Origin: Lota lota
Lineage: Eukaryota; Chordata; Actinopteri; Gadiformes; Lotidae
DNA: 64,000 nucleotides
Direction of reading: 5' to 3'
NCBI GenBank assembly: GCA_026745465.1
Contig: JACYXH010000314.1
Location: forward strand, 1,232,501-1,296,500
Made by a program: the position numbers and the translations under genes. Below are positions 1-64,000 of the stretch, in pieces. Within the stretch, counting starts at the first letter, position 1, and the number at the start of each line of letters is the position of its first letter. The notes beneath the pieces are model-generated. The model was not told the DNA's origin and did no database searches. It saw only the letters and a program-made list of their open reading frames with translations.

Positions 1-19
1 CATTTATTTTCCGGTCTTC

Positions 20-20
20 A

Positions 21-86
<66 letters not shown>

Positions 87-122
87 TCATGTATATATAT
101 AGAAATGTGTGTATATATACAC

Positions 123-195
<73 letters not shown>

Positions 196-215
196 TATAT
201 GTGTATATGTACACA
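20..215. repeat. (TA)n microsatellite, compound
   Basis: Runs at 20-84, 92-101 and 123-200, separated by short GT/AC-containing pieces. Ile-Tyr frames here are artefacts. Confidence 0.97.
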
Positions 216-414
216 CATTTCTTTTCCAGTCTTCATCTTAAAATTGTGTCATTAATTCATAAATGAATATATTCATTCATAAATGCCTCTTCATGGTTGT
301 CTGTTGTACTGTAGCAGCAGCTAACTGTGGCAGCATCTGCTGGAGACACAGGGCTTATGGCGGAGAGTAATAGCAGTCGCTGTGAGTAATGGCTAAGCTA
401 ATGAAACACCGTCT

Positions 415-1877
<1,463 letters not shown>

Positions 1878-1880
1878 AAA

Positions 1881-1936
1881 CAGATGGACAGACAGACAGG
1901 CAGACAGGCAGACAGACAGACAGACAGACAGACAGG
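1881..1936. repeat. (GACA)n microsatellite
   Basis: GACA/GGCA units, about 14 copies, with an inverted TCTG run just before (1863-1875) that could pair with it. Confidence 0.95.
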
Positions 1937-3404
1937 ACCAGTTGCCAGCCTCTTCCTCTCATCGCCTTCATTGTATTCGTCATCTCATCTGCATTTCTGA
2001 AACCGTGTACAAAACAATACGAAACCCTTGCAACACACAGTAGCCAAGCCAAGCGACAGAATTAAGTCTTTTATATGACAAACAAACAGCCTGTAAATCG
2101 GATTAGGGTGGTGGGGGGCAGTGGTGGGGGGGGGAAGTCTTCACCACTGAAGAGCCTTTGGATATCTGGTGGACAACGTCTACACAACAGACTGCCAAGA
2201 CATGACGCACACCTCGTTCTTGAGCGTGCCGGGCAAACACAATGGAGCTTGCTTGACATAAAAGGGGTGGGGGGGGGACGATTTGAAATGGAACACCACA
2301 ATGGACGATGCGTTCTGTGTTTGCACAGTGGTGGGAGTAAGGGGGGGGGGGGGGCGGGAGGGAAGGGGTGCTGCCTATTCTTCCCAGCCTTAGACACAGC
2401 TCTAAGGTATACGAAGCCCACAATGGGAGCTGATTGCCGGCGGAGTGATGTGGCGTTCCAGGAACAAGGGAGAACTTTCTCAGATCCTCTGGGTCCTCGT
2501 AAACTCTGTGACCTTTCATTAGCACGACAACATGCAACGCCATGAAGGGAGACAAACTCTCTCTCTCTCGCTCGCTGTATAGACTCTTCTTCTTCCTATG
2601 GATCTGAGAAGGGTGCTCCTGTTGCTAGCTCAAAGCTATTTGTCCCGGCATGACATTGGGATCTACAATGACTATTCAACGGGAGGAGGGAATGGGGTGG
2701 AGGCATGAGGAGTGCAACCAAGACACAGTGCATGGAGAGACAGGAGACAGTATCGGCACGCAACACAGCACAATATCCCACCACTAAAGCACTTCTACCA
2801 ACAGTATAGCATACTGTTCCCATCACAGATGGGAAAATAATTGATCATACCCAGCACAAAAAAAAAACATCGCCCCAATTTATGGCATTGTGTCTAATTT
2901 CTACAAGTGGAAAGTCTGTTAACAATGATTGGTGTGTGGACGGAACAAGAACAGCTCAGAGGAGAACATGCTTGTGTGTAACTCGTAAAATGTTGCCCAA
3001 TCTTGGGAGTTTCGATTTTTTGGCTTTGCCAGCTGGGCAGTCTTGTTGCTGTGCTGAAGCCAGAGCTGGTTGCTGTTGATAATCATCTACGAGCGTGCGA
3101 CAGACAGACAGACAGACAGACAGAGAGAGATTGAGCAGATGGCATTTTTCATAGGTTTTTGTTTTGCTTTCTCTGAATAAGAAATGCTCTGGTGAATACC
3201 AAGCTCGGTGGGAGAGGAGGGAGGAGGCAAGAGGAGGAGTAAATTGAAGCAGTCCTGCACAGGAGCGGCCTAGTTGTCTGGAGAGGCGGCTGCCATTGTT
3301 GTGTGTGTGCTCCGATTCCAGAGCAATGGGCCAGTTCTGCTCCTTCATTAACGCCATGCCGAGTAGGGAGATGGACACAGTGCACATGAATCCCATTACC
3401 TTCC
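1937..3404. other. Non-coding stretch with G-rich tracts
   Basis: Short G runs at 2113-2135, 2265-2277 and 2340-2355, and GACA at 3102-3123. Open frames on both strands over 2075-2555 come from these G/C tracts. No exon recognised. Confidence 0.65.
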
Positions 3405-3639
3405 CCCCTCTCTCTCCGTCTCTCTCTCTCTCTCTCATCCTGCCCGTTATCTCCTTGTCTCTCTCTCACTCACTTTCTCCCCGTATCACTTTCTCTCATC
3501 TTCCCCCTTCTCTCCCTCTCTCTCTCTCTCCTTCCTCTCTCTCCCACTTATCGTTCCTCTCTCTTTCCCTCGCTCTCTCACTCTCTCTCACTCATCTTTC
3601 CTCTCTCTCTCGCTCTCTCTCTCTCCCTGTTTCTCTCTG
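3405..3639. repeat. Imperfect CT-rich tract
   Basis: Polypyrimidine CT/CTCC tract, interrupted. It encodes Ser-Leu frames only by composition. Confidence 0.95.
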
Positions 3640-3758
3640 ACATGAGCGGGCTGATGAGAAGTGATTTTGTTGTTCCAGCAGATAACCAGGAGAAATAGTG
3701 CAACTCCAATTCAATTAAAGGCTAATGATTTAGTGTTTTATTTACCCCTTTACCAACA

Positions 3759-3775
3759 CCCCCCCCCCCCCCCCC
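3759..3775. repeat. Poly-C run (17)
   Basis: Uninterrupted C. Confidence 0.95.
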
Positions 3776-4205
3776 ATTCTGCTCCAGCCCAGAATGAGCC
3801 TTCAGCTGCTGGCTGAGAGCTGGGGCGACGTATCCGCAGGCCTGATAGCGGACACTTATAAGCCTAGTATGTACACTGGGAGCAACTAGCATAGTTTCAT
3901 CCTGCAACAACCAATGCCCGTTTTTTTGGCCAGAAATGAGACAACGCTGCAGACTCGGTAAATGTCAGGCTCGGTGACATTTCACAGAGCAATAGATATG
4001 AAAACCAGAGGGAGTTCGTATAATCTGGCAATAAGAGCCCTCTGATTGCCCATTTGAATGTAATTAAGGGGACTGGAATTCTGCAGGAGCATAATTCAAG
4101 TTCAGCGCTGCGGTCCGACGCCGGGGTTTGCTTTGAGTCATTTGAATGAATTAACCTAATTACCGTGGAATGTGTTTAGATACGCCAGGCTCATTCACCA
4201 GAGGA
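3776..4205. other. Repeat-free unique block, possible regulatory DNA
   Basis: No tandem repeat and several homeodomain-like TAAT/ATTA words (4061-4066, 4150-4162). Placed in the cadherin intron. Conservation was not tested. Confidence 0.3.
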
Positions 4206-4444
4206 AGTGGCCAGCAGAGGAAAAGGTCAGGACACGGTGGATGGGTAGGGAGACAGGCGAGAGGACAGACAGAGAGATGGACAAGAGTGATATGCGGGCA
4301 GATGGGACAGAGAGAGAAAAAGTATGTATATCTATCAGACAGCGATAGAGAGATAGACAGAGACAGAGAGATAGACAAGCAGGCAGACAGAAAGTCTGTC
4401 TAGCAGATAGACAGAAAGACAGACAGACAGACAAGAGGGCAGAC

Positions 4445-4502
<58 letters not shown>

Positions 4503-4575
4503 TCTATCAGACAGACAAGCGGGGAGACAGCCAAACAGAAGGAGAGCGAGGCTATCTATCTATCTATCAGACAGA
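4206..4575. repeat. Compound GACA / GA / TATC repeat
   Basis: GACAGA-type units from about 4255, pure GA at 4449-4498 and TATC at 4552-4568. Confidence 0.92.
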
Positions 4576-5038
4576 CAGATTTGGTCTATTCAAAAAAACT
4601 ACTTGTGCGAAGGCTAACTAACTACCACATATTAACACAGCAGAAAAACCAATGAAGCATATATTTCCTCTATGTTGACCATGTGATTAGACATGGTCCT
4701 ACTGACAGTGCAGTGTGGGCCCAGAGCCACATGGTCAGGTGTGTTGTATTGGGTGCTGCGGGTGCTGACAGCACCAGCCAGCGTTGATGATGGAGTTGGA
4801 TGACAAGAGACCATGCCCTGCTGCCAAGAAGCCACAGTGTCCAGGCTTAACGTGCCAATGGAGTCCACTCCCAAGAAGTGTGTGCGTGAAGAAGCGGCCG
4901 TTAACACGCGTTTGCTAATAAGAACACACGTTGGACAGGATTGAAATACATTTTGCTTTAAGTTTCACCCCTCCTGTGGCAGGTACATTTGTGCGCCGAT
5001 GAGGTGGCACTGTGCATACACGTGCGCGGTGGCGCAAG

Positions 5039-5079
<41 letters not shown>

Positions 5080-6118
5080 TGTGCCCACATCTCACAAGCT
5101 GTTTGTTCCTCTGCTCCTAGGCCCCGGCGGGCCCATCAGAGATCAATCACGCCACACTTGCATGATGGAACGGCCTGTCAGCAGCCACTGCTGTGGCCAT
5201 GATTCAATAAAACAAATCAAAATACACACGCAGACATAACAAAGAGGCTCACCACGCGGGAAACAGAGCGGAAACCACAGAGGAACATTTCAATGTAAAC
5301 GATGGAGGAGAAGTGGCGTCGGGGCGCTTTGACAAGAAGGAATGAGGGAGGATGGCAAATGAAGAAAATCTCGGACAATAGCTGAGGGAAGCGGAGTAAA
5401 AGACAGAGAGGAAGGGAGCATGATGATGCTGAAAGAGGCAGACATACAGGCACACACACACACACACACAGACGCAGACAGACAGACACACACAGATGGT
5501 TTACTGGCTGGGTGGGGGCAAACCCAATCAGACGGACCCTACGGACTACCCTCACATATACATGTTTACGGTTAAGAGTCTTACTGCAGGACTTTCTAGA
5601 ATATCACTCTGTGTGTGAATTCCGTGCTCTCTGCAGGGTTTGTCAGTAGGTAGTCTCGCATATCAGAGTTTAGATTATTAATCGTAAGTCTAATGCTTTT
5701 GATTTGAAGCAAACTTTATTTCCGTTCATATTTTACTAATCGTGTTAATGTAGGCGGGGATCTTTAAGCACGTAATTGGCAAAAACAAACACGACCAGCA
5801 GTATTAAACGGTAGAAAAGTGGCTGTAAATGTTTTAAATCAACACGGTGTACACTAGCCACTGTATAAATACACTTATTCAAATCCCCTTCTGAAAGCTT
5901 CACCCACTAGCCCAAATACGTTTTCTGCGGTAGAATAGCTCCCTAACAAAACAGGAAACAAGGCTTCACTCCACCCCTTGCAGTTTTTGGTTTCTGGCCC
6001 AGGTTCTATTCTGTCTGGCGCCAGAAGTTCTGCCATTACATAGTAAGACTGCTGGATCCGAGATTAGTCTGAAGGTAACCAGAGCACTGTGGGACTCACG
6101 GCTACCCTTGGTTTCTTT
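4576..6118. other. Non-coding intron stretch
   Basis: GT repeat at 5043-5083 and CA repeat at 5451-5470; the rest looks unique. No exon recognised. Confidence 0.65.
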
Positions 6119-6141
6119 GGGGGGGGGGGGGGGGGGGGGGG
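6119..6141. repeat. Poly-G run (23)
   Basis: Uninterrupted G. Confidence 0.95.
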
Positions 6142-6276
6142 TTGCACCCAAGGAAGGATTAGTGTAAAACCACATATACCTTCACTTCTGCCCTAACCTG
6201 ATCACACAGCATGACCAGAGGTAGCCATTAAACAGTTCTGCCTCTGCTTGCCAGCAGGACTTAAGGTTTAGCCTTA

Positions 6277-8206
<1,930 letters not shown>

Positions 8207-8470
8207 ACACACACACACACACACACACACATTAACACACTCATATGAACACATACATGCACATGCATACACACAGACACACTCGTACACACATTATCAC
8301 ACTAACATGCATATATGCATGCACACACACATATGCACGTACAGACATTCACACCTGTACACTCACACACATATTAATACACACACATGAACATACACTG
8401 TGCACATGCATCCACACAGACACACTCGTACACACACACACACGCACACACACATACACACACACACAGC
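8207..8470. repeat. CA-rich degenerate microsatellite
   Basis: CA, CATA and CAGA units in several blocks. A segment near 8238-8300 recurs at about 8388-8440, a local duplication. Confidence 0.9.
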
Positions 8471-8679
8471 AGTTCCCTAACTCCTCACAAAGCCACTCAC
8501 CTAGAACAAACAACAACATTGACAAGTAGTGCAGTAGTGCACATGGATGAGCCAAATAGATTTCATGCTGCTTGGAATATGGAAAGACGAAAGTCTCACT
8601 TGAGTAAAGTATGCTACCGTTGTGATACCCAAGTTCTGAGAAATTACATTAGCAATGAGTGTACAGTGAGTAACCCCCC

Positions 8680-8681
<2 letters not shown>

Positions 8682-8717
<36 letters not shown>

Positions 8718-8739
8718 CCACACACACACACACACACAC
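8682..8739. repeat. Poly-C (35) plus (CA)n
   Basis: 35 C, then GCCA and about ten CA units. Confidence 0.95.
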
Positions 8740-8986
8740 CCAATAAACCAAAACCCATCATCCTAAAGGACATATGCAGCCATGAGAGTAAAAAACTGCA
8801 TTGAAGATTTGCTGGTAATGTGGTTGAGGAGGAAGTAAATAAATAATCCTGTTTAATAATTCATTGAAATTCATGTTGCTTTGCCTGTGGCCTTGAAAGT
8901 GTTTAGAATGCAGCCTGCAAGCACTGCCTGGCGGTGGTGGTGGTGTGTGCTGAGATTATTGAACATTTGTGTATTCACGCATTGAT

Positions 8987-9019
<33 letters not shown>

Positions 9020-9574
9020 CATATCTACATACACCGGACAGTCATCGCCCAACTTGGTCCATATTCGCCAAAGTGAATCTCTGAAGTGGGAAGAAAAGTT
9101 TGCACAAAGCCACGGGCTGCTGGAGCGGGAAGCAGGGCCCAGAGACGTGGCTTCACAGGAGGAGAGAGGCCTGAAAATTGGATCAAAAATTATTCTAAGG
9201 ATGAGAAAACGGTAGTGTAAAAACAGCGATAAGGGAGAAGAGTTTTGTTTTTTCAGTTGAGTTCAACTTCTGTTCTGTAGAAATCAACTAAAAGGTAGTG
9301 AGTCACTCATACGTAATCTGTTTCAGAAATGTGTATCCAGTAAATAAACAGTGCATTCTGTATTCGTTTTCATTCTGAAATATTTCTTTCAATATCGGGA
9401 TTCATCGCTGCTATTGTGCTGCTTTTACAAAGACTACAAGCATCAAGACAGTGTAACACAGTTTACTGTTTATTTTGCCATAAACAACTGTGTGTATGCA
9501 GGACGCTCCACACAACATGTGCATTGAAAGGGGAACTAAAATCGGACTCTTGGACAGGGAAATGCCTGGAGAGA
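8740..9574. other. Non-coding stretch
   Basis: CA repeat at 8988-9015, otherwise unique-looking. No exon recognised. Confidence 0.6.
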
Positions 9575-9582
9575 TCACATGG

Positions 9583-9858
9583 TAGGGCTGCACGATTAAA
9601 TTAAAAATGATAATTGTGATTATTTTGCCCGATATTGTGATTGTGTTTACTGATTGCAATTAACAGATTAGTGATTCAATTTATATTCTGTGGTGCCTAC
9701 TGTATATCAAAAACTATAATAATAAAGCAATTGCTGAGTTGTAATGGTTTGTAATTTGATATTATTGTAAAGGGGGTACAAATTCTTATTTATTCATGTT
9801 TAAAAGAAAAACGTATAATCTTTTTTAATACATTTGTTGCAGTAATTGGGCTGCCTTA
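9583..9858. mobile_element. hAT-type non-autonomous element (MITE)
   Basis: The element is 276 bp, flanked by a perfect 8-bp direct repeat TCACATGG (9575-9582 and 9859-9866), the target size of hAT transposons. The left end TAGGGCTGCACGATTA and the inverted right end TAAGGCAGCCCAATTA agree at 12 of 16 positions. The left-end sequence resembles common fish hAT ends. The interior is AT-rich without coding potential. Confidence 0.75.
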
Positions 9859-9866
9859 TCACATGG

Positions 9867-10588
9867 GGAGAAAAAAAACAATTGTGCAATTGACTCATCT
9901 TATCAACAGCGAGGTAGAGAAACATATGCAGGGCTTCTTTCAACGCCTCCGCCAGTGACCTTGCGGTAGTGAAATACGTTATTACAAAAACGTTGCCATA
10001 CAGAACTCCCCTGCATTCTCCAAGATTACTACAAGCAATTCCTACAACAACAACAACAACAACAATTTAGAGCACACAAAACACAGTACAAGCCCCTATC
10101 AATCAAGCCCCCAGACATCTGAAGGGTCAATGGAACGGTGCATGTTCCACTACCAGAGTTTCCATGGTCCACTGTTCGAGCGCGTATGTATGGACGCGGA
10201 GTCCATCATTCCAACTCCAATTCCAACTCCAACTCCTCCAACACTTATCCCGCTGAAGTACCCTGCCTTTGGCAGAATTTCCTCAACAGTAGAGAGAGCG
10301 TCTGAACCAAGGCTTCCGACATAAAGGTATGACGACAACGCTAGCGAGAGAAGCGTAGCGCGGCGCTCAGGGCGATGTCAACTATTCGCTATTTAGCTAT
10401 TTTGTTGTATTGCATTCAAGGTAAACAAGGGAAGACCCACAGGAACAATACACACAACAAAAAATGATCACAGGAAATAATATTATCACCAAAATACTTC
10501 AGTCGCAATGTTTAAGATTGAACCCCTCCGAGGTAATAGGTGGGAGACTTTAAGAATTCAAAAATTTTAATAAGTTTTCTGTCAACTC
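9867..10588. other. Non-coding stretch
   Basis: CAA repeat at 10045-10064 and a CCAACT repeat near 10209-10240. No exon recognised. Confidence 0.6.
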
Positions 10589-10591
10589 TAA

Positions 10592-11558
10592 GGCCTCATT
10601 CACACCGCAAGCAAAAGTGGCCCAAATCTGCTCATATTAGACACAGATCCGAATTTCAGCACAGTGTGCATAGCACAAATCACATGGAATCTGATCTTTT
10701 CAATTCTGATTTGTGCCCCTTTCATATGTGGTCCTGAATCAGATCCAGGTCTGATTTCTTGCAATGAGACCTCAGTCTGACCAGCCGTATCGGAATTAAT
10801 GCGACCTTGACGTCACTCTAGACGTCACAAATTCTGCGCTTGAGAGTCACTCACTAAATGCAAACATGGACGACAGCTCCGATGGAGGTAGTCAGTCGAG
10901 GGACAGTGAAAAAAAGTATTAATAGTAGTAATGTTGGATGCTGATTAATAATGATATTTGTTCCTTTTCTGGCAATCAGTCGCCCACAATAGCGCCTGTG
11001 TGTTTTTTCTTGAATAGCGCTAGTCCTGCTGTGACATTTCATCAAAACGTTGCACTGTTCAAACCACCTTATTTGTAGGCTACTCATACTATGGAAGCTG
11101 AGTGTCTTCTGAAACATTTAGGCTACATCGAAGCTCTGCTATAACCTAGTCGGCTCGGACCGCTGAGTGGACCTGAATACCACTGAAATCCACGCAGCAG
11201 TCCGACGTGATATTGTACTTTTGCTTTTAGTGTTGATAAATTTTATTTGAACCGCTTTAGAAATGGAAAGGGAAAAAATTATCAGTTGATAAAAATAACA
11301 TCCACCAGCGTGAAAATGTCCACACCATGTGAACACTCAAAACTGCACATCAACTTATAGATTAAACATAAATGCTGACTTCAGTGGCCTCCATGTTACC
11401 ACTGTGGGTGCTGCCACTGGTCACAGTATGGACTGTGACCAGTCCATACTGGAATCTGATACTGGCCATATTTAGAAATAATGTGCAGCCAATCCAAAAA
11501 ATCGGATCAGTGCAATCAATCTGAATTGAGCATTAAGGCTTGCAGAGTGAACTGAGCT
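10592..11558. mobile_element. Probable PIF/Harbinger-like DNA transposon relic
   Basis: The two ends are imperfect inverted repeats (left GGCCTCATTCACACCGCAAGC; right, inverted, AGCTCAGTTCACTCTGCAAGC). TAA flanks both sides (10589-10591 and 11559-11561), which fits the 3-bp TWA target of Harbinger elements. Sub-terminal words (CACTGATCCGATTTT and CACAGATCCGAATTT) are also inverted. A short ATG frame at 10866 (MDDSSDGGSQSRDSEKKY, then stop) could be the decayed start of a protein. No transposase domain is left. The superfamily is an inference. Confidence 0.5.
11417..11451. other. Two overlapping, mutually exclusive stem-loops
   Basis: CTGGTCACAGT (11417-11427) pairs with 11432-11442. CAGTATGGACTG (11424-11435) pairs with 11440-11451. 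The two pairings share bases, so only one can form at a time. They lie inside the Harbinger-like relic. Confidence 0.7.
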
Positions 11559-11561
11559 TAA

Positions 11562-13458
11562 TTGAATGTGCCACTGTGTGACACAAACTAGCTAAACTCG
11601 GCAGGCTGGGTTGCATGAGTGGGAGGGGTTTTCTTAGTTTTGATAGTAAGATTCTTGTAAACAAAGTGAGAGGTACAGGCTGGCCAGCATTTTTCGTTTT
11701 GTAGAAAAAATCCCTTATAAGAGAATTTATTGATAACATTATTTAAATCACTCGATCAGCATTGACCAGTTATGTCCAGGTTATTTTAAGCTACCAGCTA
11801 GTAAATATGGTACACATTGCGACTTCAAAGTGTTAGCAAGTTGAAGGGAATGCTTAATATTCATGTTTATGAGGTGAGGTGAATGGCTCATTCATCCAGT
11901 GACTCATGCTAATTTTGTGATCCATGACCACTTGGTTTTACTGTAAGATGCTCTGAGCTTATCTGTTCTGTCTGGATAGGCTGGATAGACGGTCACATTA
12001 GAAGAAACTAGACAGTTAGGAGCTAGCTATGAGGCGCAACTCAAAACCACGATCAGGGCCAATAGGAACAAAGATTGTTAACCACCGAAAATAAAAAGTC
12101 TCAAGGCACCCCCTTTTCTTTTCTTGGCGCTCAAATTTACCGCCTCCCACACGGGCTTCCTCAGATATCCACCATAATTCACTTGTCTCACTCAACGTGT
12201 TGACATCTAATCATTTGGATGCAGTCCTTTAAATACTAGACTGGTTTTTACCACACTCTATTCAATGTTAAATCTAAATAGGGCCCTGGCTGGAACAACT
12301 GTCTGTTTCTCCACAGGCCCACGGAGGCTCTAATCTTAATGACACGGTATCATGATGCCACCGCATTAGGGCCTGCCTACATTCTTCTATTGGCCAGGGC
12401 TAAATTGCTGTTCATAGGGATGACAAGACTCGTTTTCCCAGAGACCACGGCGACTCACAGTGTCTTTTATTGTCTTACTGCTGGGCTGTCGCACTGAGAG
12501 CAAACAATGTCACACCAGCAAAGCCATGGCACACACTTTTCTCCATCAGACACACACACTCAATCTCTTTCATTTAATCCTTTTGTTAATAAGTTCCCAG
12601 AGCTATATCTTTTTATCTGGAAAATTATATGACGCTTTGGAGGCAATACAAGGCAGAAAGAAAACCAGAACAAGAGAGGCAAATTTAGGAGAAGAAAATA
12701 AATGAATGAAAAAAACAAAAAGAAACAAAGAAACAAACAAATAGAGAGACTGGAGGGAGAGGAGAGACAGCGAGAGAGAAAGAGAGAGTGTTATTCTTCT
12801 GAGATTGGGATCAATACTGCTGCATGCAACTGTGATGTGCATTGCCAGCAAAATAAAGAGCAGTGTTGTATTGATTGACCCCTATATTTCAATCATACAG
12901 CAGCTCCATCACCCCAGGATTTATTTGCCTCTACGGGTGCTGTTGAATGGAAAGCAGCAACATGTATAAGACAGGCGTTATGCTGAGTAGAGATCGGAAA
13001 TGCTAAGCGTAAAGCTTAACCACAGTCCACAAAAACACTTGTTTTCCTATATAAAACACAACTAATAGTTTGGTTTTGGTTTGCTTCATTTTTCTCGGTA
13101 AGTGTGGGAGGAGGGGGTAGGATCTGGGAAAACTTTGGCATAGTTATGGTGTTTCATGTGGATTTGTGTGTGCTGCCAGCCAATGTTTTCGATCGGCATG
13201 CTGGTGAGTTGCTCGCATATGGAGAAGTAATCAAGTGGGAGGCAAAGGAAACGCTTCAGCAGGGCTTAGAAAATCCTTTGTTTCTGAACACCACTGTTTA
13301 ATTGAGCTCACCCAGAGAGCGATACTATGGAAACCCACAGGTAGGTTATCGAGGTAACATATCTACACTCCATATTCTCATACTGCACCTGTGTAAATCC
13401 AGGTTCCTCAAATACAAATGTGTGTTTGGGTGTGCATGTGTGCGCTGGTGTGTGTATA
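11562..13458. other. Non-coding, largely unique stretch
   Basis: A-rich and GA-rich segment at 12700-12790. No exon, SINE or inverted repeat recognised elsewhere in it. Confidence 0.6.
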
Positions 13459-13500
13459 TGCGTTTGTGTGTGTGTGTGTGTGTGTTTGTGTGTTTGTCTT
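13459..13500. repeat. (GT)n microsatellite
   Basis: GT units within a wider TG-rich segment, 13418-13540. Confidence 0.93.
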
Positions 13501-13719
13501 GGAGTGTGTGTACGGTTTTGTGTCTGTGCTTGTGTATGCAATTGCCAAACAGATTGGGGTAAAATTCTATATCAACCGACGACATCAGTTTGTCACACTT
13601 TAGTTATTTTTCTCAAGAAGGGAGGCTTTGTATTAAATCTGTAGACAGCTCAATTGGAGCCAGAGAATTGTATTCAGAAGTGTGACGGACCAAACATAAC
13701 AGTACAAATAAACAGAATC

Positions 13720-13862
13720 ATCTAGTGGTTAGGCTTTTTGATTCCCCGCCAACGTCTGCAGCTCACCTGTAGGCATCCTTGAGTACGATTTAATTCTAAC
13801 GCCGACCTGCTCATTAATTACCTGTATTTAAAAGTCACTTTGGCTAAAGGTGTAAAACTGAA
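13720..13862 (+). mobile_element. Degenerate SINE fragment
   Basis: CTAGTGGTTAGGC (A-box side), GTAGGCATCCTTGAGTACG (body) and GTCACTTTGGCTAAAGGTG (tail) occur in the order seen in the SINEs at 14.5 and 18.0 kb. The B-box is poorly kept and the copy is old. Confidence 0.5.
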
Positions 13863-14491
13863 ATAATGTTAGAAAAGCTGAGATGGTAGTGGAAGAGAAG
13901 AGAAGGAGGGGAGAGATGAGCACATGGGAGAAAACGAATCATGGATTTATGCAAAGCATGTTCTGACTGAGTGTGAAGGTGGTTATTCAATTAAGTCTCT
14001 GGATTAGGCAGTGTTTAAACAGTACTCTTATATTCTATTAATAAATTAATGTGATGCTTGCCAGTGGACTGGAACTGATATGCATATTCAATCTGAAGAC
14101 TGAATCCTGGCCAAAATATGCTCTTTTTAATACCTCCTGTCTGTAAAAGGCAGTCGCAAAGAAAGTAAGTGGCAGCAGTTCAAACTTTTTTTTAAAGTTT
14201 ATAACTATCCAACTATCTAACAGTAGTCATACCATGCAAGATAATAGGCAAGAACATTAACATCAACAGTAATATTCAAAGCTTGTTGATTTTAGTTTTT
14301 TTTTCTTCGGACCTTAAGTACCTTGAAGTGTAAGTGAACGCTCTGTTTCAGCTCGAATATAAACACTATGAGATAAAAGAAAAGCTGTTGGGGCTGAGAG
14401 TTCTAGGAAGGAGGGGGGCATGTTATCGCCATGGTTATGACAAACACCAACTTTGTGCTGCTTTTTCAGTACAATCGTTGTGTATGAGCGA

Positions 14492-14721
14492 CATATGTGG
14501 GTTGGCTTAGCTCAGGAGGTAGAGCGGGTTGACGTGTAACCGCAAGGTTGCTAGTTTGATACCAGGCTCCTCCTAGCTGAGTGTCGAGGTGTCCCTGAGC
14601 AAGACACCTAACCCTAACTGCTCCCGGCGAGCCGGCTGTCGCCTTGCATGGTTGACTCCGCCGTCGATGTGTGTATGAGTCACTTTGTGATAAAAGCGTC
14701 TGCTAAATGTAAATGTTATAA
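14492..14721 (+). mobile_element. tRNA-derived SINE, nearly full length
   Basis: The head has a Pol III A-box-like word (TTAGCTCAGGAGGTAGAGC, 14507-14525) and a B-box-like word (GGTTGCTAGTTTGATACC, about 14546-14563). The body contains CCTGAGCAAGACACCTAACC, and the tail is AAAGCGTCTGCTAAATGTAAATG, the LINE-related tail shared by many teleost SINEs. An 8-bp word ATGAGCGA on each side (14484-14491 and 14722-14729) may be the target duplication. Confidence 0.75.
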
Positions 14722-14729
14722 ATGAGCGA

Positions 14730-15894
14730 TGTTGTATATGAAGTGCCCTACACACTTGTGTTATTCTAATAGTGTCTGAGATGTTTAACCCTCTCTCGGA
14801 CACGGACATTAAAATCAACTGCTGGCCAGACGGAGCTCCATACATAGTGAAGTGAAGACAAAGTGCATCGGAAAAGGTTCACTACCCCTTTAAATGAGAT
14901 CATCTCAACAGAAACACAAAAAGAGAGTAATTATACAAACTGTGACCAGAGCCTGTGTGACAATATGAATATTGAGCCAGAAGAAGCAACTTGTAAATAC
15001 ATCCAGCAGTAGGCTACCACAAGTCACAGCGTTAGTTTGGACTTACTTATATCCAAATACAATGAATCAAGAGAATTAAGCCAAAACGGCTCCACAGCTA
15101 AAGGCAATGCAGTTTTCCTCCATCACTAATGGGAACTGGATTTGTGTTTCTGATGGTGTCCTCTTTTCATAGCACGTATCGTATATGTGCCTCCAAGCCA
15201 AACAAAACTTAATGTGTGACAAAAACCTTATTGGTAAACCCATCATATGTTACCTATTTTGTTATTGGCCACCCATCTGGACTGGCCCATCTGTTAGATG
15301 GTTTACCCAATTGAAGGTGAAATAGCTCATTTCAACATTATATTCTGAATGTTAGGGCCACATTTATTCATGCAAAACATTAGGAATGATTGAATTCAGC
15401 AAATAGTAAGTCACAGCAACGCCGGGCTAAACTACGCGATGCTACATATAAATGATCACTTTATGATTTGTGCTAAACTTTGTAATGTAATGTATGTAAT
15501 GACTCTGTTCGAGCTCATTACAAAGTACAGTTGAAGTGACTTACAAAGCATATACTCAAAGGATTTTACACAAACAAACTCAATACTGTGTTGTACTTTC
15601 TACTTTTTACCGTTTTCTTTAACCAAATAATTAACAATGAATAACAGCAATAATAAAAATAAGCACAGGACAGGTGTTAAGAAGTAGATTCCCCTTATCT
15701 TAGCTGTTAATTAATATGCAAAGCCCCCCATCTCAAGGTTGTGCATTATGATAGTCAGACATTATTACCTAAAAACATAAACACAAGCAATACGAGTCAT
15801 TCAAAAACTTGAATAAACATGACCCTGAAACCATACAAGAGCCCATCTCTGTGTGCACTGGTCTCTCTCCAACTCCTCTGCATTGCCGCTTACC
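14730..15894. other. Non-coding, unique-looking stretch
   Basis: AT-rich, no repeat or exon recognised. A TAATGTAATGTATGTAATG short tandem is at about 15482-15502. Confidence 0.55.
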
Positions 15895-16020
15895 CTCGCT
15901 CTCTCGCACTCCCTCATCTCTCTCTCTGCCTCTCTCTCTCTCTCCTCATGGAGTATGTTCTCCATCGTCCTCTCTCTATTTTTGTCTCTCGGTTTCTCTC
16001 TCTGTTCCCTCTCCTAAGCA
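15895..16020. repeat. CT-rich tract
   Basis: Imperfect CTCTCT/CCTCT polypyrimidine tract. Confidence 0.92.
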
Positions 16021-16223
16021 TATCCTTTGCTTCTTAATGAGCCATGGGATTGACAGCTGGATTACTAGGCCGCTTTGTAATCCTTTAATTTCTCCATTTA
16101 GAATAATCACCCTCTGGATGGAACTCTGCCTACGCGCACACACAAACAACACATAAGATAACACACTTTCCATTTGAGACACTCAGAGGAAAGTCAATTT
16201 TTCTAACACAGGCACAACTCTCT

Positions 16224-17964
16224 TGCATACTGCAGTGTGTGTGTGTATGTGTGAACGTGTGTGGTGTGCGTGTCGATGTGCGCGACTGCGTATGCATTTG
16301 TAATTATGTCACTTGGGTATATATCAACATGTTTATGCTTGAGTAGAGTAAGTGAACTAGGGACTTTGTCAGACTAACAAGCTAACTCAATAGAAATCCC
16401 ATGGTTGAATTAGTCCAAAGGACAAAACACGTAGAAGTGCCACAATCCCCTTCTGTGGTTAAGGGACCATTTCAATATTAGAGCATGTAGAACAAAAAGG
16501 GCTACTTGGCTGCAGAGCTCCCTTTAATTAGGAAGACAGAGGAGCGTAGCCTGCGGTTGAAGCGATAGCTGTACAGAGTTCACACAGTGACCAAACTGGA
16601 GATGCATTTAGCCACAGTTCCGAGGGCTGGACGCCAAGAGTCAAGCCTTAGGTGTAAATCATTTTGATTGCGGTGGGTGATTTCAGCCGTGGTTGTGAAG
16701 TGTCGCGAGGGTAGGTGCTGGGCGTCCGGGATGAGTTAGGGGAGGGGGGGTTGGAGGTAAGGTGAGGGGGTTATGAGGTGGGGGAGTGGGTGGGGTTGCA
16801 CAAGAGGCAGCACAAGGTCAAAGTGTTTGGCCATAACTCATCGATAAAGAGTGATGCTGTTTGTGTGACTTGGCGTCCCTGGCTCAAGGGGAACAAGGGG
16901 GGGGGGGGGGGGGGGGGGGGGGAGCTAGGGTCGGTGGAAGCGGATGTAGAATCGCGCAACAGCGAATGAAACGACTCCTAACCGACACAAATTGAATGTC
17001 ACTGTGCTGAGTTTAATGACATCTGTAGCCAAGAAGTGTGTGATTATGGAAGCCGCTGTGCGTGGCTGGCAGAACTGGGCGATCCGATGGCGTACACATG
17101 TCCATGACACAATGCACCGACGAAAGGCAACGCATGAGTCACTCGGAGCGAAGGAAAAAACACCCAATAGGTTCAAAAAGGCAGACGCTGAACATTATCT
17201 GTATGTCGAGGATGATGTAAATGTCCCCGTGTGTGTGCAAAAACCAAGTACAAGAAGCATAAAACCCAGGTTAGAAAATACAAAAAGTGAAACCCAGAAA
17301 GAAGCATATTTTTAATTCTTCATTCCCTTCTTCTTGTTCTATCCCCCTCATCTCCTCATCCTCCTTTGAAAGACGAAATGAGTGGAAAGATGAAAGTGGG
17401 CCCCCAAAATCCTCTCCATCTCTACGGACAGAGAAAGACCTTGTTGACTAACTCATTGTGCTGTAATTACAATGCCCCCGCATGAAGCAGGGCTTGAACT
17501 CAGACCAAGGTCATCTCTGTAAAATATCTGGTAAATATCATTTTCAGAGAAAGACAAAAAGAAACAGATTTTTTTTTTAACATTTTTACAATGTCTCGTT
17601 TTTCTTAAGCTTTTCTTGAATGTAGTCTTGCAAATCAACATCACTCCCCCATTGACGATATTTCCAAACAGGGTCACAGGTTCCTGTGGAGACTGTGCTT
17701 TTAATGCAGAGTTCGGAGTCATTGTTGGTATTTGAGGTAACAATGACAGTGAACAGAGCACGGGAAAGTAGGGAGTGTGAAGTCAAAGATCCTTGGTTCA
17801 CTGAACCAAGGTTCCCTTATGCCTATTCAGATTAGTGCTGCCACTATAACTGCACTACCAGCCTACTGCAGTGTTAGGGGACTTCATTAGAAAGCAGAGC
17901 ATATTATAGCCATTATCAATATAAAGTATGTGTTCTCCAGCTTGTTAAGAGTCTGTTTAATACA
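16224..17964. other. Non-coding stretch with poly-G
   Basis: GT-rich at 16224-16270, G-rich at 16735-16800, and poly-G (26) at 16897-16922. A 99-codon plus-strand frame from the ATG at 17016 (MTSVAKKCVIMEAAV...) is not recognised and has no splice support. Confidence 0.55.
17791..17811. other. Short palindrome
   Basis: CCTTGGTTCA, one base, then TGAACCAAGG: exact 10-nt arms. It may be a chance inverted repeat. Confidence 0.7.
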
Positions 17965-18152
17965 TTTGTTACTGGTTAGGGTGTTTGACTCCAAGCCGAA
18001 AGGTCCTGGGTTCCAAGCCCAAAGTCTTTAGTCTTCCTGAAGGCATCCTTGAGCAAGAGGCCCAAATCCCCCTAACAGCTTATAATGACATGAATCTAAA
18101 AATAAGACACTGTAAATCGCCATGGATAAATGTTCTGCTAAATGACTAAATA
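17965..18152 (+). mobile_element. tRNA-derived SINE copy
   Basis: An A-box-like ACTGGTTAGGGTGTTTGACTC and a B-box-like GGTCCTGGGTTCCAAGCCC are followed by GGCATCCTTGAGCAAGAGGC and a tail GATAAATGTTCTGCTAAATG. It is diverged but has the order of the teleost SINE at 14.5 kb. It lies in the antisense direction within the cadherin intron. Confidence 0.65.
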
Positions 18153-19980
18153 TTATTTGTTGGACATATGCTCATGTGTTTCATCAAACATTCAGGTTCA
18201 GGTATAATGAGGTAGAAAGCAGATGTGTCCGCTGTACTGCAGATGAGTGACAAGTTACTTTCAAAAGTCCTTGTTGTTAAAGTAGTTTGTGTTATGTTCT
18301 TAGACATTGTCATCTGGTCTATTCATAGATTCATGGATTATTACCAAAACAAAAATCTCAAATGTAAATGACCACTTAATGCGCACAACTGTGAGAACAA
18401 ACAAAGTCTAATGAAATTCAAATGAGAAGGCAAGTGAAAAGTCAAATAGTGGCATGGCAATTGCTGCTAAGCACTAGTCTAGGCTTTTTTGTTTTTTGCT
18501 TTTTCCATAAATATAAATTAGATAAGATGTATCCTGTTCAGCTTCTGCGGAATGACAAAACATGATTAAAGCCCATTTTAATGTTTTGAAAATTGTTTCA
18601 ATCTGGATATTGTGTACACGAGTAATCACAATATAAAAATCGAAAGCAATATCATTGTCTGGGTACCATCCCCTGTGGCATACTTTTCATATTTAGGATT
18701 AGCCAACATTTTGGTTCCCTTGTCTACTATAGAAAAAATAACCAATAGCAGCTGTACCATATTATTAGAAAAAATGAACCCTAAATCAGATACATATATA
18801 TACACTACATCTTGAATTGCCAGAAAGTTTAGTAATGAAGTAGTAGAGACCAGGTTACATGCCAGGTGAATAGGTCAAACAGAGGTCCAACAGGGTTCTC
18901 CTGATAATAATGTCCCTTTTAAACTGCTACAATGGACTGTCACAGTTTTACCACACATTGATTTTAAGAGAGGGTAGTGAGTTAAAGCAAGTCTAAAATA
19001 AAATATTAGACTTGCATTGGCTCATATCTTAAAATTTGTATTTAATTTGATTATATTACAATTTCCAACATACATATACATACAACATATTTCCATTCAT
19101 ACATTTAATTTAATCATGTTGGTTCCCAGTAGTAGTAGTTCCACCTGGTTGTGCAAGATGTAATTTCACCCAATATAATAAGATGATTGGCAAAATAGCC
19201 TCAGGCTAACTTTCTCCCATGTGCCATGTCATTACAGGCTACTTTCTTTTTGGGTTGAGTTCAATAATAAATACACAAGAATTGGTTTTGTTGTGGGCAC
19301 CAGTGTGTAGCTCCAATATACCCACAACCAGCACCTGTTTCCCCTGCTACATTATTCCTCCCTATGTGTTCCTCTCGGTTCCCTACCCTAGATGGTGTAT
19401 AATCTAACCTGCAGCCGCTGGCATCTGGAGATCCAATCTGTCGCCTGATAATATCATGATTACCTGTGTTTGGAGGTCACAACTCAGGGCACCTTTCCCT
19501 CACCTCTATTTTGTCCGGATAATTCAAACGTACCCGCGTAACCTTTTTAGTGGTAGTATAATAATGGGATCAGAGCGTACCGCCTTACAATAGCTCACGG
19601 CTGTGTCTCAGAGACTAGAACTGAGGAGGAGAGGAAAGTTTAGCGAGAAGATGTGAGCACTACTGACTGCAAACATGCAGGAGTCAAGTTTGTCTTGTTC
19701 AATCTCCGAATGGGGAAATAAGAATGCAGCTGCCTACTGGTCAACCTTCGGACTAATGCTAATGCTAGCATGACGCGAGAAGGCACTTAGTTAGTTATAC
19801 TTTAACCATAACTAATCAAACACGCCTCGCGCAGACAGGTCGTATTTTGGCGATTTCCTGTCCATCGAAAAAGCACCTGCTCCTTTAGAACCGACCACCA
19901 CATTCAGAGGGACCAGGGCAGCATAACAAGATGGAAAGCACGGGGCTTTCGCCATGGTGCGCTATGTTTGGGGGCTGCTG
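18153..19980. other. Non-coding, AT-rich stretch
   Basis: No tandem repeat or exon recognised. Confidence 0.55.
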
Positions 19981-20340
19981 TTTGATGAAACGTGCTCCAT
20001 AGATGTACGTCATGTTGTGGGGGTAGTTTGAGGCATGCGGGAGTGTCGCGGTGGCGCGGTAAGGAGGCAGCGCAGATAAAGAGAAATAATGTAGCCGATC
20101 CACGGTACCTGTATTCTATCAGCTTGCCGCAGCTCGCCGGCCCCGGTGACAGAGATGAAAGAGTCTCCCGAGGACAAGAGAGATGTTAGCGAGTCAGAGC
20201 GAAAATGGCATCCTGCTTTATCAAACGGCCAAGAACGTAATCCCCCCTCGTTCCCGCTGCCCGGTTGCGGACATACTTATAGAGGCCCTGTCGCTTTGGG
20301 TATAAGAGGTTATGAAGGTGTACGTTCTGGACACCGGTGC
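19981..20340. promoter_or_regulatory. CpG-rich patch within cadherin intron 2
   Basis: About 26 CpG dinucleotides in 360 bp counted by eye, far above the surrounding DNA. It could be an alternative promoter or an intronic enhancer. An ATG frame on the plus strand (20155-20349, MKESPEDKRDVSESE...) runs 64 codons but matches nothing I recognise and has no good splice donor. Confidence 0.4.
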
Positions 20341-23300
20341 TGCTTTTAGATATGGCTCTTCGTCCAATTTCCCAAGTGATGTCTAATTGGGGTCGCGTTG
20401 CGAGTCATTTCACAGGAGCGTTTGAGTTGAACTCCTTGTCATCCTGAATATGTCTGAGCAAGAAATACTCATGTATTTGAAGATTAAAGTACATTGATTA
20501 ATATTTGGTTGTTCGCTTTGGTTAGCGAATGCACCTTTATTGGACCAAATAAGGAGAAGCCCCAAAAGACCCCATAGGAAGGGGGAAAGCATAAGAAATA
20601 CACCACACGCAGTGTAAGAAGAGCATGTACGGGCGGTGGCTGGAAGGCATCAGATTCTTCAGTATTATCCTTTCATAGGGCCAAGGTTCAAGAACAAACA
20701 CAGTTTGGATATCAAAAACAAGCTCATTCTTTTTGAAAGAGCAGACGGGGTCTAAAGTAACAGAACATAGCGTATACTTCTGGTCAGGCTGAACGTTTTT
20801 TGTTGGGCAAGGAATTTACATTTCTATTGTTGTGCCGTCACCTGCGAACAATATTATCGTCATTTTTTGCTCTCTTTCTTCACAGTCAAAGGAGAAAACG
20901 AACTGCCTTATCAAAATCCAGTGCTGCCTTGGTGAAAATTTGTTTCTTTCCAAAATAATGAGAAGAAATTCTGTGATACGTACATTAAAGTATTTTCCTT
21001 TTGTCGCAGGATCATAAAGCCACAGTGTTCACCCACTACAGGCTGCCATGTTCCCCTTCTTTCCCCTGCATTCAGTACAGACACAGGGCGAAAGGCTAAC
21101 ACTCATCAGGTCTCTTTAAATATGCGCTGACAGCAACTTAAGGAGCTGTGATCCGCAAGTAGGCAGATAGCTCAAATCATCCTCAACTTCTTTTTTGGGC
21201 AGAAGACCCCCCTCTCTAGCACCACATTTTCCAGGTATCTCTTCTCTCAGAGCGTGGTGACAGTTTACACAGAAATGTGCAAGCACTGTAATATTTCTTT
21301 TCATGGCTTATCAGGCCCCAGTGGGGGATTCTGCCCAGACCAAGAGCCTCTGCGTCTGGTTATGTCTATACCACAGAATCTCACTCTAGCCGCCATCTAG
21401 CTTGGAGAAACCACCGTCCTCAGGAACATGAGCCTATTCATGGGGCTATTCATTGGGAAACGCTTAAGCAGTTCTTAGAGGGACTGGAGGAAAGCTGTGG
21501 ATAGCGTACTGAGTGACGGAAGATAGAATGAGAACAAGTTGGGCGATGCACACAAGACACATTTTAGGCAAAATATTGTTATCGCACCATTTCTGTGGGG
21601 AAATACACATATTTTGCATAATCCATTAACAGGTCTCGGTTAATGAAAGGGACATATCAATTATGTTTTGTATTAACTGACACAAGCCGCCCACGCTCCA
21701 TTAGAGTAATCAGCGGACAAAAAAACCACAATGTCCCTATTTTACAGCAACAACAAATGGCCCTTGTTTCTGAATAGTGTACATTGTTTTGCTGCCTGAA
21801 AACACAATCCCTGTGCTGCAGCCTTGCACCTGCTGAGACTTCTTTGGTCTTCTGCCCACATCATTCCCTGTCCGTCCTATGGGACAGCACGATCCCGTCT
21901 GGGGGGCCCTGCCATCCAGAACCCCTTCTACCTACCTACCCCCCACCCCTCTCTGTGCATCCCTACCACAACCCCCCCCCCACCCCCTCCCCATGCCCAT
22001 TTGTTTTCTCGAGGAAAAAAGGTGACAGTTTTGGGTTATCCACGCCATGGCTGTGGGTCGTAAAGGCTGCCTCCTGCTTGGCGTCCTACTGTACAGAAAA
22101 CACAGCTTCAGTCAGTTTCACCACTGCCCATTAATCATGGCAGGAGGACATAAGCTATATGGTCGGGCCTATATCCCTTTGAGGGGCTAGCTCGGCGGAC
22201 CGATGGCTGTAGGCTCCAGCATTGAATATTTTTAACAGAGTAAAAGCACTATAGGGAGGACTCAAGTGAGAGTCAGGGAGGTGGATCATCCATCAGCAAG
22301 GGTGCATCTGTTGTGCATCTGGATGATGTACATTATGAACCGAACAAAGATTGATACATTCTGAGCTCTCCTGAGTTGGGTGAAGCATAGGCACACCATT
22401 TGGTCCGTTTTGGCTGAACCTGGTGAGCCCCTTTAACTCGTGTGTGGACCAAAACAACTAGTCCAAGGCCGCTTCTTATAGCGAGATGTTTGCTTGACAT
22501 CTGGGCAGAAGAGTACTGAATAGTTACTTATTCAAGATAAACAGGATCTTTTGTAGGATACGGGATTTGTGCACACAATAGACCAGTGTCAAGTAAAGGT
22601 AAAATAACAACTTATATTCAACGATTCCCTGCATAGAAGTAGCAGGGAGGGTGTGACATAAAAGATGCAACATTTCTGCGATTAGGTTTGCAGGTTTACG
22701 TGCTCTCTCCAAAACAACAAAATAACCTCCAGAATAACTCAATTGTTGTCTTTTTGCACAGCTGGAAAACGCTCAATGGGAACACCATTTCCTTCTGGCA
22801 AATAACATTTCACATAACAATAGACTAATATTTGGCTGTAAAAGCGGGAGCGTCAGGGGAGAGCTAAGCTTATTGCACTCTGTCGCATTGGCGCTCCCAA
22901 ACGCATGAGTAACTGCCATGAGTAGACGAAATGTGCGACAATATGTACCAACCTAAATGTTAGGCTTCTCTTTTGAGCCCATGAGTCCCTCATCCACAGC
23001 AGTGGAAACTTCTACTAATCATAAAAGGTCAGAAATGTTTGAGTTGGCCAAGATAGGCCTAACCCTTGGTCTTTAATTTAGGGCTGGGAGGTTTGTGTTT
23101 TAGTATTTCACTACCTTGCAATCATAGGAAAGGTTTGGAAGATGTGGTCTGTAAGTCTGTTAATAGCATACAGTAAAAACAAGTGTTCTGGGTTAGCTTT
23201 ATGCTTGTTGTGATCAATTACTCAGCAAATCCATTTCTTAGCCAAACCAAATCATGTATTGACATTCAATGAAAGCCTTTCAACAGTTAGAGAGAGGTTT

Positions 23301-24009
23301 ACCAAAAATAACATACTGCGCATTTTCATATTGCTGGAGAAAATGCTTTTCAATAATGTCACGGCATGCACTGAAATGAAATGGAGCGAATGAAAAGAGA
23401 ATTGAATTCCTCCAAAAATATACAAAGAAAGAAACTCTAGAAAACGAATTACACTGAGGATAGAATAAAATACTGAGTCTTCAGACAGCAAACATGCACA
23501 GCAGGAGACAGATTGCTAATTTGAATGGCTCTGCTCTTAGCAGACATCTGATTAAATCCATCAAAATGTGAAATATGCAGAATTTTAAAGCTGTGTCATT
23601 CAGGAGGTGCTTCATCAATTAAACTCTATGCACCATTAATATTACTTTCCCCGCTCATAATTTAGGCAGGAGTGCATTATGCACACATCACAGGTTAAAT
23701 CTTTGCAGGATTTATCCGAGCTGCACTCCCAGCTCTGGGTTCGTCTGCCTGGCTGTGTGTGGAGGCCCGTGCTCCGGGATGAGCTGTTTATGTTTCCTGA
23801 GCGTGATCCGACCTTCTTAAAGGAGTGATGGAGAGTCTCGGCATAATATATGTGCCTGCACATTCCATCGGCCCCACCTCGTCCACACACGCACTCACGC
23901 ACTCAATCACACGGCCGAGGTTGGGGAATCCATTTGGGCCAGAGAGAGGAAGGAAGGAAGAAAAAGAAATTGCTCAGTCAATAAAAGGAGGGATCCAAAC
24001 GGGACTTAC
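20341..24009. other. Intron 2 proximal part
   Basis: Largely repeat-free. C-rich at 21940-21995. At 23084 a TTAGGGCTGGGAGG word looks like a hAT-type end, but no partner was found. A block at 23500-23720 is dense in ATTA/TAAT words. Confidence 0.5.
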
Positions 24010-24121
24010 CTTTGAGAATGCTTTGGCCACGCAGTATATCCCTTGAGACAATCACTGTGTAGAAGTTCTGGGAGAAGCCCGGTTTGCAGGGGGGTTTGGG
24101 CGGCTGGTCTAGCTTAGTCCC
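24010..24121 (-). CDS. Classical (type I) cadherin, exon 2 (start of prodomain)
   Basis: This 112-nt minus-strand exon is open throughout: 37 codons plus one base. It is bounded by an acceptor with a pyrimidine run (TTTTTTTACCTTCCGTAG|GGG) and a consensus donor (CTCAAAG|GTAAGT). It begins GTKLDQPPKPPCKPGF, continues SQNFYTVIVSRDILRG and ends QSILK. The C-K-x-G-F...Y...S...G-Q..L pattern is that of the N-terminal prodomain of classical cadherins, Ca-dependent cell adhesion receptors whose prodomain is removed by furin. The 112-nt length and exit phase 1 fit the family; human CDH1 exon 2 is 115 nt, also phase 1, from memory. By remembered residues it is slightly closer to R-cadherin (cdh4) than to N-cadherin (cdh2), but the paralogue is not settled. 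Exon 3 (rest of the prodomain) is not visible down to base 1. Confidence 0.9.
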
Positions 24122-25463
24122 CTACGGAAGGTAAAAAAACAAGTGGGGCATTAAGGATTGGCAAATTGACTTTCGGCTTAAGGGTCGCAGGCTCATGTCT
24201 CGCAGCCTTTCAGGTTCTGTTGAAATCCGGCTCTGGCCATCTTTTCGGATCTACTGCTTCCTGGTTTGTTTTGCATTGACAGCATTGTGCGGCCTGGGAC
24301 CGTCACAGGTTTGAATCTCTAGGTTGGACACCTGTTTTAAATAATTGCTGTGGATAGTGCAGATGGGTCTGGGGTGGGGGTGCAGGGTAAATGGGGCTGG
24401 AGATGCATGCTGAGTATAACCTTTGAAAGAGGGGTTGGAGTGGGGATGACACCAATGATATACAGTAATGATGGAATAATTATGTTGGTGAAAATATATT
24501 GACAATGATGATATGTGAAGGGAGATGTAGTGGCTGCAGTATTGTGCACCAAAGAGAGAACAGCAAAATGTTGTCAAAGGATCAGGCATTTCAATTCCTA
24601 TTATAGCCTACTATTGAAAGGGTTGATTACTGTTATGCTAAAAGGCAGCCTAACCAAGAACAACAGGGGGCCAATTTTCCTTTTCCACGCACAGGAAACT
24701 AAGCCCAGCATCACAACGATCAATTAGAGATCATTTCAATTTAACACACGAGCTGTTCAATTAGTTCTGAATAAAAAAACGATTCGTAGCCTACGTTGTA
24801 CCCTGATTGTGCAAAACTTGCAACATAGGCATTATGTGGTGTAGCCCTACTAGTGTTTGCGTGATCGAGCGCAATCTGTTTTCAGATCATCTGAGTCAAG
24901 CCATCGATAGTTGTATCCAATGCATAGGCTATAGTAAATAATTGCGCAATATCCTAAGACAAAAAAAGCATTGCAACAGCAACATTGGGAGTTTCAATTT
25001 CAGGTTTAAAAAAATTACTTACAGATCAAGACATTTGGGTGAAAATGTGCGTTACTGAGGGTTGCCTAGTGTCTATGAACCTGTTTTATGACAAACAGGC
25101 AGTGTGAAAACGACAAGTTTATAGCAGCTAAAACGACCAGACAGCATTAACTCTATCATCTGCAATAAAGGACCGCAGTTAAGACTAACAATATAAAAGG
25201 GTGGTTCATCATCATTCCCAGGGCACATTATCTTTCGCAGGGCAATTAAACCGTATGTTAAATCGAACGTCACTTGATTACAGGCACAACCGAAGGTGGC
25301 GTTCATCGCCAGGCTGCAGGGGAATACTTTCCCCTTCCCTGTCACTTTAGGGATGCGCCGGGCAGAGCGCCGGGCAGAGCGCCGAGCAGCGGAGCGGCAC
25401 AGCGGCAGTTATCGCCTCCGCCGTATTTTCCTTGGCTAAATGAAAACACTGAAATAATCTTAC
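24122..25463 (-). other. Cadherin intron 1 (1342 nt)
   Basis: The intron between the two cadherin exons starts GTAAGATT (minus strand, from 25463) and ends CCGTAG (24122-24127), a GT-AG intron in phase 0. A short first intron is usual for classical cadherins. Its beginning holds a GC-rich 12-mer repeated about three times (unit GCGCCGGGCAGA on the plus strand, 25355-25392). No other exon was seen. Confidence 0.8.
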
Positions 25464-25514
25464 CAGGGATGAACCAACAAGTAACGTGCACGTCAATAGA
25501 GCAACGATATTCAT
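25464..25514 (-). CDS. Classical cadherin, coding part of exon 1 (signal peptide)
   Basis: Read on the minus strand, this 51-nt segment encodes MNIVALLTCTLLVGSSL: a start Met, a hydrophobic Val-Ala-Leu-Leu / Leu-Leu-Val core and small residues at the end, as in a secretory signal peptide. It ends exactly at a splice donor (CTG|GTAAGA, intron GT at 25462-25463), phase 0. The ATG at 25512-25514 has A at -3 and G at -1, a good initiation context. An in-frame ATG lies seven codons upstream (25533-25535) in a weaker context and would add MTPESVK, so the true start is not certain. The next exon (24010-24121) is in frame and carries the prodomain start. In classical cadherins exon 1 encodes little more than the signal peptide, which matches. 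The exon and its frame are seen directly; assignment to a cadherin comes mainly from exon 2. Confidence 0.8.
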
Positions 25515-25601
25515 CTTCACAGATTCGGGTGTCATCAACGGTAAGAGACGACCGAGTGGAGTTCTTCAGCACCAGGTAGTAATAGTGGTAGTCGCAGTCG
25601 G

Positions 25602-25623
25602 AGTAGTAGTAGTAGTAGTAGCA

Positions 25624-25671
<48 letters not shown>

Positions 25672-25672
25672 A
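25602..25672. repeat. (AGT)n / (TAC)n trinucleotide microsatellite upstream of cadherin ATG
   Basis: About 23 trinucleotide units, interrupted once (gcagtagaag, 25621-25630). In the transcribed (minus) direction it reads TACTACTAC. It lies 88 nt upstream of the preferred ATG and downstream of the CCAAT boxes, so it is probably in the 5' UTR. The long Tyr or Leu runs in overlapping frames are artefacts of the repeat. Confidence 0.9.
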
Positions 25673-25673
25673 T

Positions 25674-25912
25674 TCCGAAGCCCTCTTCTGAAGAAACAGA
25701 GTAGAGCAGAGCAGCACCAGGAGTAACTGTCTGGGTAGAAGTGTCCCTGGTTGACTAGCGCAAAAGTGCCGCTTAGACAGAGATGCTGGGCTCTGGGAAA
25801 GAGAGCCACGTGCCCATTGGCTGATCACTGTGAAAAAGAGCCTCGTGCCTATTGGCTGGAAACGCCTCTACAACCCCACCCACTGCACTGTTATCACACT
25901 GGTAGCTTTTTA
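25674..25912 (-). promoter_or_regulatory. Promoter-like region of the cadherin gene
   Basis: On the minus strand, two CAGCCAAT-type CCAAT boxes (plus-strand attgg at 25816-25820 and 25851-25855) lie 35 bp apart. A CACGTG E-box is at 25807-25812 and a CACCC/KLF-type box (plus-strand ccccaccc) at about 25874-25881. A weak A/T-rich TATA-like word (tttaaaaag) at about 25906-25914 is probably too far upstream to be the core element. The spacing would put the start of transcription near 25.74-25.78 kb, about 230-270 nt before the start codon. No cap site can be assigned from sequence alone. Confidence 0.6.
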
Positions 25913-25937
25913 AATGACCAACTGTGATGATATAGCC

Positions 25938-26027
25938 TATATATACTGCTCAAAAAAATAAAGGGAACACTTGGAGTTACATTGTGCTGTTTAAGTGTTC
26001 CCTTTATTTTTTTGAGCAGTATATATA
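25938..26027. mobile_element. Tc1-type terminal-repeat palindrome (mini-element)
   Basis: Two perfect 35-nt inverted arms (25938-25972 and 25993-26027) are separated by 20 nt. The arm core TACTGCTCAAAAAAATAAAG followed by GGAACACT is a terminal repeat known from Tc1-like elements in fish. Only the ends remain, with no interior. It lies about 30-120 bp upstream of the cadherin promoter-like region. Confidence 0.75.
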
Positions 26028-29000
26028 TACACTTTGCAAAACCTTAACCTTAAACCGTCTGAAGATGTATTTTCCAGGCTATTTAGATTCATATTTTGTC
26101 TCCAGATGGCCCAGGGGGAGAGGTATATTGAGTGATGAACGACAATCAGAATTGTTTCTTTTGCCTTTCAACCAACTGGAGTCTATTTCACATACCAGTT
26201 GCCATTCTGTTATCATTCACTGTATACATTTTATTTGACATTAGGTTTATGTCAGTGATGCATAGTAATACCGCATAGCATTAAGGTAGCATGGGATGTT
26301 AAGATGACATCAAATTAATGTTTGAAGCACTTACATGGGGAAGCAAAGGCACTATAAAAGGTATGGAGCCATGGCTTGGATGGCTCTACAATTAAATAAT
26401 ACTGACATTTAGAGGCCCCAGATTCCCCAGTGACTGAATTTTTATATCTGACGGGTTGTGACAATTTACTCCCATCAAAAGGAATATGACAGTATGCTGG
26501 TGTCAATCATTTGCCCGTTGTCTGTCCCTGTATCTGACAGTGCTTTGGTCTTTCTTTGTTTTCATCACTTCAACAGGCCTCTATGACTACTAATAATCTG
26601 GCTTTGAGGATACTAAACCCAAATGTCTTTTGAAATGTTTTTTTTTAATCTAGGTTTTGACACAATATTTGGCAGGCAAAATGACCAGCAGTTTAATACC
26701 ACACATACAGTGGACTTATATAAATTGAAATGCACATCAGTGCCCGATATCTTATATTTATTTATGTATTTAAATATCTAGCAACACATCCTCTCCATCC
26801 TCGCACAAGGCCAAACACCATGGCACACACACAACATAAGATACACAATAACGGATTGCTGGGCTTGGAAACTGTGCACTGTCATTGCGACTCCCATCTC
26901 CCAGATGTTGTAACCTGTTGGCAGGAAGCAGAGAGACGAGAGAAGAGAGAGGTTCAAGTTCCTGCTACTGACGATGTCTGTGTGGGCTGAATGTGGCATG
27001 TTTTCAAGTAGGCCTAGTAAATATGTCCCTGATTTTTGTGCTTCATCTCTTGCCTCTACACACAAACTCGTGACAAGTAATGCATGTAAATGAATGCAAA
27101 CCCATAATAGAAAGCAGTCAGTAGATAATAGGGCCTCAGCATCTTTATTTATATCTTATGATTAATATAATTATTTTGTTTGCTTGAGTGTGCTTCTGGG
27201 AGTGGCCGGGATGGGAATATTCTACCTTTAATGTTACATTTGTGTACATTTCTCTTTTTTTTTTTTACTGGGTAAAGTTCATTTCAGCTATCTAGTCGTC
27301 CGTACAATGTCCCCCTGGCCAAAAAGATCACCTATAATAAATATGTTGTTCCCACTGCCTCCAACACTGCCCTTGACCCACATCACACCCAGACTCATTC
27401 CAATTTCTATTTTTATCTTTGTAAATTGTTGCATGTTGCTGTTGTTTAATTGGTTTAATGTTTTTACAGTGTGTGCCATGTGTGTCCCAAGATGATTTTT
27501 TGTCAAAGCTTTTGATAGACAATAAAGTAACCTGAATCTGGATCTGAATCTAGAAGAACTGTTGTAGTGCATTCCTATAACAAACTGTTATTATATTTAA
27601 ACTGTCATTACTTCTAATTCCTCAGTGGCAGAACCTCACAAATACATATTTTACTTGTTATCACCTCCACAATTGTCATTACAGATCTATAACTGAGGAG
27701 GAACAGCCTACTTTTATATGCCCCGTTATAGACATTATTCCAGTGTCATGACCTCTGCCTTATTATTTCCAGAAAGCTTCCCACATGCCGCTCTGGCTTT
27801 TAATTTGATCTAAATGAAGAATAATTAATAAGCTCCCTAAATATAAAAACAAAAAGACCTCTGATGGATATTCAGGACCATTACACGCCCACAATACGAC
27901 CATATTGGGTGCCCCTGTCAATGAAATGCTTCCATTGTTTATTAGTGGTGCGGATTTTGATGTGAGCATGCAGAGGATAAAATGTGTCTTTCTGGAAACT
28001 ACATAACATCATGTTCGTAAATTGTAGTTATTAACATATCTTCACTATGATAGTGAAGAGTAACATATTATACCTAATATTAGTCTGCACATGTTTATGA
28101 GTTACACTCAATCAGTTGTGGAACCCAATAATATTATTCTGCTGGAGCGTTGAGCATGTTCCTGCTAAAAATGGCATTCTGGGTGACTGAATAGAATTGG
28201 TTTGAGGCCAGTATCAATTATTACATCTTTCTTTCATACCAAATGGTTATTTTGAGGAGGGAATACCGTATAAATACAGTATTAGTAATGTAGAAGAAGG
28301 ATAAATACTCACAAGGATTTTTGTACCCTTCCCGTTCATGCTGGTTGAAGGATGTTGCTTCAGTGTAAAGAACTTACTTTACACTCATGCAGATAAATGC
28401 TAATATATTGCTATAATATAACTTACTGAATTTAACCCAGCTTTCAAAGTAGGGCCTGAATCATTGGAGTTAATCATACGACCTATAAAATAGAACTATT
28501 TGCGTCATTGCAAAAAAAGTATCTATTGATTAGATTTGTGCTACCATGGTAACTCCTTGCTCTTTGATGGGTTCACACTTCAGGGTGTGAACTCTGTGGT
28601 CGTTCAGAAGGTGCGTTTGTTTTGCGTGACTCACATGTGACACCCTTCCCCTAGCTCCCTGTGACTTATGATGCAACCCTTGCGACCTCGAACAACAGTG
28701 CAGGCAAATTACTTTGTTAATGCAACGGAGACAGAAACATGCAACATAATAATACGGCAGGAAAAAAGAAATACCCGGAGACCAATTAATTTGTGTCAGT
28801 ACAAAAATAAAAGACTTTTGAGATTGATTTGAATAAGAATCTCATACTCCCACGAAAACACACTTGGCCATTCATTTGCAAAAGCTTCGGCAGATTACAA
28901 CAAAATCCTGGGAATACAAACTTGACACCTATGTATTTTAAGATGTATACCAAGGAATAATGCACACCAGAGCAGGATACTATTAAAATGTTTTCTGAAC

Positions 29001-29315
29001 AAATAAACACATTCTAAACGCAGGCAAATGAAAAGGCAGCCCAGGACGCGTTGGAGACATTTTTCCCCACACCTGGATGTTCACAGGAAGAGTGGAAGCC
29101 GTGGCTCCAATCAAAAGGCCTGATATGATTGACCAATGAAGACCCAAAGAAAACATTTACCCAAGCTCCTCCTTATGAGAAGCAGCGGGCCTGATATGAG
29201 TAAAGCAATTTCACCCATGATCAGATTCTTTAATCGAGCGCTGATTAGATAAATTGATATATGGCTGTGTACTGTTTCAACGGGATTGGCACATATTTCA
29301 TCAGCAATTCACTCA
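26028..29315. other. Upstream intergenic stretch, mostly unique
   Basis: AT-rich without tandem arrays, apart from one possible LINE tail near 27.5 kb. No exon recognised. The block at 27770-27975 is dense in homeodomain and SOX/FOX-like words. Confidence 0.5.
27500..27552 (+). mobile_element. Possible LINE tail with (TGAATC)n
   Basis: GACAATAAAGTAACC is followed by a short tandem of CTGAATCTGGATCTGAATCT, as at the 3' end of some non-LTR elements. No coding part was seen. Confidence 0.3.
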
Positions 29316-29625
29316 CTACTTCTCCATCTCTGTCTTTTTCTCAATCTGTCTCTCAATACACACAGACGTTTCTCCCACTATCTCTCACTGTCTATCTTTT
29401 GCTTGCTCTCTTCCTCTCTCTACCGTTCCCTATTTCTCTCTCCTACTCGCTTTCTCTCCACCTCTCTCTATCTCTCTCTCTCTCACTATTTGTCTCTATA
29501 CAGCACTCACTGTCTTTTTCTCCTCTCTGTCTCTCTCCCATCACTCACTCTTTCTCCATCTTTTGCTTTCTCTCGCCCTCCCTCTATCGCTCCCTCCCTC
29601 TCTCTGTCCTTCCCCATAAGTGCAG
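29316..29625. repeat. CT-rich tract
   Basis: Imperfect CTCT/TCTC polypyrimidine tract. Ser/Leu-rich frames are artefacts. Confidence 0.93.
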
Positions 29626-29929
29626 ATGTCCGTAAGGGACTTGCTACAGTTACACAGATAGAAAAATATCTTCCTATCACTCAACGTCTCAACATCTTCC
29701 TCTCTGTCTCCCTCTTTGCCTCTCCCTAAACCTCTGTCTTCGTAATTAACTGGTTCATAAGACCCCCAGAAGATCAGGGTCGAAAACATTGACTAATTGG
29801 CTCTATGGGAGAAGACCTATGCAGAAGACCTATGCTGAAGACCCACTGATGGGAGGGCACCAGGATTCTGATGCTCTGACCTCTTAAGCAGCATCTCTTC
29901 TATCCAGGATAATAACTTCATAGGCCGAC

Positions 29930-30006
29930 AGAGAGAGAGAGAGAGGGAGGGAGACAGGGAGAGGGAGAGAGAGAGAGAACGCAAGAGAGAGAACGCGAGA
30001 GAGAGC
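29930..30006. repeat. GA-rich tract
   Basis: GAGA/GGGA purine tract. With the CT tract at 29.3-29.6 kb it forms complementary arms about 0.3 kb apart. Confidence 0.92.
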
Positions 30007-30595
30007 CCGGACGGTGATGGATGAGGGTTGAGCGGGAACGTCTGAATCCTCTCCGCCTAATTAACCTCTCTGTGTGTGTGTCTCTGAGTGTTGAACCTCC
30101 TTTAGCAGGCTGACGGAGCCACCCATAGAGATATGTGTGCACTATATCCCCCACATACACACACACCGCTCTCCCATGTGAGAGGACAGTCCAGCTGTCC
30201 TCAGAAGTACCAATGTGCAGAAAGAAAATCTCACGGAAATAGTTTGTGGTTTAGAATCATTCTATCTTCATTAAAGGATCTGCTTTTGACCTTTGGTGTA
30301 TTATTTGTCTGTTTTAGATTGTCTGTTGTCTTTGTATTCACAAATATTTATGTCTTCAGTGCATGCCTACAGGCTTTTGGAAATTATTGTTTGTGTGTGT
30401 ATCTGTGTGTGTGTGTGTGTGTTTCTATATACTGTTATAGTTTAAACCAGAAAGCTATTCTGCATGCTGTATAATTGCACGTATTACTCACTGCAAGATA
30501 GTATAAGCGCATTCATATCAGTTTAACCAGAAAATGTGGCATTTACTTCACTGCATTGTGTGCTTTGGTGTTGCAAAGATGTGTTTTGTGGGGTT

Positions 30596-30688
30596 TGTGT
30601 GTGTGTGTGTGTTTTGTGTGTGTGTGTGTCTTTATGTGTGTGTGTGTGTGTGTGTCTGTGTGTAAGGGGGGGGGGGGGGGGGGGGGGG
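30596..30688. repeat. (GT)n plus poly-G (23)
   Basis: Broken GT run, then 23 G at 30666-30688. Confidence 0.95.
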
Positions 30689-31139
30689 TCTAAATTAATA
30701 AAATATGTCAGATTGAGGGGGGCTTCCAATAGGCCCCACAAGTTGTGCTCGTGAAAGAAGAAGAAAAAGAAAAAATGCAATAACATATAAAGCCTTTGCA
30801 TGAATAATGTAGCGGCACAACACATAAATTGTGGATTATGGCTTGATTTCATTAGGCGTGTATGAAAGCAGAACATGGGGTGGCATTAAAACAGAACACA
30901 GCAGACAAACACAGCTCAGCAGCAGCACTGGAGTGGCGAGGCCTTGTTACAAGAATCCCGGGGCCGGTTCTCATGTACTGTACACATCAAACACACTAGG
31001 TTGGAAGGGGCCACCAAGGGCCCGACTCACTGGAAGCTGCAGGTACAATGGAAACACGGCCCTTCTCTTTACTGCCCCTCAGAGAGATGGACGCGTCACG
31101 TTGTCACACATAACACTCTGTTTTCGTGTGTGTTTGAGG

Positions 31140-31260
31140 TGAGAGAGACAGAGAGAGTGAGAGAAAGAGAGAGAGACAGACACAGAGAGAGGGAGGAAGG
31201 GGAGAGAGAGAGAAAGATAGAGAGAGAGGCAGAGGAAGAGGGAGGGGGAAAGAGAGAGAT
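31140..31260. repeat. GA-rich tract
   Basis: Imperfect GAGA/GACA purine tract. Confidence 0.93.
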
Positions 31261-32270
31261 TGTTGTTTTGGTTGCTTTGCAATGTTGCAATACTTTGCTC
31301 TCTCTTGCATTACCTCCTGCTCTCTTTCACGCCCATTCCTTCCCCAGAACAGTTTCAATGTCTGCTCCACATTTCCATAATAGAGGTAAGGATGAAGTCA
31401 TGCACACTTTTATAGATTTTTAAATTCTATACCCAGTCCAGCATGCAGTCGCTACATTGGTCCGTATTGATTTCACCTAAGTAAATGTTAGACATGACAC
31501 ACAAATAAATAAATTACAATAGAAATAAGCCTAAGGGGTGTTTGGGAACGTGTGAGTGTGTGTGTGCATGTGTGTGAGTGCGCGTGTGTGTGTGTGTGGG
31601 TAGACGGATGGGAAGCAGGGGTCACAACATTGCTAATAATGCCAAGAGCACTCACTATTGTGAGGCTAAAATTGATCACACCACTCCAAACCTCACTGCA
31701 GCCTCGATTTCATTTAGACACGGCAGACTGGGTAAAAGCAGCCCCAGTATTTGAATGGTAATTCCTCAGGGTCCACAGGATCCAGTAGGAAAAGCTTACG
31801 TTCTGTCTGCACACAGGCTGAATGGCTGATAAAGTTCAGGGGGAAAAAAGCAAGGGAAGTTGGCAGTGAAACAGGAACGCCTCTTTCATCCACAGCCATC
31901 CACATTCATTACAACACTCTTTTGTTACAGGTACCTCATAATCACACCTGAAACCTGATCAGAGAGAGACAGCGAGAGAAAAAAGAAAATGGGGAATTGT
32001 GAACAACACGATTGGGAATTTCCAGCTATGCCTGCACAATGTGTACAATGCGTGCAAAGATGTCGAATTTCAGATGGATTTGATTTATGGTAATGTGGTA
32101 CCATGCTCTATTGTCATCAGAACATTCAATTCCCCTACACCCACGGTGCTAACGTCACCGTGCGCGTGCGAAACCACATCTTATTTGTAATGTTGAAAAT
32201 AATTATTTGATTTCATCCAGCGGCGTTGTCAAACTCCCCTCCCCCATAAAGCCAACCCAACGCTCCCGAC
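31261..32270. other. Non-coding stretch
   Basis: TG-rich at 31553-31600, otherwise unique. No exon recognised. Confidence 0.55.
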
Positions 32271-32522
32271 TCACACACACCCCAAAGACACACACACACA
32301 CATACACAAAAACTCCAAAGACATACACACACAGTCCAAAGACACACACACACACACACACACATACACACAGAGTCCAAAGACGCACACATACACCCCA
32401 AAGACACACCCACACCCACAAACACACTCCAAAGACACACACACACACACCCCAAAGGCACACCCACACCCACAAACACACATGCACACACACACACACA
32501 CCCCACAGACATACACACACAT
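32271..32522. repeat. CA-rich minisatellite
   Basis: Blocks of CACACACA separated by CCAAAGACAC, a higher-order unit of about 20-55 bp. The 220-codon frame across it is an artefact. Confidence 0.9.
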
Positions 32523-32861
32523 CCTCAACCACCCCCAACCTCCTCTATCTGACCAGGAGCACCTGCTATTGGCCCACCCGCTCCAACCCTGCGTATGTTG
32601 TTATACATCTCAGCCTGCTTGAGTTTTCCCTCTGCCCTCTGAGTCTCCTTCCAGGTAGATATGAAATATCGACTGTTCTCATCTGGGGCCTACAGATCAC
32701 CCGCCCCCCACCACCACCACTACCACTCCCCCTTACTCCCCACACACTGCCAGTTACTCTACTATCGGAGTTGCTAGCACAGCAACTTTGTGCGGACGGA
32801 AGCAGGGAGGGGAGTAGGAGGAGGGGGAGGGGGAGGGGGAAGCAGAGAGGAACCAGGGTAG

Positions 32862-33525
32862 AGATATAGCGCCAGGGTAGAGATATAGTACCAGGTTAGA
32901 GAAGGAGAACATAAGGGGTACAAAGGGTATACATATAGATTTAGGTTAGAGAGAGACAGCCAGGGTAGAGTTATAGTCCAGGGTAGAGATATAGGACCAG
33001 GGTAGGGATATAGTACCAGGATAGAGGTATAGGATTAGGTTAGAAATGGAGAGCCAGGGTAGAGATATAGTCCAGGGCAGAGATAGAGAACCAGGGTACA
33101 GATATAGTACAAGGGTAAAGATACAGTATCAGGGTAGATATGTAGACCACGGTAGAGATATAGAACCAGGGTAGGGATATAGTACCAGCGTAGATATATA
33201 GGACCAGGTTAGAGATGGAGAGCTAGGGTAGAGATATAGTCCAGGGTAGAGATAGAGAACCAGGGTACAGATATAGTAAAAGGGTATAGATATCTAATCA
33301 GAGTAGAGATATAGACTAGGGTAGAGATTTAGAACCAGGGTAGGGATACAGTACCAGGGTAGAGATATAGGAGCAGGTTAGAGATGGAGAGCCAGGGTAG
33401 AGATGTAGGCCCAGGGTAGAGATATAGGACCAGGGTAGAGATATAGGACCAGGGTAGAGATATAGGCCCAGGGTAGAGATATAGAACAAGGGTAGAGATA
33501 TAGAACCATGTTAGAGATAGAGCTA
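32862..33525. repeat. Minisatellite, unit about 19 bp
   Basis: More than 30 copies of a CCAGGGTAGAGATATAGRA unit with point changes. Longer blocks (for example 33000-33080 against 33180-33260) suggest a higher-order repeat of about 175-185 bp. Confidence 0.95.
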
Positions 33526-33539
33526 GGAGAGCTCCATCG

Positions 33540-33617
33540 AGAGAGAGACACAGAGAGAGAGGAAGGGAATGATATACAGACAGATAGAGAGACAGAGACA
33601 AAGCAAGAGAGAAAGAC

Positions 33618-33671
<54 letters not shown>
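33540..33671. repeat. GA microsatellite
   Basis: Imperfect GAGA/GACA, then pure GA at 33622-33671. Confidence 0.95.
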
Positions 33672-33672
<1 letters not shown>

Positions 33673-33759
33673 AATCAAAATAAAAGTAATTACCAGAATT
33701 AGCTCAGGATTAAGGGAAATCAATAAAAGAGAGTTTAACTGCGGGAATGTCAGATCGTG

Positions 33760-33820
33760 GGTGTGTGCGTGTATGTGTGTGTGTGTGTCTGCCTGTGTGT
33801 GTGTGTGTGTGTGTGTTTGG
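33760..33820. repeat. GT microsatellite
   Basis: Broken GT run. Confidence 0.9.
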
Positions 33821-36800
33821 GTTATTTTATGTATGCAGCGAGATGTGAACAAAAGGAAGCATAGAACGACAGCAGCAGCAACAAGAGAATCCAAATGTGG
33901 AAGGCTTTGCTTTGGCGCTGCAAGGCAGCTGATTGTGCAGGAAGGGGTAATTATACACCGCAGTCACACCGTGGTCGACTGCTGGGAGACAAACAGTCTT
34001 CTCACTGTAAACTGGCCTGCCTCAAACATCAAGAGGACCGAGAGCAAGCCTCTGGAAGACTCAGAATCCTAGCTCTATAATTAGGATGTTCCCAATACAG
34101 TAAATTCTCTGACGGGGACAAAGGCAGTTCATAAGCCTGTGAGAAAGTGCTGCAATACACAAAACATTTAGTTTTCCCAGGAAAATTACAAGAGGTCTCA
34201 AAGACACAAACGTATTTGTATGAAGAGCCATGCTCAACTCTGAAGTTGAAAGGAGCCAACTCCTTTACATACAAACCCAAATGGGTTTGTATGTAAACAA
34301 CTTTCCTGGGAATTCTTTGATTAAACAATAGGGATGAGGAATGAATAATGAGTGATGTAATGCAATCATTAATGGCAGTTGCGTTTCGGTTAAAGAGTAA
34401 TATCAGTCATAGAATCGGCTATAATTCACAGTGCATGGGTTTGGCTAGAATGTGCGTCTTGTTCTGGATAGAGACGACGCCATCCACTGCATGGTGTGAA
34501 ATAAAATAATATTTGCATGGCCAAACTTTCAAGCTCTCATATTAACAAACACTCAGTGTTTGCCTTGGTGATATGCTCATGATTAATTCAACAGATAAAA
34601 GGTTTAGCTGGAGTGTGTTCTGGATTAAGCAGACGAGTGTGCTACAGTGCTACGAGTGCCAGGCTGAAGACTACTTCATTAGCAAACCTTTATTGGCATC
34701 ATTACTGTGATCCGAGATCTCGAGACATTTATCAGCCCCGTGGCGTAAACACACCAAGCACGTGAGACGAAACCCTTCCCCGGATGTTGGTTTTCAATTG
34801 TTTTCCTTGTGTGTTTTAAAATGGTGTCATTTCAAGGCATTCACGGATAAAGTAATCTACACCCCCGAGCCACATACACAGCTGTAGCTCATGTTCGACA
34901 CTTTGTTATGCCTGCGGTTGGTCGTGCCACATCTATCTGCGTCATTGTTTGGTGCAAGTGATCACACTTCAGTTTCTTTGCCAGTGGGTACGTGCTCAGA
35001 CAGTGGCAGGGTAAAGTCCCTACCATGCTAATTAGTATGCAGGAGGAGGTGGAGGAGGAGGAGGAGGTGGAGAACAGTACCAGGCTTTGGGTCTAGGTCT
35101 CATTAGGGACGGCCCAGCATGGCGGTGTGTGTGTTTGTATATGTGTGTATGTGTGTGTGTATGTGTGCGTGGGAACAGTCACAAGGGGTCCTCATTGTAA
35201 CTAATGTTTCCATGGGCCGCAGACTGAGCCCTGCTTCCTCAGGGCTGGCCTGGTGCTCCCTCGTCTGTCAGGTGTGGATTAATACATCAACACCCTCCAC
35301 TGTTATGATGGCGTCGGACATGCACATAAGGGCTCACCATCTGTTCCGCAGGCCCGCCAAGGTTAAACATCCTCCATGCTTAACAGTGGATGGAGGGGAC
35401 GCCAGCCATTGTATGTCTCGGAAAGTTCGGAGATGTAAAAAATGGTAATGGCGTAAATAGGGAGATGCATGCACTCTCACACAGTAGTGGGCTAAGTGGC
35501 AGTGTTTGGTCCCGTTGAGGGCCAGGGCTAGAAAAAGGAAAAAGTATCACGAAATCAAAGTGCGATAGCATAATGAAGTCCACTGTTGAGAAAATGCTGA
35601 AGAGAGGAAACATTTTGTTTGCCTTTCGAATTTGACAAATTACAGCGCATATCATAAAGAACGGATTACAATTATTTCTATGTCACAAAAAGATTGCAAG
35701 TTTCTGGGTTTGTGTTTCCGAATCACTGTGTTTGTGCTACATTTGCAATTTAGCATTCATTGTAAGTATGGAAACTCACTCTTTTACCGTTTTTGTGCAT
35801 TGTGTTTCAGGAGCGAGAGAGCCATTTCCAAGCCACTGAGTAACAAAGAATATACATTAAAAGATTATCTGCATTCGTACCTGTCAAAGTGTTAATGCTG
35901 TTTAATGCATCATGCTGACTCAACGCCTACCTTGGTCTTAAAAGCTGTTGGTCTTCAATTAACGGGAATGTTGTGCAGTAAACAAAGCCTTAGGCGAAGC
36001 AGGTATGAGAGTTCCTCTTTTAGAAGTCAGTAATTGCTGAATGGATTCTGTTCAAACACCCACCCTGAGACCAGGGTCAGCTCAGAGACAAGGGGATGGG
36101 CTAATTTGACTAATTATCTCGGAAGATACTGACGAGGGCTTCTATTAGCCAGGGCCAAGCTCCCTTTACTGAGGTCGTGGCAATAAAAAATGTTGCAGGA
36201 ATAAAAAAGGTCATGTGATTTCATGGGCAGAATGGACTGCAGTAGTGGCGCCAACGACACATGGGTTTGTAGGTGGGAAACTGACTGGTTGTCTTCGGTT
36301 ATTTTTGTATATTTCTTGAGGCCTTTTACGCTTTTATGGACAGGACAGTGAAGAGAGACAGGAAAGTGGGTTGCAGAAGAGACAGAGAATGACACAAAGC
36401 ATGAGACCAATAGCCATGTAAGACCATCCAGTTATTCAAGTTTATTTTCGCAACGAATATAAGTTGGCTATCAATCGCTGGGCAGCAATTGACTTCCCAA
36501 TATGGGCACATCCTTACGCTGTTCAGAAATCCCCAGCCAATCAGATGAAGTAACATGTGACACTCTAGTGTAATCTAGGTGCTCTCTTTGCGCTTGCCAA
36601 ACCTGGTTGGAAGTAAAGCACAAACACATTGTCATCTGAGAAAAGCATTTCTGGAAGATTTTGGTTAATCTATTGACATCGTTATTCAGTCTATTTCGGA
36701 TTAAACTGTTTTGATTGCTTCGTAGATTGCTACACTTTGCTTGGGCGCCAGCGTAATCATTTTAATTTGGACGACTGCGGTGCTCCTTTTTCATTATGAA

Positions 36801-37527
36801 CTGAAACTCCCTTGCTCACTCTGATCTGCAGAGAGAAACAGAGTGTGAACTCGCGAGATCAGGATGGTCCTATGAGACCACATAGGACCACAGGTTTGAA
36901 TCCAACCCATTGCTTACATTGCTAGCACACTAGAAGTGTGAGCCACTGTGCCACTGTTATCTTTTATATTGAGTTGATACTCATGGAACATTATCAGAAA
37001 AACAGACACATGACTGTGGCACGGTCCCAAGTGGGAAAACAAAAGAAGAAAAAGGGGAAAGTAATCTGTCTTGGAGAAGATTGAGCCATTAGCAGCAGCA
37101 GGGCTGCACTAGTCCAGCACGTTGGCTAGTGGCACACCTTGGTACAGGCTGAGCTTCCAAACCCTTTCATCTTGTTCTCCATTGACAGGAGTTCCACGTC
37201 CAAGCCCATTATGCTGCAGAGGTGAAAGGGGATCAAACATCCAATGAACTCTGATGTCGGGGCAACTAACTGTCTCCTTGGCATGCAAATAAAATGCAAT
37301 TTTCTTTATTTCTTCTAATCCTTTGCAATGGAAGCGTTTCCCGGTGTCTCAACTGCTCTGCATTATAATGGCTGAATCTCAGCTGTCGTTACAGTCCTTA
37401 TTAGGAGCAGTGTCATGGCAACTGTGGCATCACTAATTGTGTGATGGCGCGTTCGTATGCATGTCTGGAAATTATTATGTGTTCTTGTGGGAGAGGTTAA
37501 TTCTGTCTTCAATTGTTTGCATGCACA

Positions 37528-37530
<3 letters not shown>
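33821..37530. other. Upstream intergenic stretch, mostly unique
   Basis: GGA/GGT repeat at 35041-35072 and GT-rich at 35125-35170. A tRNA-like B-box word (GGTTTGAATCC, 36892-36902) lies next to a 9-bp inverted repeat, too little to call a SINE. No exon recognised. Confidence 0.5.
34264..34297. other. Perfect 16-nt palindrome
   Basis: TTTACATACAAACCCA, a 2-nt centre (AA), then its exact complement. It could extrude as a cruciform. It shows no promoter or terminator logic; function unknown. Confidence 0.85.

Positions 37531-37568
<38 letters not shown>
37531..37568. repeat. (GT)n microsatellite
   Basis: Uninterrupted GT, followed by C-rich DNA at 37662-37684. Confidence 0.95.
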
Positions 37569-37569
<1 letters not shown>

Positions 37570-38403
37570 AGCATGCGTGCCTGCATGGGTGTGTGGGTTT
37601 GGTGTTACTGGGCATGTGCATGTGAATGCATGCATGTGCCCAGTTATGCATACTGACGTACAACCCCCCCCCCCACCCCCCCCGGCCCATTCCTTTCATC
37701 TCGTCAGTAATTCCTGATCTCCTGACCAATCTCCATTTACACCAAAACCAATTACAGCCCCGGCTGAGCAGGGTGCCGGGCACAGCAGCTCAAATAGGAC
37801 TAAACAGAAGTGGAGGAATGAATGAAAACAGGAAAAGAAGGAATTTAATGTCTGAGCACGGCACAATGGTTCATCCAAGAGCCTGTCTGCTTTGATAAGG
37901 CCAACTTTTACAACAACTACATCTCTGTCCCCCCAACTCCCCTCCCCCCCCTTCCGTATACGACATGCACACTGAGATGTTTAGCAAATGTCGGCCATCA
38001 GTCCTGAAATCAAAACCTTGTTCTCCTTCATCATCAACGGCATGTGATCAGTGGCAGCGACAAAGACGAGCTGCAAATGAACAAAATACGGCAAAAAAAT
38101 ATAATCTATCTAACGATGTGATGATTGGTTTCAGAACAGAGCAATCAAGAAGCGATGTGGCAGAGAAGAAAACATCTGAAAATAAGTGCAGGTTGAAAGG
38201 AAAGAACAACAGTTTATAACCTTGATGATGTTTGTGATATGAATGGCGTTTGTTTGTTCTCGGTTCTTCTCTGGCATAATTGAATCTGTTAAACAAAGAA
38301 AAGTAGTAGTATTGTTTAGGGCTGTGTTTGTTATTCCTATATTTCCCCCACACATAAAACAATGTCTACCTTCCCCTTACTGTGACAGATTCTGCACCAT
38401 AGT

Positions 38404-38560
38404 ACACACACAACCACACACACATATGCAAAGATACAGATGGAAAAAAAAAGCACAAAGCAACATAGTAGGGAGAACCCCCCTACACACAAACACAAAC
38501 ACACACATGCATGCGGACGCATGTGCACACACATACACACACACACACACACACACTTTA
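38404..38560. repeat. CA-rich tract
   Basis: Broken CA runs, the best at 38530-38556. Confidence 0.9.
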
Positions 38561-38824
38561 ATTCCAGCATTAAACATCACTCTTGCCAAGGAACGCAAGC
38601 CTCCCAGTGTTGACATGATACTCCCCGAACAGACAGAGAGGCTGGGGGAGGGAGGAAGGGAGGGGATGTGTGGAGGGGCAGAGGGCTAGAGGGGTAGGGT
38701 TAGGTCTCGGGTCTGGGGGGGAGAAGAGAGGGGGGGAAATTAGAGGAGACAGGAGCTGCTCTCTGTGGTGATCCGGTGACACCGCATGGCCGACTGTCAG
38801 CTTGGATTAGCTGGCCCTCAGACA

Positions 38825-39232
38825 GCCGCCAAGGGAGGGGACGGGCTGGGGGACTAAGGGAGGGGGACAGGCTGGGGGACGGGCTGGGGGACGGGGTGGG
38901 GGACCAGGGGAGGGGACGGGCTGGGGGACTAGGGGAGGGGGACTAGGGGAGGGGACAGGCTGGGGGAGTAGGGGAGGGGGACCAGTGGAGGGGACGGGCT
39001 GGGGGACTAGGGGAGGGGACGGGTTGAGGGACCAGGGGAGGGGATGGGCTGGGGGACCAGAGGGAAGGGCTGGGGGATGAGCTTGGGGACTAGAGGAGGG
39101 GACAAGCTGGGGAACGGGCTGGGAGACCAGAGGAGGGGACGAGCTGGGGGACCAGGGGAGGGGATCAGTAGAGGGGAGGGGAGGGGCTGGGGACAAGGTG
39201 AGTGGCTGAGGGACGGGCTGGGGTGGTTCTGC
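38825..39232. repeat. G-rich minisatellite
   Basis: Tandem array of GGGGACGGGCTGGGGGACYA and GGGGAGG units, about 10-35 bp, with strong G/C strand bias. Many closely spaced G-runs could form G-quadruplexes on the plus strand. The Pro-rich minus-strand frame (38807-39277) is an artefact of it. Confidence 0.95.
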
Positions 39233-39431
39233 TTGGGGGATGGTAGCGAGGGCATACATATATGAATGTATGGACATGTATGTAGATTAATTAATGGACA
39301 GTATAGAATGTAATATATGCACTTCTGAGCTCCCTTCACCCTTGGACTTAACTTTGTTGTTATTACTATAATATAATATAATAATAATACTTTTAGTTTA
39401 TTTTGAATCTTCTCATGTTTCATTTGCATTG

Positions 39432-39500
39432 TTCTGTAAACGATTTTGTTACACATGTATTTCCCTACCGGGATTAATAAGGCATTCTTTTACATCTAAA
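39432..39500 (+). mobile_element. Non-LTR retroelement 3' tail
   Basis: TTTCCCTACCGGGATTAATAAGG resembles the 3' ends of several fish non-LTR elements (TTTCCC..GGGATCAATAAAG form). The upstream part is AT-rich. The evidence is short, so this is tentative. Confidence 0.4.
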
Positions 39501-39504
39501 TAAT

Positions 39505-39775
39505 ATACATATGTACTGTTGCAGCAGTTAGCTAATAACCCAGATAATGTGAACGATTCCTAGAAATGGCATTTCCTAGTATGTTCACCATAACATTTAC
39601 CATAATGGGACATAAGAGTGACCGATACATAACAGTGGGTGGAAGTTTCACTAACTGCTGGGTGGGTGGAAGTTCCTCCCTCAATTCCATCACAGCAAGA
39701 ATTGCTTTTTAGTTAGTTGTACTGTCATAAAATAGAATAAAATGTAGGTGCGATATGTACAGTAAGGCATGGGAG
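39505..39775 (+). repeat. Dispersed repeat, copy A
   Basis: This copy contains GCAGCAGTTAGCTAATAACC, TTCACCATAACATTTACC and AAAATGTAGGTGCGATATG. The same words, in related form, recur at 44.64-44.74 and 45.08-45.17 kb. No coding potential was seen and the family was not recognised. Confidence 0.55.
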
Positions 39776-40008
39776 GTGTGTGGTGCTGGAAGCTGGGTTT
39801 GGTTTGCTGATGTATTCAGCTCCCATTTGCAACCTGCTCTGTCACATGGGGAAGGAGATGCAGGGAAGAAATGGACATGTTGAATTCAATTCAAACATCG
39901 CACTGATCCTCAAATTATCTCAGAGGACGCTTTCCATGTACAGTGCATACATATTGTAGAGTTATGCGAGGCACACACACTCAGGCACATAGGCACGCAC
40001 ATATATAC

Positions 40009-40099
40009 ACACACACATATATGTGTGTGTCTGTGTGTGCTTGCATTTTTATGATATATACAATGTATATATTTATAATAAATATATATAAATATACAA

Positions 40100-40150
<51 letters not shown>

Positions 40151-40309
40151 CATTCAACTGCAAGCACACACAGACACACATATACAGAGACACACACGCA
40201 GCCATGCACACACATATACAGACAAATTGAAGCACACATACACACACACCAACACACACACACAGAGTGCACTCACATACAATACACATTAACTAACGCA
40301 TACAAAAAA

Positions 40310-40345
<36 letters not shown>
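40009..40345. repeat. Compound CA / TA / CA repeat
   Basis: CA/TG with potential self-pairing at 39992-40035, TA at 40101-40148, CA-rich at 40165-40345. Confidence 0.93.
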
Positions 40346-40348
<3 letters not shown>

Positions 40349-40534
40349 AGCCCGGCGCCCACTGACGGTGAAGGCTGATAGCATGCGTGTTTCCAGCAAG
40401 GTGAGGTGGGGGACAGGCTGTCGAACCTGACAACACCACAGGCAGAAAGGCTCGTCAGCCTGTGCCCCCCCGAACGCGGGCTTCAGCTGCCTCTCTCGCT
40501 TCCCCTCACACCATTCTATTAAAACATACAACTC

Positions 40535-40735
40535 ACACACACGCACACACACACACACACAAACATGCATGCCCACAGAGAAGTCCAACGCACGCACACA
40601 CACACCTTATAGGTCCAATAAAGTATATATACTAGATATATACAATATAGTATACATACACACATACACACACACACAATATAGGGTAAATATACCGTAT
40701 ATATAAATACAGTATACACACACACACACACACGT
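40535..40735. repeat. CA-rich tract
   Basis: CA runs at 40540-40560, 40663-40678 and 40714-40732 with TATA-rich DNA between. Confidence 0.88.
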
Positions 40736-41120
40736 ACATCCACATCCTGACCTCTGGGGTGTGAAATGGAGGAGGGGTGGTGGTGAGGCTCGGGGGGGTC
40801 GTAGGAGGAATCAGTGCCACGCACACTTGACAGCGTGAAGGGTTCCGGCGCGGCCGACTCCCGGCGCAGAGCAGCCAGGTCTCAATTTGAGAGACGCAGT
40901 CAGCGGAGCGAGCGTATTGTTGAGATACGGACAAAAAAGCACTCATCCCCATCTCTTCATCCATAGATGTGGAGAAGATAGCACCGCATCGTCTTCTATT
41001 CTTAGCTTTCTTCATTTGTTTGAGATCAGGGAGTGGACGTTTTTACATTTGAACCTGATTTCAGATCTCAGTGCACATGGTAGACACCCATCCCTTTATA
41101 ACCACCCACCCCAAAAAAGC
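40736..41120. other. Short CpG-containing unique block
   Basis: A CpG cluster at 40847-40915 (about ten CpGs). A 127-codon minus-strand frame over 40632-41015 has no recognised domain. Confidence 0.4.
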
Positions 41121-41191
41121 AAACAGCATGGACTGAAAGGCTTATTCCAAAAATATATCTGTAGAAATAAGCCTTTCAATCCATGCTGTTT
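41121..41191. other. Strong hairpin (26-nt arms)
   Basis: Left arm 41121-41146 and right arm 41166-41191 are complementary at 25 of 26 positions, with a 19-nt AT-rich loop. One mismatch changes C to T and would be G-U tolerant in one RNA strand. It has the size of a small microRNA precursor or a palindromic transposon remnant. Function unknown. Confidence 0.8.
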
Positions 41192-43619
41192 GGTGTTTCA
41201 TGACCATTGAGTCATTGAGCAGACGATTATATCCACAACGGGGTACAGTGGATTCAAGCTACATGTCATTAAGGAGTGTCGTGGATAATCACAACACTAT
41301 GACAAAATAAGAGAGGTCGAGAAAAATACTTTATTATCACTTGTTAACAAGTAAAAACAAAACCTGAGTTGGTTTGCAAAGAACTCCTGTTCTAGGCTCA
41401 GGCTTCATGTTATATTTCCAAAATGTGTGGATTCCTCCTACATGCACTGACCAATTACAACACCATATGCATTGGGCCTAGAAATTAGGCACCTCCTGTG
41501 TCCCCCACCCCAGTTCCCCACTAAATGAACGTACACTTGTCCTCCTTCTCCGGATTCTCAGTAGATAACTATGTAAAAAATGGACATCTTAAACAGTAAA
41601 GTTATATCAGATGCAAGGCAGTGAGATACTCTGTGATTTAAACCTGTCACCTTGTTAATTTAACCGATTCAAAACAGACATAATAACCCACATGTGCTTC
41701 TGAGGTGAAATTGTCTGCAAATGATCATTCTCTTGAGGTAGTTTACATGTGTGACAAAAACAATCTTGAGTAAAGTAACAAAGTATAATCAAAGAAAGCA
41801 ATTGCCACATATATGAGTTAAAGATGTGAGCACAATGAAAATCACTTCAACTCAGACAATAAAGCATACCTTCAACCAAATGACAACAATACCACCATAT
41901 GTGATTGTGGAATACATTCATAAAGCAGGCCATGTTTAAATTTGACTGTAACATTAACTAGTTAACCTTAACATTTAAGTCAGTATAAGTACAAATGAGA
42001 GAAAGAATAAAGGGGGCTCCTTTCTTCTTTGTGGCCATCATAAAGCCCTCCCTGTCTCTTCATGTCAGGATGGGGTGAGCCAGATATAGAGAGGTTTACA
42101 GCATTAGGGGTCAACTTGGAGTCAGCTAAGTAGCCGGGTTTCATCTCAGGGGCGGCAGAAGGTGTAAATGAGTAACACATGTGAATGTCACTCAGAATGT
42201 AGTCCTTCGTTGACTCTGTGCTTTTTCCACACTTACGTCATTCATATAGGCAAGATAATGAATACTTCCTTTAACCCTCTGGTCAATTTCTCCCATAGGA
42301 ACAGGTTGAGGTTAGGGCATCTTGCTCAAGGATGCCTACTGTATTATTGCACACCTACCTTAAGGGCCTTGTATTGGGCATAGCATCGCTCACTTCACCA
42401 ACAGATTCCCTGTGTCTAATTCACTTTTGTAATGAGATCTCAGATGTAATTTCGGAAAACGCTAACACTTATTAACTCCTTCACTCCTTGCAGGGGGCAT
42501 GGAGTTCTCTATAGGCAGTGTACACTAACTGATTACCTTGCTCACCCTATGTGGGAGGTTCACACAAGTGTTAAAAACGTAATCTTTTATTCATTCTTAT
42601 TATATACACAGCTTCTGCTAGGTTTGGCCTTTAATTTCTTTGCACTGACTTTAACATGGAGTCATTGGGGGTGAGGGTGAGGCACTTCAGCTTTGCACAT
42701 TAAAAACGCAAAGCGAATATGGTTTCAAATTAAAACAAAAACCATTAGCGTGGCCCCGTCTCTTTATCGTCTACCAGCGAGCGACGGTGGGTGTGCTTGT
42801 TGGTAATGAACGAGGAGCTGATCCTGGCCAGAGCTGTTTAGTCGTGATTGATGATATCCAATCAGTCGGCCGCGTAATGCCAGACTGAGACCACCCAGGG
42901 GTGTCCGCAGAAATCATTTTCATATTGTGCAACTGATACCCACTCCCTTCCCTGGCGCTGCATCTCTATCTATACGACTGACCTAATCAAATATACGAGA
43001 TGAATATGTGATTAGGCCCCGATCATGTTTACCCTCGTTCTCCCTCCCAGTACAGAATATTTCTAATGGCCAGTGAGTTATGACAACAATAACCTGGCAT
43101 CCTTATAATAAGGTAATCAATTCAATCAGCTGTCAATTGACCCAGATGAATGGTCCAACTGTCCCCCCCTATAGGGCGCATAATATAGATGGTTTCTGCC
43201 GTTATTGACTTAGGGTGAGTAAACATCTGTTCTGTGATATTTGTCCGCGGATTGCCTCCATTAATTATGATTGCGTCCCATTAACAGAGAGTACTGCGGT
43301 ACACACTGGGACTCACTTTGTTAGCGGAGTTCATCAACTAACACAGGAGCTACATGACTTTCCCTTCAACACCCCGAATGGAGAACTCTCTTTTTTCATT
43401 CAAATCCTGTACAACAACTTAGTCACGATAGTTGCTGTGTGCCTCACTCGTAGCAGCAGCACAGCTTCAACAACAACAACAAAAAAAATCGACATAAGAA
43501 TACCAGTGAAACCACAAAAACCGACTGGAATATTCCCAGCTGAAGACACAATTGTTCTATCAAAACACTCAAACAAGTACCCCCTGACCTTCACATAATG
43601 GACATCCCTCACTGCACTG

Positions 43620-43622
<3 letters not shown>
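41192..43622. other. Upstream intergenic stretch, unique
   Basis: No tandem array. The 42690-43145 part is repeat-free with many TAAT/ATTA words and looks like candidate regulatory DNA. No exon recognised. Confidence 0.45.
42308..42350 (-). mobile_element. SINE body fragment
   Basis: On the minus strand it reads GTAGGCATCCTTGAGCAAGA followed by TGCCCTAACC, the body word of the SINEs above. No head or tail was found, so it is a short relic. Confidence 0.45.

Positions 43623-43651
<29 letters not shown>
43623..43651. repeat. Poly-G run (29)
   Basis: Uninterrupted G. Confidence 0.95.
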
Positions 43652-43789
43652 TACCAAGGGTGAGTTAAATTGAAATTCAAACTCCCACTCAGGTGCCCTC
43701 GCTTCCCTCCACTCCATAGAAAAAGAGCACTTCTGACCCCACAGAGGGGCCTCTGTGGTGCTGCGGGTGAGAGATGTAAGAGGAACTGG

Positions 43790-43843
43790 GAGAGAGAGAC
43801 AGAGAGAGAGAGAGATGGAGACAGAGAAAGAGAGAGAAAGACC

Positions 43844-43875
<32 letters not shown>

Positions 43876-44042
43876 GATGGCGATGGAGTAAAAGAGAGAC
43901 AAATGGAGAGAGCAAGAGATGAAGAGATGGAGAGAGAGAGAGATGGGGGGAGAGGACAGGCAGACAGAGAGGAGAGAGAGCAACAAAGAGAGCACAGGAG
44001 AAAGAGAGAGAGAGATAGATAGAGAGAGAGAGAGACAGAGAG
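43790..44042. repeat. GA-rich tract
   Basis: Imperfect GA/GACA/GATA purine tract. Confidence 0.93.
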
Positions 44043-44525
44043 CTTTCTTGGCGTTCCTACAGAGTAATGCATCTCCCTCGGAGGGAAGGGAAATCAGAGA
44101 ACAGGGTCAGGAGAGGCTATTGAACAGAGGTTCAGACAAGTTTGGGTTTCAGGATATCTACGCCGACACAAAACCACCAAATTAAATTCAGTGCAATTGA
44201 ATCTCACTGGTTTCTCTCATTCTTTCTCTCTCTCTCCCTCACTCTCTCTTTATCTACCTCTCTCACATTATCTACCTCTCTCTGTCAAAGCACAGCAGCG
44301 GAGGGAGAAATCAATAGTGAGTGTATTGATATTAATGTTGGACATTATGCCTCCCAAATGAAATAATAGCAAACGAGAGGAGCACCCAGCCCCCTTTATT
44401 AACAACATGTGATCTAAAATGAATTACCCTTCGACTCTCCGTCTCCCAGGTGGTAGAGGACCGGGACCCCACCCCCTCCCGCCTCCCACATCACCCCTCC
44501 TCTTCAACAGGTAAATGGAACTGCA

Positions 44526-44546
44526 CCCCCCCCCCCCCCCCCCCCC
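44526..44546. repeat. Poly-C run (21)
   Basis: Uninterrupted C. Confidence 0.95.
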
Positions 44547-44635
44547 GACCTGAACAGTTTGTCTCCTGGTACAGACGCGGTTTGATCTGGAAGCAGACTG
44601 GAAACACCTGCAGTACAGCAGTACTTATCAAAAGA

Positions 44636-44740
44636 AGGTGAATGTTTCCCAGAAGAATCATTTTCTAGTAAATTCACCATAACATTAACCATAATTAGTA
44701 GAATTAAGTTTCTCCGAATTCCATTTGATCAAGAACATGT
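44636..44740 (+). repeat. Dispersed repeat, copy B, part 1
   Basis: AAATTCACCATAACATTAACC and the CCGAATTCCATTTGATCAAG word correspond to the middle of copy A at 39.5-39.7 kb. GA and TA microsatellites (44745-45085) follow before the rest of the repeat. Confidence 0.5.
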
Positions 44741-44744
44741 ATGT

Positions 44745-45031
44745 GGGGGGGTGGGAGGGAGAGAGGGAAATTGAGATGGAGAAAGAGGGGAGAGCGAGGG
44801 ACAGGGACAGGGAGAGGTAGAGACAGAGAAATAGAGAGTGAGAAACAGAGAGACATTTGGGGAGATGGAGAGAGATAGAGTGACAAAGAGTGCAAAAGAG
44901 AGAGAGAGAGCGAGATTGGGGTAGAGGGAGAGAGTGATAGAGAGGGTGAGAGGGAATGAGAGAGAGAGTGAGACAAAGTGAGAGATAAAGAGCGAGACAG
45001 AGAGAGAGAGAGAGCATGAGATAGAGAGAGA

Positions 45032-45085
<54 letters not shown>
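44745..45085. repeat. GA-rich tract plus (TA)n
   Basis: Imperfect GA to 45031, then TA at 45034-45085. Inserted between the two halves of dispersed repeat copy B. Confidence 0.93.
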
Positions 45086-45090
<5 letters not shown>

Positions 45091-45175
45091 CTAATGCTGC
45101 AGCAGTAGTTACCCAGAGAATGTTAATGAAGAAAATGTAGGTGCGGGATGTTCAGTATGTAAAAAATAAAAGCAG
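45084..45175 (+). repeat. Dispersed repeat, copy B, part 2
   Basis: CTGCAGCAGTAGTTACCC and AAAATGTAGGTGCGGGATG match the beginning and end of copy A, with the middle missing. Parts 1 and 2 flank a 340-bp microsatellite. Confidence 0.5.
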
Positions 45176-47180
45176 AGTGAAACATGTACCTATTAAGATT
45201 TTTTTTTCAATCCTTGGATTTAAAGATCAACATGGCTGCTGTATATGCATCTGATGAGGTTAAACATAATGAAATTGTTTAGTATAAATAGATAAACATA
45301 TAGGTTGTTGTGTCAGGTGTTGTGTTTTATCTGAGTCTGTTCTGTTCCCTTGCTAACCTGCCTCACATGCTAAATCGGTATTCGTCTGCTCAGATCAAAA
45401 TGGCCATGACCTTTAGTTAAAATATATATTTATTTATAAAGTAAATGACTTAAAAGATATATGCTGTATGTTATTATGTGGATTTGGATGGTGGATGTTA
45501 TGTAAATGTGTAGCTATACATGACATGCACAAACCACACATAGAAGCCATTGGAAATCGATATCCCAATATATTATGTAAAACTTTCAATTAAGTGAATA
45601 TGAAAATGAGAAGTGAACCAAGACCATGTTTTCTTAAATATGTAAATAAAATTTTAAACTGGCTTGTTTGGATCTCTTCAAAAAACTCAGAGGGGAATTT
45701 TGAAAACGGAGGATTAAAACTTTAAATTGTATAGTTATTCGTCGTAACACTCGGCGTGCTCTCCCAAGGCGGTCCCTAAAGGGGAGAGTGTCTCCGCCAC
45801 AGCTTGACAGAAACACATTTACCATAAAAGGTATTTTATTTTAAAACACTACATTTTTACATGCCAATATGTTGAGTGAGACCATCCAATAATTTTCTTG
45901 AGAAGTACAAATGATCTCACGAGTACTCGTTGCAATTCCGTTAGCCTATTCAATATCTTAGTCAATTTTCTTTTCCGTAAGTTAGTCAACGCCTCGTCAA
46001 GTTCAGTACCTCGGAGGATGGTTGCCATGGATACAAATGGTTGTATGTGTAAGAATCTGAGGTCTTCATTTAAAATGGTAATTTCAGTGGTGGTGGTGGG
46101 TTTTTAAGAAGCCCCTTCAGTATCCGCTGCCTCTTCACAAAGAGGCAGCGGATAGATGGATGATGGATCTCAAAGCAGACATGGGTGAATGGGTGTCCAT
46201 TACTCCCACCTTTACGCCCCTCCCGCCCCCCTATTCCCCCTGAGCCTCTTCCTCATCCTCCTCCTCTTCCTCCTCCCCCAGACCGCACTGTGGTGCTTGA
46301 CGGGTGAAGCGAGTGGGGAACCTGCTTATCAATATTCATATCTGATTTGAATAAAAGCATGAACGTGTCTGGCCTGAAAGCATTTCAATATTGAGCTGCC
46401 TTCTATCAGTTCTTTCTTGGGGACTAGTGCTTGAGATGAAAGATACGGGCCGATAGCGGAAGGACCTGGTCAGCTGCATTGGAAAGTGCTGATATCTGCA
46501 TCGCTTTGAAAATCAAACGTGTTGCCCTCGTCATTAAGGAGCCAATGTGTTTGATATTTGATTTTCTGTTTGCTGCTACCCTGCAGTTTTCGTTTTCTCC
46601 CTTACCTTTTGTTGCTCAAGAGCAGCTTCCAGTGTTACTGCTGAATGAACACTATTTGTTATTCTCGTGCAGGCCCCACAGGCAGATAGTGTGGAGAGGA
46701 GGAGAGGAAGAAGCAGTATATCTCGGAAGAAGCTTCAATGATTTCATACATCAAACCACATCATCTCCGAACTTCATCCCATTTAGTTGGAGAAACATTT
46801 CCTCAAATCGTGGATCGTACGATCCGACACTTTGATGTTCTCTTACACGAGCAGAAGAAAATAAGTACCTGAGAGAGCATGCTGTGTGGTATGAGAAGGT
46901 AAGGAGGTGGGGCAGGAATCAGAGAGCCTTTTCTGACAACCAATCATCTGACTTCTTGCCCCATTTGTGGGGACTGCTGAATGTACCAGGATTATCCTGG
47001 CAATTCAGAGATCTATAATTCAAGAGCACACAAAACTGGGAGTGTGTGTGTGTGTTTGTGTGTGTGTGAATACTTCTGAGTATATGTATGTGTGTTTGTC
47101 TTTGCGTACTGTATTTGTGTGTGCCCTTGCATCAGTCCCATAAACCCCTGCATGCAAATATGTATTTTTTTGCGAATGCG

Positions 47181-47181
<1 letters not shown>
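45176..47181. other. Upstream intergenic stretch
   Basis: Unique-looking apart from the stem-loop at 46.12 kb, CCT-rich DNA at 46215-46280 and GT at 47041-47068. No exon recognised. Confidence 0.5.
46121..46154. other. Perfect 15-nt stem with 4-nt loop
   Basis: TATCCGCTGCCTCTT, loop CACA, then the exact complement. A GC-rich, compact stem-loop in otherwise unique-looking sequence. No neighbouring gene explains it. Confidence 0.85.

Positions 47182-47211
<30 letters not shown>
47182..47211. repeat. Poly-C run (30)
   Basis: Uninterrupted C, followed by CA repeats to 47228. Confidence 0.95.
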
Positions 47212-47212
<1 letters not shown>

Positions 47213-47356
47213 CCCACACACACACACAAACATACATACATACATATAGGAGATGTCGCGTAGTGAGACACAATGCAAGAGTGTAACGTGTAAATCCTTA
47301 CAGGAAGAAACAAGATGGCGTGAGAGGTTTGTTCACACCGTGCAAGAGAGAGGGAG

Positions 47357-47515
<159 letters not shown>

Positions 47516-47518
<3 letters not shown>

Positions 47519-49080
47519 GGTGCTCAGCTGCAGGTTAAGCAGATGAACCCTGAGGGTTGGAAACCCATGAACACCACCAACAAACTAAAGATCAACAGCT
47601 GAACACATGGTGAAAAAACCATGGACATAGCGCAAGCTGAAGGTTGCATCATGTTTTAGATTTGATCTCACTCGTACATATTGGTGTGGTGCTAGTCATG
47701 ACTTCAGATCGCTGTTGACAAATGTTTGTGGTTTCATCTGCGGCTCGGCTTGTGGAAAACATCAATACGATTGCGTATTCACTTAAAAAAGATGTACATA
47801 TCTAATATAGAGTGACTTAAAGGCCTTGAAATTCACGAGGCTCTGGCTGGGAATTATTGATCACCAATGGATCAACATGTATTAGATCGAGATGAGTTAC
47901 GGCAAACACTATAAGGCTGGTTTCTTTTTTTGTCTGTTTATTTTCTTCCCTTTAACTTTTATGTGAAATCATGTTATTTTCCTTGACACTATGAATATTC
48001 TCTGGCATCTTTATATAAGATCAATATGTGTGGATATTGAGAGAGGCTGCTCTTCACTTTTTTGGGAACTTTCAATCACCGTACAGAGTTGCTGCCTTGC
48101 AATTTAATTGCTGGGAGATTGGACCTTTGTGTAAATGTTTTGTGTAAAACCTTTCCAAGGTGAAAAGGCACACAGAATATTTGTCCTCTACAGTCTACAG
48201 GAACTTGTTGAAAAAATGAATAATTAAAGGGCTTCCTACAGCACTGTGTGGGCTTTGGTAGTAGCAACAACATATTTATAGCTACACAATAGATGTACAA
48301 AATCATACATATAGATATACATATATACATATATATCAACCATACTCTACCCTATATGTACAATACTACATCCCACTCTGTCCTTACTCTCTGCCCTAGT
48401 CTACTTTACACCTTCAGTATTCAACCCTACTCCTCCATATTCTGCAATACTTCACCCTACTCCACCCTACTCTGCCCTACTCCAAGATACTTGACCCTAC
48501 TCCACAATACACTGCCCTACTCTACCATACTCCTTCATACTAGTCCAGTTCAGTTGATGGTCTGCATGCTTATTTCCATCTCAAATAGTTATTGTATTTG
48601 GGCAGGTCATGCATAGCCATTATGTCATTCATTATGATTATTCAAACTCAGTGACTGTGACCCTGTCTCCATCTTACATAATTTGGCCCACCCCCTACTG
48701 CTGCTACTTCTGCCTGAAGCACTTAGTTTTGTACAAAACTTACTTTCAAGTTCTGAAACAATGCCTCAGGCGATCGAAATCCTCCCCCCCCCCCCTCCCT
48801 CCCCACCGCCAACCATGTAAATAGTGAAATGCAGTTGCCTGTTGCCACAGTGACTGCGGTGCTAAAGCAGAGCTCCTTGGTAATGTGAAAGTTGTTTTGG
48901 CTGGCAGGGAAATATTTATTACAGATTGACTGAAAAAAGGGGGGGGGGTGGGGGGGTCTCTATCCCCCTCTCTCTCTCTGCTAGCGGCACGGTTGACAGA
49001 ACCTCCATCTCTGCCCAGATCCAATTTCCACCATGTTGATTTGGGATTATTTTTTCGACTTTTAGCGTCAAAGGCTGGGG
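47516..49080. other. Non-coding stretch with CTACTC satellite
   Basis: Degenerate CCCTACTCYA tandem at about 48340-48540. C run at 48783-48795 and G runs at 48940-48956. No exon recognised. Confidence 0.55.
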
Positions 49081-49260
49081 AGGAGAGGAACGAAGCGGAA
49101 GGCGTTGAATAAAGCAGCGCTGAGCGCCGCCGCCGCCGCCGCCGCCGCGGGGCCTCCACCTCGGTAACCAGATTGCGGACCAAACGGTGGCCGCGGCGGG
49201 GCCGTTGATGAGCCTGCTGTGACTCACCAAGATGGCCCAAAGGTGGCCGGCGTGAGTTCA
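49081..49260. promoter_or_regulatory. CpG-rich patch with (CCG)n
   Basis: About 21 CpGs in 180 bp, including a (CCG)8-type run at 49126-49148. On the plus strand AAGATGGCCCAAAGG (ATG at 49231) has a strong start context and meets GGC|GTGAGT 18 nt later. On the minus strand a CTTG|GTGAGT donor-like word lies at about 49223-49232. Either could be a first exon of an unseen gene, but no protein is recognised. Confidence 0.35.
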
Positions 49261-49299
49261 TAACACGGTCACCAGAGGGTTTCAAGTTTCAGATCCAAA

Positions 49300-49301
<2 letters not shown>

Positions 49302-49332
<31 letters not shown>
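49302..49332. repeat. (CA)n microsatellite
   Basis: Uninterrupted CA. Confidence 0.95.
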
Positions 49333-49335
<3 letters not shown>

Positions 49336-49672
49336 TAGAAAGGACGGAGAAAGTGTTGGAGGTTTCGCTGTTCAAAGCTAACCGATGTGTTCAACCCCTC
49401 CATCAGCCCAATAACCCACCGCTCCATCTCCACCCACTGCCTTCACGCTTGTACGCAGTCAGCGGTGACAGAGTACAATATCACCATCACCCCCACCACC
49501 ACCACCACCACCCCTTTTTATACCTTCACTGAACACTGTAAATCTCAGTACGGGGCGGAGGGGAACCATTACTGGACAAACACAGCATGAGGGAATGGAA
49601 ATATGCCGAATGTCACCATCTTGTCAAAGGTGGGACAGTGACAAGTCATTATGTCCCAAACTCTGTCTCCCT

Positions 49673-49674
<2 letters not shown>

Positions 49675-49763
<89 letters not shown>

Positions 49764-50105
49764 GTAGGGAGTGAGAGAGAGAAAGAGAGAAGGAGGGAGC
49801 GGTAGAAAGAGGGAAAGAGAGAAAGGTAGAGAGAAAGATGGAGGTGGAGAGAGAGAGAAAGAGAGCGAGAGAGAAAGAGAGAGGTGAGAGCGAGAGAGAG
49901 TTAGAGAGATAGAGAAAGGCACAGAGAAAGGTAGAAGGAGTGAGAGTGCTTCGGGTCAAACGGAGATAGTGACCATAGGAGTGTAGAGAGAGAGTGAGAG
50001 AGAGAGCAAGAGCGAGAGCAAGAGCAAGAGCAAGAGCAAGAGCAAGAGCAAGAGCGAGAGCGAGAGCGAGAGCGAGGGCGAGAGAGAGAGAGAGTGAAAG
50101 AGAGA
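49675..50105. repeat. GA microsatellite and (GAGCAA)n/(GAGCGA)n
   Basis: Pure GA at 49675-49761, imperfect GA to about 49950, then a hexamer GAGCAA array at 50007-50053 changing to GAGCGA at 50053-50080. Confidence 0.95.
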
Positions 50106-50911
50106 CAGCAATCATAACAGGTCTAATGGGCAGGACTAATGGTGCAATGGACTCCAATTACAGGGTCCCTCTGACAGCTGCTCACCACTCCAGTCTCACC
50201 TGTGCTGGGAGCACAGCCGGCAACCGGTGACCAGGGCGGAGAGAGAAACCCAGCATTGTTAGCTCACATGGGGAGCGCATCCATCCAGACCCGCAACCCT
50301 CCACCACCACCACCCCCACCACCACCACCCACCCACCCACACCTCCTGCTGAATGCACTGCACTCCACCGCACACGCGTTGATATTTTGACTCACGGCGC
50401 ATGGAGTGTGCTGGGGATTGTATTCCGTGGTATTTGTGGCATAAAACTGTGTGTTTAATCGTTTTCGTGCAGCTTTTGATTTATGGGAAATCTTCACTGA
50501 AGACAGAACTAAAGAAATGTGAATGGTTTAGGGCCGATAACAGTCATATATCTTGAGATGACAAGAACAAACAAAGTCTACAGGGGAAGTTCATCAGTGA
50601 GTGCCATTGCCACACCAACAGCCATGGCTTCTAGCAGGTGGGGTAGCTCCAGCTCTAGCCGTAGCATGATGTGCTGCACAGCATTAATCCATCTGTGAAG
50701 AGTACATTAAAAGGGGACTGGGTTCTGGCGGGGAGTCGCTGCCTGCTAATGCTCCCCAGCATTATGCACACACATTCGTCTTCCGAGAGGGCAGCTAGTC
50801 CTGCCAGTGAATTACTCTCCTGCGCTTAAAAATATATTCATTCACTTAATGCCGGAGCGACCTGTCTGCTCCCAGCCCCTCTAAATGACTGCAGATCATT
50901 AGTAGAGATAG
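50106..50911. other. Non-coding stretch
   Basis: CAC-rich at 50300-50342. The 50690-50900 part is repeat-free and dense in ATTA/TAAT words. No exon recognised. Confidence 0.5.
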
Positions 50912-51337
50912 CCACACACACACACACACACACACACCTCACCCCCTAGTCCTCCATCTCTCCCCCCAACACCTCCCTCCCCACCTACTCCTCCACCCCT
51001 CACCCCTACACCTCCCTCCCCACCTACTCCTCCACCCCTCACCCCTACTTCTTCCTCATCCCCTACTCCTTCCTCCCTCACCCCTACAGCTTCCTCCCCC
51101 TCTACTCCACCACCCATCAACCCATACTCCTCCATCCCTCTCCTGCTACTCCTCCCATCCCTCACCCCCACTCCTCCATCCCTCCCCTGCTACTCCTTCT
51201 CCCCTCATCCCCTACACCTCCCTCCTCCATCCATTAACCTCCACTCCTCCATCCCTCTCCTGCTACTCCTCCACCCATCAACCCATACGCCTTCCTCCCT
51301 CAGCCCTTCTCCTCCACCCCCCCCCCCCCCCCCCCCC
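50912..51337. repeat. (CA)n, C-rich minisatellite and poly-C (21)
   Basis: CA at 50912-50937. About 380 bp of CTCCTCCACCCCTCACCCCTA-like units, with a duplicated 30-mer at 50966-51047. 21 C at 51317-51337. Confidence 0.93.
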
Positions 51338-51747
51338 TCCTTGTTTTGCAAGCGTTTTGTTTTTGAACTCCACATGCTGACTCATCATGTGTTGCTGATA
51401 GATGAACTAGTCTGCTTTTATTTTAGCGGGAGTGTTTTGTGCTGGACACATCAGGATATCAGGAGACATATCTACCACATCCAGCGATTAATTAATTTGT
51501 AATGCTCTGTATCTCCCCGCGAACAATATAGACACACATATATGGATTTTCTTCAATGCATTAAATATAAAAGCAACAGAGCCCTGCAATTTTCAATGGC
51601 AACCCACAATTTTCCCTCGGTCCGCCATTCATAAAATATTATAATAAATAACCTGGCCTTGCGATGCTAATTATGCGCGTGTTGACCAAACAGCACTGAA
51701 TCCTCCTTCACCACCACAGACTCAACCCCTTACATGCCAATTACCCA

Positions 51748-51790
51748 ACACACACACACACATGTGCACCCACGCATGCATGCATGCACG

Positions 51791-51848
<58 letters not shown>

Positions 51849-51853
51849 CACAC
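51748..51853. repeat. CA-rich microsatellite
   Basis: Main CA run 51793-51853 with a GCATGCATGCATGCA word just before. Confidence 0.94.
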
Positions 51854-52413
51854 GAACACGTCTGTTGTGACGTAGTAACTGGGGAAGCTCATTACCGGCA
51901 GTGAACCCGACGCGGGGGACCCCTGGATGCACGAGCAAGGTTATATACATACTCAATACTGCATTTCAATTGGCTGATCCTGGCCCACCGGCGGTTAAAC
52001 ATGGGAAACCTCTGCACTCCGCGGACAACTTCGGCGATCCATTACGAGGGTCAGAGGGTCACGTTCAGAACAGACATTACTCTCATACTAAACAGTCTAC
52101 GTCAGAAAAGACGTTACTCTCACATTAAGCGGCCTGCAGACATTCATTTAATACTAAGAAGCCTACATCAGAAGAAATACTACTCTCATATTAAACAGAT
52201 TGCAGACATTACTCTCATCTTATACAGCCTACATACAGAACAGGCATTACTCACATTTTTGTTCAGAATCCCACAGCCCACAATTCACGCAATATACATA
52301 TATGCGCTTGTTTACGGCCTTTGGCCATAATAAAAAATTTCTGTTACAGGCATGCATGTTTATGTATGTTATACATTAACATGAACATCTTATATGAACA
52401 CAATATTCTTAAA
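51854..52413. other. Diverged tandem segment
   Basis: A unit of about 35-50 bp with the words ACATTACTCTCAT, TAAACAG and CCTACATCAGAA recurs 4-5 times at 52070-52255. No exon recognised. Confidence 0.5.
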
Positions 52414-53712
52414 GGGCCGGTGAATCCAAAATCGTTTCTTTGTTTTAAACGTGGTAATGTGTGTTATATGACATAGTAATCTGCCATTTTATCACCGTTA
52501 AGTGAACCGTAATAAGACCGTCATTTAGAGAAAACAGGAGTAAAATCGTATGATTTTGCCAGTCCCTGCCAACCAGTTTGTGAACGTTCCTCTCTGCTCC
52601 AAACGCAGGTAGCGTTGTTATCGTCAAAGTGCCTTTTAGTCAATTCTTTGACGTCAGGAAGTGTGTGGAGCTCTGGGCAGCAGTTGTTGATGGCAGCATC
52701 CGAGAGAGGGTGAAAAGAAAACAACCCTGGATCCTATTTTCTGATCATTTTAGGTCTACGGGACTAATGCGGACAATTTTATTTTTAATTCGACCAGTAT
52801 TGAGTGAGAACTCTGTAGCCATAATCTGCAAAAATGGGCTGCAGAGTAATCCTTTGGGGCAATAGCGTCCCGTCAATGTAAGTCCTCTAAAAGTGCTACT
52901 GACAGGCTCCAATTATATTCTATCATTATGGAAAGGTGCCCTAGAGAGAAATAAAACGTGTTTCTTTACTGTGGGAGTGTGTGTGTGGATGATAACTGGT
53001 TCAAGCAGCCTCACTTGACCAAGTCTGTTTGGACTTTGGGGTTGGGTGAGGCTGAGTAATCAGTGTGCACAGGTTAAACCAGCTGTCACCACACACTCTC
53101 ACATTTACCTTGTGCTTGATCCGGTCTGTTTTTATTTTCTTCAACCAAGTTGTTCGCTCAAAGAGAAGCTTAAAGGAAAACTTTGGGATTTTTCAAACTG
53201 AGCCCTATTTTCCAAATTTCTTTAAATTTAAGGGGCTAATGCGGACAACAATTTTAGAAATTGGTACAGTATTGAGCGAGAACACTGCAGCCGTAATCAG
53301 GGACGGATATCAAAATCAGCCGCTGCTCAGACGGGGCTTCATCCATCCGCACACACCGTGGCGTTGTAAGTGTCCAAGAAGCAAAACCCTCTCTTGTACG
53401 TCACAATCAACACCAACCACTGCCAGACAGAGCTCCACACATCCACACAGACCTCACCGCCGGTGTACCCTCGTCAGGACGTCCAAGAGTATACTAAATC
53501 CAAGAGTACGTCCAAGAGTATACTAAAAGGCACTTCGAAAAGAACGTTACCTACATTTGGAGCAGAGATCAGACAGACAGCGTTCACAAACCGGTTGGCA
53601 GAGACAACTTAATTTTAGTAACAGCGATAAAATGACATACATTTCTATGTTGAAGACCATATAAGACACATTATCACATGTAAAACAAAAAAGATTTTGG
53701 GTTCACTGCCCC
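52414..53712. mobile_element. Long inverted-repeat DNA element, family unknown
   Basis: The left arm (52414-about 52650) and right arm (about 53500-53712) are imperfect inverted complements over about 200 bp. Both ends read roughly GGGCC/GGTGAAYCCAAAATC inward, and both arms contain a GTTTGTGAACG word, a TCTGCTCCAAA word and AGTGCCTTTTAGT. Between them lie two same-direction copies of a segment of about 110 bp (52730-52840 and 53200-53305) sharing CTAATGCGGACAA and GTATTGAG.GAGAAC. No transposase frame or clear target duplication was found. It sits 120 bp from the Tc1 element. A non-autonomous DNA transposon is likely. Confidence 0.6.
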
Positions 53713-53834
53713 ACAAACATCCCCCTGAAGTGACTAATTTACCTCATCCCAGCGTCCGATTTCCCATTCCAGGAACCAAGAACTAATGTTCAAAATGTTA
53801 GCACAGTTCACGTTGCTTACGAGTTTGAGTTCTA

Positions 53835-54064
53835 CAGTATCTCACAAAAGTGAGTACACCCCTCACATTTTTGTAAATTTGAGTATATCTTTTCATGTGA
53901 CAACACTGAAGAAATGACACTTTGCTACAATGTAGTGAGTGTACAGCTTGTATAATTGTATATTGCTGTCCCCTCAAAATACCTCAACACACAGCCATTA
54001 ATGTCTAAACCACTGGTAACAAAAGTGAATACACCCCCAAGGGAAATTTTCCAAATTGGGCCCA
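53835..54064 (+). repeat. Left terminal inverted repeat of Tc1 element
   Basis: Pairs with 54873-55115. The outer direct repeat is at 53844-53862 and the inner one at 54019-54037 (18 of 19 bases identical). In IR/DR Tc1 elements these bind the N-terminal domain of transposase. Small indels distinguish the two arms, so the copy is not very recent. Confidence 0.9.
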
Positions 54065-54069
54065 AAGTG

Positions 54070-54741
54070 TCAATATTTTGTGTGGCCACCATCATTTTCC
54101 AGCACTGCGTTAACCCTCTTGGGCATGGAGTTCACCAGAGCTTCACAGGTTGCCACTGGTGTCCTCTTCCACTCCTCCATGACGACATCACGGAGCTGGT
54201 GGATGTTAGAGACCTTGCACTTCTCCACCTTCCGTTTGAGGATGCCCCACAGATGCTCAATAGGGTTTTGGTCTGGAGACATTTTTGGCCAGTCCATCAC
54301 TTTTACCCTCAGCTTCTTTAGCAAGGCAGTGGTCGTCTTGGAGGTGTGTTTGGGACCGTTATCATATTGGAATACTGCCCTGTGGCCCAGTCTCCAAAGG
54401 GAGGGGATCATGCTCTGCTTCAGTATGTCACAGTACATGTTGGCATTCATGGTTCCCTCAATGAACTGTAGCTCCCCAGTGCCGGCAGCACTCATACGTC
54501 TATTTCCCAAAGACAACCTCTCGATATGACGCTGAGCATGTGCACTCAACTTCTTTGGTCGACCATGGCGAGGCCTGTTCTGAGTGGAACCTGTCCTGTT
54601 AAACCGCTGTATGGTCTTGGCCACTGTGCTGCAGCTCAGTTTCAGGGTCTTGGCAATCTTCTTAAAACCCAGGCCATCTTTATGTAGAGCAACAATTCTT
54701 TTTTTCAGATCCTCAGAGAGTTCTTTGCCATGAGGTGCCAT
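54070..54741 (-). pseudogene. Tc1-type transposase, in-frame internal deletion
   Basis: The usual start MAPHGKELSEDLKKR lies at 54739-54741; an upstream in-frame ATG (54811-54813) would add 24 residues. The frame stays open for 223 codons and ends GGHTKY, against about 340 residues in intact relatives. Residues 1-82 hold the N-terminal helix-turn-helix region (FKKIAKTLKLSCSTVAKTIQ) and the GRPKK basic motif of the bipartite DNA-binding domain. After RRMSAA (residues 81-86, 54484-54501) it jumps straight to GTGELQFIEG, which normally lies in the catalytic domain. The first catalytic Asp and the glycine-rich segment are gone. The second Asp (D127, QYDN, 54361-54363) and the final acidic residue of the triad (E162, IEHLW, 54256-54258) remain. 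It should be catalytically dead but might still bind the terminal repeats if expressed. Confidence 0.93.
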
Positions 54742-54872
54742 GTTGAACTTCCAGTGACCAGTATGAGGGAGTGTGAGAGCGATGACACCAAATTTAACAC
54801 ATCTGCTCCCCATTCACACCTGAGACCTTGTAACACTAACGAGTCACATGACACCAGGGAGGGAAAATAGCT

Positions 54873-55115
54873 AATTGGGCCCAATTGGGACATTTTCACC
54901 TAGGGGTATACTCACTTTTGTTGCCAGCGGTTTAGACATTAATGGCTGTGTGTTGAGTTATTTTGAGGGGACAGCAGATTTACACTGTTATACAAGCTGT
55001 ACACTCACTACTTTACATTGTAGCAAAGTGTCATTTCTTCAGTGTTGTCACATGAAAAGATATACTCAAATATTTACAAAAATGTGAGGGGTGTACTCAC
55101 TTTTGTGAGATACTG
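54873..55115 (-). repeat. Right terminal inverted repeat of Tc1 element
   Basis: Complement of the left arm. The outer direct repeat is at 55088-55106 and the inner one at 54903-54921. It is a little longer than the left arm because the left arm has lost a few bases. Confidence 0.9.
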
Positions 55116-56261
55116 TATGTAAAGAGTCATTTACAGAAACCCATATGTAGATTCATCAACTTAATAGTGCACTTCGATAATTTACTAATTTAAAGATAAA
55201 GGATTTTAGCCAGCTTTTCCGTAATTCTTTTTTGTGCACAACACAAAACGTTTTGATTTCATATTCTAGCAACAAATAAGCTCCTTTTACATTCCCACGA
55301 ATTGAGGCTGCGTATTACACTGGTGGGGCCAGTGCCTGCCCTTATTTCGTCAAATGAAATAAAAGATATGTTGATAATTCGCATTTTCTCCTTTTTCCTT
55401 TTCTCGGGCGGCATGTTGGTTTGTTTATCCTGGGTGAAATAAACTTTAAATCTACAAAATATCTGCATCTGTCAATGTTTTGGTGAGGGCTGGTCTCTTC
55501 ACTACCATCACAGCTGTTACCACAAAGCAATTCCTTTATTTTCAATGAGCCAATTGATGTGCCTGCTTTCGTCACTGATATATACCATGTATGATGCGAA
55601 CGCTTTACGCCCGACTGATGGAGAATTGATGCAGATGTCTATGGGTTTTGCAGAAAGATTGAGTAGCTAGGGGCGTGCCATATAGCAAAGTCATTGATCC
55701 TGGAATACGAGGGCAAATATGTTGAGTTACATATAAGCCATTTAAGGATTTATTTTAGGTTAAAAAAGTACTTGACAAGTGTGTTTATTTAACACCAGGA
55801 ACGGGACTTCAAGTGACTGATTTCTCCCACTCCCACGCCAATGGGCAGAGAAGGGCAAGAAAAAACTAAAAAGTGAATTTAGCTGAATGAAGGAAAAATG
55901 ATGATGCTTTCAATGAATTGTAATGCGAATGTATTGTGATGTAATTCTGCCCACCACAACAACAGGACTGCACTATCATTGCATTTAAAACATTTCGGAT
56001 CTCAGTGGCCACTCAAAGTGCTACACAAGTAATGTCTCACACCCATCCATTCATAAACTGTAAAGCCGTACCATCAATATGAAATTGGGAAAATAAAAAA
56101 TGCAGAATGTAACCTTTTCACCACCACTCATAAAAAACAATGTTTTCGAATTTCAATGGCTACTCTGTCCATTATTATTTTATTTTTTCGGAGCTACTTA
56201 AATGTTTTTATAGCAACTCCAATTTTTATATTGCATCCGTTGATTGCTCTCAGCCTAACTA

Positions 56262-56304
56262 AACGTTTCGGGTAAAAGCGCCAGCTAAATGACAAAATGT
56301 AAAT
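56262..56304 (+). mobile_element. SINE/LINE 3' tail relic
   Basis: GTTTCGGGTAAAAGCGCCAG followed by CTAAATGACAAAATGTAAAT is a diverged form of the tail seen at 14.7 kb. The upstream 80 bp has no clear head. Confidence 0.45.
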
Positions 56305-56875
56305 ACACACACATTCAGTGGCAGTGTCCACCATGGAAGGCAATAACCAGCTCATTGGAAGCTGTTAGGGTTCATGGTCTTGTCCAGGGACCACTCAACA
56401 CTTACAACTTTGGGTCTACGTCTACGTGCCACCAAGACCAACCTCTACAGCAGCTTTATTTATTGGAGGGACTCCATGTTATCAAAGTCCTTTAAACAGG
56501 GTTTGGGGGCTTGTAAGATGTGTAAAATGTGTCCTGATTTACACTCCACAGCCACCTCTTCATCACCTCACACCTTTACAAGACAGGACGCTGCAGTTCA
56601 CTGCCAGCACACATCAGTCCACGCTGTATATATTGAGGAAGGCAACAACAAATTGTGTAGTTACGTTTTCCTGAAGTCTGCCTCAGCACAATATGATTGC
56701 ATTTTTTTTGTTGCTTTTTTATTAAAGTGTGCCATCAATATAATTTTAGAATTACATTTATTAGTGTACTTTCTGATATGATATCTGACATCTTTATTTT
56801 CCACATCTCTTCTAAATGATTGTCTTTCATTGTCTGTTATTGATTGTCCTGTAAAACGATAGTGCGTATTCCTGC

Positions 56876-56936
56876 TTATGTAAAGTGCTTTGAATGGACA
56901 TTGTGTTTGATTGGTGCTATATAAATAAACTTGCCT
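56876..56936 (+). mobile_element. LINE-type 3' tail
   Basis: TATGTAAAGTGCTTTGAATGG and then GGTGCTATATAAATAAACTTG match the general form of 3' ends common to LINE-related repeats in fish genomes (a remembered pattern). The extent upstream is not clear, and no reverse transcriptase frame is present. Confidence 0.45.
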
Positions 56937-58542
56937 CGCCTTCAAAAGAAACAAAGGGGAACAGCACACGTACAGAACCAACGGTAATGAATACCAGCAA
57001 AGAAGAGCTTGAATGTTGCTAATAGCAACATGCATTGGTGTGCACAGAAGCCGGTGCCTGAATTCCTTGACATTCTGTGAAATGTGTCTGCCTCTTAAGA
57101 GGGAGCAGGAGTGGGAGGCAGGGCCGGGAGACTTCTCACAGAAAGCGGCGGCACATGTAGAACAAATCAACGCTCTAATATGGCAGATTCACATCATAAC
57201 AGCCTTGATGGGAATATTGAAAGCACATGCAAGCAAATCAAAAGCCTTGAGGCACAGTACACAGACCGCAGCATATCTATATCTTATGCACAATGTTATC
57301 TATTGGATTTAATATGTCTGTATTTAGAACTTACTCTCTATGCTATAATGCTATGGATGTCGTGTGGTCGTGTGGCATAAGCATACAGAACTTTGAGAAG
57401 CAAAACATTCCATGTCTGTCTCATAACTTTCAAGAAGAAATCAACAAAAAGTTTGCACATTCGCTTAAAGGATGTAATATTGGGTCCAGTGAATATTTAC
57501 ATATGCTTAATTTCAGTCAAAATGAATATTGTGAGAACTCATCAGTTTGTGAGCTGCATGCTCTAGAAATCCTCACTGTGAAAATATCCAATAAGTAGAT
57601 CATAAATACATAATGAGCTAAAGCAATACACAGCCAAAAACAGGCGTTGCGTTTGAGATTTCCAAGTCTGTTAACTGACAGATATAAAGGTCAGATGAAG
57701 ACAAAAGAACGAGATAGAAAAGAGAGAGTGCAGCCATGTTGCGGTGATGGAGACTGGTAATTACTTGTGATGCTCTCATTTAACCCTGCACATGCACACA
57801 CGCTTTATTGCCTGTAACTGAAAAACACAAACTGAGCTAATCTGGTGTGAGGGGACCTCAGGCCGTGAAGGTTCTAGAGAGAGATTTAAGCAGCCCGCAG
57901 TTTTTTGTCTCTGCAGACTGGGCGTGGCTTCTCTGGTCCAACAGATCCCCCCCTACCCACCCTCCTGCCCACCCCCCCACCCCCCTACTCACCCCACCGC
58001 CGTGCACAAACACACACGCGCACAGCACACATGCACACACCCCCTATGAAGGGCTGGAGAAGATTAACGCCACTCTGATATCCATCGTTCACAAAGTGTC
58101 ATCGCTGCCAGGATGCCACTGTGTGTGTGATTGTGTGTGTATGTGTGTGTGTGTGTTTGTTTGTGTAAAAATGGGCAGTACACAAGAATCAAAACAGGAA
58201 GACAGGAAGATAAATGTGCAACAACAAAAAATCAATAAAATATTCTCTCGCTATTGTTTTATCTTTCATCTTCTCTCCACCTCCTATCACAGTCCAGTCT
58301 CAGTCACAGCAAAACATAGACTGAGATTACATTCAGCCTGTCCTTAAATGCATTCAAGTCGTTAAAACATAATACATCAGAATGGCGTACCTACCATGAA
58401 GATAAGACAATAGGACTATAATTATAATGTCCAACATTAAGCAGAACATTCAAAAATTGTCACTCTCTTTTATATTACACCTTTTGTAACCTAGTAAGAT
58501 TTTCTTTGGAGTTGGACTTTCTTTGGAGTTGAATGCATACAG

Positions 58543-58642
58543 TCTATCTATATGCATCCTTGAGCAAGTTTCCCTACCCATTCATTATTGATAAAAAATA
58601 CCCTATAAGTCGCTTTGGATATAGCGTCTCTTAGTAGTAAGA
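58543..58642 (+). mobile_element. 5'-truncated SINE fragment
   Basis: It starts with GCATCCTTGAGCAAG and ends AAGTCGCTTTGGATATAGCG followed by TCT, the 3' half of the teleost SINE type. The tRNA-like head is missing. Confidence 0.55.
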
Positions 58643-59327
58643 GGAAGTAAGTCATAATAAATATATATTCATCATCAAATCAATCATTGACCAACATGGC
58701 CAGACAGTTAGCAATAACTCTCAGCCCGGAACATTGATGGCAATCTATTACAAGCACAAGGCCAACACTTGTCTTTAGATGGCCAAGATTCAGCAGTACT
58801 TTATGAAATGACAAACACGTGAATCCAACGCCACCCCAACTCTTATCATTCTCATCAGCAGCCTCACAGCATAGGAAATTAAGAGGAGCCAGAACACGAT
58901 GGAGATCCTTATCAAAGCAGGCTTTTATTGCAGAATTTCTGAAGAAGTGCGAAGGTCAATGGTAGTCCACTAGCTGGAGACTGCCAGTTCTTCAAAAACA
59001 CTTGAGGGTATGCAGGGGATTGCGTGCGTCTGAGAGCATGAAATGGCTGTCCTTCAGGCACCTATAGAATTAAGTAAAGTTTAGTTTAACTTGGATGTAA
59101 AACTTCCGTAGTTTCCATATCCCATTGGACCAGGCACAGACACAGAAAACATCAAAAACAAAGGAAAAGGAGGGGCTTTGGCCAGTCTGCAGTCGTTTTC
59201 CAACAGATATTGAGACAGGTTGGTGACAGCTGGATGGAGAGAAAAAAATAACAATGCTTTTCAACAAGCTGGTTGAAAAGCAAAAAGTATTGTGTAGCAC
59301 TCACGGATGCACGCACCGCACACACGC

Positions 59328-62844
<3,517 letters not shown>

Positions 62845-63109
62845 ACAACCAGAGAGAGAGACAACCAGAGAGAGAGAGAGACAACAAGAGAGAGACAACC
62901 AGAGAGAGAGAGACAACCAGAGAGAGAGACAACCAGAGAGAGAGAGACAACCAGAGAGAGAGAGAGAGAGAGAACCAGAGAGAGAGAGAGAGACAACCAG
63001 AGAGGGAGACAACCAGAGAGAGAGACAACCAGACAGAGAGAGAGAGAGAGAGAACCAGAGAGAGAGAGAGACAACCAGAAAGAGAGAGACAACCAGAGAG
63101 AGAGAGACA

Positions 63110-63147
<38 letters not shown>

Positions 63148-63387
63148 ACCAGAGAGAGACAACCAGAGAGAGAGACAACCAGAGAGAGAGAGAGACAACC
63201 AGAGAGAGAGAGAGACAACCAGAGAGAGAGACAACCAGAGAGAGAGAGAGAACCAGAGAGAGAGAGAGAACCAGAGAGAGAACCAGAGAGAGAGAGAGAC
63301 AACCAGAGAGAGAGAGACAACCAGAGAGAGAGACAACCAGAGAGAGAGAGACAACCAGAGAGAGAGAGACAACCAGAGAGAGAGACA

Positions 63388-63427
<40 letters not shown>

Positions 63428-63459
63428 ACCAGAGAGAGAGAGAGAGAGAGAGCGAGAGA
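62845..63459. repeat. GA/CAACC minisatellite
   Basis: About 35 units of ACAACCAGAGAGAGAG with variable GA length. The unit length has no factor-of-three constraint, so frames shift along the array. The long Arg/Glu- and Leu/Ser-rich frames on the two strands are artefacts. Confidence 0.95.
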
Positions 63460-64000
63460 GTGGCAATTCCCACAATAACATTTCATCATTAGCGTTGATA
63501 GCATCTTTAATTCCCCTTTTAAATAGGTGGATATGTGTATCATAAAACGCTCCCTTGTGCGTTGTTTAATTATTCCCATCAGATAAGAGAGGCCATGGAA
63601 AGAGAGCAGGGACAAAAAGCGTGGGGGAAAAAGTCATTTCTAAAAAACAGACACAATTTATTTGGCCTCGGTGTGTGACTGCGCCTTGTTATTGCTTATC
63701 GCCTATGACATCACCTCCTGCTGTTTTTCATTCTCACGCCCTAGCTAGCAAGCTATCTCATTCGCACAAACAATGGGACCTCTCCGTCTGCTGTGGGCCT
63801 AGCACAAAGAGGCATTATTACAGTGTAATTAAGTGTCATTTTCTGTATATTTCTGAGGGACGTTGGCGTTAAATAACGCCAAAATATGGTGAATGTTTCC
63901 GTATTGTTTCAGAATTATAATTTGCTATTCACTGTGCTCAAGAATTGTATTGTGTACTCCCCTACACAAGTATCTTGTGTTATCTTGGGTTGTGTTTGTG
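63460..64000. other. Unique-looking stretch at window end
   Basis: No tandem repeat or exon recognised. Confidence 0.5.

Follow-up and report, generated by a model that had tools for sequence, protein, structure and literature searches.

Does the minus strand between positions 24010 and 25514 of this 64-kb window (the whole stretch of Lota lota DNA analysed here) encode the 5' end of a cadherin gene, and if so, of which cadherin? We are highly confident of the first part: the region reads as the start of a cadherin gene. The initial annotation had proposed two minus-strand exons that join in frame across canonical splice borders, and both statements were confirmed. The coding part of exon 1 (25464..25514, an ATG plus 16 codons encoding MNIVALLTCTLLVGSSL, ending in phase 0) and exon 2 (24010..24121, 112 nt, encoding GTKLDQPPKPPCKPGFSQNFYTVIVSRDILRGQSILK plus one nucleotide, phase 0 in and phase 1 out) contribute 51 and 112 nt, respectively, to a joint translation of 54 residues, with one nucleotide over and therefore phase 1 at the second donor. 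With a slash marking each border, the 5' splice site of intron 1 on the minus strand reads CTG/GTAAGA (25458..25463), its 3' splice site consists of a polypyrimidine tract and TAG (24122..24139, border TTTTTTTACCTTCCGTAG/G), and the 5' splice site of intron 2 reads AAG/GTAAGT (24004..24009), the sole MAG/GTAAGT in the window, both strands counted. From the exon coordinates, splicing would remove an intron 1 of 1342 nt (24122..25463). Because the TAG of its acceptor doubles as a stop codon in the exon-2 frame, only splicing can carry this frame further upstream, and we rejected an upstream-extended exon 2 on that ground. Unspliced read-through meets a stop at codon 39 past exon 1 and at codon 11 past exon 2.

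The same annotation had seen a cadherin prodomain pattern in the 112-nt exon, which is upheld by the splice anatomy and by a Pfam score that exceeds the curated threshold. We found that the exon-2 peptide matches Cadherin_pro (PF08758) at 25.9 bits, 2.9 bits above the gathering cut-off of 23, with an E of 1.2e-5 for one protein searched against all of Pfam; the alignment covers profile positions 1-27 of 90. The joined 54-residue peptide scores 24.6 bits against the same profile. Could a chance open stretch with a cadherin-like motif have produced this match? It is short (27 residues) and exceeds the cut-off by the margin just given, and a pairwise phmmer comparison with the N-cadherin prodomain chain 1op4, collinear and gap-free over 25 residues, gives an E of 1.3, third after two unrelated proteins and not significant alone. 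Against this stands the scan of the rest of the window, which took in 135 minus-strand open frames starting below 24010 (at least 45 aa, low-complexity frames excluded) and 132 further open frames out of the 252 listed. The frame containing exon 2 was the sole Cadherin_pro match at E ≤ 0.01 in these 267 frames. Four other families matched in the 135 minus-strand frames at E 0.0024 to 0.0044, and across all 267 the remaining matches, Tc1/Sleeping Beauty-type transposase families aside, had E values of 0.0024 to 0.0099. Moreover, a simple internal-exon rule, which asked for an open frame, a length of 60-250 nt, a polypyrimidine acceptor and no more than one mismatch in the donor, returned three minus-strand candidates in the 64 kb, exon 2 included, and four on the plus strand, and the Cadherin_pro match coincides with one of these seven. 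Given its E value, its uniqueness among the frames and this coincidence, we reject a chance motif, to which we assign a very low probability. A search of Rfam at gathering thresholds gave no match.

The assignment of exon 1 is less certain than that of exon 2, and it draws on hydrophobicity, frame and CpG context. An earlier description of a 17-residue phase-0 signal-peptide exon holds for the coordinates, the translation and the donor, while the signal-peptide role is read from hydrophobicity, in which this exon ranks third among 20 minus-strand candidates in the window that run from an ATG to a phase-0 donor (a rank computed on a 24-residue form that begins at an upstream ATG). That alternative in-frame ATG (25533..25535, minus strand) lies 21 nt upstream and adds MTPESVK; it has T at -3, where the proposed ATG has A, and thus the poorer context. 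As judged from the reading frame, the cadherin product could start MTPESVKMNIV. The hydrophobicity ranking also bears on a different reading, namely that exon 2 is real, that the true first coding exon lies elsewhere (in another ATG exon further upstream, or behind a different promoter), and that 25464-25514 is a chance hydrophobic frame. Two candidates are indeed more hydrophobic; however, one of them (8209-8268) sits inside a CA/GT repeat downstream of exon 2 and the other (43448-43495) is 19 kb upstream, whereas the proposed exon 1 has A at -3, lies at the margin of a CpG-rich peak and is less than 1.4 kb from exon 2. We consider a different first exon unlikely and retain 25464..25514 as the putative signal-peptide exon.

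The CpG-rich block reaches over exon 1 (25001..25700), with an observed/expected CpG ratio of up to 1.05 and a G+C content of 0.46-0.50. Measured in 500-base steps, the ratio stands at 1.05 for 25101-25600 and 0.98 for 25201-25700, and the window mean is 0.46. The step at 25101 has the second-highest ratio in the window, below a block at 7501; near 7501 and 20001 there are blocks with ratios similar to the exon 1 peak. Because G+C stays below 0.5 and similar blocks occur elsewhere, we describe the peak as promoter-like and not as a textbook CpG island. Two candidate CCAAT boxes on the minus strand (25816-25820 and 25851-25855), with a CACGTG E-box beside them (25807-25812), precede the start codon by about 300-340 bp; these are motif matches that may serve as promoter elements. 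A TATA-like match at 25940-25945 was rejected as a promoter element, being the end of a palindromic repeat. That repeat is a short MITE-like element (25940-26025) directly upstream of the promoter-like region, with inverted 33-nt arms (25940-25972 and 25993-26025, identified by eye) 20 nt apart. A trinucleotide array (25576-25671, some 32 copies of GTA as read on the plus strand) lies upstream of the start codon at a distance of about 60 nt and is perhaps part of the 5'UTR or promoter.

That the upstream 38 kb is regulatory DNA of the cadherin gene is an assumption only: absence of genes is not proof of regulation, and small exons of other genes may have escaped the frame scan. The one strong protein match among the 132 further frames is a 247-aa Tc1/mariner-type transposase frame (54070-54813, minus strand) with Pfam matches to Sleeping Beauty HTH and DDE_3. 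This upstream DNA also contains four long minisatellite arrays (32850-33523, 38829-39181, 50933-51327, and 62843-63443), and dinucleotide runs are numerous in the window.

On the other side of exon 2, positions 1..24009 would form the beginning of a putative intron 2 on the minus strand. This part of the initial annotation fits the scan, in that none of the 135 minus-strand frames downstream of exon 2 gave a second cadherin match. Intron 2 is therefore probably longer than 24 kb, and probably continues beyond the window. The remainder of the prodomain, past profile position 27, was not found in these 135 frames and probably lies beyond the window too. Likewise, the 267 frames gave no match to a furin-type site, five EC repeats, a transmembrane segment or a catenin-binding cytoplasmic tail, all of which are expected beyond the window. 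A review (PMC5097364) describes a large intron 2 in the E-cadherin gene that carries regulatory elements, and reports that across vertebrates the introns of the cadherin superfamily exceed those of other genes in length. Two blocks of high CpG observed/expected ratio within the putative intron (7401-8300, up to 1.10, and 19701-20600, up to 1.00) are possible regulatory elements or repeats.

We conclude that the minus strand of this locus likely carries coding exons 1 and 2 of a vertebrate classical cadherin from the N-/R-cadherin branch, where "classical" is read from the prodomain start, the one feature of that class present here. The earlier label of classical cadherin thus stands as likely: its prodomain start is seen as a Pfam match, while the EC repeats and cytoplasmic tail are absent from the frames scanned. 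Could the exons instead belong to a cadherin pseudogene, or to a dead duplicate whose expression has ceased? The rest of the gene is out of sight; yet both exons are open and flanked by canonical splice borders, the CpG-rich peak persists, and we regard decay of the gene as very unlikely.

Which cadherin is it? We compared the exon-2 peptide, over 26 residues from the conserved Cys, with the corresponding peptides of four human cadherins. Identities were 12/26 for CDH4, 10/26 for CDH2, 10/26 for CDH1, and 9/26 for CDH13, and the BLOSUM62 scores were 75 (CDH4), 66 (CDH2), 48 (CDH13), and 41 (CDH1). Scored against each other, the CDH2 and CDH4 peptides reach 74, which places the exon-2 peptide in the N-/R-cadherin branch, leaning to cdh4. 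In 20000 shuffles the observed score was never equalled with any of these cadherins, a result that is supportive only, as the peptide had been chosen for its likeness. The human prodomain exons of CDH2, CDH4, and CDH13 have 37 codons with Cys at codon 12, and that of CDH1 has 38 codons; exon 2, with 37 codons and Cys at codon 12, matches the shape of the first three.

Each candidate shares features with the exon-2 peptide and departs from it. R-cadherin (CDH4) shares the 37-codon phase 0-to-phase 1 prodomain exon, the position of the Cys and the most identities, but differs from the exon-2 peptide in the proline-rich QPPKPP ahead of the Cys, and the comparison spans 26 residues only. N-cadherin (CDH2; 1op4) has a collinear prodomain start, with CK.GF..Y and GQ..L common to both, but fewer identities with the human peptide and the pairwise E of 1.3. 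T-cadherin (CDH13) and E-cadherin (CDH1) share the C.PGF prodomain start, and CDH13 also has QSIL, but their scores are lower and the CDH1 exon is one of 38 codons. On a comparison of 26 residues we lean to CDH4 over CDH2, and we think it somewhat more likely than not that the gene is cdh4 itself. That it is instead cdh2, cdh13, cdh1 or another cadherin is less probable but a serious alternative: the CDH2 score is close to that of CDH4, QSIL is present in CDH13 too, and the comparison took in four human cadherins, of which CDH4 gives both the most identities and the top score.

If the minus strand is transcribed and spliced as proposed, exon 1 would supply the initiating ATG together with a signal peptide directing the nascent chain to the ER, and exon 2 would begin the prodomain, after which the window would continue into the long intron 2. 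In classical cadherins the prodomain prevents the precursor from adhering until cleavage at a furin-type site removes it; later exons would encode that site. Neither the family nor the layout of its 5' end is new, and the gene seems an ordinary representative of this well-studied group. We find it unlikely that current annotation misses this 5' end, owing to its tiny exons and very long intron 2, and so gives a deposited protein lacking the real signal peptide and prodomain start, which would possibly mark a lineage-specific teleost duplicate of cdh4 or cdh2. The cadherin 5' end nevertheless provides a solid anchor for the window, fixing a gene, its strand, its promoter area and the start of a long intron, and it illustrates that very short exons can be detected in raw sequence through motif, frame and splice borders.
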